Positions 1-55,913 of a stretch of 55,913 nucleotides of DNA are shown in pieces. The notes beneath the pieces were generated by a model. It saw nothing but the letters and a program-made list of their open reading frames with translations, made no database searches and was not told the DNA's origin. The position numbers and the translations under genes are program-made. This DNA is from a virus: the IMG/VR virus record IMGVR_UViG_3300044547_001026, positions 1 through 55,913 of that record; one strand, given 5' to 3'. Position 1 is the first letter of the stretch; each line of letters starts with the position of its first letter.

Positions 1-2972
1 AATATTACACCATTATCTGTTAAATAAACCCAAAGAAATATAGATGTATCTGTAGAATCATAAAGTGTATTAATTGAGGTGTTGGTTAAAATATATTGAC
101 TGGTACCGTTCAACACTATTGACGAAGTACATCCATCATTTTGATATGATGGTGAACCAATTATACTTGCATTTGTGTTACCCAAAATGTCCGTAACCGT
201 TGTTCCACTTCCAGAATATGATATTGAATCATTTATGTTTAAGTCAACAATTTTGTTATATGGTACCATTGTTGGTGTAGGAGTAGGTGTTGGTGTATTA
301 GTTGGAGTTGGTGTACTTGTCTCCGTAGGTGTTGGTGTTGGGGTTTCCGTAGGGGTCGGAGTTGGGGTTATTGGACAGACCCCACAATCAGTTCTATATG
401 TTGCGATATTACTCCCATCCATATTAATGGTTTTATAATAACCATTATGGACAATTGTTCCCCAACCACTAAAACCAAATCCATCTCCATTTGTTACAAA
501 AACATTTGAATCACAGAACGTTGGCCCGTCACCCGTCACATAAAATCTTGGACATTCTCCCACAGGACAATTACAAGTTCCCTCAACAGAATCTTCTCCC
601 AATGTTATTTCACCATAAAATACTGCTGGTGGTCTTAATACTGTATATTGAATATCGTTATTCGGTATTAATGTATAAGATAAATCGGTATTCGGTATTA
701 TTGTATATGTTACATCGTTATTGGGTAAGGTTATATAAAGAACATCGTTGTCTGGAATAAAAGTTGTTGAAAAATCACCTGAAGGAATTAATGTATACGT
801 TAAATCGTTATTCGGTATTAATGTGTAAATGAAATCTCCATTTGGAATAATATTATAAATAAAATCATTTTCAGGTATATAAGGAGTTACTGTTGATGTT
901 GGTGTTGGAGTTGGAGTTGAAGTTAAACACACAACATCAGTACAATCAGAAACCGTTGTTAATGTATCTAAATCATAATCGAATGTTGGACCTAAATCAA
1001 GACCAACAATTTCGTAACACACACTATTCCCAATACTATAAGTTATTCCAGCTAACCCACTTGTTAAACTTCTACCTATCTTATTGTGTGTTCGATTACA
1101 ATCCCTTAGATAGTAATAATAGTAAACTACCGGAGTTTGTGTTGGTGTACTTGTAGGAGTTGGTGTTAATGTTGGAGTAATAGTTCCTGTTGGTGTACTT
1201 GTAGGAGTTGGTGTTATCTCCGAAAAAATTAATGCCAATGAAACATTATCGTTAAATTGTTCGGTACTATTAGTATTAATCACCAATGGAGTGTACTCAA
1301 AGAATGTTTTATTCAAATCATCAAAATTTTCGGGTAATGTTTGAGTGTATTGACCTATAAGGTCACCGGCATATATTGTAATAGAAATTGGTATTTCTAA
1401 AATACTTTCGTCATTTAATTTTAAAGTGTTAGTGGTTGTTAAGGTAATATCATCCGCAATTACCCTATCTATGGTTGCATCGTAATGACAAACAATTGAA
1501 CCACTACCGATTACGCCACTAAATGTTAACACAACGGGTCCGACCGTTGTGGTCGATGTTGGCGTGGGAGTTGGAGTCGATGTTGGTGTTGGTGTTGGGA
1601 ATAAAACCCCTATCACCTCATCGGGACAATCCGCAACACATTCAACGATATTGTAATATGGTTTAACATCCACTAAATAATGGTGCCTAACGTGAACAAA
1701 ATCAAGAGGTTCTTCATAGTATCGTACTCTCTTAAAGTTAAAACATGAAATACCCATATTGTGAATTCCACCTGAATATTCCGTTCCTGACCCCCAAGAT
1801 TGTATAAAAGGTTGAACACCTCTTGTTGATGGGATAATTTCCTCCCAATCTTTTATTTTATAAACAGGTCTACCATTTAGGTATATTTTTAAAACACCTA
1901 ATCGTCTATTTCTCTCGTCGGCCCATTTTTTATTTAATAATTCAACGGTATTATGTACTGCAATTTGTGTTGATGTAACCGCAGTAACTCCGGTATTTGG
2001 AACATATTCATTTACGATATGTTCAGGAATTAAGTCATTCCACCCACCGTCATTCTCAATATTACAATCCGTCAAATGACGATATCTGTCAAAAGTTATT
2101 GTGATTTCAAAATCTTCAGATGTTCCATCAATACAAAGTTGAGGGGTTTGTCCCGATGCGATGTAATAACTTTGACCATAAACACCATCATCCGAACACG
2201 CTCCCGAATAGTGAACTGCTCTCCATTGAATTCTTCTATCATCGGTAAATGAAAATGAAAGATTATTATCGGCATAGTCAGAAATACTACTATCTCCTCT
2301 TGTACCTAAATAATAAAATACTTTACCCACAGACCACGGTAATTCTTCCCTATTGAATACAAAATCCAAAGTCCAACCCTTTTCAGTTCTTCTTTGAATA
2401 ATTGGATTACAGTCATTTCCCGAGGCGGCACCGTGATTGGTTTGATACGCCCATGGTTTTGCGTTTGATGGTGAATCTACTGGACAACAATGGTCTTCCT
2501 CCCATAATCTTGGAATACACGCAATTGGTGCACCGACAGTTAATCCTGTGACATTTAAAGAAAATGGATTGGAAAGTGGAGAATTGTAACTATATGTTCT
2601 AAAATAATGGGTAATACCACTAACATCCACGAATTCATATACGTCATTTTGTAAAATTGTGTCAGAATTACCTAAACGATTAGTGAAGTCAGAATATGAA
2701 AGGGTCCATGTATATGCAGAATATGGGTATGTGGGGTCATTAATTCTATTATCGTACTCGACAATAGTAATCCTATCTCGGGAACATAATGTACCCATAA
2801 GACCCGTAGTATTTATCTTCAAAGAGGAATAAACGATTGGTGTGGTAAGGTCAAGAACCTCGGTATTGTAATCTACCTCAGTTTTACCCACCTCATAATC
2901 GTGAAATTCCGATGTATCGAGTTTCAAATCAAATTTGCTACCCCAAAATTTTAGTATATTCTGACTATTCAT
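1..2972 (-). CDS. Giant phage adhesin / tail-fibre-like protein with Thr-Pro linkers (3' end outside window)
   Basis: Reading the minus strand from an ATG at 2972-2970 gives an open frame of 990 codons with no stop to the window edge, so the C-terminus is missing. Residues roughly 170-420 look like a LamG/concanavalin-type sandwich (for example FTDDRRIQWRAVHYSG and LGVLKIYLNGRPVYKI). Thr-Pro linkers follow (near 1549-1602, 1136-1216, 893-928 and 269-373). A block of eight decapeptide repeats lies at 641-885. A second LamG-like domain starts at the extreme C-terminal end visible (DLNINDSISY... to the edge). This architecture fits a receptor-binding or surface-adhesive virion protein. The gene diverges from the plus-strand structural operon at 3028 and carries its own late-type motif at 2980-2988. 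Specific ligand and virion position are unknown; the adhesin role is inferred. Confidence 0.8.
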   Translation of the reverse strand, partial: MNSQNILKFWGSKFDLKLDTSEFHDYEVGKTEVDYNTEVLDLTTPIVYSSLKINTTGLMGTLCSRDRITIVEYDNRINDPTYPYSAYTWTLSYSDFTNRLGNSDTILQNDVYEFVDVSGITHYFRTYSYNSPLSNPFSLNVTGLTVGAPIACIPRLWEEDHCCPVDSPSNAKPWAYQTNHGAASGNDCNPIIQRRTEKGWTLDFVFNREELPWSVGKVFYYLGTRGDSSISDYADNNLSFSFTDDRRIQWRAVHYSGACSDDGVYGQSYYIASGQTPQLCIDGTSEDFEITITFDRYRHLTDCNIENDGGWNDLIPEHIVNEYVPNTGVTAVTSTQIAVHNTVELLNKKWADERNRRLGVLKIYLNGRPVYKIKDWEEIIPSTRGVQPFIQSWGSGTEYSGGIHNMGISCFNFKRVRYYEEPLDFVHVRHHYLVDVKPYYNIVECVADCPDEVIGVLFPTPTPTSTPTPTPTSTTTVGPVVLTFSGVIGSGSIVCHYDATIDRVIADDITLTTTNTLKLNDESILEIPISITIYAGDLIGQYTQTLPENFDDLNKTFFEYTPLVINTNSTEQFNDNVSLALIFSEITPTPTSTPTGTITPTLTPTPTSTPTQTPVVYYYYYLRDCNRTHNKIGRSLTSGLAGITYSIGNSVCYEIVGLDLGPTFDYDLDTLTTVSDCTDVVCLTSTPTPTPTSTVTPYIPENDFIYNIIPNGDFIYTLIPNNDLTYTLIPSGDFSTTFIPDNDVLYITLPNNDVTYTIIPNTDLSYTLIPNNDIQYTVLRPPAVFYGEITLGEDSVEGTCNCPVGECPRFYVTGDGPTFCDSNVFVTNGDGFGFSGWGTIVHNGYYKTINMDGSNIATYRTDCGVCPITPTPTPTETPTPTPTETSTPTPTNTPTPTPTPTMVPYNKIVDLNINDSISYSGSGTTVTDILGNTNASIIGSPSYQNDGCTSSIVLNGTSQYILTNTSINTLYDSTDTSIFLWVYLTDNGVI
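269..373 (-). repeat. Thr-Pro linker repeat inside the adhesin
   Basis: Read on the minus strand this low-complexity stretch encodes alternating Thr and Pro with occasional Glu, Ser or Asn (TPTPTPTETPTPTPTET pattern). On the plus strand it appears as GTTGGTGTAGGAGTAGG-like DNA and produces a meaningless Val/Gly-rich ORF. Shorter linkers of the same kind lie near 893-928, 1136-1216 and 1549-1602. They probably separate folded adhesin domains as extended, possibly O-glycosylated stalks. Confidence 0.85.
641..885 (-). repeat. Eight tandem 30-bp units encoding a decapeptide repeat
   Basis: Within the adhesin, eight near-consecutive 10-residue units of the form (L/I)IPNxD(F/L)xYT are encoded, e.g. 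LIPNNDLTYT, LIPSGDFSTT, IIPNTDLSYT, LIPNNDIQYT. The DNA has a clear 30-bp period with diverged copies. The Pro-Asn-Asp turns with alternating hydrophobic residues suggest a repetitive beta structure; this is inference from sequence only. Confidence 0.85.
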
Positions 2973-2979
2973 GTTATTG

Positions 2980-2988
2980 ATAAATATC
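2980..2988 (-). promoter_or_regulatory. Candidate phage late-promoter motif
   Basis: Minus-strand GATATTTAT, 7 nt before the adhesin ATG. It forms an inverted pair with the plus-strand copy at 3002-3010, each pointing to its own gene, which fixes the orientation of the motif. Confidence 0.5.
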
Positions 2989-3001
2989 TTTCCCTTCTTT
3001 T

Positions 3002-3010
3002 GATATTTAT
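3002..3010 (+). promoter_or_regulatory. Candidate phage late-promoter motif
   Basis: Plus-strand GATATTTAT, 17 nt before the ATG at 3028 and in a 55-bp divergent region with the matching minus-strand copy at 2980-2988. Confidence 0.5.
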
Positions 3011-3027
3011 ATAAGAAACAATATTAA

Positions 3028-3777
3028 ATGGATAAATACGTAAAAAATATTATTGAAGAGAAATTTACATCAAAATCACAGCAAAGATTCTTCTTCGCAA
3101 AGGCCGGAGATAAGGATTTATCGAAGAAAGAAAGGAAGAAGTGGGGTAAGTTGGCTAAGGAATTTTCTGATGATACCAATTATGATAAACTTCCTGATAG
3201 TGTTGAAACTGACGTTGAAGAAATTGTTGATGTAAATGGTAACATTGCTAGAAGTAAAGTTCCCCTAACAAGAGCATCAAAAGGTTCAACACATAAAACT
3301 AGTGATGAGGTTGTTAAGGCATCGTCAGGACAGATGGGTAATCATGGTCTTGGTAGAAGTGCACTTACATCTTTAAGATATTGGGCGGAATCTGATATGA
3401 GCGACGCTTTGGGATATGATAAGACTCTTGGTGATGATGCAACATATGATGAAGCATTTGAACATTTTACAAAAAAATTAGGGTTAGGTGACGAAGAGTC
3501 CAAAGAAAGACTAGAAGCACTTGGATACATTCCGGGAGAAAAAGATTTAGTTAGACTTGTTGAGAACCCAAAAAAATATATTTCCGATTACGTTGAAAGT
3601 GTTTTATCAAAAAAATCTTCTTCCGAAGATTTAATCACTAAAGACCAAACCGAAGATGTGGATAAAGAAATCGGTCCAATTATTAAAAAACAAATAAAAT
3701 CTTTAAAAAATACATTAGTTAAGAACAATCTTTCAATTAAAGATGTACTTAAATTATTAAACAAGGACGATGAATAA
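3028..3777 (+). CDS. Virion-associated protein of unknown function
   Basis: 249 residues, hydrophilic and Lys-rich. The N-terminal part contains FTSKSQQRFFFAKAGDK followed by a K-W-x-K-L-A-K-E-F stretch and a Leu-Pro. I recall this arrangement from hypothetical proteins of T4-like phages, but it does not name a function. The middle region (about 100-135) is Gly/Ser-rich, and the C-terminal third is predicted helical and charged. It is first in a tight plus-strand operon and overlaps the next gene by 8 nt, behind a late-type motif. It is therefore most likely a structural or head-internal protein. Confidence 0.7.
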   Translation: MDKYVKNIIEEKFTSKSQQRFFFAKAGDKDLSKKERKKWGKLAKEFSDDTNYDKLPDSVETDVEEIVDVNGNIARSKVPLTRASKGSTHKTSDEVVKASSGQMGNHGLGRSALTSLRYWAESDMSDALGYDKTLGDDATYDEAFEHFTKKLGLGDEESKERLEALGYIPGEKDLVRLVENPKKYISDYVESVLSKKSSSEDLITKDQTEDVDKEIGPIIKKQIKSLKNTLVKNNLSIKDVLKLLNKDDE

Positions 3778-4267
3778 AGATTTAAAGGGTAGACAGTTTG
3801 ATATCCCACAGGATATCTTGGATAAGATAAACCACACAATCACAGGTTTAAATGGTGGGAATGTGCGTGGAATCCAAAGAGCAAAAAAACTTTTACAAGA
3901 CAAATCCGTAAAATACGGTCAGCTCAAAAGAATTATCTACGATATAAAAAACATGGATAAGGTGAATGAAAAAACAAAATATGAGTTGTGTGGTGGGGAA
4001 CTAATGGAAAAATGGGCAATGACACACTTACAAGGTGAAAGAGACTTAATAAGTAATGTTAAACAAGCAAGAAAAAGAGCAGATGAGATAGGTGGTTTAA
4101 CAGGACAAAGAAAAAACAGTCACTTAAAGTCACACAGTAAAAATTTTAGTTTTAAAATTCCAACCAATTTGATAAAAAGTAATTCACATAAAACAAGTAT
4201 ATCGCCAATCACATCTTTGGGTTTGTTTGAAGAACTTGAAAAAATAAAAAAATTAATTACATACTAA
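3770..4267 (+). CDS. Hypothetical phage protein (probable structural)
   Basis: 165 residues, basic. The N-terminal 100 residues look helical (LDKINHTITGLNGGNVRGIQ, then QLKRIIYDIKNMDKVNEKTK); the C-terminal third is Lys/Ser/Asn-rich and likely flexible. No catalytic motif was recognised. It starts inside the end of the preceding gene and is followed after 1 nt by the repeat protein, so translation is probably coupled within the virion operon. Confidence 0.65.
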   Translation: MNKDLKGRQFDIPQDILDKINHTITGLNGGNVRGIQRAKKLLQDKSVKYGQLKRIIYDIKNMDKVNEKTKYELCGGELMEKWAMTHLQGERDLISNVKQARKRADEIGGLTGQRKNSHLKSHSKNFSFKIPTNLIKSNSHKTSISPITSLGLFEELEKIKKLITY

Positions 4268-4268
4268 T

Positions 4269-4931
4269 ATGCCTACTCAATTAGAAATTATTGCCAACAA
4301 AGAACGTGTTGAGCACTTAGCAAGAAATGAATACAATTACGGTGACTTGTATGGTTCAAGTAACACAGGAGCATTATCTGATGGTGATGAAAGAGGTAAG
4401 GGTGAACTAAACGGTCAAATCGGTTCTAAAACAGATATCTTAGAAAGACAATCGTTAGTTGCTAAAAATATTTACAATCCAGCATTTTCATATGACTCTA
4501 ATAACCCTAACGCATTGTCAGATGGTGACAATAAAGGTAAAGGTGAAAATGGAGGAAGTATTGGTGGTTTAATTGACATTAATGAAAGAGCCACGTTATT
4601 AGCAAAAAACATTTATAATACAGGTTTTGAATATGACTCCAATAACCCTAACGCATTATCTAACGGTGATGAGAAGGGTAAAGGTGAAGATTCCGGTAAT
4701 ATTGGTGGTTTAACCGACATCAATACAAGAGTTTCATTGTTGGCTAAAAATATTTATAATGGTGGATTTGAATATTCATCAGTAAACCCTAATGCTATTT
4801 CTGATGGCGACGATAAAGGTCGTGGTGAAAACGCTGGTGGAAGTGTTGGTACAAATAAAGATATAAACGAAAGAATTGTCTTAAAGGCAAAAAACAAATA
4901 CGGAGAAACTAAAACATATCCAGATTTTTAA
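4269..4931 (+). CDS. Repeat-containing virion protein (four 47-residue repeats)
   Basis: 220 residues made almost entirely of four copies of a 47-residue unit. The unit runs LAKNIYNxxFEYDSNNPNAL, then a (S/N)DGDxKGKGE segment, an IGGLxDINER segment and a Leu. The first copy is the most diverged and a short Lys/Tyr-rich tail follows the last. No signal peptide or transmembrane segment is present. The Asp-Gly-Asp and Gly-rich turns suggest a solenoid or metal-binding array. Its stop overlaps the start of the next gene by one base. Function is unknown; a decoration or internal structural role is inferred from context. Confidence 0.75.
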   Translation: MPTQLEIIANKERVEHLARNEYNYGDLYGSSNTGALSDGDERGKGELNGQIGSKTDILERQSLVAKNIYNPAFSYDSNNPNALSDGDNKGKGENGGSIGGLIDINERATLLAKNIYNTGFEYDSNNPNALSNGDEKGKGEDSGNIGGLTDINTRVSLLAKNIYNGGFEYSSVNPNAISDGDDKGRGENAGGSVGTNKDINERIVLKAKNKYGETKTYPDF

Positions 4932-5794
4932 TGAGAAATTTTGAAGACATAGTAATTGATATTTTAATGGAGGCAGCGCCTAAAGGTTCTATTAGAGCCA
5001 GGTTAAAGTCTGCCATTGAAAATCGTTACCCTGTTTCATTTTATTATAACGGACCAAAGGGTGAGGTTTTACCGGGAAGAAGAATTAAGGCGGAGATGGT
5101 CGCTATGGGGTTAACAAAAAAAGGTAATCTTGTTGTTAGAGCATGGGTACAACCACCATCAACCTCCAAAAAGGGGTTTGAAGAACACGGATGGAGACTT
5201 TTTAATTTAAAAAGAATGTCAGGTATTCAAATCTATGAAGATGAGACGTTTGACACTAAAAGACCCGATTATAATCCTGACGGTGACCGTAGTTTAACCA
5301 CAATTGACGCTAAGAGTAATTGGGGAACAACCACACCTACTAAGGTTGAACCTAAACCTACTGAAGTTCCAACAATAGAAAAACCAATACCAACAGTTGA
5401 ACCTAAACCACAACCCGAACCAACAACACCCGAATTACCACAACCAAAGAGTGATGAGAGACCTTCACCGGTCCCAACACCTGAAGTTAAAAGAGATGTT
5501 GAGGTTTTTAACGATTTAAAAACAAAAGTAACCGATGTTGAGGGTCAGAAACTAATATCTCCTGATGATTTTAAAAATTCGATAGATATTCTTTATAAAA
5601 AGAAATTAGAGGATTGGAAAGAATTACAAAACCAAGCGGGTGGTAATACAACTGCAGGTGAGGGTACAAGAAGAAGACTCGAGAAAGACTCGGAATCTGA
5701 TTTGTATCAATTGATGAAAAATGACAAAATTGTTGTTGGTCAAACACAATTACAAGAATCTATAAAAAGAATGAAGACTTTAATCTTCTTCTAA
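4931..5794 (+). CDS. WYL-like domain protein with proline-rich linker
   Basis: 287 residues. Residues 20-115 resemble a WYL-type SH3-like fold: RYPVSFYYNGPKG, then RRIKAEMVAMGLTKKGNLVV, RAWVQPP and GWRLFNLKRMSGIQIYED, the strand order of ligand-sensing WYL domains. Residues about 135-190 form a Pro/Glu/Lys-rich linker and the rest is helical. There is no DNA-binding helix-turn-helix. The N-terminus (MRNFEDIVIDILMEA) is an amphipathic helix of a kind shared by other proteins here. It lies in the virion operon. WYL assignment is by pattern only and function is unknown. Confidence 0.65.
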   Translation: MRNFEDIVIDILMEAAPKGSIRARLKSAIENRYPVSFYYNGPKGEVLPGRRIKAEMVAMGLTKKGNLVVRAWVQPPSTSKKGFEEHGWRLFNLKRMSGIQIYEDETFDTKRPDYNPDGDRSLTTIDAKSNWGTTTPTKVEPKPTEVPTIEKPIPTVEPKPQPEPTTPELPQPKSDERPSPVPTPEVKRDVEVFNDLKTKVTDVEGQKLISPDDFKNSIDILYKKKLEDWKELQNQAGGNTTAGEGTRRRLEKDSESDLYQLMKNDKIVVGQTQLQESIKRMKTLIFF

Positions 5795-5824
5795 AAATAC
5801 TTATACTTAAAAAAAAGAAATATC

Positions 5825-6379
5825 ATGTCAGGAAAAGGAGTAATATCAGAAAATGGATTGATGCAAAAATTGGTACAAGCCAAAAAAGTGATGAACAAAG
5901 TTGATGGTGGAAACTTTGAAAGAGGTAACGTTAACGAAGAAATGTTAAGGTCAATGCCAGAAGAATTGGATGTTAACGAAATACAACAACCAAGAACAAG
6001 CCAAGTAAACCAAGCCAAAATTATGGAATCTAAATTACCTGAAGCGATTAAAAGAGCAATGATTGAAAATCACATCCCACAAATTAGTTTAAATGATTCA
6101 TTAGATTTTGATTTTGTAAAAAATACTAAAAAATTAATGGAAGCCGAAGGAGTTTCAACAAAATCCAAAAGTTCACCATCAAACAACAAATCAACTTCGA
6201 ACATTGACATGAACGAAATTGCCATTCTAATTGAAAATACTGTCCGTAAGGTTATGGACGAGAAATTAAATCAACTTCTAACCGCACAACAAACACTATC
6301 AATCAATGAAAATTTAGTTTTGAAGGTTGGGGATTCTATATTCAAAGGTAAAATTACAGGTGTAAATAAATCCAAATAA
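5825..6379 (+). CDS. Hypothetical virion-associated protein
   Basis: 184 residues. The first 110 residues are helical and charged (LMQKLVQAKKVMNKVDGGNF, LPEAIKRAMIENHIP). A Ser/Asn-rich linker follows, then a helix (IAILIENTVRKVMDEKLNQL) and a short beta-like end (NLVLKVGDSIFKGKITGV). This order suggests an oligomerising helix with a small C-terminal beta module. It closes the first plus-strand structural block; a 54-nt AT-rich gap precedes the glycosyltransferase gene. No family was recognised. Confidence 0.65.
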   Translation: MSGKGVISENGLMQKLVQAKKVMNKVDGGNFERGNVNEEMLRSMPEELDVNEIQQPRTSQVNQAKIMESKLPEAIKRAMIENHIPQISLNDSLDFDFVKNTKKLMEAEGVSTKSKSSPSNNKSTSNIDMNEIAILIENTVRKVMDEKLNQLLTAQQTLSINENLVLKVGDSIFKGKITGVNKSK

Positions 6380-6433
6380 GGTTTGTTTTTCTCGATTTTT
6401 TTCTGTATCATTTAGACATACAAGTTTTATTTG

Positions 6434-7651
6434 ATGTCAAAAATTAGAATATTAGCAATACCACCAGACGCTCATGGTGTCGGTAAGTACCGAATCTTAG
6501 ACCCGTTTAAATATATTGGGGATAATCATGCTGAGGATTTCCACGTGGATATTGCGATGAATCCCACCGATGACGATAATTTCTTCAAAAATTACGACAT
6601 TGTTGTGTTTCACAGTTTTATCCATCAAACCACTCACGAAAACAATCTTGAAAGAATTAAGAAATTAAAATCCATGGGGATTAAAGTCATTATGGATATT
6701 GATGACTTTTGGTCTGTTGACCATAGACACCCTATGTATCACCAAATTAAGGCAAACGAAATCCCAAGAAAAAAGGTTGAATTAATGAGGTCTTCTGATT
6801 GGGTTACATGTACAACGGAGGTGTTTGCTAACACAATCAAAACAAGATTGGGGATAAAGAACGTTATCGTTTTCCCAAATGCGGTTAATCCCGAAGAACC
6901 ACAATTTAAATCAAATCCAACGGAATCTGAAATGATTCGTTTTGGTTGGTTAGGGGGTTCAAGTCACTTTCACGACATTGAATTAATGTCAAGCGGAATC
7001 TCAAGTACGTTGAACAACTATAAAAACACACAATTTGTATTGTGTGGATTTGACCTAAGAGGAAACGTAACCGAAATGAACCCAAAGACGGGTGAAAAAC
7101 GAGTTAGACCAATCCAACCAACAGAGACCGTTTGGTACAGATATGAAAAAATATTCACTGACCATTATAAATCGGTTGATGAAGACTATAAAAACCACCT
7201 AATGACGTTTAATGAAGTTGAATATGATGACTCCACAAAACGTTATAAAAGGGTTTGGACTCAACCTGTTGGAAAATATGCAATGAATTACAATTCATTT
7301 GACGTATCTTTAGCACCGTTAGTTCCAAGTGAATTTAACGCAAACAAATCACAACTTAAAGCAATTGAAGCGGGTTTTCATAAGAAGGCCCTGATTGCGA
7401 GTGAAACACTTCCCTATACAATTGATTTGGTACACGCACTTAACGAAGGTAAATTCACCGACAAGGGTAACGCATTACTAGTTTCCCCAAGTAAGAACCA
7501 CAAACAATGGGCTCAAAATATGAAGAAATTAATCGAGAACCCAAACATGATTGAGGATTTGGGTAATAGACTTTACGAAACAGTTAAAGACAAATATTCA
7601 CTCGTGAATGTATCAATAAACAGAACACAATTTTTCAAATCAATAATCTAA
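6434..7651 (+). CDS. Glycosyltransferase, GT-B type (GT4-like)
   Basis: 405 residues from the ATG at 6434; a TTG immediately upstream is less likely as a start. The sequence opens with a Rossmann-like strand and Gly turn (KIRILAIPPDAHGVGKYR). It continues through VIMDIDDFW, a C-terminal Rossmann start (FGWLGGSSHFHDIEL) and a GT4-like nucleotide-sugar region (LKAIEAGFHKKALIASE). It probably transfers a sugar from a nucleotide donor to a virion, DNA or surface acceptor. With the genes at 10684 and 11754 it is one of three glycosyltransferases in 6 kb. Acceptor and sugar cannot be predicted. Confidence 0.8.
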   Translation: MSKIRILAIPPDAHGVGKYRILDPFKYIGDNHAEDFHVDIAMNPTDDDNFFKNYDIVVFHSFIHQTTHENNLERIKKLKSMGIKVIMDIDDFWSVDHRHPMYHQIKANEIPRKKVELMRSSDWVTCTTEVFANTIKTRLGIKNVIVFPNAVNPEEPQFKSNPTESEMIRFGWLGGSSHFHDIELMSSGISSTLNNYKNTQFVLCGFDLRGNVTEMNPKTGEKRVRPIQPTETVWYRYEKIFTDHYKSVDEDYKNHLMTFNEVEYDDSTKRYKRVWTQPVGKYAMNYNSFDVSLAPLVPSEFNANKSQLKAIEAGFHKKALIASETLPYTIDLVHALNEGKFTDKGNALLVSPSKNHKQWAQNMKKLIENPNMIEDLGNRLYETVKDKYSLVNVSINRTQFFKSII

Positions 7652-7664
7652 AAACAAAAAAAAC

Positions 7665-7895
7665 ATGCATTATTTAGTAACAGTAGGTTACGAGTTGGAG
7701 CAACTCGACCGCAACGGAAACCCAAGACTTCAAAAAGTGAAATACATTGTTGAAGCAGAATCAGTAGAAGAGGCAACAATTGTTGTTTCAAAATACAAAG
7801 CAGGAGATATGCGTTCAAGTGAAAGTTTATCAATCGCTAAAATGACAATTGAGTGTATCATCGACAAAAACAACACACCCGAATACTACAAGTAA
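7665..7895 (+). CDS. Small conserved hypothetical protein
   Basis: 76 residues with an alpha/beta pattern: LVTVGYELEQLD, KVKYIVEAESVEEATIVVSKY, AKMTIECIID. The start ATG follows an A-rich leader typical of this genome. It lies between the glycosyltransferase and the HD-like gene in the same direction, with gaps of 13 and 21 nt. No signal peptide, membrane segment or catalytic motif is visible. Codon use matches the neighbours, so it is likely real; function unknown. Confidence 0.6.
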   Translation: MHYLVTVGYELEQLDRNGNPRLQKVKYIVEAESVEEATIVVSKYKAGDMRSSESLSIAKMTIECIIDKNNTPEYYK

Positions 7896-7916
7896 TCACC
7901 TTTTAATAAAAACAAC

Positions 7917-8489
7917 ATGTTGACTATTGAGCAATTAGAATCCAATAAGAAAAAATTTCAGGAAACAAACCTCAAATATGGTATTTTTACCGAAGAACTT
8001 CAAAACTTTTTAGGTGATGATTTTTATACCGCACCAGCAACAACCACATTAGATATGTACGGTTGTTATCCGGGTGGTCTGTTAAGTCATTGTATTAAGG
8101 CATGTAAGTACGCAGTTAAAACAAATGAGATGTTACCTGAAAACATGAGAGTAGATGTAAATTCAATTCTTAAAACTGTTTTCATTTCTCAAATAGGTAA
8201 AGTGTTCTTGTTTTGTTTAAACCAAAATGAATGGCAAAAAAAGACACTTGGTAAAATGTACGATTTTACTGAGGATATGGTTTCCCTTCGTGTTGGTGAG
8301 AGGTCAGTACATTATGCAACAAAACATGGTGTTGTACTAACTGAGGAAGAGTTTCAAGCAATTTTAAATTCAGATAAAGAACCCGATGATAAAATGGCAA
8401 AATATCGTTCAACCACTCTTTCTCATGTAATAAAAATAGGGTTTGAACTATCAATTTTGGAAGAAAAAAATGGAAAAAAATCAAATTAA
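7917..8489 (+). CDS. Degenerate HD-domain-like protein
   Basis: 190 residues. GGLLSHCIKACKYA (about 53-66) resembles the first-His helix of HD phosphohydrolases. The segment SILKTVFISQIGKVFLF (about 83-99) aligns with the usual LLHDIGKV block but has Ser-Gln (91-92) where the metal-binding His-Asp should be. If the match is right, catalysis is lost and the protein could be a structural or regulatory relative. The similarity is by eye and modest. Its 3' end overlaps the dUTPase start by 20 nt, so it is in the same operon. Confidence 0.55.
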   Translation: MLTIEQLESNKKKFQETNLKYGIFTEELQNFLGDDFYTAPATTTLDMYGCYPGGLLSHCIKACKYAVKTNEMLPENMRVDVNSILKTVFISQIGKVFLFCLNQNEWQKKTLGKMYDFTEDMVSLRVGERSVHYATKHGVVLTEEEFQAILNSDKEPDDKMAKYRSTTLSHVIKIGFELSILEEKNGKKSN

Positions 8490-9057
8490 CGATTACATCG
8501 CCAAATTAAAAGAGATGGAAAAAGAGTTGTCTTCGGATGAACCCGGAGACCTCTCTATCTTTGGTGAATTAGATGGTTTATTATCATCATTAAATAAAGA
8601 TGTTCAAAACGCGGTTATGGCTGATGTAAATCAACTAAAAGTGAACATCAAAAAATTACACCCAAATACAGTAATTCCATCATATTCAAAAGATGGAGAT
8701 GCTGGAATGGATTTAGTTAGTACTGAAATTATTTCTGAAACACTAAACCAAATAACCTATGGTACAGGAATTGCATTAGAAATTCCAAAAGGATATGTTG
8801 GTTTAGTTTTCCCTCGTTCATCAATTAGAAAATACGAATTAGAATTAACTAATTCTGTTGGTGTAATTGATAGTGGTTACCGAGGTGAAATACAGGTAAC
8901 CTTTAATAAAGTACATAACCGTTTAGAGGTTTACAAAGTTGGTGATAGAATTGCTCAGATAATGGTTATACCATACCCTAAGGTAGTTTTCAGTGAAGTT
9001 AATGACTTATCTTCAACTGATAGAGGTGAAGGTGGATTCGGTTCAACTGGAGCATAA
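8470..9057 (+). CDS. dut: dUTP diphosphatase (trimeric dUTPase)
   Basis: 195 residues from the ATG at 8470, preferred over the one at 8443, which would extend the overlap with the upstream gene. All five trimeric dUTPase motifs are visible: DAGMDL (77-82), PRSS (115-118), GVIDSGYRGEI (131-141), GDRIAQ (158-163) and RGEGGFGSTG (185-194). The enzyme hydrolyses dUTP to dUMP and pyrophosphate, limiting uracil in phage DNA and supplying dTMP synthesis together with the dCMP deaminase at 21926. The N-terminal 65 residues are a helical extension not found in standard dUTPases and may be an oligomerisation or targeting segment. Confidence 0.95.
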   Translation: MEKNQINDYIAKLKEMEKELSSDEPGDLSIFGELDGLLSSLNKDVQNAVMADVNQLKVNIKKLHPNTVIPSYSKDGDAGMDLVSTEIISETLNQITYGTGIALEIPKGYVGLVFPRSSIRKYELELTNSVGVIDSGYRGEIQVTFNKVHNRLEVYKVGDRIAQIMVIPYPKVVFSEVNDLSSTDRGEGGFGSTGA

Positions 9058-9081
9058 AAATATAATTTAAAATATAGATAA

Positions 9082-9798
9082 TTGAGAAAATCAACTGTAA
9101 AATCCGGAATAGTAGACGAAAAAAAGAATCTACCTAAAAAAGAAAGAATTAGACAACTTATCAAACAACCAAAAGAGAAGTTTCTAACTAAACACCAAGA
9201 ACAATATTGGAACATTTTAAGTGAAAATGAAATCACTTTATGTTTTGGTCCTGCAGGTGTGGGTAAATCTTATATCGCAATGAAACGTGCGGTTGACTTG
9301 TTATGGGATGACACCAATAAGTACGAAAAAATTATCATTGTAAGACCAGCAGTAGAGGCGGAAGAAAAACTCGGTTCTCTACCGGGTGGTTTAGAGGAAA
9401 AACTTGACCCATACATTTATCCGTCATATTATCTATTAAATAAAATTATAGGTAAAGAGGCAAGAGAAAAACTTAAAGAAGAAGGGTTCATTGAAGTTGC
9501 AGCCCTTGCATACATGAGGGGATGGAACGTTGATAACACTATCCTTGTATTTGAAGAGGCACAAAACACAACTCCAGCACAAATGAAACTTCTTTTAACG
9601 AGAATCGGGTTTAACTCCAAATTCTTCATTTCAGGGGATTTAGACCAATCGGATAAATTTAAAGATAAAACTAAAACAGGATTATACGATGCCAAGGTTA
9701 GACTTGGGGATATCAGAAATGTCGGCATTTTTGAATTCGATATGGATGATATTGTTCGTAACCCTATAATCTCTCAAATATTAAAAAGGTACGAATAA
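9082..9798 (+). CDS. phoH: PhoH-like P-loop ATPase
   Basis: 238 residues. Walker A GPAGVGKS is at 56-63 and Walker B ILVFEEAQN at 154-162, the order and spacing of PhoH family ATPases; IIIVRPAVEAEEKLGSLPGG is also diagnostic. The frame opens immediately after a TAA and the first possible start is TTG at 9082. No ATG occurs before the Walker A motif, so a TTG start is likely. PhoH-like proteins are very common in marine and T4-like phages. They may act in RNA metabolism, but the phage role is not established. It follows dUTPase by 24 nt. Confidence 0.93.
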   Translation: MRKSTVKSGIVDEKKNLPKKERIRQLIKQPKEKFLTKHQEQYWNILSENEITLCFGPAGVGKSYIAMKRAVDLLWDDTNKYEKIIIVRPAVEAEEKLGSLPGGLEEKLDPYIYPSYYLLNKIIGKEAREKLKEEGFIEVAALAYMRGWNVDNTILVFEEAQNTTPAQMKLLLTRIGFNSKFFISGDLDQSDKFKDKTKTGLYDAKVRLGDIRNVGIFEFDMDDIVRNPIISQILKRYE

Positions 9799-9837
9799 AC
9801 CTTTACTTATAATATTTTTTAAATTATATTTTCCTTT

Positions 9838-10515
9838 ATGGAAGTATATGTTAGTATTGATGGTGTGTTGAGGAACATGCTACAAAAATTCGATTATCAT
9901 TATAAAGATTACTTTGTTGATACGGAGTCAGAAACTGAAGAAACATTTGAATATTCAGTTTCTGAACCCGTTTTAAATGATGATGTATTGAATTCATACA
10001 AATTTCAATCAAATGAAGAATTCTTAAAATTCTTATATCTTGATTTCCCGATTGAAATTTTTGGTCACGCGGGTTTGAGTTATAATCAGGCGGTGACAGA
10101 ATTAAACACGTTGATTTTCGAAAATCCTGACGTTAAATTCACATTAATTGGTTTAAGTGAAAAAGCCAAAGCCAAACCATCAACATTATTTTTCTTATCA
10201 CGTAACGGAGTAATCTGTGACAACATATCATTTTCTAAAATAGAAAACGTGAATGAACTTTGGAGAAAGTGTGACTTATGGATTACTGACGACAGAAGAA
10301 TTATAGAGTCGTGTCCACCAAAAAAGAAAGTGGTAAAATTTAATACCGCATTCAATAATCACTTTACAAATACCTTAAAAATAAATAAATTATCAGAAAT
10401 AAAAAAAGAATGGTTGAAATTTTCGGAAAAAACTATTACATCGACATTGATGGAATTACTAACAAATGTCAAACAGGCAGTACAATCAAAAATGAAGACG
10501 GTACAGAAACCTTAG
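9838..10515 (+). CDS. HAD-like protein with altered nucleophile motif
   Basis: 225 residues. The start MEVYVSIDGVLRN resembles HAD motif I (DxDGVL) with Ser in place of the first Asp nucleophile. LIGLSEKAKAKPSTLFFLSRNG and DLWITDDRRII fit the later HAD motifs, including an acidic pair. If the family call is right, classical phosphatase activity is doubtful. The final 35 residues overlap in another frame with the gene starting at 10410. The position after phoH in a plus operon suggests a nucleotide or RNA metabolism setting, but no substrate can be named. Confidence 0.55.
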   Translation: MEVYVSIDGVLRNMLQKFDYHYKDYFVDTESETEETFEYSVSEPVLNDDVLNSYKFQSNEEFLKFLYLDFPIEIFGHAGLSYNQAVTELNTLIFENPDVKFTLIGLSEKAKAKPSTLFFLSRNGVICDNISFSKIENVNELWRKCDLWITDDRRIIESCPPKKKVVKFNTAFNNHFTNTLKINKLSEIKKEWLKFSEKTITSTLMELLTNVKQAVQSKMKTVQKP

Positions 10516-10694
10516 AAATAAATTTGTTCAAGTATGAAACAATTAAAATGTGTCTTGACAGGGTTCTAAATGAATACGAGGAACCCGGAGAAGGAAGTAT
10601 TGGATTGTTTGGACAAAATGAACTATCCATATCATTTAAAATTGCATTTAACACCCTAATCAAATATCAAATCTTACAAGAAGATGATGAATAA
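10410..10694 (+). CDS. Small conserved hypothetical protein overlapping the HAD-like gene
   Basis: 94 residues beginning MVEIFGKNYYIDIDGI, followed by charged helical segments (LFKYETIKMCLDRVLNEYEE) and ending in acidic residues. The opening resembles small proteins I recall from other phages of this kind. It overlaps the preceding gene by 106 nt and the following one by 11 nt. Reading-frame texture supports it as coding after 10515; the overlapped part could be real dual coding or a sign that the preceding gene is frameshifted. Function unknown. Confidence 0.6.
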   Translation: MVEIFGKNYYIDIDGITNKCQTGSTIKNEDGTETLEINLFKYETIKMCLDRVLNEYEEPGEGSIGLFGQNELSISFKIAFNTLIKYQILQEDDE

Positions 10695-11751
10695 AAATAA
10701 AGAAAACATAGAAAAACTAGAAAGTTCATTAAGTAAATTAAACTCTAATGAACACACAATCTATTTCTTGACATATGACACAAGAAATAACGCAAGAGCA
10801 TCAGTTAAACATATCTACGATATGGCATTGACATTAAAAGAATCGGGATATAACTCGAAAATCTTGGTTGAAGATAAAACATACACAGGTATCAATGCTT
10901 GGTTAGGTGACAAATATGACTCATTAGAGGTTGTCACCATTAAAGACGATAGAGTTGAAATCAAAATTGAGGATACCATTGTGGTTCCTGAATATTATTC
11001 AAACGTGTTGGAAAGTTTGGCTAATATTAAATGTGTTAAAGTAATGCTGGTTCAACAAAAAGAATACCTGTTCGAAACATTACCAATTGGTAGTCGTTGG
11101 TCCGATTATGGTTTTGATAGGGCAATTACAACAACCGACCTATCTAAAAAATACATTATGGAGAACTTCAATGAAGCATTGGTTCATATTATTCCACCTA
11201 TGATAAGTGATAATTTTACTCCATCGGAAAAAATGGCAAAACCAATTATTGCCATTTTATGTAGAGACCGTTCAATCAATAAGAAATTGATTTCTGAATT
11301 CTACATTAGATACCCACATTTAAGGTGGATTACATTCAGAGACATGAACCAAATGACTTATGAAGAGTTTTCAGACAACCTTAAAGAGTGTTTGGTTTCT
11401 GTTTGGGTTGATGATGACTCAACATTCGGAACTTTTCCATTAGAATCGATGAAATGTGAGGTACCAGTAATTGGTAAAATCCCAAAGAACGAACCCGATT
11501 GGATTGGTGAAAATGGTATGTGGACATACGATGAATCTAAATTAACTGAAATCCTTGGTAAGTTCGTTTTAGCGTGGTTAGAAGGTGTTGAGATTAATGA
11601 CGAGGTAAAACAAAAAATGAAAGAGTCATTATTACCTTACGATTCTGAGATTACAAAAACCAACATAATCTCAATTTTCAATTCATTTAAAAATAACAGA
11701 GTTCAAGCCATCGAAAAGGCATTAGAAAAATTAAACAGCGAGGAAGTATAA
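10684..11751 (+). CDS. Glycosyltransferase, GT-B type
   Basis: 355 residues; two adjacent ATGs (10684, 10687) both lie inside the end of the previous gene. TIYFLTYDTRNNARASVKHI looks like an N-terminal Rossmann start. The C-terminal donor region contains FGTFPLESMKCEVPVIGKIP, the usual Glu-x-Met-x-Cys/Ala-x-x-PVI pattern of GT1/GT4 enzymes. It likely works with the GT-A enzyme immediately downstream (2-nt gap), consistent with a two-step glycosylation of the virion, DNA or cell surface. Donor and acceptor are unknown. Confidence 0.75.
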   Translation: MMNKNKENIEKLESSLSKLNSNEHTIYFLTYDTRNNARASVKHIYDMALTLKESGYNSKILVEDKTYTGINAWLGDKYDSLEVVTIKDDRVEIKIEDTIVVPEYYSNVLESLANIKCVKVMLVQQKEYLFETLPIGSRWSDYGFDRAITTTDLSKKYIMENFNEALVHIIPPMISDNFTPSEKMAKPIIAILCRDRSINKKLISEFYIRYPHLRWITFRDMNQMTYEEFSDNLKECLVSVWVDDDSTFGTFPLESMKCEVPVIGKIPKNEPDWIGENGMWTYDESKLTEILGKFVLAWLEGVEINDEVKQKMKESLLPYDSEITKTNIISIFNSFKNNRVQAIEKALEKLNSEEV

Positions 11752-11753
11752 CC

Positions 11754-12533
11754 ATGAAAAATATAACAGTAATATTACCAATTCATAAATGGGACGAAGA
11801 ATACTCAACGATGTATGAGAATTCAGTTAAGTCCGTAGAACAATTTTACAATGACGTTAAATTAATCGTTGTGGGACCATCTACAGTAACATCAAAAATT
11901 ACATTTACATCGGATAAATTAGAAACTAAAATTGTGGTAAACGAAGGTTTAACAGATTTTTGTAGTCAAGTTAACTTGGGAATCGATAATTGTGAAACCG
12001 AATGGTTTTCACTTTTAGAAGTTGATGATGAGTATAAATCATCGTGGTTGAAGTCTATGGACTCCTACATGAAAGAAAACCCAACGGCTGAGGTCTTCTT
12101 ACCAATCGTAAGAGATATCAACGTAGAGGGTAAATTCTTGAGTTATACAAATGAGTCTACTTGGGCGTATGGTTTTACTGAGAAACAAGGCACTCTTGAT
12201 AATGAGGCACTTTTAGACTATCAAAATTTTCAAATCAGTGGTGGATTGTATAAAACATCTGTGATTAAAGAACAAGGTAAGTTAAAAGACAACATCAAAT
12301 TAACTTTTGGGTATGAGTTCTTATTAAGATTAACACACAATAACATTGTGGTTATGACAGTACCTAAAATCGGATATCAACACGTTAACTTCAGAGAGGA
12401 TTCTTTGTTTTGGTCATATAAAAACGATGAAACAATAAAGATGACAGAGAATGAGGTTAAATTTTGGTTAGAGACCGCAAAGAAAGAGTTTTTCTTTAAA
12501 AATAAACGAGACATAAATTATGTAAATAACTAA
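11754..12533 (+). CDS. Glycosyltransferase, GT-A type (GT2-like)
   Basis: 259 residues. KNITVILPIHKWDEEYSTMY is a GT2-type opening strand. The acidic EVDDEY around residue 90 sits where the DxD metal/nucleotide-sugar motif is expected, after CSQVNLGIDNCETEWFSLL. It is encoded 2 nt after the GT-B gene and 2 nt before the sigma factor, so all are probably cotranscribed. It likely transfers a hexose from a UDP- or GDP-sugar. The family assignment is good; specificity is not predictable. Confidence 0.8.
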   Translation: MKNITVILPIHKWDEEYSTMYENSVKSVEQFYNDVKLIVVGPSTVTSKITFTSDKLETKIVVNEGLTDFCSQVNLGIDNCETEWFSLLEVDDEYKSSWLKSMDSYMKENPTAEVFLPIVRDINVEGKFLSYTNESTWAYGFTEKQGTLDNEALLDYQNFQISGGLYKTSVIKEQGKLKDNIKLTFGYEFLLRLTHNNIVVMTVPKIGYQHVNFREDSLFWSYKNDETIKMTENEVKFWLETAKKEFFFKNKRDINYVNN

Positions 12534-12535
12534 AA

Positions 12536-13234
12536 ATGCCACGCAAACGTACCCAAAAAATATATTTTGGGGAGGACCAAGAACAAGCGGTGGTACGATA
12601 TCTAGAATCAGAATCCGAATCAGAAAAGAATAAGATATTCAATGAATATTTAAGAGAACCTCTCATTATAATGGTTGAAAGTATCATTCGACGTTATAAA
12701 TTATATAGAAAAAATTTAGAATTTGTGGACATCCACACTGATACAATGTCCTTTTTGATTACTAAAATCAATAAGTTCGACCATACAAAGAACCATAAGG
12801 CGTATTCGTACTTTGGTACCATTTGTAAGAACTATTTGATGGGGGCAATCCAAAAAGACACTAAGGAACAAAATAGAAGTGTTTCCTATGACGATATTTC
12901 ATCATCATTAGAAGAGAGTCCTGAACACTCCTATGTCATCGATGAAACTCATGTTGATTATAGGGACGTTATCATAAAGTTCAACATCCAAATGGAGGAA
13001 TTTATGGAATCGGAAGAATTAACTGATAATGAACAAAAGTTAGGATATGCCCTTTTAGAAATCTTTGGCAATTTTGATAAAATCTTCCAAATAGGAGATG
13101 GAAACAAATTCAATAAGAACCTGATACTCTTATCTTTAAGGGAGATGACCTCCTTATCAACTAAGGAAATAAGGATATCTCTTAGAAAATACAGAAAATT
13201 ATACGAAGGTGTAATGTTAGGGTTCATAAATTAA
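12536..13234 (+). CDS. gp55-like sigma factor for late transcription
   Basis: 232 residues. The central part (about 45-110) reads like a sigma region 2: a long helix IIRRYKLYRKNLEFVD, then KINKFDHTKNHKAYSYFGTI and CKNYLMGAIQKD, with the conserved aromatic Y-S-Y-F segment that contacts the promoter. No sigma region 4 is obvious; the C-terminal half is helical. Late sigma factors of T4-like phages (gp55) are of this short kind and direct host RNA polymerase to late promoters. It is a natural candidate to read the TATTTAT motif found upstream of the structural operons here. Confidence 0.8.
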   Translation: MPRKRTQKIYFGEDQEQAVVRYLESESESEKNKIFNEYLREPLIIMVESIIRRYKLYRKNLEFVDIHTDTMSFLITKINKFDHTKNHKAYSYFGTICKNYLMGAIQKDTKEQNRSVSYDDISSSLEESPEHSYVIDETHVDYRDVIIKFNIQMEEFMESEELTDNEQKLGYALLEIFGNFDKIFQIGDGNKFNKNLILLSLREMTSLSTKEIRISLRKYRKLYEGVMLGFIN

Positions 13235-13242
13235 AAATAACC

Positions 13243-13251
13243 CTATTTATA
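13243..13251 (+). promoter_or_regulatory. Candidate phage late-promoter motif
   Basis: CTATTTATA only 4 nt before the ATG at 13256, immediately after the sigma-factor gene and ahead of the tail/baseplate run. Confidence 0.45.
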
Positions 13252-13255
13252 GTGT

Positions 13256-13630
13256 ATGAGAGAGAGAAAAAATATCATAGCACTCGATACAGACTCAGCG
13301 TTAGCGTTGATGCAGGAAATCTACAATGATATTGTGGAGCAAAAAAACACCGCATCAATGATAACGAAGAAAATGTTAACCTTCATGAAAGATGCGGAGG
13401 ATATGAGTGTAATTGGTCCTGTTATTAAGGAACAACAAAAAATACTAAACGACTGTACCGAGAAGAAGATTTCGTTGGTTAAGTTACAAAGTGCATTATT
13501 AAAACAAACTCAAGGAACGGGCGCAAATTCTGGTGGTAAATTAAGTTTAACAGACGAAGATAGAACTCTTCTTGAGAAATTAATGAATGAACCCGACGAC
13601 GAACCAAAACAAGGAACTTATAGAACGTAA
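13256..13630 (+). CDS. Small helical phage protein
   Basis: 124 residues, mostly helical (ALALMQEIYNDIVEQKN, FMKDAEDMSVIGPVIKEQQK) with an acidic C-terminus. The stop overlaps the start of the next gene by one base. Lying between the sigma factor and the first baseplate gene, it might be a late-transcription cofactor like T4 gp33, which has similar size, or a tail chaperone. No sequence motif decides this, and the function is unassigned. Confidence 0.6.
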   Translation: MRERKNIIALDTDSALALMQEIYNDIVEQKNTASMITKKMLTFMKDAEDMSVIGPVIKEQQKILNDCTEKKISLVKLQSALLKQTQGTGANSGGKLSLTDEDRTLLEKLMNEPDDEPKQGTYRT

Positions 13631-15579
13631 TGAGCAAGTTAAAAAATACCAAAAAGAAGTTAGTTTCGAGGATTGAGGGAATCAAAAAAATAAGTGATGA
13701 CCCAAAAACATTAGCAGATAATACTTCGGATACCTATTTAGGAAATATTCCGTCAGCGGAAGACTTTGTTGGTAAAAAACTTGATGCGTTAAAAAAGAAA
13801 AGAGCACAGAAAAAAGAAAACAAAAAAGACATTTTTAGTGAGTTACTTGAAGTTGTTGAACAATTTTTAGGTACCGAAAAGAAGTCTTCAGGTAATCAAA
13901 CCGATACCGTACAAAGTGGTACAACCACCAACCCCGTTAAGAACAAAGATAAAAAAAGATTAACCCAACACGCATTATCAGCATCTGACACAACATTAAG
14001 TCAGGCAAAAGAAATTGTGGTTAAAAGATTATCGGAGGCACTTTTTTTAGGGGATGGAATTTGTGGTACCGAATCAGTATTCAATGTGGATGCAATTAGT
14101 ATCAAACCAGAAGAATTCGATGTTTTGGATATTCTTACAATTGACCCCGAAACTTCTTGTGGTCAAATCATCTATGAACCAAAAAGTCCCGATAAGAATA
14201 AAGAAAAGGTAAATAGGGAACTATATAATTCCTTCAGTGGAGGTACCTATACGTTTACTTCAAATAACGGTAACGATTTGTTTACCTCAACATGGAATCA
14301 AACAAATCAAGAATTCCAAATCACAGGATTAACACAGGGAGCGACCGGTGTAACCAAAGTACAAGATTTTATTAACGATTATTATTCATCTCTCGAACTA
14401 CCCGATGGGGAGGCAATTGCCAAAACGGCAATGTTACTAACCATCCAAGGAGGAGGTAAATGTGGTAAATCTAAAAAATTTGATGCATCATTAAATAATT
14501 TAGATAGACTAATAAAAAAATTACTTTCGATTTGTGGTTCAGAAACCAAAACAGATGAGTTAAAAAATCAAAATGCCGTTAATATGTTTGATGAATCGGA
14601 AGAAGACATTGAGTTTTATTTTGATTTTGATGACGTTGAAGGGATTGATTTAGATGACGAGGATTTAAGATATAGAAGAGTACTAAGATTCAAAGATTGT
14701 TACAATTTTGAAATTGACGTAGATGATACTCACATTGAGGACTTTGTTTACTTAGTAAAGAATAAAGACCCTAAACAGGCGATTAACGAGGCACTTAATA
14801 AAGTTGCCACGGATGCGAGTGAACAATCTGATGGGTCTCTTTCAATATCTGATTTGTTAAATAACTTATTAAATAATTTTATCCTTAGTTTACCAAAGGC
14901 ATTAATTATGACGGTTTTATCTGCAAAGGTTTTTTTACCACTAATAATGATTTATAAAATTTTCAAACAAATGGCCCTAAATGTTGTGATAAACATAAAG
15001 GAATTAATGAAAAAGTTTTATAAGGCGATTAGTTTAATTATAAAAGATTTGTTTTGGATTTTTATCCGCGCATTTTGGAACTTAGTTAAGATTGATTTAA
15101 TTGCATTTGTGACTAAATTAGTTCAAAAAATTATTAAAAGAAAATACAAGAGATATCTGTTGATTATCACATCCCTTCTGGCGTTACTTAAAAAAATATC
15201 AGAAACGGAAATGGATAGTTGTTATGAGATATTTCAGACAATCTTGGATACTATAACAGGGGCCATTAATATGAAAACACCCCTTACTGTTCCAAGTTTT
15301 CTTTTATTTGTTGCAGACTCGGCACCGGGTTATAGTCAAGATAGGGCGTTTTTGAATATTGTAGAAAGGTTAGAATCCGCAGGGGTACCAACAGGTCCAA
15401 TCTACGGTGAAAGTAATGACGTGTTAACATTAGTTAAATCCGTTATTGATGGACACACAGAAGAAGAAGATACGAATTCATTTATAAAAATTGTTCTAAA
15501 AGGTGGAATATTACCAGGACCTACAGGTGGTGCGGTAATTCCTCCGGCATTAATATCTGGAGTTGGTAAAAAGTTTTAA
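13630..15579 (+). CDS. Large tail/baseplate protein with hydrophobic helical core
   Basis: 649 residues. The N-terminus is Lys-rich and low complexity (about 1-115). A mixed alpha/beta middle carries several Cys and acidic clusters. Residues about 415-535 are strongly hydrophobic helices (FILSLPKALIMTVLSAKVFL, LFWIFIRAFWNLVKIDLIAF). The C-terminus is Gly/Pro-rich. No signal peptide is present, so the hydrophobic part is more likely a buried or membrane-penetrating virion element than a standard inner-membrane protein. It precedes the gp5-like gene and is probably part of the baseplate or tail-tube tip. No named family was recognised. Confidence 0.65.
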   Translation: MSKLKNTKKKLVSRIEGIKKISDDPKTLADNTSDTYLGNIPSAEDFVGKKLDALKKKRAQKKENKKDIFSELLEVVEQFLGTEKKSSGNQTDTVQSGTTTNPVKNKDKKRLTQHALSASDTTLSQAKEIVVKRLSEALFLGDGICGTESVFNVDAISIKPEEFDVLDILTIDPETSCGQIIYEPKSPDKNKEKVNRELYNSFSGGTYTFTSNNGNDLFTSTWNQTNQEFQITGLTQGATGVTKVQDFINDYYSSLELPDGEAIAKTAMLLTIQGGGKCGKSKKFDASLNNLDRLIKKLLSICGSETKTDELKNQNAVNMFDESEEDIEFYFDFDDVEGIDLDDEDLRYRRVLRFKDCYNFEIDVDDTHIEDFVYLVKNKDPKQAINEALNKVATDASEQSDGSLSISDLLNNLLNNFILSLPKALIMTVLSAKVFLPLIMIYKIFKQMALNVVINIKELMKKFYKAISLIIKDLFWIFIRAFWNLVKIDLIAFVTKLVQKIIKRKYKRYLLIITSLLALLKKISETEMDSCYEIFQTILDTITGAINMKTPLTVPSFLLFVADSAPGYSQDRAFLNIVERLESAGVPTGPIYGESNDVLTLVKSVIDGHTEEEDTNSFIKIVLKGGILPGPTGGAVIPPALISGVGKKF

Positions 15580-15580
15580 T

Positions 15581-15781
15581 ATGGAAAAAGAAAAATTATT
15601 AGACGTAATTGAAAATGTAAAAGATAAATCAAACAAAGATTTATTAGACGCAGAAGGTTTCTTATTTGAGGAACATGAAAAAACAAAAGAGTTAATCATA
15701 GAATTAACTCGACATTTAGATGGAATCGCAGATTTACATTCTAAAGTCGTTAAAGAAATTGAAAATAGAAAAGTAATATGA
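15581..15781 (+). CDS. Small coiled-coil protein
   Basis: 66 residues from the ATG at 15581, just after the preceding stop; an in-frame TTG upstream is less likely. The sequence is a heptad-like charged helix (LLDVIENVKDKSNKDLLDAE, then EEHEKTKELIIELTRHLDGI). It overlaps the gp5-like gene by 4 nt (ATGA), which implies coupled translation. It may be a small tail or baseplate component or chaperone. Confidence 0.65.
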   Translation: MEKEKLLDVIENVKDKSNKDLLDAEGFLFEEHEKTKELIIELTRHLDGIADLHSKVVKEIENRKVI

Positions 15782-17337
15782 AAATAATAGATTTAGGTGT
15801 CTGTATCGATAACAACGACCCAAAAGTTTTGGGTAGAATACGTTGTATTGGTTATGATGATTATGTTTCAGGTAAAGAGAATTACAAAAAGTACACTCCA
15901 TATGACGAGAATGACCCTTTTGTTGCCTTACCGTTTTTACCTAACAATATTAATTTTATACCTGAAGTTAACCAAACAGTAAAAGTATTAAGATATAACA
16001 CGGAAAAAACAACCGTGAACCAAGAATACATTGCCGGTCCATTTACTACAAGATACGATTATTCATCACAAACGTTTTCACAACAAATTGCACCAACAAC
16101 CTTTGGTGTTGGGGTAAAGAAAAAGAAGGATATATTTAAAAACGGGTCATTACCACCTGATTGTGCAAATACCTTAGCAAAAAATACGGATTACGCAATT
16201 TCAGGTAAGTACGGTTCGGATGTTTTAATGACAGAAGGTGGTTTAGTTTTAAGGGGTGGTAAATTATTGTCAAAACAAAGTGCGTCAGCACCAGAAAGAG
16301 AACGATTAGCGGATTTTCCATTATCATCTAAAAAGGTTGCCAAATTACAACTTAAAAAATTCCCCGAAAAAAGAATTAGTAAGATTGATATTGTTAAAAA
16401 AACAACATATGAAAATGCGAACTTAAAATACATTATTGAATATGATTTAGATAGCCTAACCTCACCTCAAATTGTTAGTTTCTTTGTATATAAAATACAA
16501 GAAGGTACATATGGGGATTTATTTAAAACAAATACATTTACCGAATTCACCGATACATCAACATTACCTGTTGTCTTATTAAATTCAGATAACACCACGA
16601 CCACACCGACGTTGACTGTAGATATGTCAACAATGGTAGGTTTTAACGATTTTGGTGTTGATGGTAAAATCACATTAATTTGTTCTGAGATTAGGACTAA
16701 GTTATTAAAAATTAAAGAGGATGGTTTTATTGGTTTATTTAATGCGGATGTAAATAAAAAATTTAGTAATCCCGAAGAATTAACTAACATTTATCCGTTC
16801 TTTTTTAGACCTACCACTTCATTTAGAACAACTCAAACCAGTGACACAACCGTGTTAGAAAGAAAAGATGCGGTACTTTCAAATATTAGATTAGCGAAAG
16901 GTGTGGTACAAAGCGGTTTAGTTTGGTCAGCAATTCAATTTAAGGCTCCGTCATTCACCAAAGAGGAGGAAGTTGAAAAACTAATTAAAGATAGTTCATC
17001 AAGAGAACAGACATTTGGTAGTGTGGTTGCAGATAAGTTATACCTACTATCTACAGACACAAACTTTACAGGTAAAAGTATTGATTTTGAGAAATTGGAT
17101 GGATACGAGTATACCCAAGAAAATTATTTAAACCTTATTGACCCAAATACGTATGGTGTCGTTAGGGGTGAGATTTTATTGGAATTTTTAAGGTCAATGT
17201 TCAACGTAATGTTGACACATACCCATAACATTAATAAACCATATGCGAGGACCGATTACGAGGCACATAACACTATGGCAGAACTTTACAACAAACTTGA
17301 ATCTGAGTTATTAAATAAATCGGTTAGAATCAACTAA
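15778..17337 (+). CDS. gp5-like baseplate hub / spike protein (OB-fold, no lysozyme)
   Basis: 519 residues. The N-terminal 105 residues match the OB-fold opening of phage baseplate spike proteins: DPKVLGRIRCIGYDDYV, then DPFVALPFLPNNINFIPEVN and a closing AGPF. Beta-rich segments follow. The C-terminal end has HTHNINKPY, a His-rich segment that could bind metal near the spike tip. Unlike T4 gp5 there is no lysozyme domain. It should sit at the centre of the baseplate and puncture the outer membrane during injection. Confidence 0.75.
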   Translation: MKIIDLGVCIDNNDPKVLGRIRCIGYDDYVSGKENYKKYTPYDENDPFVALPFLPNNINFIPEVNQTVKVLRYNTEKTTVNQEYIAGPFTTRYDYSSQTFSQQIAPTTFGVGVKKKKDIFKNGSLPPDCANTLAKNTDYAISGKYGSDVLMTEGGLVLRGGKLLSKQSASAPERERLADFPLSSKKVAKLQLKKFPEKRISKIDIVKKTTYENANLKYIIEYDLDSLTSPQIVSFFVYKIQEGTYGDLFKTNTFTEFTDTSTLPVVLLNSDNTTTTPTLTVDMSTMVGFNDFGVDGKITLICSEIRTKLLKIKEDGFIGLFNADVNKKFSNPEELTNIYPFFFRPTTSFRTTQTSDTTVLERKDAVLSNIRLAKGVVQSGLVWSAIQFKAPSFTKEEEVEKLIKDSSSREQTFGSVVADKLYLLSTDTNFTGKSIDFEKLDGYEYTQENYLNLIDPNTYGVVRGEILLEFLRSMFNVMLTHTHNINKPYARTDYEAHNTMAELYNKLESELLNKSVRIN

Positions 17338-17340
17338 TTT

Positions 17341-17349
17341 GATATTTAT
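17341..17349 (+). promoter_or_regulatory. Candidate phage late-promoter motif
   Basis: GATATTTAT, 11 nt before the ATG at 17361. Confidence 0.45.
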
Positions 17350-17360
17350 TAAATAAAAAG

Positions 17361-18737
17361 ATGTCATACTTCCGTTCATATTTTGAGAAGAACAATACCA
17401 TACTTAAAAATAAGTCAGTAAATACGGCCAAAAACCCTACTACTGAGATATTTTATGGTTCAGGTTTTTCTAAGTTCCTTTTTAAAGTGGACTTCACAGA
17501 TTTAATCAATAAAGTCACAAATGGTGATTTAGTAATTGATTCAAATACCAAACATTATTTAAAAATGACTAACACCGTATCGGGTGATGCAACATTAGTT
17601 GGTCAGAAAAGAAATACAGGTAGAGAAAGAACAACTTCTTTCGATTTAATTGTATTCAAAATCCCCGAAAATTGGGATGAGGGTGTTGGTTTTGATTATG
17701 AAGATGGTGGGTACGACTACACCACGGGTAACGAAACTTTTGATGAAAGACCATCTAACTGGTATTATAGAACCACATTAAATCAATGGACAGCGGACGG
17801 TGTTTATGGTATTAACCCAACAGTTGTTGAGACTATCCACTTTGATAATGGAGATGAGAACATTGATGTCGATATCACTAATTATGTGAACGGTATCGTT
17901 GTCTCAGGTAACACTAACCATGGTATAGGTTTGGCATTTGCGGTCTTATATCAAGACCTAACCGCAGAATTCGACCAATCTGTTGCATTTTTCACAAAAT
18001 ACACACAAACATTCTACGAACCATTTGTTGAGACTGTTTTTGAAGATAGAATTCAAGACCATAGACAGAGTTTCATTGGTGAGAGACAAAACAACCTTTA
18101 TTTGTATGTAACAAAGGGAACCAACTTCTATGATTTGGATAATTTACCAACCGTAGATATATTGGACAGTTCAAGTAGCCCAATTTCGGGTTTAACGGGT
18201 CTCACAACGACTAAAATCAGAAAGGGTATATACAAGGTTACTTTTGGTATTTCAGGTCATCTATGTGACGGAAAACGATTCTTTTATGATAAATGGAAGA
18301 ATCTAACAATCGACGGTGTATCAATTGCCGATGTTGTACAAAAATTTGTACCAAAACCATTCACCGCACAATACTCATTTGGGGCAAATCCCACGGAAAT
18401 ACAAAAATACGTTACTCAATTCTCGGGAATTAAACAAAACGAAAGAATCATCAGAGGAGAACTTAAAAAGATTGTTTTAGGATTCAAATCAATTGATGTA
18501 CCAAACGCTCAACTATTTGATGAGGTACATTATAGAATCTTCGTTAAAGAGGGTAGAACCAATGTAATAGTTAATGATTGGACCCAAGTTGACATGACGA
18601 CTACTGAAAATTCATTCTACTTAGATACATCTTATATGATTCCGAGAGAGTACTTTATGGAATTTAAAGCAAAAACACATACTGAGGAGATTTTCTACGA
18701 TGAGTATGTAAAATTTGAAATATTATCAGAAAAATAA
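17361..18737 (+). CDS. Beta-sandwich tail or neck structural protein
   Basis: 458 residues, rich in beta-strand pattern and aromatic residues. The first 220 residues (SYFRSYFEKNNTIL, NTAKNPTTEIFYG, FSKFLFKVDFTDLI, and Asn/Thr-rich strands) resemble a DNRLRE/carbohydrate-binding-module-like sandwich. The remainder looks like further immunoglobulin-like domains, ending DEYVKFEILSEK. No signal peptide is present. It follows the spike gene and has its own late-type motif, so a baseplate, neck or fibre-attachment role is likely. The domain call is by pattern only. Confidence 0.65.
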   Translation: MSYFRSYFEKNNTILKNKSVNTAKNPTTEIFYGSGFSKFLFKVDFTDLINKVTNGDLVIDSNTKHYLKMTNTVSGDATLVGQKRNTGRERTTSFDLIVFKIPENWDEGVGFDYEDGGYDYTTGNETFDERPSNWYYRTTLNQWTADGVYGINPTVVETIHFDNGDENIDVDITNYVNGIVVSGNTNHGIGLAFAVLYQDLTAEFDQSVAFFTKYTQTFYEPFVETVFEDRIQDHRQSFIGERQNNLYLYVTKGTNFYDLDNLPTVDILDSSSSPISGLTGLTTTKIRKGIYKVTFGISGHLCDGKRFFYDKWKNLTIDGVSIADVVQKFVPKPFTAQYSFGANPTEIQKYVTQFSGIKQNERIIRGELKKIVLGFKSIDVPNAQLFDEVHYRIFVKEGRTNVIVNDWTQVDMTTTENSFYLDTSYMIPREYFMEFKAKTHTEEIFYDEYVKFEILSEK

Positions 18738-18752
18738 AAACAAGTTTAATAT

Positions 18753-19022
18753 ATGTCCGAAAATCAAAGTAGTATTACTGACACTTTCTTTACTAAATTA
18801 AAAGAACAATCGTTTACAATTATATTGTTGGTTGCGATGTTGTGGTATCAAAACAACACGTATAAAAACAATTTAGAGGGTTATAAATTAATGATTAGAG
18901 AGAAGGATGATATAATATTAAAAATGATGACCACTGAGAGACAAATAATGCTTGAACGTAATGAACGTTTGATGGAACAAAGAGACGACTATGTTGAAGA
19001 ACTAATTAACTCAAAAAAATAA
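18753..19022 (+). CDS. Small membrane-anchored coiled-coil protein
   Basis: 89 residues. One hydrophobic segment (about 20-37: FTIILLVAMLWYQ) is followed by a long charged helix (DIILKMMTTERQIMLERNER). The layout, a short cytoplasmic N-terminus, one membrane segment and a periplasmic coiled coil, fits an inner-membrane spanin-like or holin-accessory protein. No partner outer-membrane spanin is evident beside it. Function is inferred only from topology. Confidence 0.6.
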   Translation: MSENQSSITDTFFTKLKEQSFTIILLVAMLWYQNNTYKNNLEGYKLMIREKDDIILKMMTTERQIMLERNERLMEQRDDYVEELINSKK

Positions 19023-19032
19023 GGTATTTATA
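19023..19032 (+). promoter_or_regulatory. Candidate phage late-promoter motif
   Basis: GGTATTTATA, 3 nt before the ATG at 19036 and directly after the preceding stop codon. Confidence 0.45.
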
Positions 19033-19035
19033 GTT

Positions 19036-19761
19036 ATGAAAAATTTAGAATCAATTATAAGAAAGAATCTTAAACAGATGATTTCAGAACAACCTTCGGA
19101 AACTAACTACATGTTCTTTTCTAATTTAGAACAAATTAAAAGACAATGTGAAATGTTACTTGAGATGGACCACGCTGTTCTTGATAATATTATCATTAAT
19201 GGGCACGATTGGGCTGATGACCATGTGTCTGAGGCAAAAAACAATATGGACCAAGTATTTGACTTTTTCATGAATGAAACCAAAAAAAGTGACAATCCCG
19301 ATAACCTAAATGAAGAAGAATCAATTGATGAGGGTAAAAACAAACCAACAAATTCTAAATTGTGGTCTCGTGCAAAATCTTTAGCAAAATCCAAATTTGA
19401 TGTTTACCCCTCAGCATTGGCAAATGGTTGGGCGTCAAAATGGTATAAAGAACACGGTGGGGGATGGAGAAAAAAAACAAATGAAAGTATTGATGGGTCA
19501 AAAAAAAATGATGACGTGTATCACAAGACATACACATCAGCAATTAATACTGCACTCGAATATGCCGAGAAAAAAGGTTACACATATGACAAGGAAGAAG
19601 TTGCACGTGAAATTGGGATGGGTCCAAGAAAACCAAAAGATGGGGATACAAATCGTTTCACAATAAGTTTGAAAAAAGACGATAAGGAACAAAAAAAATC
19701 ACTTCATATACAAGTTTATGGTATGAAAGAGACATATGAACTAAATTGTTATATTAATTAA
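19036..19761 (+). CDS. Conserved phage protein with two recurrent domains
   Basis: 241 residues. The N-terminal amphipathic helix (MKNLESIIRKNLKQMISEQ) resembles those of other proteins in the window. Residues about 105-145 contain KPTNSKLWSRAKSLAKSKFD, then VYPSALANGWASKWYKEHGG, a module I recall from many marine phage structural proteins. The C-terminal module has DVYHKTYTSAINTALEYAEK and GLGPKKPK-like MGPRKPKDGDTNRF, ending YELNCYIN. Both modules are conserved but functionally unknown. It sits between the tail and outer-membrane-protein genes and is likely packaged or virion-associated. Confidence 0.65.
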   Translation: MKNLESIIRKNLKQMISEQPSETNYMFFSNLEQIKRQCEMLLEMDHAVLDNIIINGHDWADDHVSEAKNNMDQVFDFFMNETKKSDNPDNLNEEESIDEGKNKPTNSKLWSRAKSLAKSKFDVYPSALANGWASKWYKEHGGGWRKKTNESIDGSKKNDDVYHKTYTSAINTALEYAEKKGYTYDKEEVAREIGMGPRKPKDGDTNRFTISLKKDDKEQKKSLHIQVYGMKETYELNCYIN

Positions 19762-19764
19762 TTT

Positions 19765-20178
19765 ATGAATATCATCGTATCTAAAGAAGATAAAGAGTAC
19801 ATCAATGAATGTCTTAAATCAGGTGAGGTTTTAAAAGAAGACCTTAGGCGTTGGTTTAAAGAAAAATGGGTTGATGTCAGTAAAAAGGTTGATGGTAAAC
19901 ATCCACCATGTGGTAGAAAGGATGCCGATGGTAAATCGTATCCAAAATGTAGACCTTCAAAGAAAGTCTCAAAGGAAACCCCAAAAGTTGTATCATCTTA
20001 TAGTAAAAAAGAAAAGAAATCCATGACCACACAAAAAAGACGTGCGGAAAAGGAAGACCCAAAAATTGGTAAAGGAAATAAACCTACCATGACAAGATTC
20101 GATGAGGAAATAAAAAAAAGACAACTAATCAAAATAACCGAGGAACAATTTAAAAAATTGTTTGAATCAAAAAAATAA
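19765..20178 (+). CDS. Basic protein with DUF5872-like Cys motifs
   Basis: 137 residues, very Lys-rich. EDLRRWFKEKWVDVSKK, then PPCGRKDADGKSYPKCRPS and KRRAEKEDPKIGKGNKP matches the pattern I recall as DUF5872 in phage proteins; the two Cys could be part of a small metal or disulphide site. The last 20 residues (KKRQLIKITEEQFKKLFES) are encoded by a 59-nt repeat that recurs at the start of the gene at 21088. A DNA- or scaffold-associated virion role is plausible. Confidence 0.65.
   Translation: MNIIVSKEDKEYINECLKSGEVLKEDLRRWFKEKWVDVSKKVDGKHPPCGRKDADGKSYPKCRPSKKVSKETPKVVSSYSKKEKKSMTTQKRRAEKEDPKIGKGNKPTMTRFDEEIKKRQLIKITEEQFKKLFESKK
20113..20171 (+). repeat. Direct repeat, copy 1 of 2
   Basis: 59 nt matching 21091-21149 with a single mismatch (C at 20125, G at 21103). 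It encodes the C-terminal peptide KKRQLIKITEEQFKKLFES of the DUF5872-like gene. The two copies are 978 nt apart and flank the outer-membrane-protein gene. Confidence 0.9.
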
Positions 20179-20203
20179 GCCCACAAACCCTAAATTTAAA
20201 TTA

Positions 20204-21088
20204 ATGAAAAGGTTAATACTCACATTATCATTACTTTGTATGGGGTTCATATCAAACGCACAAACACCGGATACGTTAAAACTATCACCAAAAGAACTAT
20301 TTGGGGAAAGTGGTAATTTAAATAAAGTAGGGGTATTACAATCCTACGTGAATTTCTCAAAAGACGTTCTTTCAACATCAAATCTTTCAATTGGTGTAAT
20401 TGGTAAACAAATATCTACCACCTTAAATTTAGGATATAGTAGGACATCTAATAATAATAAATGGGGTCACTCATTCGCATCATCAATAAATCCTATTTGG
20501 AAATATTATGGTGTGGGTTACGGTCTTAGTAGAAATGTAGAAAAAAGAACCACCACATTACAGACATTCTTTTCAACGGATTTTGATTTTCAAAACGATA
20601 TCACACTATCATTTATAGATGTGATTAGAACTAAAAAATATGGAACCTTCGGTTACAGTTTAGTTGTATCTAAAACCTTTTGGGGTGGTTATCAAGGTCA
20701 ATGGCAAGGTGAATATATTGTTGATTCAAACGGTAATTGGTTGTCTAATGTATACCCACAAATGTCTCCATCTAATGAAATGAATTATAGAGGAATGGTG
20801 ATGTATACGTATACGTACAAAACAAAGATTGTTAACATATCTCCTCAGTTATTCTTTATGGGTGACATATATAAAACATTCCAAGACGATTCTTTAAACA
20901 TATCATATCTAAATAAATTTAATTTAGACTTGTATTATGGGACATCTATGGATTGGAAAATAACTAAAAGGTATGTATTAAATACTAATTTCAGATATAA
21001 CACAACTTGGGATAAATTAAGTGAATCAGTCGGGTATAAAAAGAGTAATCCTTTTGTATTTATGATAGGAACAAACTTTCAATTTTAA
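20204..21088 (+). CDS. Phage-encoded outer-membrane beta-barrel protein
   Basis: 294 residues from the ATG at 20204, chosen because it opens a clean signal peptide (MKRLILTLSLLCMGFISNAQ, cleavage after the Ala of NAQ). The mature part has alternating aromatic/polar strands (LSIGVIGKQISTTLNLGYSR, MYTYTYKTKIVNISPQLFF) and ends VFMIGTNFQF, the usual C-terminal aromatic strand of Bacteroidota barrels. It would be exported by Sec and inserted in the outer membrane by BAM. The gene is bracketed by a 59-nt direct repeat. Possible roles include receptor masking, superinfection exclusion or nutrient entry; none is proven. Confidence 0.85.
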   Translation: MKRLILTLSLLCMGFISNAQTPDTLKLSPKELFGESGNLNKVGVLQSYVNFSKDVLSTSNLSIGVIGKQISTTLNLGYSRTSNNNKWGHSFASSINPIWKYYGVGYGLSRNVEKRTTTLQTFFSTDFDFQNDITLSFIDVIRTKKYGTFGYSLVVSKTFWGGYQGQWQGEYIVDSNGNWLSNVYPQMSPSNEMNYRGMVMYTYTYKTKIVNISPQLFFMGDIYKTFQDDSLNISYLNKFNLDLYYGTSMDWKITKRYVLNTNFRYNTTWDKLSESVGYKKSNPFVFMIGTNFQF

Positions 21089-21492
21089 TGAAAAAAAGAC
21101 AAGTAATCAAAATAACCGAGGAACAATTTAAAAAATTGTTTGAATCAAACGAAAATGTACACGTATTAAGTTACGATGATGAATTTGGTTCAGTGGAAAA
21201 TACCTCATTTGAGGCATATGGTTTATTAAACGAGGCCGAATACCAAGGACGTAAGGTACAACTTGGTAAGATTATGCAAGGTGACATTAAGAAATTTAAA
21301 GTTTACGTTAAGAATGACAAAGGAAAAGTCGTAAAGGTAAACTTTGGTTTTGGTGGTAAATCCGCAAAGGGTAAGAGAATGGTTATTAAAAAGAATAATC
21401 CCGCAAGAAGAAAATCATTTAGAGCGAGGCACCATTGTGAGAATCCGGGTCCACGTTGGAAACCAAGATATTGGGCCTGTAAAACTTGGTAA
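21088..21492 (+). CDS. Conserved virion-associated protein with FRARHxC...YWACK motif
   Basis: 134 residues. The N-terminus (KKRQVIKITEEQFKKLFES) duplicates the end of the protein at 19765. The body contains EYQGRKVQLGKIMQGDIKKF, VKVNFGFGGK and the C-terminal block ARRKSFRARHHCENPGPR followed by YWACKTW, which I recall as a widely conserved phage protein of unknown role. Two Cys and one His near the end could bind metal. The start overlaps the stop of the outer-membrane-protein gene by one base. Confidence 0.7.
   Translation: MKKRQVIKITEEQFKKLFESNENVHVLSYDDEFGSVENTSFEAYGLLNEAEYQGRKVQLGKIMQGDIKKFKVYVKNDKGKVVKVNFGFGGKSAKGKRMVIKKNNPARRKSFRARHHCENPGPRWKPRYWACKTW
21091..21149 (+). repeat. Direct repeat, copy 2 of 2
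   Basis: Second copy of the 59-nt repeat at 20113-20171. Because the spacing of 978 nt is a multiple of three and both copies are read in the same frame, recombination between them would delete the outer-membrane-protein gene and fuse the two flanking genes in frame. Confidence 0.9.
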
Positions 21493-21497
21493 TTAAT

Positions 21498-21905
21498 ATG
21501 AACTTACAAGAGAACATACAAAGAATTAAAGAGGTGATGGGAATAATCAATGAAGGATTACATGACACATCTTGGGAGAACGAAGAAGGAAATAAAATAA
21601 CCCTTATGGATTTATTAAATGCCACGGAAAATATTCCTGTGGAAAACATATCTGTAGAAGAATTAAAACCACACCTATTAACTTGGGACGATGATGAAGG
21701 TGAGGTTAAGAAAATAGATGGTGCCGACTTACAATACCCCATACTAATCTTTGTTAATGATGACGGTGAGTTTATATCAATTATAGACGGACACCACAGA
21801 GCACAAAAGGCGGTAAGAAAAGAGTTAAAAACAATCAGGGCAAAAGTAATACCAATTAACTCTTTACCCAAAGATATTAGAAAAGTGTTTAGTCACATGA
21901 ATTAA
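21498..21905 (+). CDS. ParB/sulfiredoxin-like nuclease-domain protein
   Basis: 135 residues from the ATG at 21498. The N-terminal helix (LQENIQRIKEVMGIINEGL) is of the recurrent amphipathic type. The C-terminal half carries the ParB-N core: DLQYPILIFVNDDGEFISII, then DGHHRAQKAVRKELKTI, with the DGHHR segment in place of the CTP/nucleotide-binding DGxHR. There is no helix-turn-helix, so classical plasmid partition is unlikely. It is the last plus-strand gene before the convergent deaminase gene. Confidence 0.75.
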   Translation: MNLQENIQRIKEVMGIINEGLHDTSWENEEGNKITLMDLLNATENIPVENISVEELKPHLLTWDDDEGEVKKIDGADLQYPILIFVNDDGEFISIIDGHHRAQKAVRKELKTIRAKVIPINSLPKDIRKVFSHMN

Positions 21906-21925
21906 TATGAACCTACAATAAATAA

Positions 21926-22366
21926 TTAATAAAACATTACCTGTACACCACACTCATTAAGTAATTGAATACTTTTAAGTTGGGATTCCTCCCACTTTTC
22001 TTTATTCTTAGTTGTACATGTTCTTTTACACCATATAACTTTAATTCCCGAATTTACAATCCCTCTGGAACAATCCATACAAGGAACTCCCGATGTTAAG
22101 TAAATCTTGGAGTTTTTTAATGCCGTTCCGACACGTGCAGCGTTATAGATTGCGTTACGTTCAGCATGTTCGAACCAGAAGTACTTTTCAGGTCTTTCCT
22201 GACGTTCTTGTTTAGAATCATCCATTCCCCTCGGAAATGAATTATAACCCGTAGAAAGTACCTCATTATCCTCCCCAACGATAACTGCACCTATCTGTGT
22301 AGATTCATCTTTTGATTTTAATTTTACTTGTTCGGCAATGTTCAGGAAATACTCGGTCCAATTCAT
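21926..22366 (-). CDS. Deoxycytidylate (dCMP) deaminase
   Basis: 146 residues. Zinc-binding and catalytic motifs are HAERNA (67-72, with His67 and Glu69) and PCMDC (95-99). TQIGAVIVGEDNEVLSTGYN and the Arg-Gly-Met loop fit phage dCMP deaminases. The enzyme converts dCMP to dUMP, feeding thymidylate synthesis and complementing the dUTPase at 8470. The ATG overlaps the stop of the upstream minus-strand gene by 4 nt, so the two are cotranscribed. Free dCMP versus tRNA or cytidine substrate is inferred from length and context. Confidence 0.9.
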   Translation of the reverse strand: MNWTEYFLNIAEQVKLKSKDESTQIGAVIVGEDNEVLSTGYNSFPRGMDDSKQERQERPEKYFWFEHAERNAIYNAARVGTALKNSKIYLTSGVPCMDCSRGIVNSGIKVIWCKRTCTTKNKEKWEESQLKSIQLLNECGVQVMFY

Positions 22367-22704
22367 GTAAGTTTTTGTTTAGAATTATAATGTATACGGT
22401 CATTCGTGTACATACCTATGTTTTTAGCAATACCTTTAGAAACTAATTGACCCATTTCATTTAGATTTTTGGTATCATTTAATGCAATGCCAACAATAAA
22501 CGAACCATCGGGTTGTTTATCATACGTAATAGGTCTAACGTATTTTTCCTCATCGTCTAACTTTAAATGTTTGATGATTTCTTCTTTGGTTTGTTTACAA
22601 TCGATATTTCTACCATCTATTAACATCTTTAAGACATCCACCCTTAATTTTTCGTAGTCTACTTGGTCAATACTTTCTTCAGGTATTTTTTTTATTTTCG
22701 ACAT
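22363..22704 (-). CDS. Hypothetical protein cotranscribed with dCMP deaminase
   Basis: 113 residues. A helical N-terminus (YEKLRVDVLKMLIDGRNIDC) leads into a beta-rich middle (RPITYDKQPDGSFIVGIALN) and a charged end. No motif was recognised. A perfect TATATTTG box (minus strand, 22718-22711) lies 6 nt before the ATG, so the transcript probably has almost no leader. It is separated from the capsid gene by a terminator. Confidence 0.65.
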   Translation of the reverse strand: MSKIKKIPEESIDQVDYEKLRVDVLKMLIDGRNIDCKQTKEEIIKHLKLDDEEKYVRPITYDKQPDGSFIVGIALNDTKNLNEMGQLVSKGIAKNIGMYTNDRIHYNSKQKLT

Positions 22705-22710
22705 ATTTTA

Positions 22711-22718
22711 CAAATATA
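22711..22718 (-). promoter_or_regulatory. Host-type promoter -7 box (TATATTTG)
   Basis: Minus-strand TATATTTG matching the Bacteroidota TAnnTTTG consensus, 6 nt before the ATG at 22704. No clear TTTG -33 element is visible upstream. Confidence 0.5.
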
Positions 22719-22738
22719 CTGAATTTCTATAAAATAAA

Positions 22739-22770
22739 AAAGGGTCCCTTTTGAGGACCCTTTCTTTATG
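22739..22770 (-). terminator. Intrinsic terminator after the major capsid gene
   Basis: Perfect 9-bp stem AAAGGGTCC (22739-22747) with GGACCCTTT (22755-22763) followed on the minus strand by a run of T. It lies 20 nt past the capsid stop. Confidence 0.85.
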
Positions 22771-22783
22771 ACTGATAATTAGA

Positions 22784-24514
22784 TTATCTTAATGTGTCAA
22801 GACTGAATGTAGCCAATCCATGTACGTCAATTAAGCCATAGTAACGGTTATTAACCATTTTCTTAGCGTATCTTGTCATAATACCCTTAATTGGGGTAAA
22901 GTTGAACGGGTTATACATTGTAGGAGTCAATTGTAAAGGAACGTAAGGTGCGTAAATGTAACCTGCGTCTAACAATGATTTTCCTTTGTGACCGATGATT
23001 ACTTTACCTGCTGGTAAGTAAGGGTCACGGTAAACTTGGTAACGACCAGCTAATGAACCGATTTTCTCGATACCCATGTTGTAAGTGTCAGCCTCTGGAC
23101 CAGCACTTGATACGTGGAAATATTCTAAGTCATCGAATACTGCTGATACTTCAGAAGAAACAACAACCCAGTTAGCTCCACCACGAAGAGTTGTCTTGTG
23201 GATTTGAGCAGAGATTTGGTTGATTTTGGTAACCAAAGTTTGGTTCCAATCTTTCTGAGTGTAACCCATGAAAGGAGTGTTACCGGTTGCTCCGTATTTC
23301 CATTCGTTATAGTCCCACTTAGTTCTCCAAGCGGCACCTTTACGGATGTCACGTAAAATTTCACGGTCAATTTCTGCCGCAACTTGCTCAGACAATAAAG
23401 CTGTTAATTCAGCCTCAGCGTCGATGTTGTGGAATGCAGAAACGTCTTGTGCTAATTCTGGAGACCAGCTAGCTCTTAGTTTTCTTTCAGTTACAGAAAC
23501 TGTTACTGACTCAAGGTCGAAAGAAACCTCACCGATTTCTTCTTCGAATTCAAGAGAAGCATAAGTGTTGTAAGAAACAACTAAGTTAGCAAGTGCTAAG
23601 TCGTTAGAACTAAAGTCAGATGCAGAGAAACCATTTGTTGTACTGTAAGATTCGAAATCTACATTTAAGTAAATTTTACCTTCTTCGTCACAAATGTCAT
23701 TGTATTTAGCAACACCACTACCTGATTTTTGTCCGTACTCAACGATACCTTTACCATATTTCTGAGTTACAACGTTAAAGTTTTTAACACCGTTTTGTGC
23801 TGTTGTGTTACCAGTAACTGTGATTGCTAATGAAGCTAAAAATTCTTCAGTGTCCATAATGTTACCATTAGCACCTACCATTTTACCTTCACCTGCTGTA
23901 GTGAAACCACTAAGAACAACGATTGCACTTGATACTGAATCTCCACTCAAAGCGGCTGTACTTTCAGATGCAGCACCATTACTGAATGTTACGAATGCGA
24001 AAGGTGCTGCTGCGATTGCAGTAACTGCTCCTTTAGAATAATCGAACAAACCTGAAGTTGCTGTGTCATCTTCTTCGTAGAAACGGTCGTACAAGTTAGT
24101 ACCTGTGTAACCTGAAGTTGGGTTAGTTTGAGACGAAGGGAAACCATAAGGTTGGTTATGGTAACCACCTGAAGTTCTTTCCTGAATTTTAGGGATAAAG
24201 AAGAACAATTTACCAATAGGTAAGTTCATTGCTTGTACCGAAACGATGTCGTTTGCTAATAATTTAGAGAATACACGACGGATAATTGGGAAAACTACAG
24301 TCTCGAAAGAACCACTAGCATCAGAAACTGCTGCTTCGTTGATTAAGTAAGACGCTTGGTTTTCATACAATTGCGCGATGTTATCTTTTTTATGGCCTTC
24401 AAGGCCTTCTAGGAAACCTAAGTCATCCCATTTTTTGATGGTATCTTCTTTGATAACTCTAAGGTGTTTTAACCCGATGTTACCTACCATACCTGATTCT
24501 AATAATGCTCCCAT
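22784..24514 (-). CDS. Major capsid protein, gp23-like
   Basis: 576 residues. The N-terminal region KKDNIAQLYENQASYLINEA followed by FPIIRRVFSKLLANDIVSVQ and PIGKLFFF is the T4 gp23-type signature. Gly/Thr-rich surface domain and conserved C-terminal core (NWVVVSSEVSAVFDDLEYFH; PAGKVIIGHKG) follow. It forms the HK97-fold hexamers of the head, and its N-terminus is probably removed by the protease at 25816. The cleavage site is not certain. It follows the scaffold gene by 33 nt and ends before a strong terminator, consistent with high-level late expression. Confidence 0.93.
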   Translation of the reverse strand: MGALLESGMVGNIGLKHLRVIKEDTIKKWDDLGFLEGLEGHKKDNIAQLYENQASYLINEAAVSDASGSFETVVFPIIRRVFSKLLANDIVSVQAMNLPIGKLFFFIPKIQERTSGGYHNQPYGFPSSQTNPTSGYTGTNLYDRFYEEDDTATSGLFDYSKGAVTAIAAAPFAFVTFSNGAASESTAALSGDSVSSAIVVLSGFTTAGEGKMVGANGNIMDTEEFLASLAITVTGNTTAQNGVKNFNVVTQKYGKGIVEYGQKSGSGVAKYNDICDEEGKIYLNVDFESYSTTNGFSASDFSSNDLALANLVVSYNTYASLEFEEEIGEVSFDLESVTVSVTERKLRASWSPELAQDVSAFHNIDAEAELTALLSEQVAAEIDREILRDIRKGAAWRTKWDYNEWKYGATGNTPFMGYTQKDWNQTLVTKINQISAQIHKTTLRGGANWVVVSSEVSAVFDDLEYFHVSSAGPEADTYNMGIEKIGSLAGRYQVYRDPYLPAGKVIIGHKGKSLLDAGYIYAPYVPLQLTPTMYNPFNFTPIKGIMTRYAKKMVNNRYYGLIDVHGLATFSLDTLR

Positions 24515-24547
24515 TTTAGTATTTTTTTTGGTTTTTTATTTTTATGT

Positions 24548-25735
24548 TTATTTTATTTTTGTCATCAAATCTTTCATTCTCTTAAATTGAGGATTCTCAT
24601 AAGCCTTTGACTCAGATAAAACTTCAGTAGAAGATGAACTACTCGGTGCTGACGTGATTTTTTCAACCACTGATTCTGAAATTGGTTTTTTAACTTCAAA
24701 TTCAGATTTTAATGTACTATACAAGTTCTTAGATTCTTTCAAGGTTGAAATTGAATCGAATCTCTTTAAGATGTTTAACTTTTCTTGTTTTGTTGTTGAA
24801 TGTTCAGTGAACAAACGTGTAGCGTACGCTAAGTTTGCATTGAACACAGCAACTTCATTAAGTTTCTCTTTGAACAATATAAGGGCCTTTTTGTATTCAG
24901 AGTTTTGTTTTTTCAAGGTCTCAACTTCTTCGTTGATTGCTCCTGCTGCAAATACTTTTTTACCTTTGATACCTGTTCTGTTCGCTCCGGCTTTATCACC
25001 GTGTGCGTTCCACTTAGTTCTAGCGGCTTCTTCTACATCACCCTCCATTGGTTCTGCAAATTCCTCTTCAGAAACTTCTTCTTCACCAATTGGTTCGTCA
25101 AGTTCGATTTCATAAACTACTTCTTCATTTTCTTCTCCTTCAGCATCTGCACCATCAAGGCCAGCACCTGAAAGGTCGAAAGAATCGTCTTCGTTCATGT
25201 CAAATGATTCTTCTTCCGTAGATTCATCTTCTAACTTGATGATGTATTCGTCATCGCCATCTGATAATTCAATGTGATTGTTATCTTTCTTAACGATGAT
25301 ACCATCTTCAGGACCCATTGCTTTGAAAACTTTTAATATTTCGTCTTCGTCAGCATCAGTCATGTCAACAACATCTTCTTCATCTTCAGAATCCATACCC
25401 ATACCCATATTAGGCATTTCGTCTTCATCTTCAAAATCCATTGAATCGATATCTTTTGATATTTCTTCATCGTCAGATGATTCTTCACCTGATTCATCAT
25501 TATTAAGACCGTCTTCTTCATCTCCAGCTTCAGCTGGTACATCGTCTTGTGTCTCTTCTTCAGAATCGGGTTGTTCTGCAACAACCTCTTCCTCTTCTTC
25601 CATAGATTCTTTTAGCAAATCATTTAGTTCTTGTTTCATGGTAGAAGCAAGTATACCTTTTGCATTTGCCCTTACTGCCTCTTCAAGTGTCTGCACCTGA
25701 AGTAACGCTTGTTCTAAGATTGATTTTTCGCTCAT
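24548..25735 (-). CDS. Prohead core scaffold protein, gp22-like
   Basis: 395 residues. Residues about 45-235 are extremely acidic (Glu/Asp runs with Met and Ser). The C-terminal 150 residues are helical (LKKQNSEYKKALILFKEKLN, LFTEHSTTKQEKLNILKRFD). Acidic, helical, repeat-poor composition and the position between protease and capsid genes are diagnostic of T4 gp22-type scaffolds, which shape the prohead and are then degraded. The acidic region produces misleading Ser-rich plus-strand ORFs. Confidence 0.85.
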   Translation of the reverse strand: MSEKSILEQALLQVQTLEEAVRANAKGILASTMKQELNDLLKESMEEEEEVVAEQPDSEEETQDDVPAEAGDEEDGLNNDESGEESSDDEEISKDIDSMDFEDEDEMPNMGMGMDSEDEEDVVDMTDADEDEILKVFKAMGPEDGIIVKKDNNHIELSDGDDEYIIKLEDESTEEESFDMNEDDSFDLSGAGLDGADAEGEENEEVVYEIELDEPIGEEEVSEEEFAEPMEGDVEEAARTKWNAHGDKAGANRTGIKGKKVFAAGAINEEVETLKKQNSEYKKALILFKEKLNEVAVFNANLAYATRLFTEHSTTKQEKLNILKRFDSISTLKESKNLYSTLKSEFEVKKPISESVVEKITSAPSSSSSTEVLSESKAYENPQFKRMKDLMTKIK

Positions 25736-25754
25736 TTTAAAAAATTAGTTTATT

Positions 25755-25763
25755 ATAAATATT
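25755..25763 (-). promoter_or_regulatory. Candidate phage late-promoter motif
   Basis: Minus-strand AATATTTAT, 19 nt upstream of the scaffold start at 25735 and so also driving the capsid gene. Confidence 0.45.
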
Positions 25764-25815
25764 GTGATTATGTAAAAAAGTACTTTTTACGGTATTATAA
25801 TCTTAAATAAATTAG

Positions 25816-26499
25816 TTATTTAGATAAAAAACTATCCAACTTATTCATTAGATTTATCATTTTGTTAGACTGTTCAGGTCTTTCTTGGGTTGATTCCTGA
25901 TATTGTTCTCTCTCACTTGGGTCCTTAAATACATAGGCACCGGGGGTAGATGGAGATGATACTAAATCGTAACATACGAGTTCAAAGTCCTCTTGTACTA
26001 TATTCTGACCTCTAACATTCTTTAAGGAACCGACACCTCTTGATGATATACCCAACGTTGCCCCGTTCATAAGTAACATTGCGGCTTGGTCACCCTTAGT
26101 ACTAACGATACCCATCTTCTTCCAACCTGGTGAAGTGAATAGTTTAATTTTACCCATTAGGATTTTACCATCCCACCAAGTTTCAAGGATTGAATGGGAA
26201 ACCCTATCTAAATCGATAAGTGATGATGATGGGTGATTTAACTCATTTAGAGCACCACCTTTTTTAATAAGGGTTTGATATTTCTCGTTTTCTCTCTTTA
26301 ATAATACTTCAGGGTAGATTCTACCGTTCTTATTTGGAGTATCATATTTTTGTAAAACAGCATACAAAATAATATCCTGAGAGAAGTCTGTATCTTTCAT
26401 CTCGGATATTATTTTTTTATTGTCTTGGGGAGAAACGTGACCGGCGTCGTATTCTATTAATATACCTCTTCCGATTTCATTGGGTCCGAGTATTTTCAT
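25816..26499 (-). CDS. Prohead core protease, gp21-like (S78 serine protease)
   Basis: 227 residues. The fold-specific blocks are visible: ILYAVLQKYDTPNKNGRIYP, then NELNHPSS with the catalytic His at 89, and ATLGISSRGVGS with the nucleophile Ser near 152-153. This protease is assembled in the prohead core and cleaves capsid and scaffold proteins during maturation. The gene order protease, scaffold, capsid is the same as T4 21-22-23. Confidence 0.9.
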   Translation of the reverse strand: MKILGPNEIGRGILIEYDAGHVSPQDNKKIISEMKDTDFSQDIILYAVLQKYDTPNKNGRIYPEVLLKRENEKYQTLIKKGGALNELNHPSSSLIDLDRVSHSILETWWDGKILMGKIKLFTSPGWKKMGIVSTKGDQAAMLLMNGATLGISSRGVGSLKNVRGQNIVQEDFELVCYDLVSSPSTPGAYVFKDPSEREQYQESTQERPEQSNKMINLMNKLDSFLSK

Positions 26500-26513
26500 T
26501 TATCTTTTTCATA

Positions 26514-26522
26514 ATAAATACC
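26514..26522 (-). promoter_or_regulatory. Candidate phage late-promoter motif
   Basis: Minus-strand GGTATTTAT, 14 nt upstream of the protease start. Confidence 0.45.
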
Positions 26523-26533
26523 CCGTTCCTACA

Positions 26534-26959
26534 TTAATTCTTCGTTTCGTTGAAATTAAAGAGAGTTTCGTCAGTTAAAACGTTATCAATTAGTGTCTCA
26601 GATAAATCTGCAACGATTTGTTTTATCTCTTTTGACCTTACATCAAAATATTTTTCAACGTATAATGTAATTTCTAGGTCCATAAATGACCGTTTATTAA
26701 TTTTAACTCCGCTGGTCTTTATGTCCAAATCCACAATTGATTGTGGTTTAAAATATTCGCAGTTTAAATTGTGAATATTTTCTTTTATTTGTCTTCTTGT
26801 TTTGTTAATCAATCTATCGAAGTCACAATCCTCTGTATCGGGTTGTGTCCATGAGTTTAATTGGATATAGATTGTCTTTAGGTCTTTGTAGTCAACTGTA
26901 CCGTATCCTATTTTAACATTGTTGTGGACACCAATTGGAATAAATTTTCCTCTTTTCAT
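26534..26959 (-). CDS. Hypothetical structural protein of the head module
   Basis: 141 residues. The N-terminal part is beta-like (FIPIGVHNNVKIGYGTVDY, LKTIYIQLNSW). Helices with charged surfaces follow (DRLINKTRRQIKENIHNL) and a final beta/helix segment. It lies between the protease and the divergent bS21 gene within the head cluster, so a neck or head-completion role is plausible. No motif was recognised. Confidence 0.6.
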   Translation of the reverse strand: MKRGKFIPIGVHNNVKIGYGTVDYKDLKTIYIQLNSWTQPDTEDCDFDRLINKTRRQIKENIHNLNCEYFKPQSIVDLDIKTSGVKINKRSFMDLEITLYVEKYFDVRSKEIKQIVADLSETLIDNVLTDETLFNFNETKN

Positions 26960-27056
26960 TTAATATTTTCATACTTAGTTATTTTATGGTGTATTTAAAA
27001 TATACAAAAAAAAGTCAAGAAATCAAAATAATTTCATTATAATTGTAAAAAAGAAT

Positions 27057-27248
27057 ATGATAATCATCAATGTACTAAAAGAAAAAAACCTTGAAGTAGC
27101 ACTTAAAAAGTACAAATTCAAGGTTCTTAAAACTAAACAAACTGAACAACTAAGAGAGAGACAACAATTTGTGAAACCTTCGGTTGTTAAAAGAAGTGAA
27201 AAGTTAAAGGCGATTTACAAACAGCACAAGAACAATCCCGAGGATTAA
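27057..27248 (+). CDS. rpsU: Phage-encoded 30S ribosomal protein bS21
   Basis: 63 residues. MIIINVLKEKNLEVALKKYK, then LRERQQFVKPSVVKRSEKLK and AIYKQ match bS21 along the full length, with the FVKPSVVKR segment typical of Bacteroidota forms. bS21 sits on the 30S platform next to the 16S rRNA 3' end and affects mRNA selection. Incorporation of a phage copy could bias host ribosomes. It is the only plus-strand gene in the head module, with its own upstream region (TATAATTG at 27038-27045). It converges on the gene at 27245 with overlapping stop codons. Confidence 0.92.
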   Translation: MIIINVLKEKNLEVALKKYKFKVLKTKQTEQLRERQQFVKPSVVKRSEKLKAIYKQHKNNPED

Positions 27249-27976
27249 TCCAAGTTATTCTTCAACTCTGTTAATCTAAAATAGTTGTATTTCGATACTA
27301 CCGATTCATTAACGTCGTTTTTAACGTTAGTTAATTTATCACGTAGTTCATTGTCTGATTCGGTTAAAAGAGAATCAATCTTAGTATTAAGACTTTCCTT
27401 TAATGTTTCCATTTCAGATTTTAATTCAGTTTCATCCATAGAAACAATTTTCTTAAACATTTCTTTTTGACCCTCATTCATAAAATCAACAAACTTGGTG
27501 TTGAAGTTATTCACCAAAACCGCATTCAATAAAGATTGATTATCGGTATGAGTTGATTCTGAAACTTGAGATGATTTCTTTTTAGTAAGGTGTGAGATTA
27601 ATGTTTGTTTAGACTCAACCTTCTTCTCAATGTTTAAAAGGGTATTCTTTTCAGAAATAATATCTAAACATTCATAGATTACATTCTTTTCAATTGATAC
27701 ATCACCCAATATCTTATTCAAAGATTTACAAGATTCTTTAATCGAGTTTGATTTTTCAATCAACAATGATTCAATTTGTTCAACGAACAATTTGGCGGTA
27801 TCGGTACTTGAGATGTGTTTATTTTCGATATCTTCATAGAACAAGTACATTTCTGACAAGTTCTTATCTGATTTAATTTGTTTTAATAATTCTTTTACGT
27901 CTGATTTTTTATCAGAAGTGTAAGATTCTGTTAATTTGTTTAACAGTTTTGATTTTACATTACCAAAGTTTGACAT
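27245..27976 (-). CDS. Helical head-module protein
   Basis: 243 residues, almost entirely helical and charged (DVKELLKQIKSDKNLSEMYL, SDNELRDKLTNVKNDVNES), with an N-terminal amphipathic segment (NFGNVKSKLLNKLTESYTSD). It is encoded 2 nt after the portal gene. Position and composition suggest a prohead core or portal-associated scaffold component comparable in role to T4 gp67/gp68, but no homology was recognised. Confidence 0.65.
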   Translation of the reverse strand: MSNFGNVKSKLLNKLTESYTSDKKSDVKELLKQIKSDKNLSEMYLFYEDIENKHISSTDTAKLFVEQIESLLIEKSNSIKESCKSLNKILGDVSIEKNVIYECLDIISEKNTLLNIEKKVESKQTLISHLTKKKSSQVSESTHTDNQSLLNAVLVNNFNTKFVDFMNEGQKEMFKKIVSMDETELKSEMETLKESLNTKIDSLLTESDNELRDKLTNVKNDVNESVVSKYNYFRLTELKNNLD

Positions 27977-27978
27977 TC

Positions 27979-29790
27979 TTATTGTTCGTTTAGTATATCT
28001 TTTAATTTATTTTCTATTTCATAAATATTCTGTTGTGCCCTATTCATATCGAATAAATCGGTAAACTCTTCGCTCTCACCCAACATTCCTAATATTTTAC
28101 GTTTTTTTGATGATTCCGCTAACGGTTCGGCTCCACCCGATGGAGGTGCCTCCGCCGCTGGCGCTCCACCACCCATATCCATTCCACCTGGTTCTCCACC
28201 ACCTTCCGGTGCATCACCACCCTGTTCTCTTTCTTCCTCAGGAACACCGTACTTAGTATCTACTTCATCAAATACACCTGAACGTTTAATAACATTCTGA
28301 GTGTTTGTTAATTCAAATCCCATTGCTCTTTCAAGACGTTGTTGTTGTAAATCAAGTATAACCTCACTATCACTCATACCAAGAATATTTTTCTTAGCCC
28401 ATGTGTGGGATACTGGTAATATACCAACTTGTGATGTGTCAGACGTTGCATCTTTATATAGAACAATTTTTTCTTTCCACTGCTCAATACGTAATAAGTC
28501 TGATTGTGCTGAAGGGTTAGTTAATGATAATGTGAAATTATCCAACTCATCCTCCAATCCAAGAAGATACAAATGCATAAGTGCAATTTTGTTTAATTCT
28601 TGAATCATAGACTTTTGAATTCTATTGATGGTTCTAGCGAAACGGATATCCATTAACGCTAAAGTTTTACCGTCACCAACCACCTCTTCAAAACCTAAGA
28701 ATGCCTTAGGTATACGAAGTGCCGCCAACATTTTCTTTTGGATGTATTCAATATCCGCAATCTCACCTAAGTTTTGTGCTCCCGGTAGAGTTTCAATTGG
28801 ATTAGTTTGTGCCGCATCACGTACAGGAATGAAATAATCTTGGTCAACAGCCATTTGGTTATATCTCATATCCACTTGACCATTTCTACTGTCAACTATT
28901 TGGTCCCTTTTAAATTTGTTCGCCACACGTTGCACATACGCCTCGATATCTTTATCATCCATGTTACCAACGAATACTTTGAATACACGTCTTTCGGGTG
29001 CTCTTGTTGTTCTATAAATTAACATCGCATCTTCGGCAAGAAGTAATTGTTTCCAAATTCTTCTAATCTTATCCAACATTGATGTACCATATGGTAACTT
29101 TCTATCGTCACCCAGTAATCTAAAGTGGGCAATTTCCCATGCTTGGAATTCTAAATCTTTATTTTTCCATTGGAACCTTAATTCTCTCGATGGCATCTTA
29201 GAATCATTTTGGTTAGGTGCTTTAGTTGAGCCACCCTCCATTCTTTCAATCTCAATATTCGGTAATTGTTGACAACCAACAATACCTTTTTCGGGGTCAA
29301 TTTTTAAATAAACAAAATCATCACCGTACTTACACACACCACGAGCCCACATTTGTAGGTTAGTGTTCAAATCTAAACGATTAATGAATAAGTCCTCAAG
29401 TATGGTTTTAATTCTTGAAGATTCTGAAAATATAGTAAGAATTTCACCTTTTTCTGATAATGTAGTAGATTCTTCTGCATAGATGTCTAATGCCGCCGAA
29501 ATCTCAGGAGTAAACTCCATTGATTCATAATCATAATACGCCGACATTCTATTTGGTTCATAATAAACCGATTGGTTATATAATGATTGTTCAAGTTTTG
29601 TCCACTTGTCAGCAACGTATTGACTCTGTTGAGCCTGTAACATCGCCTTTTCGTATTCTTCCCTACTATTGGTTTTTAGTATTTCTTCTCTCGAGAAATT
29701 AAATGACGGTGAATCCTCGGGTTTTACTTGTCCCGGGAAACCAAACATCTTGGTTAACCTCTGAAATACAGTTATGTTATTATCTGCCAT
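27979..29790 (-). CDS. Portal protein, gp20-like
   Basis: 603 residues. YYEPNRMSAYYDYESMEFTP, then PEISAALDIYAEESTTL and LDKIRRIWKQLLLAEDAMLI are T4-type portal signatures, with ALRIPKAFLGFEEV later. The C-terminus is Gly/Pro/Ala-rich and ends in a charged helix. Twelve copies form the portal ring through which terminase packages DNA. The gene sits between terminase and the helical head protein, as in T4-like genomes. Confidence 0.92.
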   Translation of the reverse strand: MADNNITVFQRLTKMFGFPGQVKPEDSPSFNFSREEILKTNSREEYEKAMLQAQQSQYVADKWTKLEQSLYNQSVYYEPNRMSAYYDYESMEFTPEISAALDIYAEESTTLSEKGEILTIFSESSRIKTILEDLFINRLDLNTNLQMWARGVCKYGDDFVYLKIDPEKGIVGCQQLPNIEIERMEGGSTKAPNQNDSKMPSRELRFQWKNKDLEFQAWEIAHFRLLGDDRKLPYGTSMLDKIRRIWKQLLLAEDAMLIYRTTRAPERRVFKVFVGNMDDKDIEAYVQRVANKFKRDQIVDSRNGQVDMRYNQMAVDQDYFIPVRDAAQTNPIETLPGAQNLGEIADIEYIQKKMLAALRIPKAFLGFEEVVGDGKTLALMDIRFARTINRIQKSMIQELNKIALMHLYLLGLEDELDNFTLSLTNPSAQSDLLRIEQWKEKIVLYKDATSDTSQVGILPVSHTWAKKNILGMSDSEVILDLQQQRLERAMGFELTNTQNVIKRSGVFDEVDTKYGVPEEEREQGGDAPEGGGEPGGMDMGGGAPAAEAPPSGGAEPLAESSKKRKILGMLGESEEFTDLFDMNRAQQNIYEIENKLKDILNEQ

Positions 29791-29794
29791 GTAT

Positions 29795-29802
29795 ATAAAT
29801 AG
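29795..29802 (-). promoter_or_regulatory. Candidate phage late-promoter motif
   Basis: Minus-strand CTATTTAT, 4 nt before the portal ATG; a second TATTTATA-like copy lies about 20 nt further upstream. Confidence 0.45.
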
Positions 29803-29847
29803 TTTTCTTTATAATATAAATAATTTTAAGGGGATATTAAAGTCGTG

Positions 29848-31617
29848 TTACCTCTTTTTGGAAAATAACCACGAATATTCTTTATAGTGGTCCTTAGTCG
29901 CATTACCGTGTATCTGTTGAACCACATTAGCGTCCGTACCCATTGAACCTATTTGGTCAAATGCGGTACCATATGAATAAAACGATTTGTTCGGTTCGTA
30001 GGTTCTTTCAGTTACCGTCCACGACTCCAACATTGCCTTATTTGCGTTCTCGTTTTTTTCTAATTGACTAAAACACATATCGGCCGCGTAAAGTGCCATC
30101 GACATACTCATAATTGCATCATCATGATGTCCTTTCATGTGGTCAGGTCTACCGTTGATATAAACAAATGTGTTTAATTCATTTACTAATCTACTTGACC
30201 TAACTTGGAATCCTTTTCTTAATTGTTCTTCAAATGCGGCAACAATCTGAGTTCTTTTATTGTTAAAATTTAATCCGGGGATTTTTTCCATCGCCTTCGA
30301 ATTATATTCCCAAATATTCTTTGTATTAACACCATCAATATACAGGTTCCTATAATTCATCTCCTGTAATTTTCTGGATGTTGCCACACCCATACCACCG
30401 GTGATATCAATTACAATAAACGCCTCATATAAAATTCCCCATTTATATGCAACTGACGCTAAATCGTCGGGTGGAATCTTACCTATATATTCCGCAACTT
30501 GTTCCCTCTCATCAAAGTCAATTATATTAATAGATGAGAAGTCTTCACTGTCCCCTCTACTCACATCGACACCCATAATGTATTTATGTCCTTGTACCGG
30601 TTCTTTCCATTGCCAAAAGGTACCTTGCATGTACTTTTCTTTTGGTGTGCGTAACATGTTCTTAGTTATATTATCTTGAATATCACCCGGAATAACACCA
30701 TCACCCGAACCCAAGAAGTCACACTCTAACTCTTGCGCAATCTTACGTCTATCATATTTGAACTTTTTTGACATTGATTCAAACCATGAAGAAAACGGTT
30801 TATATCCCAATTCTTCAAGTTCGGCATACTTTTCTATGTCAAAGTCATATATTATCACTTCAGTATCGTCATATTGTTCTCTATTCAACATGTAATGACA
30901 TATATCCTGACATTTAACCCAACGTAAGTCCTTTGTGTAACGAGGGTCTTTAAACCACCTTAAATCGGTTATATGGAAGTCATTGATACCTCTCATCGCT
31001 TGGTCATAAACACCATAGTAAATTGGGTCATATCCATTCGGAGTAGAAACAAGAATAATCTTACCACCTGTAGATAGGGATGCCATAGATGCCGCCCAAA
31101 AATCTTCACCGGCTTCGATATATGCCGCCTCGTCAAATACAAGGATTGTTGGGGTATAACCACGTAACGCATCCGCAGATGTCGCAACCGCCTTAACCTC
31201 ACACCCGTTGTTTAACCTAAATCTACTTTCTGAATTTTTATCGGGTGAAAACCCAACATTCAACCAATCTGGCCATTGGTCTAAGAAATGACGAACCTTA
31301 TTGGCCATTTCCACCGCGGTATCCTTTTTGTTGGCAATTAATAATACCCTTTCAGGGTTTTCTGGTTTTGCCAATTGTAGTCTTCTGGAAATCCATGCGG
31401 CAGTTACTGTGGTAACACCGGCCTGTCTATATTTCCTCGTAATATTTTCGTTGTATACTTCGTAATCCTTGATTAACTGAACTTGGTCAGGGAATAACTC
31501 TAAAGGAACATATTTCTTTTGCGTATTGTCATATGTCGTTAAGTATGTTTTTAACGCATATGGAGCATCCTTCATTATACGAGCATACTCTTTTAATTGT
31601 TCTATCTTATTACTCAT
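29848..31617 (-). CDS. Terminase large subunit, gp17-like
   Basis: 589 residues. ATPase: KYRQAGVTT near 62-70 is the variant Walker A, and PTILVFDEAAY (156-166) the Walker B with catalytic Glu. Nuclease: GVDVSRGDSEDFSS near 350 and HHDDAIMSMSMAL near 505 supply the RNase H-fold acidic residues. This motor packages DNA through the portal and cuts headfuls. The start overlaps no gene and follows a terminator and a late-type motif, so packaging is a separate transcription unit from the genes above it. Confidence 0.95.
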   Translation of the reverse strand: MSNKIEQLKEYARIMKDAPYALKTYLTTYDNTQKKYVPLELFPDQVQLIKDYEVYNENITRKYRQAGVTTVTAAWISRRLQLAKPENPERVLLIANKKDTAVEMANKVRHFLDQWPDWLNVGFSPDKNSESRFRLNNGCEVKAVATSADALRGYTPTILVFDEAAYIEAGEDFWAASMASLSTGGKIILVSTPNGYDPIYYGVYDQAMRGINDFHITDLRWFKDPRYTKDLRWVKCQDICHYMLNREQYDDTEVIIYDFDIEKYAELEELGYKPFSSWFESMSKKFKYDRRKIAQELECDFLGSGDGVIPGDIQDNITKNMLRTPKEKYMQGTFWQWKEPVQGHKYIMGVDVSRGDSEDFSSINIIDFDEREQVAEYIGKIPPDDLASVAYKWGILYEAFIVIDITGGMGVATSRKLQEMNYRNLYIDGVNTKNIWEYNSKAMEKIPGLNFNNKRTQIVAAFEEQLRKGFQVRSSRLVNELNTFVYINGRPDHMKGHHDDAIMSMSMALYAADMCFSQLEKNENANKAMLESWTVTERTYEPNKSFYSYGTAFDQIGSMGTDANVVQQIHGNATKDHYKEYSWLFSKKR

Positions 31618-31621
31618 ATAT

Positions 31622-31629
31622 ATAAATAC
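31622..31629 (-). promoter_or_regulatory. Candidate phage late-promoter motif
   Basis: Minus-strand GTATTTAT, 4 nt before the terminase ATG and just downstream of the terminator of the preceding gene. Confidence 0.5.
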
Positions 31630-31631
31630 AA

Positions 31632-31657
31632 AAAAAGGAGGTTAAAAACCCCCTTTT
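31632..31657 (-). terminator. Intrinsic terminator
   Basis: On the minus strand a stem AAAGGGGG with CCTCCTTT (one G-T pair) is followed by a T run. It lies just past the stop of the gene at 31663-33096. Confidence 0.75.
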
Positions 31658-31662
31658 AAATA

Positions 31663-33096
31663 TTATCGATTATCGTCATCATCGTCATCCGATAAACTAA
31701 TACCTAAATCACCTAAAAGATTTCTCATATCATCATCAGTAAAATCATCCGCAACATCATCTAAATCATTATTAAATGATTCCATTGCATCTTGGTAATC
31801 TTGGTCTCTAAGTAATTGTTCAATCCCTAACATTAATTCATTCATTAATCTTTTACCATTTGCAGAACCTGAAACAACCTCCTTTGCGAATACCAATAAA
31901 TTTTTTGCTGGTAATTTGAAAATTGTCATTAGTAATCTATTCTGTAGATGCATCTTATTTACATCGGTTAAGATGTCTTCAGGAAATTGTCTTCTCATCC
32001 TTTCCCATATTGCTGGTCCTAATCTCAAATCCCATACTTCTTTTTCTAAAGTATCTTCTGATTGTTGTACCGCATTAAAAGTTTCTAAATCATCTGGGTC
32101 ACCGGCGTATGAAATTAAATCCATCACCGCTTTAACTAATTCATGGACAAGTACGGGAAAATTAACAGCTTCTATTGTTATTTTAGGGGGGTTGGAATTT
32201 CTATCTGTTTTTTGTTTACCAGCCATACTTGACCCACCTTCTCCGCCTCCACCCATCATCATTTTCATTTGTTCGTCACTTAATTGCCAATAAAGTGTAT
32301 CGTTAATTGACATTAAAATACCGTATTGATTTATCAAGTTTTCAGAACCAGTAATTTCTTCAATTTTATCAGGAACATAATGATACATATAGTGAGCCTT
32401 TTCTGATGCACCTTGTATCATACTATTAATAAATCTTCTTTTTGCTTTTTCTAAATCAAGTTTTTCCAAATCACCCATTAAATCCTCCTCAACCTCAATA
32501 TTTACTTCTGGAGCATTTTGTTGTTGACCTTGTTCTCTATTGAAATCACTCGAATCAATTTCACCTGTATTAACAATTTTAACATCAAATTGTAAAATAT
32601 TTACTTTTTTTCTAGTTGTTCCGGTTATTTGATACTTATATGCCATATATACACCATCAATAAATTCAACACCAGCACCTTCTTCAATCTCCTTTGGTTT
32701 AAAAACATTCAGTTCTTTTACAACTAAATCAACTGATAATTTTTCTAATTCTCCTCTATGTGCTCTTTCGGTTTGTACAATTTGATTATGAGCAGTCATC
32801 ATCATTTGAGCTAATGGCATTATATCATTAATAGTCCTAAGAGGTGTATTAATACCCGTATATTGTCTTAGGTTACTAATTACTTGTCTATATCTTTCAG
32901 ATGCTAAAAGTTCTTGGAAATTTTTATTGGGTTCATCACCTGTTTTAGGAAATGGAATTTTTTTCAATGGAGTATCTCCTTGAGCTAGTTTATTTTGTAT
33001 ACCTTGGTCAGGTCTATCTTCCGTATCGAAATCCATTGCCATCTCTTCTAAATTTTCTTTAATTAAAGATAACAAATTTTTTTTACTAAATTCCAT
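31663..33096 (-). CDS. Large acidic virion-associated protein
   Basis: 477 residues. The N-terminal amphipathic helix MEFSKKNLLSLIKENLEEMA is of the recurrent type. The middle includes YMAYKYQITGTTRKKVNILQ, a Gly/Met-rich loop, and VNFPVLVHELVKAVMDLISY, a conserved-looking hydrophobic helix with HEL that is not a complete zinc-protease HExxH motif. The C-terminus ends in an Asp run. It is encoded just upstream of terminase and overlaps the preceding gene by 11 nt. Probably structural; function unknown. Confidence 0.65.
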   Translation of the reverse strand: MEFSKKNLLSLIKENLEEMAMDFDTEDRPDQGIQNKLAQGDTPLKKIPFPKTGDEPNKNFQELLASERYRQVISNLRQYTGINTPLRTINDIMPLAQMMMTAHNQIVQTERAHRGELEKLSVDLVVKELNVFKPKEIEEGAGVEFIDGVYMAYKYQITGTTRKKVNILQFDVKIVNTGEIDSSDFNREQGQQQNAPEVNIEVEEDLMGDLEKLDLEKAKRRFINSMIQGASEKAHYMYHYVPDKIEEITGSENLINQYGILMSINDTLYWQLSDEQMKMMMGGGGEGGSSMAGKQKTDRNSNPPKITIEAVNFPVLVHELVKAVMDLISYAGDPDDLETFNAVQQSEDTLEKEVWDLRLGPAIWERMRRQFPEDILTDVNKMHLQNRLLMTIFKLPAKNLLVFAKEVVSGSANGKRLMNELMLGIEQLLRDQDYQDAMESFNNDLDDVADDFTDDDMRNLLGDLGISLSDDDDDDNR

Positions 33097-33682
33097 TTTT
33101 AATTCTTTTTTTTTCAGCTAATGCTTTTGGAGCATGATTAGGTCCCGGTTTAGGACTAAATGGGTCATCAGTTTTAGGTTTTTCTGTTGGTTTCTCTCTA
33201 ACAGGTCTTTCTCTAACCGGTGTTTCGGTTTCTTTTTCTTTGGTTGATGATGACATGATTGAATCATAAGTCATAAATTCAGGAACACCGTTGTGTCCTT
33301 TGTTTGCCTTAGTTGCCGGCATTGGTGTTGAAGTTTCTTTAACTTTAGAACTAATAATTTCCATAATTTCACTTTTTTTCGTAAAATTACTAAATTTTTC
33401 CTCAGCCAAATTTAAAACCCAAGATTCAACCTCATTTTCTTTTTGAACATGAGACCATTCTTCATTTTCATCCCCTTCTTCACTCTTTTCTTCGTAAGTT
33501 TCAATTGTCTTACCTAATTTTTTTGCATTTTCAATGTCCTTAACGTTATCTGACTTAATTATTACCGCTTCTTTTAAAACAGTTTTGGCTAAAACGGTAA
33601 GTTCCTTGTCTCCCATACGAGAAAGGGTCTTTTCAGAAAACCCCTCAGATAATAGTTTTTCGATTATATCTTTTCTTTTCAT
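33086..33682 (-). CDS. Hypothetical charged virion-associated protein
   Basis: 198 residues. It begins with a short helix (MKRKDIIEKLLSEGFSEKTL) and has a Glu-rich middle and a C-terminal half rich in Pro, Lys, Glu and Arg (ETPVRERPVREKPTEKPKTD) that is likely disordered. Overlaps of 11 nt downstream and 4 nt upstream place it in a tight operon ahead of terminase. No family recognised. Confidence 0.6.
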   Translation of the reverse strand: MKRKDIIEKLLSEGFSEKTLSRMGDKELTVLAKTVLKEAVIIKSDNVKDIENAKKLGKTIETYEEKSEEGDENEEWSHVQKENEVESWVLNLAEEKFSNFTKKSEIMEIISSKVKETSTPMPATKANKGHNGVPEFMTYDSIMSSSTKEKETETPVRERPVREKPTEKPKTDDPFSPKPGPNHAPKALAEKKRIKNGI

Positions 33683-34080
33683 AACGATTTAAATTTTAAT
33701 TCTTGGGTTTCTAAAATATAACCTCTTGATTTTAGTTTTTTCTCTACTGATTCCATGGATTCACCAAAACGGAAAAACATTCTATCTTCATCCATGTCGA
33801 AATTAGATTTTTCCCATGCCATGGCAATTATACCATCCACAGCATCAATAACACCGAAATAGTCAGAATTTTGTATTAATTCAAAAACCACATCGGTGTC
33901 ACGTAAAAGACCTACAAGGTCAATATATTCAATACTTGGAGACTTTGAGGTCATTGTTGAAGATGCTGGAACGTCAAACCATTCCTCCATGTCAATTTCT
34001 ACGCTTTCACTAAAAATGAATTCGTACTGTCTTTGACCTTTAAAATCGGAACCGATTTCATTGACGTATATTAAACGCAT
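33679..34080 (-). CDS. Hypothetical structural protein
   Basis: 133 residues with a mixed alpha/beta pattern (RLIYVNEIGSDFKGQRQYEF, then IEYIDLVGLLRDTDVVFELI, then FGVIDAVDGIIAMAWEKSN). It overlaps the downstream gene by 4 nt and is 1 nt from the upstream one. No signal peptide or catalytic motif. Context implies a head or neck component. Confidence 0.6.
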   Translation of the reverse strand: MRLIYVNEIGSDFKGQRQYEFIFSESVEIDMEEWFDVPASSTMTSKSPSIEYIDLVGLLRDTDVVFELIQNSDYFGVIDAVDGIIAMAWEKSNFDMDEDRMFFRFGESMESVEKKLKSRGYILETQELKFKSL

Positions 34081-34081
34081 C

Positions 34082-35059
34082 TTACTTGAAATATTTACCT
34101 AAAGTTTCCCCGATATTTCTGTTAATTTCTTTCTTTATTTCCTCCAAGTCGATTTCCATTACGTCATCTTCTTGTACCGAACCTAAATCAGCATAATTGC
34201 TCAAATCAATTTCTTCGTCTTGAACTGCTGGCATATTAACAAAACTCTCCAATTTATCCATTATTGACATTTCACCCAAATCTTCGTCTGCTTCAGGTTC
34301 TTCTGCCGGCATTTCAGGTTCTTCTGCAGGAATCCCTTCCTCATCACCAAAATCCTCTTCATCTCTGTCGAATTTTTTAGCGATGTCTTCGATGTCCTCA
34401 ATCTCAAGTTTGTTAAGGTCAACCGCCGAGATAATCATGTTAAGTACGTATTTGATATCGTCACTTTCCATTTTTTCTTTTTGGTCTCTTAATTCTTGAC
34501 CTAATTTACCTGCGAATTTTTGAACTTCAGCCATGTAATCAGATGGTTTGGGTGTGTTTTCATCACCCATTTCAGGTTCCATTGATGTATCATCAGAAGG
34601 AACATCTGAACCCATATCATCCATAGATGTTACCGGTGTCTCGTCTGCAGATGGTTCTGATGGAACATCAGTTGGCATCGGTGCTGGCGCATCAACAGGC
34701 ATTGCAGGTTCTGTGGTTTTGTTTTGTTTTAATACATATTTTGTGGCTTCCTGTAATTGTTCTTGACCATTTAAAAGGTCAAGTCTTTTCAATGCCTCAG
34801 CGTATGAACTAAATTTGTTTTTATTTTTCATGAAAAGACCACCAATGTAATCCAATGAACTTTCATTTAAACCTTTCTTTACGAAATATCCATCTTTTTC
34901 TTTGACGATACCGTATACACCGTTTACTGATTCTGAGATATACTCAGCCTTAGACGATGTGTTGTTTGTTTTATTACCGTAATAAGTCAACTCAAGAATT
35001 CTCTTTAATTTGTCGTCTCCTTGAAGTTTCTCACTTCCTAATGGTTTTAAGTCTGCCAT
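34082..35059 (-). CDS. Acidic hypothetical virion protein
   Basis: 325 residues. The N-terminal third is mixed (LKRILELTYYGNKT, GIVKEKDGYFVKKGLNESS). The middle is Pro/Asp/Ser-rich and low complexity, followed by a helical segment and an acidic repeat (AEEPEMPAEEPEADED), and the end is again helical (DDVMEIDLEEIKKEINRNIG). Composition suggests a prohead-internal or scaffold-like protein. It is the first gene after a late-type motif at 35099-35106. Confidence 0.6.
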   Translation of the reverse strand: MADLKPLGSEKLQGDDKLKRILELTYYGNKTNNTSSKAEYISESVNGVYGIVKEKDGYFVKKGLNESSLDYIGGLFMKNKNKFSSYAEALKRLDLLNGQEQLQEATKYVLKQNKTTEPAMPVDAPAPMPTDVPSEPSADETPVTSMDDMGSDVPSDDTSMEPEMGDENTPKPSDYMAEVQKFAGKLGQELRDQKEKMESDDIKYVLNMIISAVDLNKLEIEDIEDIAKKFDRDEEDFGDEEGIPAEEPEMPAEEPEADEDLGEMSIMDKLESFVNMPAVQDEEIDLSNYADLGSVQEDDVMEIDLEEIKKEINRNIGETLGKYFK

Positions 35060-35098
35060 GTTTTTTAAATATTGATAATGTGTTATTCTTAGTATCCT

Positions 35099-35106
35099 AT
35101 AAATAC
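35099..35106 (-). promoter_or_regulatory. Candidate phage late-promoter motif
   Basis: Minus-strand GTATTTAT, 39 nt upstream of the start at 35059. Confidence 0.4.
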
Positions 35107-35134
35107 ATGCATATAGGTAAAAAAATTATGATTA

Positions 35135-35920
35135 CTACTGTGGAAGGGACAATTTCTTATTCCTCACACTCGTTTTTATGTTCATCAATTTTTCAATGTA
35201 CCCATTTCTTCTGAGTAATTTGAAGGTTAGATTCTCATAAGAATACTCCCCACCACTCTCAAGACCACATTGTCTGAACTTTTTTATCTTTGATTTTAAT
35301 TCATCAACCTCTTTTGTTGTATCCTCACCCATCTCTTCTCTATTAACCATAAGGTCAATTTGTTTGGCGTATTCTTCCGACTTTTCTAAAATTTTTTTCT
35401 CATCTAAGTCAAAAGGTGAGTCTAACTTCTTTGGTTCAACAACCCATTCATTATTTAAAATAGAGTAAACCCCCGTTGATAGATGTTCTTCATCTACGTC
35501 TTGTACATATAACTCAACCTCAAAATCCTTTACTTTAATGTCGGTGGTTGTGTTCCAAATTACCTTTTTACTATCAAAAAACTCTTTAACGATTTGGTGG
35601 TATATGGTTGGGGTAACTTTATTCCCATCAAATTCATCCAAATCAATTAAGATGTGTAAATCAACATCAGAATATTTTGACCAATTAAAGTTTGCTAAAG
35701 AACCTGTTAGAACGATGTCGTGAACAAAAAAATCAATACCAATGAATTCTAAGAACTCATTTGAAATTTCCAATAATTTTTCTCTAATTTCTTCGTTTAA
35801 AACATAAGAGTCACCCTTCAAAGAAAAGATTGTTTCGGGCAACGTATCTTTAGGGATGAATGATTTTACAATCTCATTATCCTTTTCAATATCCTCTATT
35901 AGTTCTTTAATTAAACTCAT
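35135..35920 (-). CDS. Nucleotidyltransferase-fold protein
   Basis: 261 residues. DIVLTGSLANFNWSKYSDVD followed by LHI gives the Gly-Ser helix turn plus the Asp-x-Asp metal pair of minimal nucleotidyltransferases (near residues 67-85). KDFEVELYVQD supplies the third acidic strand. The C-terminal 80 residues are helical (KSKIKKFRQCGLESGGEYSY). Substrate is unknown; such proteins can modify tRNA, proteins or small molecules by NMP transfer. It overlaps the KTSC gene upstream by 4 nt. Confidence 0.75.
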   Translation of the reverse strand: MSLIKELIEDIEKDNEIVKSFIPKDTLPETIFSLKGDSYVLNEEIREKLLEISNEFLEFIGIDFFVHDIVLTGSLANFNWSKYSDVDLHILIDLDEFDGNKVTPTIYHQIVKEFFDSKKVIWNTTTDIKVKDFEVELYVQDVDEEHLSTGVYSILNNEWVVEPKKLDSPFDLDEKKILEKSEEYAKQIDLMVNREEMGEDTTKEVDELKSKIKKFRQCGLESGGEYSYENLTFKLLRRNGYIEKLMNIKTSVRNKKLSLPQ

Positions 35921-36162
35921 TTTACTTTTTGATACTTGTATGTTTTAGAAATACTTGTATTGAAAAACTTACCCTGAGATTCCGCCATTCGGAATTTAGT
36001 GAAGATTTCCCATGGTACTTCATTATACTCATAAATAGCACCATTATTAAATTCCACCATCAGAGTCTTTTCTTCGGTGTTATATGTTGCACTTTTAAGA
36101 TTAGACGATGTTATTAACACCTCAATCAGAAGACCATTAATTTTTTCAGATGTAATTCCCAT
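35917..36162 (-). CDS. KTSC-domain protein
   Basis: 81 residues. SSNLKSATYNTEEKTLMVEF, then NNGAIYEYNEVPWEIFTKFR and GKFFNTSISKTYKYQ follow the KTSC domain pattern, a short beta-rich module also found appended to some lysyl-tRNA synthetases. It is a common phage and bacterial stand-alone domain of unknown role, and here it is translationally coupled to the nucleotidyltransferase. Confidence 0.8.
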   Translation of the reverse strand: MGITSEKINGLLIEVLITSSNLKSATYNTEEKTLMVEFNNGAIYEYNEVPWEIFTKFRMAESQGKFFNTSISKTYKYQKVK

Positions 36163-36190
36163 AATGTTTTTTTATCTGATAATATACACA

Positions 36191-36199
36191 ATAAATACC
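36191..36199 (-). promoter_or_regulatory. Candidate phage late-promoter motif
   Basis: Minus-strand GGTATTTAT, 28 nt upstream of the KTSC start, between the gene and the terminator at 36207. Confidence 0.45.
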
Positions 36200-36206
36200 A
36201 AATAAA

Positions 36207-36228
36207 AAACCCCGATTCCTCGGGGTTT
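36207..36228 (-). terminator. Strong hairpin, terminator-like
   Basis: AAACCCCGA and TCGGGGTTT form a perfect 9-bp stem with a 4-nt loop. On the minus strand it is followed by six T, so it would stop antisense transcription coming from the right. Confidence 0.75.
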
Positions 36229-36319
36229 AACTTAATTCAACAAAATAATATGTTAAAGTAATTTTTTTTCATATATTCGTATCAAAATATATTCCGAATG
36301 AATAAATAAGACAATATGT

Positions 36320-36342
36320 CAGTTATATCTTTATACTAACTG
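36320..36342. promoter_or_regulatory. Imperfect palindrome, possible operator
   Basis: A 23-bp element with arms CAGTTATAT and ATACTAACTG lies about 15 bp upstream of the promoter of the ClpC-like gene. It may be a repressor or activator site; no partner is known. Confidence 0.35.
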
Positions 36343-36356
36343 AAAAAATGTCATCA

Positions 36357-36388
36357 TTTTGTTTTTAGAATTATTTTTGTTATCTTTA
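36357..36388 (+). promoter_or_regulatory. Host-type promoter of the ClpC-like gene
   Basis: TTTTG (36357-36361), 19-nt spacer, TATCTTTA (36381-36388), one mismatch from TAnnTTTG. The ATG at 36407 is 18 nt downstream of the box. Confidence 0.55.
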
Positions 36389-36406
36389 TTAAAAACACAT
36401 TATATA

Positions 36407-38425
36407 ATGGCAGTAGATTTTTTCGAAGAGGGTCAGACCTCCACTCCAAAGAGGGGTAAAAAGGGTTCTACAACCCCAATCCTTGATAACTTTTCAAGGG
36501 ATTTAAACAAACTTGCCGAAGAGGGTAAAATCGACCCTGTGATTGGTAGAGACAAAGAGGTAAAGAGAATCGCTCAGATTCTTTCAAGAAAGAAGAAAAA
36601 CAATGTGGTTGTTGTTGGTGATGCCGGTGTTGGTAAATCTGCTCTTGTTGAGAAATTAGCATTGTTAATTGTTAAAGGTGAATGTCCAACCAATCTTTTG
36701 GAAAAAAGAATAATGTCGTTGGATTTAACTTCATTAGTTGCAGGTACAAAATACCGTGGACAGTTTGAGGAGAGAATCAAGGCAATTTTAAATGAGTTAC
36801 AACACGAACCAAATGTGATTGTCTTTATTGACGAATTACATACAATGATTGGTGCGGGTAATGCAAGTGGTTCAATGGATGCCGCAAATATTCTTAAACC
36901 CGCATTGGCAAGAGGAGAAATTCAATGTATTGGTGCCACAACTTTTGATGAGTTTAAAAAACATATTGAGAAGGATTCCGCATTAGTTAGACGTTTCCAA
37001 AAGATTATTTTAAAGGAACCGACTCACGAGGAAACCATTCAAATTTTGGATAACCTAAAAGATTCTTATGAAAGTTACCATAAAGTACACTACGAAGATG
37101 GTGTTGTTAATATAATTGTTAAACTTTGCGGTCGTTTCATCACGGATAGACAATTCCCCGATAAGGCAATTGATGTATTAGATGAATTGGGTTCAGATAA
37201 AAAAATCAACACTAAGGTTCCCGAAATAATTGAAAAACTAAAAAAAGAATCTGACGAACTTAAAGAAAAAAAGATTCAAGTTGTAAAAAACCAAAACTAC
37301 GAGCAGGCGGCGAAACTCAGAGATGAGGAACGTAAAATTCTAACCAAGTTAGAAGAAGAGAAAACATTATGGTTAGACAAACAAAAGGATAACAAAGTCC
37401 CTGTTTGTGTTGACGATGTTTATGAAATAATCTCACAAATGACAGGTGTCCCAATTACCAAATTGGATGATAGAGAAACTCAAAACCTATTAAAATTAGA
37501 AGAGAGGTTATCGGCGAAAGTTATTGGTCAGGAAGATGCGATTTCAATTATATCCAAATCAATCAGACGAAATAGGGTTGGTATTAAAGACACAAACAAA
37601 CCAATTGGTTCGTTTATCTTTTTAGGTTCGACAGGTGTCGGTAAAACTTACCTCGCCAAGTCTATTGCGGAGTTGTTATTTGGTGACCCCGAAAAAGTGA
37701 TTAGAGTAGACATGAGTGAGTTTATGGAAAAACATAATGTATCTCGTTTAATCGGTTCTCCTCCGGGTTATGTTGGTTATGATGAAGGTGGTCAATTAAC
37801 TGAGAAGATTAAAAACAATCCATTCTCAGTAGTATTGTTCGATGAGATTGAAAAGGCACACAAAGACGTGTTTAACATCCTACTTCAAATTTTAGATGAA
37901 GGACATTTAACGGATTCATTTGGTAGGAAGGTTAACTTTACCAATACCATCATTATTATGACCTCTAACGTAGGTGCAAAAAAAGTATCAGATTTCGGAG
38001 GTGGTGTTGGATTCACAACTAACTCAAGTGAGGAACAAAAACACGAGGTTAGGAAATCAATCATTCAAAAATCTTTGAAACAACATTTCAATCCCGAGTT
38101 TCTTAATCGTATTGATGATATTATTTTGTTTAATAAATTGAATGGTGATACTATTAATAAAATTATCGAAATTGAGTTAGGTAAATTACTCATTCGTTTA
38201 AAAGAAAAGAATTTCAATGTAGTATTTGATAAAAGTGTAATATCTCGAATTTCCGAGTTAAATATTCAAGAAGAATATGGTGCACGACCAATTAAGAGAA
38301 TCATTCAAAATCTTTGTGAGGATTTCCTCAGTGAAGAGATTTTAAGGGGTTCGATTAAGGAAAACGAACTTACAACATTGAAATTTAAAGACGGTCAACT
38401 AAAAATATTTAAGAAATTGGTATAA
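36407..38425 (+). CDS. ClpC-like AAA+ unfoldase without N-domain
   Basis: 672 residues from the ATG at 36407; an upstream in-frame TTG would add a hydrophobic stretch and is rejected. D1 Walker A GDAGVGKS is at 71-78 and D2 Walker A GSTGVGKT at 407-414. A UVR motif (NYEQAAKLRDEERKIL, about 297-312) marks a ClpC-type middle domain. The loop G-V-G-F (VGF 534-536) corresponds to the ClpP-docking loop of ClpA/C proteins. The usual repeat N-domain (about 140 residues) is absent. It may feed proteins to host ClpP or act as a disaggregase; either would be redirected because adaptor binding needs the N-domain. Confidence 0.9.
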   Translation: MAVDFFEEGQTSTPKRGKKGSTTPILDNFSRDLNKLAEEGKIDPVIGRDKEVKRIAQILSRKKKNNVVVVGDAGVGKSALVEKLALLIVKGECPTNLLEKRIMSLDLTSLVAGTKYRGQFEERIKAILNELQHEPNVIVFIDELHTMIGAGNASGSMDAANILKPALARGEIQCIGATTFDEFKKHIEKDSALVRRFQKIILKEPTHEETIQILDNLKDSYESYHKVHYEDGVVNIIVKLCGRFITDRQFPDKAIDVLDELGSDKKINTKVPEIIEKLKKESDELKEKKIQVVKNQNYEQAAKLRDEERKILTKLEEEKTLWLDKQKDNKVPVCVDDVYEIISQMTGVPITKLDDRETQNLLKLEERLSAKVIGQEDAISIISKSIRRNRVGIKDTNKPIGSFIFLGSTGVGKTYLAKSIAELLFGDPEKVIRVDMSEFMEKHNVSRLIGSPPGYVGYDEGGQLTEKIKNNPFSVVLFDEIEKAHKDVFNILLQILDEGHLTDSFGRKVNFTNTIIIMTSNVGAKKVSDFGGGVGFTTNSSEEQKHEVRKSIIQKSLKQHFNPEFLNRIDDIILFNKLNGDTINKIIEIELGKLLIRLKEKNFNVVFDKSVISRISELNIQEEYGARPIKRIIQNLCEDFLSEEILRGSIKENELTTLKFKDGQLKIFKKLV

Positions 38426-38503
38426 ATATTTGGGTTTTTTTAAAAATCATATATATTTATATCAACAAGGAAATCTTTGCCGAAATCCTTTCGTTTTTTA
38501 GTC

Positions 38504-38519
38504 CGTGGGGTTGAACCCA
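38504..38519 (+). other. Hairpin downstream of the ClpC-like gene
   Basis: GTGGG and CCCAC enclose a 6-nt loop, just before the stronger terminator at 38533. It may be part of the transcript end. Confidence 0.4.
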
Positions 38520-38532
38520 CAAAAATGACCTT

Positions 38533-38562
38533 AAGCCCCGATTCCCGTCGGGGCTTTTTTTA
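38533..38562 (+). terminator. Intrinsic terminator after the ClpC-like gene
   Basis: AAGCCCCGA (38533-38541) pairs with TCGGGGCTT (38548-38556), followed by a run of T. Confidence 0.85.
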
Positions 38563-38577
38563 TTCCGTAATTTTTCG

Positions 38578-38585
38578 TATATTTG
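38578..38585 (+). promoter_or_regulatory. Host-type promoter -7 box of the lipoprotein gene
   Basis: TATATTTG with the ATG only 5 nt downstream, which implies a leaderless or nearly leaderless transcript. Confidence 0.5.
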
Positions 38586-38590
38586 TAACT

Positions 38591-38767
38591 ATGAGAAAAT
38601 ATACTTTGATTTTCGCAATTATCGCAACAGTTGCGATGACTGCATGTGGTAACGAGTCTACCACATCAACCGAAACAACCGACTCAACTGCAACTGTTGC
38701 TGATACAACAGTTGTTGCTGATTCCGATGCAACACAGGAAACTGTGGATAGCACTGTGAAACAGTAA
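38591..38767 (+). CDS. Small secreted lipoprotein
   Basis: 58 residues. A lipoprotein signal peptide (MRKYTLIFAIIATVAMTACG) puts the lipobox Cys at residue 19. The remaining 39 residues are Thr/Ser/Asp/Val only, without positive charge except the penultimate Lys, and likely form a short disordered tail. It lies directly behind a TATATTTG promoter. Small phage lipoproteins of this type often block receptors against superinfection; that role is inferred from analogy. The longer upstream frame in the same reading frame is not supported. Confidence 0.75.
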   Translation: MRKYTLIFAIIATVAMTACGNESTTSTETTDSTATVADTTVVADSDATQETVDSTVKQ

Positions 38768-38861
38768 TTAAATGAGTGCTCACTACCGTTGGTGGAAATG
38801 TGGGTTAAATGTATTGATTGTGACACCACAGCTCGTTTTTTTAATTTAAAAATTTTAAAAT

Positions 38862-39245
38862 ATGGAATTAATATTAGTAAGGGGTTTACCGGGTTCAGGT
38901 AAATCAACATTCGCAAAATCTTTGGGTTGTCCTTGTTTCGAGGCAGATATGTATTTCATCAACGAAGATGGGGTGTACAACTTTGATGCGTCAAAAATTA
39001 AAATGGCCCATCAATGGTGTAAAGACAGGTTAGTACAACTCATGGAAGTGGACATCAAAAAAATTGCGATATCGAATACATTCACCCAAGAATGGGAAAT
39101 GGATGATTACTATAAATTGGCGGAACAATACGGGTACACCGTGTTTAGTGTTATCGTTGAGAATAGACATAACGGAAAAAATGTTCACGGGGTACCTCAG
39201 GACAAATTAGAAATCATGAAAGAAAGATTTCAAGTGAAACTTTAG
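38862..39245 (+). CDS. P-loop kinase, polynucleotide-kinase-like
   Basis: 127 residues. The P-loop GLPGSGKST is at 8-16. ISNTFTQEWEMDDYYKLAEQ and VIVENRHNGKNVHGVP fit the AAA_33/Pnk-type kinase pattern in which the second Asp helix binds nucleotide and the Arg lid follows. It probably phosphorylates 5'-OH RNA ends. It is 5 nt ahead of an RNA ligase and near a tRNA array, a typical arrangement for repair of tRNAs cut by anticodon nucleases. No separate 3'-phosphatase domain is fused. Confidence 0.8.
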   Translation: MELILVRGLPGSGKSTFAKSLGCPCFEADMYFINEDGVYNFDASKIKMAHQWCKDRLVQLMEVDIKKIAISNTFTQEWEMDDYYKLAEQYGYTVFSVIVENRHNGKNVHGVPQDKLEIMKERFQVKL

Positions 39246-39250
39246 ACATT

Positions 39251-40315
39251 ATGTTAGACATTTTAGAAAGATATCATAAGGATGGTTTGTTACATAAACA
39301 AACCCACCCAACTCTTGATTTGACCATATGGAATTATTCGCCGAAAGTTCAATATGAAAGACTGTGGGATGAGATAACTGTGCAATGTCGTGGTCTTGTT
39401 ACTAACAGTAAAGGTGAAATTGTTGCGAAACCATTCAAAAAGTTCTTCAACTATGAAGAACATAAACCAGAAGAAATACCAAATGAGTATTTTGAGGTTT
39501 ATGAAAAAATGGATGGTTCTTTAGGTATATTATTCAACTATAATGGTGAATGGGTAATGGCAACCCGTGGTTCGTTTATTTCTGAACAATCAGTTAAAGG
39601 TCGTAAGTTACTTGAGAAATATGATTATAATCGGTTACATACCGACTACACTTATTTATTTGAAATAATCTATCCCGAAAATAGAATTGTGTGTGTTTAC
39701 GATTTTGAAGATTTAGTTTTATTGGGTGTAATCCACACAGAAAGTGGTAACGAGGTTAATATTCATAACCTCAATAATGAAGATATCCGATTAAACAACA
39801 TGATTGGTAATTTAGGTTTCAGAGTCGTTACCTTATATAAAACATGGGGTGAAGGATTTGACGTACTGAAAGAAGAAATATCAAAAGATAGAGAAGGATA
39901 CGTTATTCGTTTTAGAAATGGTTTTCGTATGAAAATCAAAGGGGATGAATATGTCCGTTTGCACCGAATATTAACCAATATATCTAATAGAGACATTTGG
40001 GAGTATTTGAAAGATGGTAAACCTATGGATGAAATCTTAGATAAAGTACCCGATGAATTTTACGATTGGGTTAAGAACACCAAAAATGATTTAATTACAC
40101 AATTCAATATATTAGAAAAAGAATATCAATGGATATTCAAAGTAACAAACAGGGTTCACGGTATTGAGAATCGTGCAGTCTTTGCTGAGTACGCAAAAAA
40201 ATACAAACACCCCAACTTATTATTTAATATGTTGGATGGTAAAGACTATTCGCAACAAATATGGAAACTTCTGTACCCAACATATTCAAAACCATTTAAA
40301 AAAGATGAAATATAG
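39251..40315 (+). CDS. RNA ligase (T4 Rnl1-like family)
   Basis: 354 residues. Motif I is EKMDGSL (85-91) with Lys86 the probable adenylated residue. ATRGSF is motif Ia/III-like; EGYVIRF is motif IV and RMKIKGDEY motif V. The N-terminus (LDLTIWNYSPKVQYERLWDE and VQCRGLVTN) matches Rnl1-type ligases of T4-like phages. It joins 5'-phosphate and 3'-hydroxyl RNA ends using ATP, completing repair started by the kinase upstream. Substrates are inferred to be cleaved tRNAs. Confidence 0.92.
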   Translation: MLDILERYHKDGLLHKQTHPTLDLTIWNYSPKVQYERLWDEITVQCRGLVTNSKGEIVAKPFKKFFNYEEHKPEEIPNEYFEVYEKMDGSLGILFNYNGEWVMATRGSFISEQSVKGRKLLEKYDYNRLHTDYTYLFEIIYPENRIVCVYDFEDLVLLGVIHTESGNEVNIHNLNNEDIRLNNMIGNLGFRVVTLYKTWGEGFDVLKEEISKDREGYVIRFRNGFRMKIKGDEYVRLHRILTNISNRDIWEYLKDGKPMDEILDKVPDEFYDWVKNTKNDLITQFNILEKEYQWIFKVTNRVHGIENRAVFAEYAKKYKHPNLLFNMLDGKDYSQQIWKLLYPTYSKPFKKDEI

Positions 40316-40739
40316 AATTTATTTAGACGATGTTAGAACACCAATTAGTCCAAACAATGAATGGGTGGATGGTATTGAGGAATGGACTGTTGTTAGGAAT
40401 TACGTGGAATTCGTAGAGAAAATAACCGAGATTGGTTTGGAGAACATAGAATTAATTTCTTTGGACCACGATTTAGGTGATACCGCAATGGCCGAATGGC
40501 ATCGTAATGTTTATCACAACTATGAGTTGGATTATGATAATATCCTTGAAAAAACCGGAATGGATTGTGTTAAATGGTTGGTTGAAAAATGGATGGATGG
40601 TGAACCCGTGGTTACTGTTGTTGTACACTCGGCAAACGCAATCGGTAGTGGAAATATGATGGGTTATATAAACAATTACCGACACATCAATAAATTACCA
40701 CAAAATTGTATTAGAGTTCAGTGGGAACACACGGTGTAA
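40305..40739 (+). CDS. Putative cyclic-phosphate-processing Receiver-fold protein (cREC-like)
   Basis: 144 residues from the ATG at 40305, which overlaps the ligase stop by 11 nt. YLDDVRTP (6-13), SLDHDLGD (52-59) and VVVHSAN (105-111) keep an Asp pair, a second acidic strand (LDHDLG) and a His-Ser-x-Asn strand on a Receiver-like fold. This fits the family predicted to process 2',3'-cyclic phosphates in RNA-repair operons. The operon order kinase-ligase-cREC supports a complete RNA end-healing set. The family name is recalled and activity is predicted, not demonstrated. Confidence 0.7.
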   Translation: MKYRIYLDDVRTPISPNNEWVDGIEEWTVVRNYVEFVEKITEIGLENIELISLDHDLGDTAMAEWHRNVYHNYELDYDNILEKTGMDCVKWLVEKWMDGEPVVTVVVHSANAIGSGNMMGYINNYRHINKLPQNCIRVQWEHTV

Positions 40740-40746
40740 AAATCGT

Positions 40747-40777
40747 TTGGATAATTTAATTTTTTTAATCACCTTTG
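40747..40777 (+). promoter_or_regulatory. Probable host-type promoter
   Basis: TTG (40747-40749), about 20 nt, then CACCTTTG (40770-40777), one mismatch from TAnnTTTG, upstream of the ATG at 40802. Confidence 0.4.
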
Positions 40778-40801
40778 TACTGAACCAAACAATTTATTAA
40801 A

Positions 40802-41131
40802 ATGGATACAAATACTAACTCAATTGCGACCAAAAAATTATTAATAAAAGGAAAGTATGAAGGTTTTAAAGACTTTTATGATGTTAACAAAATTGTTATT
40901 TACAAAAACATTTTAAAACTTTTTACCAACTTCAAAAAACAAGATAAAGACCAATTAGTTCTTATCATTTCGGCAAAGATTAGTAATTTAGATTGGGAAA
41001 CCGAATTGAAATTTCAAAGAAAAGAGTCCATCGTTTTAGTTCGTGATATCATGCCGTACTTCGAGCAAATCGAAGACTATGAAACATGTGGTCAAATCTG
41101 TGACCTATACAAAAAAATACAATCAGTTTGA
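40802..41131 (+). CDS. Hypothetical protein
   Basis: 109 residues, mixed charge, mainly helical with a beta strand in the centre (QLVLIISAKISNLDWETELK). There is no signal peptide or known motif. The gene has its own promoter-like upstream region. Its 3' end overlaps by 9 nt the end of the convergent lectin-domain gene. Confidence 0.6.
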   Translation: MDTNTNSIATKKLLIKGKYEGFKDFYDVNKIVIYKNILKLFTNFKKQDKDQLVLIISAKISNLDWETELKFQRKESIVLVRDIMPYFEQIEDYETCGQICDLYKKIQSV

Positions 41132-43414
41132 TGAGTGAGATAAGTTTGAATCACCTTTAACAATATACTTTATGTTAAGGGTGACAGAACTTGTCACAAA
41201 ATTTATAGTAAAACTCGTAACGGGTGTTACTGTTTTATAATTTGATGGAGTTATCGAATTAAAATCTGACGCAGTATACCACCACACTTTATCAAACGTA
41301 ATCATACCTGTAAGATTTGCACCAAGTAAGTACGCATCAGGTATGGTAACAACACCGTCATCATTAATGTCACCAGCCCTCATTTTAGGTCCACTGTTCA
41401 AATGTATTCCTGAAAGTGTATTGTTGGGTGTATTTTCATTTTGAGACTCGTTAAACACCAAATCAAAGTCTGATGAAGTTAGTGTTGGCGTAAATGAAGG
41501 TACAACTTTGAAAGTTGCATTATGTTTTGTTGGATTCAATGTATATGTTCCGTTTGTTGCGACCGTTACGGTTTGTAATAATGTGTCCGTAGTACCCACA
41601 ACCAAATATAATTTAACCTGCGGTCTTGTGGATAGTCCAGATGGAATTGTAATTGTACCACTAATTGTTTCAGTTATAATTGAAACCGTACCATTACTAC
41701 TATATGCAAATCCACAAGTACCACTTTGTAATTGTGCTCTAAATAATGTTTTGGTTGTAATGTTTGTATAACTATTACTTGCAGTTGTGTTTGTTATGTC
41801 TGTCCAGTTGACACCGTCATTAGTAGACTTCTGCCATTTAACAATAGTTCCAGTATAACTACTTAATGTCAATGTACCTGAGTTTGTTGTACTCGTGTGA
41901 GTTGCTGATGACACACCACCACCAACAGGGGGTGTTCCCGATGTTACGCTGATAGTTTTAGCACCTGATAATACCGCACTACCACAACTCGGTGTTTGGA
42001 CTTCAACACGATAATAATATGTACCAGCGGAACTTATGGTTTCTGTTAAACTTGTTGTTGTGTTAGAGATATTAGTCCAATTCACGTTGTCCGTTGAGCG
42101 TTGCCATTTATTTACATTACCCTGTTGACCTGATAATGTTAATTCAACTTGACCACCGGCACATATAGAATTATTTGCCGCGAATACCGACCCCGATTTA
42201 GTTGGTTTTACGGTAACATAGACACTTGAGGTTGCCAATCCCGAACAACTAACAGGACTTGATGAATTCACAATTGCTCGGTAATATGTTGTCTTCGTTA
42301 AATTGGTTACCGTTATACTTGTTGATGTACTTGTGATAGTTGTTCCTGCAGTAAAAAAGTTATCGAAAGATGATTCCCATCTAACAACACTACCCGATAA
42401 ATTATTTAATGTTAATGTCGTACTATTACTTCCTGAACATACGTTAACATCACCACCACTTATGTAACCACTTGAAGAGTTACTGACCTCAATATTTCTT
42501 GTTAATATAGTTGTACTCGTTGTTATATCACCCGGCATGTCACCATACTCACAAATATAACCCGGTAGAGTACTATTTGCTAAGTCATTCCATTGACCAC
42601 TATTTGATGAATAGAATTGTCCAAACGCTTCCGAGGTACCATTTGGTTCTCCACCCGCCCATTTATGATACATACCCGATACTAAGGTTGTACTTGGGGT
42701 ATTTCCATTTGAAAAGTTTTGACCTTTTTCAGGACCTGTAACCCAGTGCCACTTTCCTTCTGATGCGGATTGACTCGCATAAACAGTTGAACCCTTTGCA
42801 GTGTTGATATAGTTGTAATCATCCGATGCACCAAACCAAGCATCGTTTGCCATTAATTTCCAAATAAAGTTATTTTCCGCCTCGGATAAAACTGTTGCCA
42901 AATAACCAACCCTTCCGAAGTATGATTTATTACTTGCGTTTGTATATGAATTAGTCCAACTTGTATTACCCGACACATATTCATAAAAGTGTTCGGTTAA
43001 TGGATTATAAAAAACAGTACCTGCAACGAAAGTCACTCTTCTTTGAAGTGCGTAACATGTGGAGGTGGTTGATTTAAATTCAACACCCCTTAATACTGAT
43101 TCCCAATTTGTTGCAGTTGTTGAACCACTAAAAATTAAAACACCCGTTGTGGTATTAAATGATGAAGAAACTCCCGATGGAAGTGTTGCCGTTGACCTTA
43201 ATTGGTCACCACTCGTATATGTTTGAGATATTTGAACTCTAAAACCTGTAATCGTTCCATTTGCGGTTAAAGTTAGATTTGGGTCAACTTTAGTCCACGT
43301 ATTATATGTCGATGAAAGAGCACTCGTACTTGATGTTCCAAGACTAACAGATGTTGCCTGTGAAAAACCTAAGACTGGTAACAATAAAAATAATATGTAT
43401 AGTAGTTTTCTCAT
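41123..43414 (-). CDS. Secreted C-type-lectin / Ig-like / dockerin-like surface protein
   Basis: 763 residues. The signal peptide MRKLLYILFLLLPVLGFSQA is typical of Bacteroidota. A C-type lectin domain covers about 163-290 (YLATVLSEAENNFIWKLMAN, AWFGASDD, KWAGGEPN and SGQWNDL), keeping the EPN (256-258) and WND (275-277) sugar/Ca2+ motifs. Three similar Ig-like domains follow, each with W-Q-x-S-x-D. An SdrD-B-like segment and a dockerin-like Ca2+ loop (GDINDDGVVTIPDAYLL) come next, ending NIKYIVKGDSNLSH. It should be displayed on the cell or virion surface. Its ATG overlaps the upstream barrel gene by 4 nt. Confidence 0.85.
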   Translation of the reverse strand: MRKLLYILFLLLPVLGFSQATSVSLGTSSTSALSSTYNTWTKVDPNLTLTANGTITGFRVQISQTYTSGDQLRSTATLPSGVSSSFNTTTGVLIFSGSTTATNWESVLRGVEFKSTTSTCYALQRRVTFVAGTVFYNPLTEHFYEYVSGNTSWTNSYTNASNKSYFGRVGYLATVLSEAENNFIWKLMANDAWFGASDDYNYINTAKGSTVYASQSASEGKWHWVTGPEKGQNFSNGNTPSTTLVSGMYHKWAGGEPNGTSEAFGQFYSSNSGQWNDLANSTLPGYICEYGDMPGDITTSTTILTRNIEVSNSSSGYISGGDVNVCSGSNSTTLTLNNLSGSVVRWESSFDNFFTAGTTITSTSTSITVTNLTKTTYYRAIVNSSSPVSCSGLATSSVYVTVKPTKSGSVFAANNSICAGGQVELTLSGQQGNVNKWQRSTDNVNWTNISNTTTSLTETISSAGTYYYRVEVQTPSCGSAVLSGAKTISVTSGTPPVGGGVSSATHTSTTNSGTLTLSSYTGTIVKWQKSTNDGVNWTDITNTTASNSYTNITTKTLFRAQLQSGTCGFAYSSNGTVSIITETISGTITIPSGLSTRPQVKLYLVVGTTDTLLQTVTVATNGTYTLNPTKHNATFKVVPSFTPTLTSSDFDLVFNESQNENTPNNTLSGIHLNSGPKMRAGDINDDGVVTIPDAYLLGANLTGMITFDKVWWYTASDFNSITPSNYKTVTPVTSFTINFVTSSVTLNIKYIVKGDSNLSHSSN

Positions 43415-45042
43415 AGATTAACCTTACTACCTATTAAGAAGAAAGATAAAATAGGAATTTCGGGGTTCGAACTTATATTCGCCTTATAATTCATGTTTAT
43501 TTTAAATCTTTTTGAGATTTGATAATCAAATCCACTACCCAAGAATCCACTAAAAAATCTATCGGTTATTGTTACTTGTTCTTTTGTTGAGTAAACCAAC
43601 GGTGTTGACATTACATATAATTCGGGTGACACCATTAATTTTTTACCGACCTTAAACGGTCTGGTGTAAAACGCAGTTACAGATGGTGAATAATAACCAC
43701 TCTTATCTTCTGAAATGATTGATACCGCACCACTTACGTTAAAACCCGTAACACCCCATTTACCTGCGTTTAAAATACCACTATATCCTAAGAAACCAAG
43801 TATATTTCCATAGGTGTATACACCAGTTAGACTAGCGTTATGTATGTACTTTATTGTGTTCTTTTTATTGTAATGTAACTTAGTATATTTTGTCGATATC
43901 GCAAATTGATTAAGATTTGCCCAAATCATAGCGGTCGCCCCGAAACTCGATAAACCTGTCATTGATGACCTGTTTGCACTCAAGTTAAGAATTGGAGTAA
44001 ATGTTTTATTTAAATTTTGTGCGGTTGTTAAATCAGAAGAAACAATCAATGGATTTGAACTACCTGATTTACCACCACCTGATTTACCACCACCTGATTT
44101 ACCACCACCCGATTTACCACCACCTGAACTACCACCACCACTACCATTATCGTTGTGAGCGTCATTATTCATTGTTGTGGTTGCCCCAACCTCTTCATTA
44201 CTTTGACTGTTTGAATTGTTACCCGACCCCGTTCCACCACCTGTTGTACTTCCGCCTGTGGTTCCACCCGAACTACCCGTAGAACTACCATTACCACCGG
44301 TTCCACTTCCACCTGTTGTACTACCGCCAGTTGTTCCTGAACCACCCGTTCCACTTCCTCCTGTTGTACTACCGCCAGTTGTTCCTGAACCACCTACAGG
44401 TGGCTGAGACGAGCCACTTCCCCCTTGAGGTGGGTTACTTGAACCTGTGCTGTTTCCTCCCTGTGTTCCAGTTGAACCTCCCTGAGAAGAATTAGTTCCT
44501 CCAGTCGACCCAGTAGTTCCTCCTGAACCTTGGGATTGACCTCCATTCTCGCCTCCCTGAGAAGACGAACCACTTCCGTTATTGTTATTACCTGACCCAT
44601 TTGAATTTCCATTAGATTGTTTATTCCCATCTTTTTTATTATTCCCACCGGCATTAAGATTACCCCCACTCGATGATGATTGAGCGGATGACATAATACT
44701 ACCAACAACCGATTGTACGGTACTACTAATAATTTGGGATGTGATTTGATTTTGTGTTACTTGACCTTGTTGTTGTGAACATGGGTTTGTTTGACGATAC
44801 TCGGAGTATGTTTGATTAACCCAACTTGAGAATACTCCACTGGCAACATCCGCAGCGGTAAAGTATTGACTTTTATTTAAAAAAAATATTGTAGTACCAC
44901 CTTGTAATGGTACGGTAAAAAGAGTTACTTCTTTTGTACATGGGTCGATAAATGTTTGCACCGACACCTGAGCCTTTATATTCTGACTAAACAGAACAAA
45001 AAAACTTATAAAAAATAATGTCTTTATTGTTTTCCAATACAT
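43411..45042 (-). CDS. Outer-membrane beta-barrel with Gly/Ser/Thr-rich stalk
   Basis: 543 residues. The signal peptide ends QNIKAQ. Residues 25-120 form a small N-terminal domain with two Cys. A long Gly/Ser/Thr/Asn linker spans about 120-340 and ends in four GGGKS units. The last 200 residues have barrel-like strands (LTGVYTYGNILGFLGYSGIL, SPELYVMSTPLVYSTKEQVT) and close with FFLIGSKVNL. An N-terminal domain joined to a barrel by a long flexible linker suggests surface display or a pore partner for the CsgG-like protein encoded next. Function is unproven. Confidence 0.8.
   Translation of the reverse strand: MYWKTIKTLFFISFFVLFSQNIKAQVSVQTFIDPCTKEVTLFTVPLQGGTTIFFLNKSQYFTAADVASGVFSSWVNQTYSEYRQTNPCSQQQGQVTQNQITSQIISSTVQSVVGSIMSSAQSSSSGGNLNAGGNNKKDGNKQSNGNSNGSGNNNNGSGSSSQGGENGGQSQGSGGTTGSTGGTNSSQGGSTGTQGGNSTGSSNPPQGGSGSSQPPVGGSGTTGGSTTGGSGTGGSGTTGGSTTGGSGTGGNGSSTGSSGGTTGGSTTGGGTGSGNNSNSQSNEEVGATTTMNNDAHNDNGSGGGSSGGGKSGGGKSGGGKSGGGKSGSSNPLIVSSDLTTAQNLNKTFTPILNLSANRSSMTGLSSFGATAMIWANLNQFAISTKYTKLHYNKKNTIKYIHNASLTGVYTYGNILGFLGYSGILNAGKWGVTGFNVSGAVSIISEDKSGYYSPSVTAFYTRPFKVGKKLMVSPELYVMSTPLVYSTKEQVTITDRFFSGFLGSGFDYQISKRFKINMNYKANISSNPEIPILSFFLIGSKVNL
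44061..44127 (-). repeat. In-frame 15-bp tandem repeat (KSGGG units)
   Basis: Four to five near-perfect 15-bp copies encoding Lys-Ser-Gly-Gly-Gly at the end of the Gly/Ser linker of the barrel protein. Copy-number change would keep the frame and alter stalk length. Confidence 0.8.
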
Positions 45043-45046
45043 AATA

Positions 45047-45054
45047 ATAAATAC
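45047..45054 (-). promoter_or_regulatory. Candidate phage late-promoter motif
   Basis: Minus-strand GTATTTAT, 4 nt before the barrel-protein ATG and just after the terminator of the CsgG-like gene. Confidence 0.45.
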
Positions 45055-45060
45055 TAAAAA

Positions 45061-45078
45061 GGGGGTTATTAACCCCCC
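45061..45078 (-). terminator. Intrinsic terminator after the CsgG-like gene
   Basis: GGGGGTTA pairs with TAACCCCC; on the minus strand a run of five T follows. Confidence 0.8.
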
Positions 45079-45110
45079 AAATTTTTAATTATCAATAATA
45101 AAAAATAACA

Positions 45111-45878
45111 TTAATTAGGAAAAACACCCTTCTTAATCATCCTAAGTAGGATTCTACTACATGCGATGTCCAATGATTTTTTTGTTGCGATTCCAATTGT
45201 TGATTGGTTGAATTTTACTTCACTTAGATTATCATCGTTTAATAAACTTAATTCTCTTACCGTCGTCGCCTCACCCAAACCACTAGCACCAATAATGGCA
45301 CCCGTTTCTGCGTCTGTGAATCGAACTTGCATACCAATACGAGTTGTTACAGTATTTTTAACTCCATTTGCCATGTTTACTGTTTCATCTTCACTAACAG
45401 AATAATCATATAGTTCAATTGTAACAAAGTAATGTGCCAAACGTATTTTACCTCTACCGTTTAAAGTATCTTGGGAAATACCCGCTTGAGATGCTTGGAA
45501 TTGTTTTACCATTCTATTCTTAATCTCTGTTTTATCCTCAGTGAAAATAAAACGATTAAGATTCTCAAGATATTCAAGTGTCATATTCGCAACACCCAAA
45601 CCAACTTTCTTTTCCTTTAGTTCAGGGTATAGTTCATATACCTCATCACTAATACCGATTTTTAATATCTGTATTGGAATTTGAGGTCCCTCATAATCCA
45701 TTAAAGAATCGATATTAACACTGGTTTCAAAAGATGCCTTATATTGTTCTGTTTGTGTTTTACCGATAGTTTGTGCGGTTGCCTTATTGGCAAACGCAAA
45801 CATTAAAAGAAACCATAAGATAACAACCATGATTGGCATCAAATATTGTTTTACTTTATCGTTATTTAATAGTTTCAT
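45111..45878 (-). CDS. CsgG-like secretion-channel protein
   Basis: 255 residues. An unusually long N-terminal signal (MVVILWFLLMFAFANKATAQ) is followed by the CsgG-fold order. That order is GVANMTLEYLENLNRFIF, then KQFQASQAGISQDTLNGRG, IRLAHYFVTIELYDYSV, a transmembrane-hairpin-like stretch TTRIGMQVRFTDAETGAIIG and a final helix (SLDIACSRILLRMIKKGVF). Cellular CsgG forms a nonameric outer-membrane pore for curli. Here no lipobox Cys is present, unlike E. coli CsgG. Stop and start are separated by 1 nt from the upstream small membrane gene. It may form a pore for the phage's surface proteins or for lysis. Confidence 0.75.
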   Translation of the reverse strand: MKLLNNDKVKQYLMPIMVVILWFLLMFAFANKATAQTIGKTQTEQYKASFETSVNIDSLMDYEGPQIPIQILKIGISDEVYELYPELKEKKVGLGVANMTLEYLENLNRFIFTEDKTEIKNRMVKQFQASQAGISQDTLNGRGKIRLAHYFVTIELYDYSVSEDETVNMANGVKNTVTTRIGMQVRFTDAETGAIIGASGLGEATTVRELSLLNDDNLSEVKFNQSTIGIATKKSLDIACSRILLRMIKKGVFPN

Positions 45879-45879
45879 A

Positions 45880-46434
45880 TTATAAACTGCCTTCTTCTTT
45901 TATTTTTCCGCACTTTAAACATTCTTCTTCACCATCTCCGTCAGCATCACCCCAAACGTGTTCACACTGTCTGTGGTCAAAATACTCATCGATGATTCCG
46001 TCGTTGTCAAAGTCTAATCCGTCCATAACACCATCTCCATCTTCATCGATTTCAACACCTTTTTTGGCAACTTGGACAGGTTGTTCAAGTTCCTCGATTA
46101 TGGGTGACGATGTTGGTCCACTTGGTATATCAGACGTGTTTGATATCGAAATACCGTCCTCCTCATCCATTTTCTGAACTAACATTTTATCCTTATCGGT
46201 ATCACTAAACCAATAGTCAATGATTTTCCCGTAAGAACCAATAAATGCACCTAATAAAAGGAGTAAAAGTTCTTTCCACTCTCCTTCAATTGGTGATTTG
46301 GAGAATATCGCAAAAAACATTCCGCCAACGATGAACATGAACCCACCTAATACTAAAGCGGTAATGTACCATCTTCTACGCATCATTGCATATAATAATT
46401 GCTTAAATCCGTCTGGTTGTTGTGTATTTGACAT
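45880..46434 (-). CDS. Holin-like membrane protein with Ca2+-binding-repeat tail
   Basis: 184 residues. Two transmembrane helices (WYITALVLGGFMFIVGGMFF; EWKELLLLLLGAFIGSYGKI) resemble phage 3TM-type holins. The C-terminal tail has thrombospondin-type Asp repeats (DEDGDGVMDGLDFDNDGIID, DADGDGEEE) and a Cys-His-Cys-Cys set that may bind metal. The Asp-rich tail on a membrane protein is unusual. It sits between the CsgG-like gene and another small membrane gene in the same operon. Its role could be lysis timing or assembly of the envelope module. Confidence 0.65.
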   Translation of the reverse strand: MSNTQQPDGFKQLLYAMMRRRWYITALVLGGFMFIVGGMFFAIFSKSPIEGEWKELLLLLLGAFIGSYGKIIDYWFSDTDKDKMLVQKMDEEDGISISNTSDIPSGPTSSPIIEELEQPVQVAKKGVEIDEDGDGVMDGLDFDNDGIIDEYFDHRQCEHVWGDADGDGEEECLKCGKIKEEGSL

Positions 46435-46458
46435 ATTTCTTTTTTTTACTTTAAATTA

Positions 46459-46779
46459 TTACCATTTTGGCTCTTCAGCCGCAAATTCGTCTTTTTTCTT
46501 TTCTTTAGGTTTTTCAGCTGGTGCTGATGCCGCTGGTTTTTCAACAACTCTTTCAATCACTTTGGTTGTACCACCTGATTGTTGTTGTTGGTTAGCGTTA
46601 CTGTTAGTAATGTTAATAACGGGTGCTGCTTGTTGAACTGGTTGTGCTTCTTCAGCACCTCCACCTAACATTGTTGCGAACCATGTACCGGCGCCTAATA
46701 CTGCTGTTGACAATACACCGATTATGGTTTTTTTAAGTCCTGTCCAAGTTCCTTCTTGTTCTTGTGTTTCTTCGCTCAT
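46459..46779 (-). CDS. Single-pass membrane protein with Pro/Ala/Lys-rich tail
   Basis: 106 residues. One hydrophobic segment (IIGVLSTAVLGAGTWFATML) follows a charged N-terminus. The tail contains INITNSNANQQQQSG, then VIERVVEKPAASAPAEKPKE and an acidic end, likely spanning the periplasm in extended form like TonB-type or spanin-like linkers. It lies between the holin-like and T9SS-sorted genes. Function unknown. Confidence 0.65.
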   Translation of the reverse strand: MSEETQEQEGTWTGLKKTIIGVLSTAVLGAGTWFATMLGGGAEEAQPVQQAAPVINITNSNANQQQQSGGTTKVIERVVEKPAASAPAEKPKEKKKDEFAAEEPKW

Positions 46780-46783
46780 AAGT

Positions 46784-48691
46784 TTAGAGTTTTATAAATT
46801 GTTTTGTTAATTGGTTATTTTGATTGTTTAATACTAAATAGTAGTGACCCGTACTTGATGATGTCATGTCAATTTGTTTGTATCCCACTGTGGAACCTTG
46901 ACCTGAAATTTCACCAATGTGTTTCACCAATCTACCTTGCATATCATAAATACTACCATTTAACTTAATATTCGGGTCGGGGAAAAGAACCTCAATCTCA
47001 AACCATCCTGTTACTGGATTTGGTCTAATAAGTGCGCTAATTTCTTTAAATTCACCGGGTAAAGTGGTTGGTGACATTTTATAGAAAAGTGTGGTCACTT
47101 GACTTGCTAAGTTTATTTCCAAATGGTCACCGTTATTATCAGATGCATCCATTAATTTTCTCACATAAATGTTTGTACTAACATCAACATTACCAATTGG
47201 ACTAAATTTTATTTTAAATGGAGTGTGTGAACCAACCAATCCGTCTTTTTGTTGGTTGTTCATACCACCGAATCTGATGGTTCCCGCGGCCTCATCATGA
47301 GTTAAGTATTGTAACCAAGGACCACCATTAAAGTTGGAAACTATTTCATCAAATTTAACCTTTGTTTTATCGTACTTCATCTCAAACTGTAAACCGTAGT
47401 TTTGGTCACCATTTGTGTTGATGTTAAATGGAACATACATTGGTTGTCCAAGTGATGATGTATTAGGAATTTCAACATCTAATTTACCTTTATAAACCGC
47501 CTTAGCAACTAATACACCTGAACTGTTATAAACAGGAGATGAATAAGTTCTATCAACGTCACCTAATACAAAGTACTTAATATCGATGTTAGTTAAGTTA
47601 GTGGTACCAATACTATCCACAACATAATTGTATGCGGTTGAGTGGTTTGTCCATTCTGTCCATTGGTTAGCGCCTAACACTAATGAATCAAATACATTTC
47701 TGTGGAATGCGTGAATCATTGTGGTTGTGTCAATCTTTTTAAGACCACTTATGTTTGCGTAAATCAAATAAGGGTCACCACCATCGATTTTACCGTTTTT
47801 GTTAACATCACCAATCAAATACGCCAAACCATGTTTCAAGTAGTTTTGTGATGGTGTTTGACTAACATCGGTAACCGAATATTCATCATATGTTTTAACC
47901 GCATCAGATATAGTAACACCATAATCTCTAATAGTAGTCATACTATCTGCTGGGAATCTTACTGTTAATTTATATTTTGTATTTTTATCTACGTTGTTAA
48001 GAGAGTAAAGACCTGCAGTATCCACTTGTTGTGAAGATACAAATTCACCTGTGTTAAATTTAGTACAAATGATTGTAGGTCTCATTCCAACACCTACCAT
48101 AGTAGGTGGTAACCATACTTTACCACTAATAACCAAGTTACCCAAAAGTTCAAGATGCATATCCTGTACGTTCAAGGTCGCAATGTTATCACCAATTGTG
48201 GTACCATCAAATTTGAACATACGAGCCCAGTTAATTTCAAGACTATCCGCGTTGAAGTTTGATGTAACATCATTTATGATAAATTTGTTATGTATTAAGA
48301 AAGTATCCGCAGTAATCTGAGAACCACTTGATAATACTAAGTAATTTCTGGCAACAGTGTAGTTAGTATCGGTTGCATATGTGTACGAACTTGTACTTGA
48401 GTTGTAACCCGAATACTTGTAGTCATTAAAGAACTTAATAGACAACGAAGGGGTCATACTACTAACGGTAGCGTCAACAGTTGTTGATACGTGAGTAAAA
48501 AGTTGTTTTCTATATTGAAAATCAACTTGGAAGGTTCTTATGTCCACAGATGACGATGCGTCATATTTGAACACCACATCTAATGTGTCTCCTCTTTTAA
48601 TGGTTTTATAGGCAACTGGGTTACCTATACCTTGTGCAAATGCCGACGATGATGTAATTAATACAACAAGGGCTAAAATTAGTTTTTTCAT
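46784..48691 (-). CDS. Cohesin/dockerin-like surface protein with T9SS C-terminal sorting domain
   Basis: 635 residues. The signal peptide is MKKLILALVVLITSSSAFAQ. An N-terminal cohesin-like beta domain (about 22-180) is followed by an SdrD-B-like domain, a dockerin-like loop GDVNKNGKIDGGDPYLIY, the phrase IDIKYFVLGDVDRTYSSP shared with the lectin protein, and a second cohesin-like domain (YVPFNINTNGDQNYGLQFEM, KFDEIVSNFNGGPW). The last about 80 residues (IRPNPVTGWFEIEV, GSIYDMQGRLVKHIG, TGHYYLVLNN, LTKQFIKL) match the T9SS type A sorting domain. It should cross the inner membrane by Sec and the outer membrane by host T9SS. Its start overlaps the upstream gene by 4 nt. Confidence 0.85.
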   Translation of the reverse strand: MKKLILALVVLITSSSAFAQGIGNPVAYKTIKRGDTLDVVFKYDASSSVDIRTFQVDFQYRKQLFTHVSTTVDATVSSMTPSLSIKFFNDYKYSGYNSSTSSYTYATDTNYTVARNYLVLSSGSQITADTFLIHNKFIINDVTSNFNADSLEINWARMFKFDGTTIGDNIATLNVQDMHLELLGNLVISGKVWLPPTMVGVGMRPTIICTKFNTGEFVSSQQVDTAGLYSLNNVDKNTKYKLTVRFPADSMTTIRDYGVTISDAVKTYDEYSVTDVSQTPSQNYLKHGLAYLIGDVNKNGKIDGGDPYLIYANISGLKKIDTTTMIHAFHRNVFDSLVLGANQWTEWTNHSTAYNYVVDSIGTTNLTNIDIKYFVLGDVDRTYSSPVYNSSGVLVAKAVYKGKLDVEIPNTSSLGQPMYVPFNINTNGDQNYGLQFEMKYDKTKVKFDEIVSNFNGGPWLQYLTHDEAAGTIRFGGMNNQQKDGLVGSHTPFKIKFSPIGNVDVSTNIYVRKLMDASDNNGDHLEINLASQVTTLFYKMSPTTLPGEFKEISALIRPNPVTGWFEIEVLFPDPNIKLNGSIYDMQGRLVKHIGEISGQGSTVGYKQIDMTSSSTGHYYLVLNNQNNQLTKQFIKL

Positions 48692-49188
48692 AGTAGTTTA
48701 TCGAGTAAGTTTATTGTTGTTTTCTTTATTGCAGAACTTGCGGATTCTTGATTGAATTTACCTCCCTCATCAATAATGATTGTTGAAGTTGATATTTCAG
48801 TCGATTTACCTTCCGCAAATTCAGTTTTAATTTTTTTATCTCCTTTATAGAGAACACCCTTCATTCTAATGACGGTGGTACTTTTATCTTGGTGAAATAC
48901 AGCAATTCCTGATTTAGTATTGACGATATCAAAGAATATTAATTCAACCTGTATTGAGTATTCGGCCTTTTCTTTTACCCCAATCAAGACCAAACTATCT
49001 TGTTCATTTATTATTTCTTGAACAATGTTTTTTACTCCAAACGCCAAATTTTTGTTACCAACAAGAGTACCAACACGGATGTTGTTAATCACGGGTTCAA
49101 CAAAAATAGTCGGTCCTGTCTGAGCAGTTACGCTCAAAAAGGGACATAGGAATAGCACAGAAAAAATTATACTTTTGATAAGTCTCAT
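48688..49188 (-). CDS. Secreted CsgG-fold-like protein
   Basis: 166 residues. The signal peptide MRLIKSIIFSVLFLCPFLSV ends with TAQ. The mature part (AFGVKNIVQEIINEQDSLVL, EKAEYSIQVELIFFDIVNTK, FNQESASSAIKKTTINLLDK) has a strand/helix order reminiscent of the CsgG core but lacks the pore hairpin region, so it is shorter than the protein at 45111. It could be a periplasmic partner. The assignment is weaker than for the longer protein. Confidence 0.55.
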   Translation of the reverse strand: MRLIKSIIFSVLFLCPFLSVTAQTGPTIFVEPVINNIRVGTLVGNKNLAFGVKNIVQEIINEQDSLVLIGVKEKAEYSIQVELIFFDIVNTKSGIAVFHQDKSTTVIRMKGVLYKGDKKIKTEFAEGKSTEISTSTIIIDEGGKFNQESASSAIKKTTINLLDKLL

Positions 49189-49212
49189 GGTTAAACAGTG
49201 GAATAAATTAGA

Positions 49213-49473
49213 TTATTCAGAGATTTCGTCTTCCGATTTTTTATTCTTGTTGTTAATCCACTTATCGACAGATGCGATACCGAATGAACCTAACGTGATT
49301 ACTAAAAATCCGTCAAAGATAAATTCGTTAATTAGTAATTCTTTACCCATCCAACCTGTAATAAGGTCAACGAATAGAGAGATTACCATCATGAGAAACG
49401 CGATGAATCCCACTACTGATTTCTCGTTAATTGTGTTGTTATCGTTAAATAACTGGCTGAAAAATTTTTTCAT
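49213..49473 (-). CDS. Small two-helix membrane protein
   Basis: 86 residues. Two hydrophobic segments (SVVGFIAFLMMVISLFVDLI; FIFDGFLVITLGSFGIASVD) with a short charged N-terminus and a Lys/Glu-rich tail. It is the first gene of the minus-strand envelope operon, behind a late-type motif at 49511-49519. Holin-like size and topology, but no specific family. Confidence 0.65.
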   Translation of the reverse strand: MKKFFSQLFNDNNTINEKSVVGFIAFLMMVISLFVDLITGWMGKELLINEFIFDGFLVITLGSFGIASVDKWINNKNKKSEDEISE

Positions 49474-49510
49474 AGTTGTAGTTTGTGTTTGTTTTTATGT
49501 TTGGTTATCA

Positions 49511-49519
49511 ATAAATATC
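49511..49519 (-). promoter_or_regulatory. Candidate phage late-promoter motif of the envelope operon
   Basis: Minus-strand GATATTTAT, 37 nt upstream of the first gene of the 41-49 kb operon, which suggests late expression of the surface module. Confidence 0.45.
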
Positions 49520-49594
49520 CCGGCAAAGTGTTAAGGAAAAAAAATTCGAGAAAATCAAGTCTAAAAAAATTTTATATCTTTTTTGATACTTTTC

Positions 49595-49625
49595 TTTGTT
49601 TTTTGCATACTTATTGTTATCTTTG
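49595..49625 (+). promoter_or_regulatory. Host-type promoter (TTTG-N19-TATCTTTG)
   Basis: TTTG at 49595-49598 and TATCTTTG at 49618-49625, both fully matching the Bacteroidota consensus. It starts a short unit with a 29-codon ORF and a terminator, and then the tRNA array. Confidence 0.7.
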
Positions 49626-49656
49626 TAAAAGATTTAAAAACTAAATAAAAAATTCA

Positions 49657-49746
49657 ATGACACGCAACACACATACAATGTCGTTTACTATCTGTTCGAA
49701 ATGGGCGGAAGTGATTGATATTGCCATGTCTCGAGGTGTCTTGTAA
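49657..49746 (+). CDS. Possible 29-residue peptide in a mini transcription unit
   Basis: ATG at 49657 to TAA at 49744-49746 encodes 29 residues (begins MTRNTHTMSFTIC, ends AMSRGVL). It lies 31 nt after a perfect host-type promoter and 29 nt before a strong terminator, so a discrete short transcript is likely. Whether the peptide is translated or the RNA itself acts is open. No homologue is recognised. Confidence 0.4.
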   Translation: MTRNTHTMSFTICSKWAEVIDIAMSRGVL

Positions 49747-49775
49747 GTTGTTTAGTTTTAAAACGATATTAAAGG

Positions 49776-49805
49776 AACCTCGAGAGAAATCTCGGGGTTT
49801 TTTTT
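49776..49805 (+). terminator. Intrinsic terminator ahead of the tRNA array
   Basis: AACCTCGAGA pairs over 10 bp with TCTCGGGGTT around a GAAA loop, followed by about eight T. It ends the short unit that begins at 49595. Confidence 0.85.
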
Positions 49806-49811
49806 GTTTTA

Positions 49812-49884
49812 GGGCTGTTGGTATAGTTGGCTAACACACGACATTTGCACTGTCGAATCCCCGGTTCGAAGCCGGGACGGTCCA
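49812..49884 (+). tRNA. tRNA-Ala(TGC)
   Basis: Cloverleaf with acceptor GGGCTGT/ACGGTCC, anticodon stem CGACA/TGTCG and loop TTTGCAC giving anticodon TGC. No CCA is encoded. Confidence 0.9.
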
Positions 49885-49889
49885 CAAAG

Positions 49890-49901
49890 TGTTCTTTGAC
49901 A
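49890..49901 (+). promoter_or_regulatory. boxA-like antitermination site 1
   Basis: TGTTCTTTGACA between tRNA-Ala and tRNA-Phe, matching the bacterial boxA pattern TGYTCTTTRANA bound by NusB-S10 in rRNA leaders. Confidence 0.6.
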
Positions 49902-49915
49902 TATTGGTTTAATTT

Positions 49916-49988
49916 GGTACCGTAGCTCAGTTGGTAGAGCGTCGCCCTGAAGAGGCGAGCGTCACTGGTTCGAATCCGGTCGGTACCA
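49916..49988 (+). tRNA. tRNA-Phe(GAA)
   Basis: Acceptor GGTACCG/CGGTACC is perfect; anticodon stem TCGCC/GGCGA, loop CTGAAGA, anticodon GAA. Confidence 0.93.
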
Positions 49989-49993
49989 CATTT

Positions 49994-50067
49994 GTCTCCG
50001 TAGCTCAGTTGGTTAGAGCACCTCACTTTTAATGAGGGAGTCACGCGTTCGAGTCGCGTCGGGGACA
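49994..50067 (+). tRNA. tRNA-Lys(TTT)
   Basis: Acceptor GTCTCCG/CGGGGAC; anticodon stem CCTCA/TGAGG, loop CTTTTAA, anticodon TTT. Confidence 0.93.
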
Positions 50068-50203
50068 CAAAGGTTGATTGGGGAATGATTATGTCGATAG
50101 TTCGAGAGTGAATACTGACTGACATAATCGGAGTTTGGAGGTGTTCACCTAAGTAATGCCAATCATAAAAGTAGATGTCCACTGAACCATCTTCTACTTT
50201 CCT
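50068..50203 (+). ncRNA. Structured non-tRNA segment with three-way-junction potential
   Basis: The segment between tRNA-Lys and tRNA-Val can fold into an outer stem TGATTGG (50075-50081) with CCAATCA (50159-50165). This encloses a perfect 9-bp arm GATTATGTC (50087-50095) with GACATAATC (50121-50129) and a small hairpin AGGT-GTTC-ACCT (50139-50150). A further hairpin AAGTAGA/TCTACTT follows near 50169-50199. No ORF is convincing. It may be a separate small RNA or a processing element in the tRNA transcript. Confidence 0.5.
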
Positions 50204-50209
50204 TTATTT

Positions 50210-50282
50210 AGTTCCGTAGCTCAGTTGGGAGAGCATCTGCCTTACATGCAGAGGGTCACTGGTTCGAACCCAGTCGGAACTA
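50210..50282 (+). tRNA. tRNA-Val(TAC)
   Basis: Acceptor AGTTCCG/CGGAACT perfect; anticodon stem TCTGC/GCAGA, loop CTTACAT, anticodon TAC. Confidence 0.93.
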
Positions 50283-50290
50283 CAAATACA

Positions 50291-50364
50291 CATGGGTGTG
50301 GTGCAATGGTTAGCATAAGAGTCTCCAAAACTTTTGATGGGAGTTCGAGTCTCTCCACCCGTGC
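50291..50364 (+). tRNA. tRNA-Trp(CCA)
   Basis: Acceptor CATGGGT/ACCCGTG with one wobble; anticodon stem AGAGT/ACTTT, loop CTCCAAA, anticodon CCA. Confidence 0.85.
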
Positions 50365-50384
50365 AAACTTTAAAAACAAATAAC

Positions 50385-50813
50385 ATGGAAAGAGATGACA
50401 ACATCGATGCCGTCAAAATGAGATTTGAGGCGGAGAAAATGAAATTAAGGGAAGAAAGGGAAAAAACAATTAAACAGTATTGGGAAAATTTACCAAAACT
50501 TAATAATCCTGAAGATGTACCAACACTCCCAAGAGTTGATGAAAAACAATGGAGGGAGTTTTATGTCCCAAAATTAATCGAAGCGGGAGCAATCCCAAAA
50601 AATGATTTAATTCATGGTCAAATTTATATTGGTGAACATAGAAACACAACCATCGCAAGATGGAATCAAGAAACAGATAAATTTGTACACATGAGATATA
50701 AGTTTGGTTGGAGAGAAGATGAATGTAATCACTTTGAGGATGATAATGGATTTGCGTTGTTTGTACCAATTAGATTGGGTACACAAGAAGAATGGGATGA
50801 AAGAATTAAATAA
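50385..50813 (+). CDS. Hypothetical protein inside the tRNA array
   Basis: 142 residues from the ATG at 50385; an earlier in-frame start would lie inside tRNA-Trp and is rejected. A charged helical N-terminus (AVKMRFEAEKMKLREEREKT) leads to a middle with Pro and Trp (LPRVDEKQWREFYVPKLIEA) and a beta-rich end (FVHMRYKFGWREDECNHFED). No motif recognised. It sits between tRNA-Trp and tRNA-Arg and may be expressed from the tRNA transcript. Confidence 0.6.
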   Translation: MERDDNIDAVKMRFEAEKMKLREEREKTIKQYWENLPKLNNPEDVPTLPRVDEKQWREFYVPKLIEAGAIPKNDLIHGQIYIGEHRNTTIARWNQETDKFVHMRYKFGWREDECNHFEDDNGFALFVPIRLGTQEEWDERIK

Positions 50814-50820
50814 TTAAGTT

Positions 50821-50894
50821 ACTCTCGTAGTTCAATGGATTAGAACATTTCACTACGGATGAAAGGGTTGGGAGTTCGAGTCTCTCCGAGAGTA
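50821..50894 (+). tRNA. tRNA-Arg(ACG)
   Basis: Acceptor ACTCTCG/CGAGAGT perfect; anticodon stem TTTCA/TGAAA, loop CTACGGA, anticodon ACG. Decoding of CGN would require A34-to-inosine editing by host TadA. Confidence 0.9.
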
Positions 50895-50899
50895 CGATA

Positions 50900-50971
50900 A
50901 GGTCAGTTTGGTCGTGGAGGCCGGTTAGTCTGCAAAATTAACGGAGTTGGTTCGATTCCAACATTGACCTC
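50900..50971 (+). tRNA. tRNA-Cys(GCA)
   Basis: Acceptor AGGTCAG/TTGACCT with wobble; anticodon stem TTAGT/ATTAA with one G-T, loop CTGCAAA, anticodon GCA. Confidence 0.85.
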
Positions 50972-50976
50972 AATAT

Positions 50977-51051
50977 GGTGGATATAGTTCAGTTGGTTAG
51001 AACGTCTGATTGTGGTTCAGAAGGTCGCCGGTTCGAATCCGGTTATTCACC
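50977..51051 (+). tRNA. tRNA-His(GTG)
   Basis: G at 50977 is the encoded G-1 that pairs with the C discriminator. Acceptor GTGGATA/TATTCAC, anticodon stem TCTGA/TCAGA, loop TTGTGGT, anticodon GTG. Confidence 0.9.
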
Positions 51052-51057
51052 CCATAT

Positions 51058-51131
51058 TGGAATATAACTCAGTTGGTTAGAGTGTCATCCTGATACGGTG
51101 AAAGTCGGTGGTTCGAGTCCACCTATTCCAA
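51058..51131 (+). tRNA. tRNA-Ile(GAT)
   Basis: Acceptor TGGAATA/TATTCCA perfect; anticodon stem TCATC/GGTGA, loop CTGATAC, anticodon GAT. Confidence 0.9.
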
Positions 51132-51138
51132 CAAACAT

Positions 51139-51212
51139 TGCGGGGTGGTCTGGAGAGGTTCCAGCTCGGTCTCATAAGCCGAATCACGTGGGTTCGATTC
51201 CCACTCCCGCAA
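51139..51212 (+). tRNA. tRNA-Met(CAT) or tRNA-Ile2
   Basis: Acceptor TGCGGGG/TCCCGCA; anticodon stem TCGGT/GCCGA, loop CTCATAA, anticodon CAT. The three G-C pairs of initiator anticodon stems are absent, so it is elongator Met or a lysidine-modified Ile2; sequence alone does not decide. Confidence 0.88.
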
Positions 51213-51225
51213 CTTTTTAAAAACA

Positions 51226-51257
51226 TTTTGAAGTGTGACTTTTATTATGTATATTTG
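51226..51257 (+). promoter_or_regulatory. Host-type promoter inside the tRNA array
   Basis: TTTTG (51226-51230), 19-nt spacer, TATATTTG (51250-51257): a full match to the Bacteroidota promoter, placed before tRNA-Thr and immediately followed by a boxA-like site. Confidence 0.75.
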
Positions 51258-51260
51258 AAA

Positions 51261-51272
51261 TGTTCTTTGATT
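51261..51272 (+). promoter_or_regulatory. boxA-like antitermination site 2
   Basis: TGTTCTTTGATT, 3 nt after the -7 box at 51250 and 4 nt before tRNA-Thr. Confidence 0.55.
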
Positions 51273-51276
51273 TAAT

Positions 51277-51350
51277 GCCTCCTTAGCTCAGTTGGCCGGA
51301 GCGCCTCACTTGTAATGAGGATGTCGGCGGTTCGAATCCGTCAGGAGGCT
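51277..51350 (+). tRNA. tRNA-Thr(TGT)
   Basis: Acceptor GCCTCCT/AGGAGGC perfect; anticodon stem CCTCA/TGAGG, loop CTTGTAA, anticodon TGT. The discriminator T is followed by an encoded CCA. Confidence 0.93.
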
Positions 51351-51355
51351 CCATT

Positions 51356-51428
51356 GGTCCCGTGGTTGAATGGTTACAATTCCACCCTGTCACGGTGCGA
51401 GGTACGGGTTCGAATCCCGTCGGGACCG
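51356..51428 (+). tRNA. tRNA-Asp(GTC)
   Basis: Acceptor GGTCCCG/CGGGACC perfect; loop CTGTCAC gives anticodon GTC; first anticodon-stem pair is a C-C mismatch, the other four pair. Confidence 0.9.
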
Positions 51429-51640
51429 CGTTGAGTAAGAGATACTCACTAAGTTTGGTAACGTTCTTTCAAGATGTTATAGTTGTCGCCTTCCACAACT
51501 TTAAAGAGGAGGTCGTCGGAGTATGGTCGTAACAAAACCACCGAGTATGTTTGACGTTTATGTGCGGGTAAGACCGTCTCGTGTTTTCAATACGAAAACA
51601 GAAGAAAAATCTACTCATTGGAATCTCAGGTGGGAAAATT
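51429..51640 (+). ncRNA. 212-nt structured spacer between tRNA-Asp and tRNA-Ser
   Basis: No convincing ORF. Several perfect hairpins are visible: TGAGTA/TACTCA (51432-51448), AGTTGT/ACAACT (51481-51500), a two-part stem TCGG..TGGT/ACCACCGA (51516-51544) and TGTTTTC/GAAAACA (51582-51600). The density of paired arms is higher than expected for neutral spacer and suggests a folded RNA excised with the tRNAs. Identity unknown. Confidence 0.45.
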
Positions 51641-51726
51641 GGAAGGATGGCAGAGTTGGTCTATCGCATCGGTCTTGAAAACCGAAGTACTGAAAGGTAC
51701 CGTGGGTTCGAATCCTACTCCTTCCG
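51641..51726 (+). tRNA. tRNA-Ser(TGA)
   Basis: Acceptor GGAAGGA/TCCTTCC perfect; anticodon stem TCGGT/ACCGA, loop CTTGAAA, anticodon TGA; long variable arm (AGTACTGAAAGGTAC) as expected for Ser. Confidence 0.93.
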
Positions 51727-51737
51727 CAAACGATTGT

Positions 51738-51749
51738 TGTTCTTTGACA
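51738..51749 (+). promoter_or_regulatory. boxA-like antitermination site 3
   Basis: TGTTCTTTGACA, identical to site 1, between tRNA-Ser and the membrane coiled-coil gene. Confidence 0.6.
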
Positions 51750-51772
51750 AATTAAAAACAAAATTAAAAGAT

Positions 51773-52063
51773 ATGGATACATTATCATTTATTTTAGGAA
51801 TGTCCTCGGTGGTGGTTATCGCAATTGCGGTAGTTGCTGTTAAAGGATTTTTTAAGGTCAGAAATGTTGAGAAACACTTCAATGAATACAAACAAAACTT
51901 TACAGTTGAGTTTGATAATAGAACAAAAGATATTCATGATAGTATGAATCGTGTGAATGATGAATTACATCGTAGAATTGATAACACAGAAAGAGAAGTC
52001 TTTTCCCAATTAGACTCTCGATTAGATAAATTGGAAACTAAGTTAACGAGCCGTAAGGCATAA
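51773..52063 (+). CDS. Membrane-anchored coiled-coil protein in the tRNA array
   Basis: 96 residues from the ATG at 51773; a longer in-frame reading would run through tRNA-Ser and is rejected. One N-terminal membrane helix (FILGMSSVVVIAIAVVAVKG) is followed by a long charged helix (DSMNRVNDELHRRIDNTERE, SQLDSRLDKLETKLTSRKA). Topology resembles inner-membrane spanin-like or Rz-like proteins, but no partner was found. It follows a boxA-like site by 23 nt. Confidence 0.65.
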   Translation: MDTLSFILGMSSVVVIAIAVVAVKGFFKVRNVEKHFNEYKQNFTVEFDNRTKDIHDSMNRVNDELHRRIDNTEREVFSQLDSRLDKLETKLTSRKA

Positions 52064-52097
52064 TAAATAAATCGTTAAAGACAACAATCGTTTATAT

Positions 52098-52169
52098 GGC
52101 CCTTTCGACTATCGGTTAGGTCGTCAGGTTTTCATCCTGAAAAGTCGGGTTCGATTCCCGGAGGGGCTA
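52098..52169 (+). tRNA. tRNA-Glu(TTC)
   Basis: Acceptor GGCCCTT/AGGGGCT with wobble pairs as in other Bacteroidota Glu tRNAs; anticodon stem TCAGG/CCTGA, loop TTTTCAT, anticodon TTC. Confidence 0.88.
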
Positions 52170-52192
52170 CAATGGAATTAAATTAAACCAAT

Positions 52193-52432
52193 ATGTTAGA
52201 AAGAATATTAGGAATTTACGAAGATGAAGGATTACTTATCGCTGATGGATTCGATGATGCAGTAATTGGAATTGATGAATCGTCAATGAGAGTAATCTAT
52301 TCGGTTGCCAAATGTCTCCACATTTTAGAACGTGATATGGAGATGATTGATGCGATTGAATACTTTGAATTTAACGTAAAAGGCGCATACGTTGGAGACA
52401 AGACTCCGATATGGTGTGAAGATTTTTTTTAA
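52193..52432 (+). CDS. Small conserved phage protein
   Basis: 79 residues: LERILGIYEDEGLLIADGFD, then AVIGIDESSMRVIYSVAKCL and DAIEYFEFNVKGAYVGDKTP, ending IWCEDFF. I recall similar 80-residue proteins from many T4-like and marine phages; their function is unknown. It is acidic and probably cytosolic. It lies between tRNA-Glu and a 3-helix membrane gene 2 nt downstream. Confidence 0.75.
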   Translation: MLERILGIYEDEGLLIADGFDDAVIGIDESSMRVIYSVAKCLHILERDMEMIDAIEYFEFNVKGAYVGDKTPIWCEDFF

Positions 52433-52434
52433 TT

Positions 52435-52644
52435 ATGATTAATTATTTAGGTTACTTCGCAACATTCTTAACTCTACTTTCTTTTTCTTTTAAAAATATT
52501 ACAAAATTAAGAATTGTTAGTTCAACGTCATGTGTGTTTTGGATTGTTTATGGGTGTTTAAAAAATGATTATCCAATCATCAGCACAAATGTTTTAATAA
52601 TCATAATACATGTGTACTACCTACTAAAAACAAAAAATAAATAA
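52435..52644 (+). CDS. Three-helix membrane protein, SemiSWEET/YgjV-like
   Basis: 69 residues with three hydrophobic segments: YLGYFATFLTLLSFSFKNIT, SSTSCVFWIVYGCLKNDYPI and STNVLIIIIHVYYLL. The opening GYxAxxLTxxSF, the central WxxYG and the Asn in the third helix follow the MtN3-like three-helix bundle of SemiSWEET sugar transporters and of YgjV-type proteins. Two such bundles would form one transporter. Which of the two relatives it is cannot be told. It is coupled to the preceding gene by a 2-nt gap. Confidence 0.6.
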   Translation: MINYLGYFATFLTLLSFSFKNITKLRIVSSTSCVFWIVYGCLKNDYPIISTNVLIIIIHVYYLLKTKNK

Positions 52645-52651
52645 ACTTTTG

Positions 52652-52659
52652 TATATTTG
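52652..52659 (+). promoter_or_regulatory. Host-type promoter -7 box
   Basis: TATATTTG just after the membrane-protein gene; no good TTTG element 19 nt upstream. It starts a short unit ending at the terminator at 52808. Confidence 0.5.
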
Positions 52660-52661
52660 TA

Positions 52662-52842
52662 TATACTTATTAAAACAATGATGAACTTGGATAACATACA
52701 ACAACTGTCTAACAACCCGATAAGTGGTAATGGGAGAGGTACGTATTTATGTCACCCAAGTTCGGAATCCAAATGAATGTAAGAATTTTAAACTCTATAC
52801 TCACGAGACCCGAACATCCCAAAAAGATTTTCGGGTTTTTTG
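52662..52842 (+). ncRNA. Short transcription unit with possible 31-codon ORF
   Basis: A TATATTTG box at 52652 and a terminator at 52808-52842 bound about 180 nt. A long-range 8-bp stem GAACTTGG (52683-52690) with CCAAGTTC (52756-52763) encloses most of it. The same region can be read from ATG 52681 to TGA 52774-52776 as 31 residues (MNLDNIQQLSNNP..., Cys near the end). Either a small regulatory RNA or a micropeptide mRNA is possible. Confidence 0.45.
52808..52842 (+). terminator. Terminator-like hairpin
   Basis: ACCCGAA (52808-52814) pairs with TTCGGGT (52830-52836), loop 15 nt, followed by a T run. Confidence 0.6.
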
Positions 52843-52870
52843 TTTTTAGAGATATTCTTTTGTATATTTG
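52836..52870 (+). promoter_or_regulatory. Host-type promoter before tRNA-Leu(TAA)
   Basis: TTTTTTG ending at 52842, 20-nt spacer, TATATTTG at 52863-52870, with a boxA-like site 6 nt downstream. Confidence 0.65.
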
Positions 52871-52876
52871 TGATGT

Positions 52877-52888
52877 AGTTCTTTGACA
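52877..52888 (+). promoter_or_regulatory. boxA-like antitermination site 4
   Basis: AGTTCTTTGACA, one base from sites 1 and 3, between the promoter at 52836 and tRNA-Leu. Confidence 0.55.
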
Positions 52889-52904
52889 TGTTGGTGAAAA
52901 AAAT

Positions 52905-52989
52905 GCTGAGGTGATGGAATGGTAGACATGACAGACTTAAAATCTGTTGAGTAGTAATGCTCGTGTGGGTTCGACTCCCATCCTCAGTA
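52905..52989 (+). tRNA. tRNA-Leu(TAA)
   Basis: Acceptor GCTGAGG/CCTCAGT; anticodon stem ACAGA/TCTGT, loop CTTAAAA, anticodon TAA; long variable arm as expected for Leu. Confidence 0.92.
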
Positions 52990-52990
52990 C

Positions 52991-53193
52991 AAAAAACAAT
53001 ACCTTACATAAGACGGATTAGCACCGTTGAAAGGAACCTTGGCTTCAATCGGAGTAATTACCGTAACCGAAGTAATAATGACCCAAGGTACTATGTGATG
53101 GACCCTGCTCTATGGTGCACTCATAACAGGTGAACAGTAAACTATGTTCAATCAAATTCAAAACCACGGTGAGCGTGGAAGGTATTGTTTTTT
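52991..53193 (+). ncRNA. 203-nt structured RNA closed by a perfect 15-bp stem
   Basis: AAAAAACAATACCTT (52991-53005) pairs perfectly with 53179-53193. Inside are ACCTTGG/CCAAGGT (53036-53042 with 53083-53089), CTTC/GAAG nested in it (53043-53046 with 53069-53072), GCACC/GGTGC (53021-53025 with 53114-53118), TGAACA/TGTTCA (53131-53136 with 53145-53150) and CCACG/CGTGG (53164-53168 with 53174-53178), the last stacking directly on the closing stem. It lies between tRNA-Leu and tRNA-Arg and has no convincing ORF. The 3' arm ends in a T run and could also act as terminator. Not recognised as a known RNA class. Confidence 0.65.
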
Positions 53194-53200
53194 ATTTAAC

Positions 53201-53275
53201 GCACCCGTAGCTCAGCTGGATTAGAGCAACTGCCTTCTAAGCAGTAGGTCACAGGTTCGAATCCTGTCGGGTGTA
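53201..53275 (+). tRNA. tRNA-Arg(TCT)
   Basis: Acceptor GCACCCG/CGGGTGT; anticodon stem ACTGC/GCAGT, loop CTTCTAA, anticodon TCT (reads AGA, a frequent Arg codon here). Confidence 0.92.
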
Positions 53276-53316
53276 CAAATGGAGTCCTTTACTTTATCCT
53301 TTTATATTCATATAAT

Positions 53317-53961
53317 ATGGAAAAAAGTATGAGATATAAAAAAAAATTAAACAGTGAGTGTAAATGGTGTGGGGAAACCTTTAATGTAGAAGATAAACCA
53401 AAAGGTTTCATGGCAAATCATAGTAGATGGTGTGTAAAAAACCCAAATAAAAATGATTACATGAAAACTCTATCAAAAAATAGAAAATCAATTACCGAAG
53501 AATCCAGAAAATTGGCAGGAAAATCGATATCGAAAGCATGGGAAAACGGTTCGTATTCTCATGTTAAGTTTAATAGCTTCCAAGGAAGAACACACACCGA
53601 AGAAGCGAAAGAAAAAATAAGAAGAGCACAACTATTATTAAATTACCGAAGACTTAGAAAACATCAAGTAATGTATAAAGATGTGTTATTAGATAGTAGT
53701 TGGGAATTAGCGTTAGCAATCCGTTTAGATGAATTAAACATAAAATGGATACGACCTGAACGCATTATGTGGATTGATAAAAATAATTTAAAACGTTCAT
53801 ATTATCCTGATTTTTATTTAAACGATTATGATATGTATTTGGACCCAAAAAATCCAGCGGCATATCAAAATCAAATTGAAAAAATTGAAATTTTAAAAAA
53901 CACAATTCCAAATTTAAAGTTCATTTTAAGTTTGAAAGAATGTAAGGAGTTTAACATATAG
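53317..53961 (+). CDS. Homing endonuclease with NUMOD3 and PD-(D/E)xK-like nuclease domain
   Basis: 214 residues. An N-terminal zinc-binding element has Cys15, Cys18, His35 and Cys39. A NUMOD3-type motif, GRTHTEEAKEKIRRAQ, lies at 89-104. The C-terminal half has Glu129 (SSWELALA), Asp164 (YYPDFYL) and Asp175-x-Lys177 (YLDPKNP), the acidic/Lys pattern of PD-(D/E)xK nucleases. It is free-standing between tRNA-Arg and tRNA-Pro, as mobile endonucleases in phage tRNA clusters often are. Target unknown; a tRNA gene or adjacent spacer is likely. Confidence 0.8.
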   Translation: MEKSMRYKKKLNSECKWCGETFNVEDKPKGFMANHSRWCVKNPNKNDYMKTLSKNRKSITEESRKLAGKSISKAWENGSYSHVKFNSFQGRTHTEEAKEKIRRAQLLLNYRRLRKHQVMYKDVLLDSSWELALAIRLDELNIKWIRPERIMWIDKNNLKRSYYPDFYLNDYDMYLDPKNPAAYQNQIEKIEILKNTIPNLKFILSLKECKEFNI

Positions 53962-54033
53962 GGAATTAGCGTAGTTCGGTATCGCGCTTGGTTTGGGACC
54001 AAGAGGTCGTCAGTTCGAATCTGGCATTCCCTA
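53960..54033 (+). tRNA. tRNA-Pro(TGG)
   Basis: Acceptor AGGGAAT/ATTCCCT perfect; anticodon stem CTTGG/CCAAG, loop TTTGGGA, anticodon TGG. Its first base overlaps the endonuclease stop codon. Confidence 0.92.
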
Positions 54034-54038
54034 CAAAT

Positions 54039-54112
54039 TCCTCGATAGCTCAGTCGGTTAGAGCATTTGACTGTTAATCAAAGGGTCCCAAGTTCGAGTC
54101 TTGGTCGGGGAG
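54039..54112 (+). tRNA. tRNA-Asn(GTT)
   Basis: Acceptor TCCTCGA/TCGGGGA; anticodon stem TTTGA/TCAAA, loop CTGTTAA, anticodon GTT. Confidence 0.92.
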
Positions 54113-54121
54113 CAAATAAAT

Positions 54122-54195
54122 ACCTTCGTAGGAGAACTGGTATATCCACTGCACTTAGGATGCAGATTTTGTGGGTTCGAATCCCACCGAAGGTA
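54122..54195 (+). tRNA. tRNA with anticodon TAG but short (class I) variable loop
   Basis: Acceptor ACCTTCG/CGAAGGT, D-stem GGA/TCC, anticodon stem CTGCA/TGCAG with loop CTTAGGA (anticodon TAG, G37) and T-stem GTGGG/CCCAC are all perfect. The variable loop is only 5 nt (ATTTT), whereas Leu tRNAs are class II with a long arm. It should read CUA codons, but its aminoacylation identity is uncertain. Confidence 0.85.
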
Positions 54196-54200
54196 CAAAT

Positions 54201-54328
54201 AGTCAGGTGGCGGAAAGATTACGGCGCTGGGATAAAAACTGGGGCCTTGATAATCGTGGTAGACGCCCTGTTTCTAGACGATGGCCGAAAGCAAGATTTC
54301 GGTACAGGTTCAAATCCTGTCCTGACTA
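54201..54328 (+). tRNA. Aberrant class II tRNA-Leu-like gene with D-loop insertion
   Basis: 128 nt with perfect acceptor AGTCAGG/CCTGACT, T-stem ACAGG/CCTGT and long variable arm CCGAAA/TTTCGG. The normal GGCGGAA and TGGTAGACGCC halves of a Leu D-arm are separated by about 41 extra nt (54216-54256). The best anticodon arm is CTGTT/GATGG with three wobble pairs, loop TCTAGAC, anticodon TAG and C instead of U at position 33. An alternative hairpin ATCGT..TAGA/TCTA..ACGAT (54253-54282) competes. It may be a decaying or intron-bearing tRNA. Confidence 0.5.
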
Positions 54329-54338
54329 CAAACATTAT

Positions 54339-54420
54339 TGGAAGGTGGGTGAGTGGTTAAAACCGACAGACTGTAAATCTGTTCCCATTGGGTACGGGGG
54401 TTCAAATCCCTCCCTTCCAA
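54339..54420 (+). tRNA. tRNA-Tyr(GTA)
   Basis: Acceptor TGGAAGG/CCTTCCA; anticodon stem ACAGA/TCTGT, loop CTGTAAA, anticodon GTA; class II variable arm as in bacterial Tyr tRNAs. Confidence 0.92.
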
Positions 54421-54436
54421 CTTAAAAATTATTATT

Positions 54437-55012
54437 ATGGCAAGAAGTAAAATTTTATCTGACTTATTAAAATCCATAACTCCTGAAATGGAAGAAAAGT
54501 GGAAACAGGAAAGAATGAATTATAAAAAAAGTTTAAGTATCGAATATCAATTGGGGTATTATGTTGGGTTGGAAATTGTACATCGTTACTTACCAACACT
54601 ATCAACTGATATGATTCAATCGAATTATGTAATTGAGGTATCTCAGATGGATTCTGAGGAGAACAAACGATTAGAAGTGGAATGGTTCACAACCACCAAA
54701 CACGGTGGAGAATGGGATGGTAAAAGTGATAACGGTAATAAAGAAAGATGGGATGATTTATTTGACCACAATAAAATGTTGGAGGTAAAATATCTACCAC
54801 ATACTTTAACATGTCACATGGATGTTTTGAACATCAACGACATGAAACAATTTAAAGAGGGAATAAGAACAAGTCTATGGGATTGTGATATGTGTTCATA
54901 TAATATCGATATCGAAAACATAAAAATTTATGACGATGAGGATATTAGATTTACAATTATTGAATTCACATTGGATTCATTAAATGATACTAAAACAGAT
55001 GAAGAGATTTAA
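54437..55012 (+). CDS. Hypothetical protein after the tRNA array
   Basis: 191 residues. A helical N-terminus (ARSKILSDLLKSITPEMEEK) and an aromatic strand segment (YQLGYYVGLEIVHRYLPTLS) are followed by a Trp/Lys-rich middle and a C-terminal part with two close Cys (WDCDMCSYNID) and beta strands (IRFTIIEFTLDSL). No motif is recognised. Its end overlaps the SGNH hydrolase start, so they are probably one operon. Confidence 0.65.
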   Translation: MARSKILSDLLKSITPEMEEKWKQERMNYKKSLSIEYQLGYYVGLEIVHRYLPTLSTDMIQSNYVIEVSQMDSEENKRLEVEWFTTTKHGGEWDGKSDNGNKERWDDLFDHNKMLEVKYLPHTLTCHMDVLNINDMKQFKEGIRTSLWDCDMCSYNIDIENIKIYDDEDIRFTIIEFTLDSLNDTKTDEEI

Positions 55013-55688
55013 GATTATATCAGTAGTGGTGGTAACACTAACAATTTTATTTGCGTCACTCATGTTAATTTCAAGTCAATCCTTGAAAAGTGTGAAGGTA
55101 AAAAAAGATGTGGTTAAATCACCGTCTTTAAATGTGGATACGGTTGTTGATGTGAATGGTAAACATGTTTTGTTTATTGGTGATTCTCACACCGCAAATC
55201 ATGACTTTGGTTGGCAAGTTATTCTGTGTCAGAAAACGGGGATGAAAATGAATAACACCGCAGTTATAGGTAAACACTTACCATGGATGGTATCTGTCGC
55301 AAGACAAACAATTTCACCCTATTATGATTATTGTTTTATCTACGGTGGTGCAAATGATATCCATGGAAATCGAAATCCATATTCTGTTGTTAAAGACGTT
55401 CAGAAGATTGTTGAGATGTGCACAATGAATGGGGTTGAGGCAATTGTTCTTACAGGGTTTAATGCAGAAGAATGTGTTAGACCGTTAAAAGGACAAGAAT
55501 TTTATCCAAAGGCGTACACTCGTTATCAAAAAATATTGATGGATAGTATCGTAGATGCAACTGTTGTTGATACAAGAGTGGTGGTGAGAACGGATTGCGG
55601 TGATTGGACTTGTCACATGCACCCAACGGGACATAGAAAAGTGGCAAACGCAGTTATTAAACAAATGAACTTTAAAACAAAAAACTGA
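54999..55688 (+). CDS. Membrane-anchored or secreted SGNH/GDSL hydrolase
   Basis: 229 residues from the ATG at 54999; a start at 54984 would add five residues before the signal. An N-terminal hydrophobic segment (IISVVVVTLTILFASLMLIS) is a signal anchor. Block I is GDSH (61-64, nucleophile Ser63), block III GGAND (116-120), and the C-terminal DWTCHMHPTGH carries the Asp/His pair. The enzyme is an esterase or deacetylase acting in the periplasm or at the cell surface. Substrates such as O-acetylated polysaccharide or peptidoglycan are inferred. Confidence 0.85.
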   Translation: MKRFKIISVVVVTLTILFASLMLISSQSLKSVKVKKDVVKSPSLNVDTVVDVNGKHVLFIGDSHTANHDFGWQVILCQKTGMKMNNTAVIGKHLPWMVSVARQTISPYYDYCFIYGGANDIHGNRNPYSVVKDVQKIVEMCTMNGVEAIVLTGFNAEECVRPLKGQEFYPKAYTRYQKILMDSIVDATVVDTRVVVRTDCGDWTCHMHPTGHRKVANAVIKQMNFKTKN

Positions 55689-55913
55689 TGACAAAATATA
55701 CCTTAGTAATCGGTGGTTGGGAGTTGAACGCTTCCGGTCATCAACTCACAAACGAAGAAGTTGTAAAACTTAGAAACCACATGTCTGAAAATGGTATCGA
55801 TGATTTAAGTTCAATGGGATTTGACATTGAAGAAGTTTTAAATTATGATATATTCGATGCGAATATGTGGGTGATGGATAAACCTCTTTGGAATGGTACA
55901 CCACACTTCATGG
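55688..55913 (+). CDS. Hypothetical protein (3' end outside window)
   Basis: An ATG overlapping the preceding stop (TGATG) opens a frame of at least 75 codons to the window edge, beginning MTKYTLVIGGWELNASGHQL and rich in Asn, Asp and Trp. Coupled to the SGNH gene. Too little is visible to assign a family. Confidence 0.55.
   Translation, partial: MTKYTLVIGGWELNASGHQLTNEEVVKLRNHMSENGIDDLSSMGFDIEEVLNYDIFDANMWVMDKPLWNGTPHFM

Follow-up and report, generated by a model that had tools for sequence, protein, structure and literature searches.

A phage gene block with predicted products across the host envelope

What might a phage gain from a run of genes whose products appear to be destined for every layer of the host envelope? 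The question is raised by IMG/VR record IMGVR_UViG_3300044547_001026, which we analysed from position 1 to 55,913 (the whole stretch, hereafter the window). Eight consecutive open reading frames, designated g1 to g8, occupy the minus strand at 41123-49473, separated in order of transcription by 24, -4, 4, 24, 1, 68 and -4 nt. A prior reading of the sequence alone (the sequence-only reading) had described such a series of genes with short gaps and 4-nt overlaps, five signal peptides ending AQ or SQ and three small membrane proteins, and recomputation bears out all of this. Leaders with these endings are seen in g2 (48688), g3 (46784), g6 (45111), g7 (43411) and g8 (41123), although that of g7 falls below the hydropathy threshold used.

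The three small proteins carry one or two hydrophobic segments each, as judged by hydropathy. With two segments, g1 (49213-49473, 86 aa) is a holin-like, lysis-associated candidate by hydropathy and by its neighbours. A single segment, a Q/P-rich tail and a conserved KW end are found in g4 (46459-46779, 106 aa), while g5 (45880-46434, 184 aa) has two segments, a highly conserved membrane core, DxDxDG repeats and a Cys/His tail. The topology of g5 may be holin-like; none of g1, g4 and g5 matches a holin family.

The block recurs in phage contigs and in an isolate

The gene set was present at 158 loci, which represent 63 de-replicated IMG/VR contig clusters (the first set). A second set, originally of 56 clusters and reduced to 53 by removing three that overlapped the first, brought the total to 116 clusters, and the gene set is also largely present, as gp013-gp019, in an isolate, Flavobacterium phage immuto (host record Flavobacterium sp. 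LMO8). Because the set recurs in 63 and then 53 clusters and largely in immuto, we do not consider the block a product of chance. Searching other Bacteroidota phages for the same gene order, as had been suggested, recovered the exact order of the window in 8 of the 63 first-set clusters; the order g2-g3-g4-g6-g7 was kept in 42 of the 47 clusters showing all five genes, and g2 and g8 of second-set clusters are often placed differently within the block. Homologues of g4 occur in 140 of 159 loci searched, and g6 gave 524 matching stretches among viral contigs, of which 80 were kept. In immuto, gp015, deposited as cohesin, matches g3 (BLAST 1.9e-11) and gp016 matches g4 (52% identity over 44 residues). 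A g5 homologue was not found in immuto, and neither tblastn of g5 nor a near-identity search returned matches among phage records.

The sequence-only reading had named a bacterial contig joined by misassembly as what would overturn it. Misassembly is unlikely, given the recurrence in clusters and in an isolate, and given that loci in records 3300042363 and 3300042545, from samples that may not be independent, are 100% identical to window positions 37114-53878. Bacterial genomes yielded three matches. From their gene content we took L162 and L163 to be phage contigs; L164 we took to be bacterial. No match that might identify a donor among bacterial chromosomes was found in 57 other relatives of the L164 genome.

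A predicted CsgG fold in g6 and, probably, g2

Two of the secreted proteins had been read as CsgG-fold proteins. For g6 (45111-45878, 255 aa), the fold is supported by modelling. Its AlphaFold2 model (pLDDT 73.6, pTM 0.62) returned CsgG for all of the top 19 Foldseek matches (best E 7.4e-6, TM-scores 0.35-0.52), and VIA aligned 155 residues with CsgG at Z 12.2 and rmsd 2.9, the next non-CsgG entries being Cj1090c (Z 10.2) and PelC (9.7). Sequence profiles, however, do not assign g6 to CsgG. Pfam CsgG (PF03783) matched none of 17 family members and none of eight phage contigs, hhalign of the family against 31 CsgG sequences gave 0.9% (E 0.062), though colinear, and the g6 profile found nothing among PDB sequences at E up to 1. 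The sole sequence bridge between g6 and CsgG is the bacterial L164 relative, 35% identical and scoring 28.0 bits against a CsgG cut-off of 20.8.

The second candidate, g2 (48688-49188, 166 aa, leader ending TAQ), is probably a distant sister of g6. Against the g6 family, hhalign gave 54% probability (E 1.3e-4), and the L164 protein matches the profiles of both g2 (1.8e-8) and g6 (1.2e-7), while g2 against canonical CsgG gave only 0.2%. Of the two folds proposed, that of g6 is backed by AlphaFold2, Foldseek and VIA, and that of g2 is reached by way of g6-family alignment and L164.

The idea that these proteins form a CsgG-like export pore fares less well. The g6 leader ends NKATAQ-TIGK without a cysteine, leaving no lipobox and no lipidated N-terminus. 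With hairpin boundaries set by hand, hairpin 1 is 34% charged in g6 against 14% in CsgG, and alternating hydropathy is 1.06 against 1.63 in hairpin 1 and 1.53 against 1.83 in hairpin 2. Pfam, at E up to 1, found no CsgA, CsgB, CsgE, CsgF or curlin repeats among the eight proteins, a search that divergent versions could escape. To that extent the g6 hairpins look too charged for a membrane pore; the fold is CsgG-like, and a pore, though unsupported by these comparisons, is conceivable. On the Pfam result and the hhalign values, we rejected a canonical curli system.

g7 is a predicted outer-membrane barrel

Modelling of g7 (43411-45042) gives a small N-terminal domain, a helix at 89-124, a disordered linker at 125-327 and a 12-stranded outer-membrane barrel at about 332-541, in agreement with the barrel proposed from sequence. 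The AlphaFold2 model has pLDDT 66.1 (about 88 in the barrel) and pTM 0.50, and the position of the helix comes from this one model. Foldseek placed FapF first (E 9.4e-6), and VIA placed NalP first (Z 22.8, rmsd 2.9, 228 aligned), with NalP and EspP both better than FapF. FapF has an N-terminal region and linker of its own. The modelled 12-stranded barrel with a preceding helix likens g7 to FapF and type V autotransporter translocators; g7 differs in that about 200 disordered residues separate its helix from the barrel, in an N-terminal domain without recognised kin and in having no recognised passenger.

A predicted surface scaffold, lectin and alternative anchors

The secreted 635-aa g3 (46784-48691; leader ending FAQ) bears a dockerin-like loop, noted by eye, a cohesin-like domain and a C-terminal T9SS sorting domain. 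That last assignment, made earlier from sequence, is upheld by Pfam Por_Secre_tail (8.3e-8, 32.9 bits against a cut-off of 27). Signal peptide and sorting domain together are the marks of T9SS cargo; export itself is predicted. Its putative partner g8 (41123-43414, 763 aa) is secreted, with a C-type lectin domain carrying EPN and WND motifs and a dockerin-like C-terminal part. The lectin had also been anticipated: at E up to 0.1, Lectin_C matches 23 of 25 members of the g8 family (the best at 9.4e-7), the window protein among them at E 0.0017, below the Pfam cut-off, and of 55 distinct g8 proteins longer than 400 aa, 54 retain an EPN...W[ND]D motif. The cohesin/dockerin pairing that had been proposed finds support in relatives (at E up to 0.1, 18 of 32 members of the g3 family match Cohesin and 13 of 25 of the g8 family match Dockerin_1) but not in the window, where neither g3 nor g8 has a match. 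PA14 occurs in one g3 relative and one g8 relative. Among the g8 proteins longer than 400 aa in the clusters examined, none showed a T9SS tail.

Where the g3 tail is absent, the block usually holds a separate lipoprotein with a domain homologous to it. Among 53 first-set clusters, a strict count gave 18 with the tail only, 34 with the lipoprotein only, one with neither and none with both; the corresponding numbers among 36 second-set clusters were 13, 16, seven and none. The lipoprotein domain aligns with the g3 T9SS tail in hhalign (84%, E 7.4e-6), and Por_Secre_tail matches three of seven lipoproteins below its cut-off (E 0.016-0.025). In three clusters the lipoprotein profile also matches g3's own tail, a cross-match that itself supports homology between the two domains. 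Acidic residues follow the lipoprotein cysteine in 24 of 48 cases, compared with 2 of 40 in an approximate background set, some cysteine positions being misassigned; this resembles a surface-export signal described in PMC5080379. On a quickly built g6 tree with 51 rows and 19 weak branches among its 47 inner ones, the anchor switch takes as few as four changes when g3 length over 625 aa serves as a proxy for the tail.

Endolysin is the commonest neighbour

A GH19 endolysin (PHROG_181, 3e-69) is the commonest non-module gene family within 3 kb of the block, in at least 32 of 63 first-set clusters, always on the same strand and at a median gap of 127 nt. It again ranked first in the second set, where at least 24 of 56 clusters have it when both strands are counted; at least 20 of the 53 new clusters have it on the same strand within 3 kb, and in three second-set clusters it lies within that distance on the opposite strand. 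Many loci are incomplete, and these counts are lower bounds. Other recurrent neighbours, out of 63 clusters, are a lipoprotein (30), a protein of some 200 aa with a membrane anchor (19) and a short protein that combines a TM segment with a coiled coil (11).

The endolysin gene occupies five positions relative to g2-g8: before g2, after g8, between g5 and g6, between g4 and g6, and between g3 and g4. On the g6 tree, its presence or absence nearby changes at least seven times. Coarse classes of position change nine times with 'none' included, or at least five times when only rows having endolysin are counted; finer classes, some differing only in g1 or in the visible flank, change 12 times. In immuto, the g1 homologue gp192 immediately precedes endolysin gp191, after which comes gp190, a holin by Pfam. 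Endolysin likewise adjoins g1 in several relatives, and module then g1 plus endolysin is seen in 5 of 11 immuto-type new clusters. The immuto module itself is about 27 kb from gp191, with gp236, a second gene deposited as endolysin, 5.7 kb downstream.

The association is not universal. A gp191-like endolysin is absent from the window, and seven of the eight clusters of its clade lack endolysin within the available flanks, the exception being the locus L030, where it separates g5 from g6. The endolysin of contigs G060, G061 and G250 is at least tens of kilobases away, with no g1-g8 homologues alongside. No exact T4-type late promoter precedes g1; TATAAATA occurs 12 times in the window against 7.9 expected. 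No spanin was recognised among g1-g8.

A proposed role in egress and its alternatives

The reading that we tentatively favour, at somewhat short of an even chance, is that in T4-like phages of Bacteroidota g1-g8 make up an egress (lysis) module that spans the envelope, acting with endolysin and displaying a lectin scaffold on the infected cell. It builds on the gene set, the predicted folds of g6 and g7, the T9SS tail, the lectin motif, the endolysin linkage in relatives and the either/or anchor. Its lysis side gains from the repeated presence of endolysin within the block or next to it in relatives. From these we infer the cell location, physical assembly, late expression and outcome of the module. 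The small proteins g1, g4 and g5 would sit in the inner membrane and the CsgG-fold proteins g2 and g6 in the periplasm as parts of one trans-envelope assembly, which the g7 barrel, with its long flexible linker, would complete and which would work with endolysin. At the outer surface, the g3 scaffold, held by its T9SS tail or a partner lipoprotein, would bear g8 as a Ca-dependent sugar-binding lectin. The outer membrane and surface glycan layer might thereby be opened, or released progeny kept from sticking to debris. Counting against this reading are the window and most of its clade having no endolysin nearby, the distance of gp191 from the immuto module, the lack of holin-family matches for g1, g4 and g5 and of an exact late promoter before g1, and relatedness among the clusters, since the anchor switch needs as few as four changes on a tree with many weak branches.

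A possible though doubtful alternative is that the displayed scaffold remodels the surface apart from lysis, masking phage receptors (superinfection exclusion) or binding cells or particles (aggregation, sibling capture), with endolysin nearby only through the clustering of late genes. The T9SS tail, the lipoprotein with acidic residues after its cysteine, as in the signal of PMC5080379, the near-constant lectin motif and the occasional PA14 domains all suit it, and similar roles have been proposed for pelagiphage curli (PMC7029224, PMC9599517). It does not readily explain why endolysin is the commonest neighbour in both sets, at differing positions, or why g1 stands beside endolysins. Late-gene clustering would weaken this endolysin argument, and the data that bear on it are the neighbour rankings.

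We consider it improbable that the block is a dedicated, type VIII-like exporter, in which g8 or a fibre would leave through a CsgG-like pore of g6 and g2, or through g7 acting as a channel of the FapF or autotransporter kind. The closest Foldseek folds of g6 and g7 are the amyloid-secretion proteins CsgG and FapF, and g8 pairs a signal peptide with no T9SS tail; against this stand the more charged hairpins and missing lipobox of g6, the lack of curlin repeats, CsgE and CsgF by Pfam, and the greater VIA similarity of g7 to NalP and EspP. Phage virions can carry lectin and Ig-like domains, but five Sec-type leaders, the spread of the gene set over 116 clusters as well as an isolate, and identical contigs make virion parts or an assembly artefact highly improbable. 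The sequence-only reading had left open a surface structure, an exporter or a use in lysis; surface display and lysis are each supported in part, lysis more strongly through the endolysin neighbours, and the export pore is not.

Comparison with known systems and implications

That CsgG homologues occur in marine T4-like phages, as the sequence-only reading had noted, agrees with CsgG and CsgF genes described in pelagimyophages and methylophage Melnitz, for which roles in lysis timing or sibling capture are proposed (PMC7029224, PMC9004378, PMC9599517). Those phages, some T4-like, share with the present ones secreted CsgG-fold proteins. They differ in having recognisable CsgG and CsgF, some with curlin repeats, whereas here g6 belongs to a distinct sequence family, Pfam detects neither CsgF nor curlins, and the block adds a T9SS/cohesin/lectin scaffold and an outer-membrane barrel. 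CsgG in a phage is thus already known; of its combination with such a scaffold and barrel we found no published account. Cryophages too carry genes whose products have T9SS type A sorting domains, one of them a PA14 gene, but these are described as three variable genes (PMC7468147), whereas here such a domain belongs to a conserved multi-gene block. Like spanin lysis cassettes, g1-g8 are linked to endolysin in many relatives and have predicted inner-membrane, periplasmic and outer-membrane parts, but they include no recognised spanin and add a surface lectin and scaffold. Bacteroidetes phages are described as using unimolecular spanins exclusively (PMC12596118).

It is conceivable, if unlikely, that lysis by Bacteroidota phages includes a further stage at the cell surface. 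In it, a cohesin-type scaffold bearing a C-type lectin, anchored by a T9SS tail or a lipoprotein and connected with a ring of CsgG-fold proteins in the periplasm and with the outer-membrane barrel, would open or shield the outer membrane and glycan coat to let progeny out, in place of or beyond spanins. We know of no lysis system that includes a T9SS-exported lectin, and how Bacteroidota phages breach the outer membrane and capsule has, to our knowledge, been little studied. A conserved block that recurs with endolysin offers concrete candidates for that step, most of them present in immuto. If the egress reading is true, these phages would, while infecting, make organised use of the host T9SS or of its pathway for surface lipoproteins, and more than one phage group may have recruited CsgG-fold proteins for roles around egress.

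The gene block is a conserved phage module

All eight open reading frames of the block were confirmed on the minus strand, with intergenic gaps of -4 to 68 nt, in the close order that the sequence-only reading had described. They are designated g1 to g8 in transcription order (g1, 49213-49473; g8, 41123-43414). The 55.9-kb IMG/VR virus record carries head and packaging genes (portal, TerL, protease and major head protein), and its TerL resembles that of T4-type phages. An array of 20 tRNA genes, the total for the window, sits immediately upstream of the module, on the opposite strand (49812-54421), and a glycosyltransferase-like gene at 6431-7651 matches PHROG 7162 at 9.5e-42. Because two IMG/VR loci are 100% identical to the window over 37114-53878, it is unlikely that the block is a bacterial segment joined by misassembly, an outcome that the earlier reading had allowed for.

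Among viral contigs, g6 (45111-45878) matched 524 stretches and g2 (48688-49188) matched 178; 80 were kept for each. Profile searches with the eight genes across 159 loci recovered g3 (46784-48691) in 152, g4 (46459-46779) in 140 and g6 in 137. After de-replication, the exact window gene order occurred in 8 of 63 clusters, and the order g2-g3-g4-g6-g7 in 42 of the 47 that showed all five genes. In 50,697 phage records, g6 matched only Flavobacterium phage immuto (four records, 52% identity). There, gp013 (deposited as lectin C-type) corresponds to g8, gp014 and gp015 (the latter deposited as cohesin) to g3 split in two, gp016 to g4, gp017 to g6, gp018 to g7 (43411-45042) and gp019 to g2, while the g1 homologue, gp192, sits away from the module, immediately preceding endolysin gp191 and holin gp190. 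Sequence and profile searches found no g5 homologue in immuto, and family-profile searches gave no match for g5 itself (45880-46434), in which an almost invariant membrane core of ~40 residues precedes calcium-loop-like DxDxDG repeats and a tail rich in Cys and His. We conclude that g1-g8 is a real and widely conserved phage module.

An endolysin recurs beside the module in relatives

Reading the neighbourhoods of relatives revealed a GH19 endolysin within the block or next to it. As a control, we ranked by family the 1,478 non-module ORFs of at least 60 residues within 3 kb, leaving out nested ORFs. The endolysin came first (32/63 clusters, all on the same strand, median gap 127 nt), followed by a lipoprotein (30/63), a membrane-anchored protein of ~200 aa (19/63), an opposite-strand ORF taken as an artefact over g4 (14/63) and a TM-plus-coiled-coil protein (11/63); every other family reached 10 clusters at most. 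A second set of 160 loci was gathered with two distant queries and read with the profiles unchanged. It gave 53 new clusters, 20 of which have a same-strand endolysin no more than 3 kb away, and the endolysin was again the commonest neighbour family (24/56 on either strand, 3 of them opposite).

In the first set, the endolysin occupies five positions relative to g2-g8. A quick g6 tree with 51 rows, 19 of whose 47 inner branches are weak, requires at least seven changes for whether the endolysin is near and at least five for where it sits among rows having one. In the window's clade (support 94), one relative, L030, has it between g5 and g6. The window contains no gp191-like endolysin, and none was present in the flanks examined for 7 of the clade's 8 clusters; three large contigs of the clade encode one far away, with no module genes beside it. 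In immuto, gp191 lies ~27 kb from the module and gp236, also deposited as endolysin, 5.7 kb downstream; among the 11 new immuto-type clusters, g1 and the endolysin come immediately after the module in five. The suggested use in lysis is thus partly backed, by relatives and not by the window.

Other genes occur in these neighbourhoods. Leader-bearing proteins resembling secreted DNA/RNA endonucleases (by eye where undeposited) lie near the far-off endolysin in relatives L198, L199, L200, L160 (9935-10513) and L296 (12579-13214). In immuto, the gene immediately preceding the lectin gene is one of them, with nuclease as its deposited annotation; in the second set, one such family is among the neighbours of the module in 15/56 clusters. 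In the 310-kb relative of the window, two tandem leader-bearing proteins, CAP-domain-like by eye, stand beside the endolysin (L198:5542-6651). One family, found in 33 loci (L127:6359-6976), comprises ~200-residue proteins with an N-terminal membrane anchor and, in several members, a C-terminal GYYYKL; in one lineage it separates g1 from the endolysin, and it is a candidate for a new type of spanin. Bacteroidetes phages are said to rely on unimolecular spanins only (PMC12596118).

Predicted outer-membrane and surface components

Two CsgG-fold proteins had been proposed. For the g6 model (pLDDT 73.6), the best 19 PDB matches were all CsgG, at TM-scores of only 0.35-0.52; VIA gave Z 12.2 for CsgG (rmsd 2.9 over 155 residues) and 10.2, 9.7 and ~8.5 for Cj1090c, PelC and LptE. 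Pfam CsgG was found in 0/17 g6 family members and in 0/8 phage contigs, and hhalign with 31 CsgG sequences returned 0.9% for g6, though colinear, and 0.2% for g2. The putative pore-lining hairpins are more charged in g6 than in CsgG (hairpin 1, 34% versus 14%), and g6 lacks a lipobox. By its model, then, g6 has a CsgG fold and is not CsgG by sequence; given the missing sequence match, charged hairpins and absent lipobox, a pore role is unproven. The case for g2 runs through L164, an Ignavibacteriales MAG contig whose g6 relative (35% identical) exceeds the Pfam CsgG cut-off; the protein encoded next matches the g2 and the g6 profile alike, which ties g2 to g6. Direct comparison of g2 with g6 is moderate. 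This tandem CsgG-like pair (L164:7986-11856), with a lipobox on the first gene and a large secreted protein after it (weak transglutaminase and TPR matches), is a possible cellular counterpart of g6/g2.

The expected outer-membrane barrel is backed by the g7 model, which has 12 strands, a helix at 89-124 and a disordered linker of ~200 residues. NalP, EspP and FapF are its closest structures; since other porins are likewise close, the predicted barrel class alone is firm.

As proposed, g3 bears a T9SS sorting domain, above cut-off. Its family (n=32) includes Cohesin in 18 and a T9SS tail in 10, while 25 g8 members, with matches at E up to 0.1, gave Lectin_C in 23, Dockerin_1 in 13, Cohesin in 4, an Ig-like domain in 2 and PA14 in 1. 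The cohesin and dockerin matches come from part of the relatives; the lectin half of the lectin/Ig assignment stands, and the Ig-like domain appears in those two g8 members. The motif EPN...W[ND]D is present in 54 of 55 distinct g8 proteins >400 aa; in C-type lectins, an EPN/WND-type motif marks Ca-dependent mannose-type binding.

Clusters whose g3 lacks the T9SS tail usually carry a small lipoprotein gene within the block, mostly before g4. The first set (n=53) divides into 18 with the tail only, 34 with the lipoprotein only, one with neither and none with both; the second (n=36) into 13, 16, 7 and 0. Profile comparison indicates homology between the lipoprotein domain and the tail. At least two acidic residues follow the Cys in 24/48 lipoproteins versus 2/40 in a rough background, a pattern similar to the K-(D/E)2 signal for surface export (PMC5080379). 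No observation speaks more strongly for g3 having to arrive at the outer membrane or surface than this either/or anchoring, seen in the sequences, but few events underlie it: the g6 tree needs as few as four anchor changes.

Interpretation

Open-licence PMC literature yielded no published account of the block, and within those searches the module is undescribed. Pelagiphages and a methylophage encode CsgG and CsgF, with sibling capture or lysis timing proposed (PMC7029224, PMC9004378, PMC9599517), a cryoconite phage has T9SS-tailed genes (PMC7468147), and PMC7077304 contains none of the words 'immuto', 'cohesin' or 'lectin'.

An exporter is improbable: g6 has the predicted fold of CsgG and g7 a barrel, set against the charged hairpins and missing lipobox of g6. 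Surface display independent of lysis is a weaker contender than egress, though a serious one; the anchors and lectin domains would suit it, and the recurrent endolysin is not readily explained by it. The sequence-only reading was partly right, and the lysis link lay beyond what sequence alone could reveal to it. Tentatively, we favour reading g1-g8 as a module that may serve egress by lysis.
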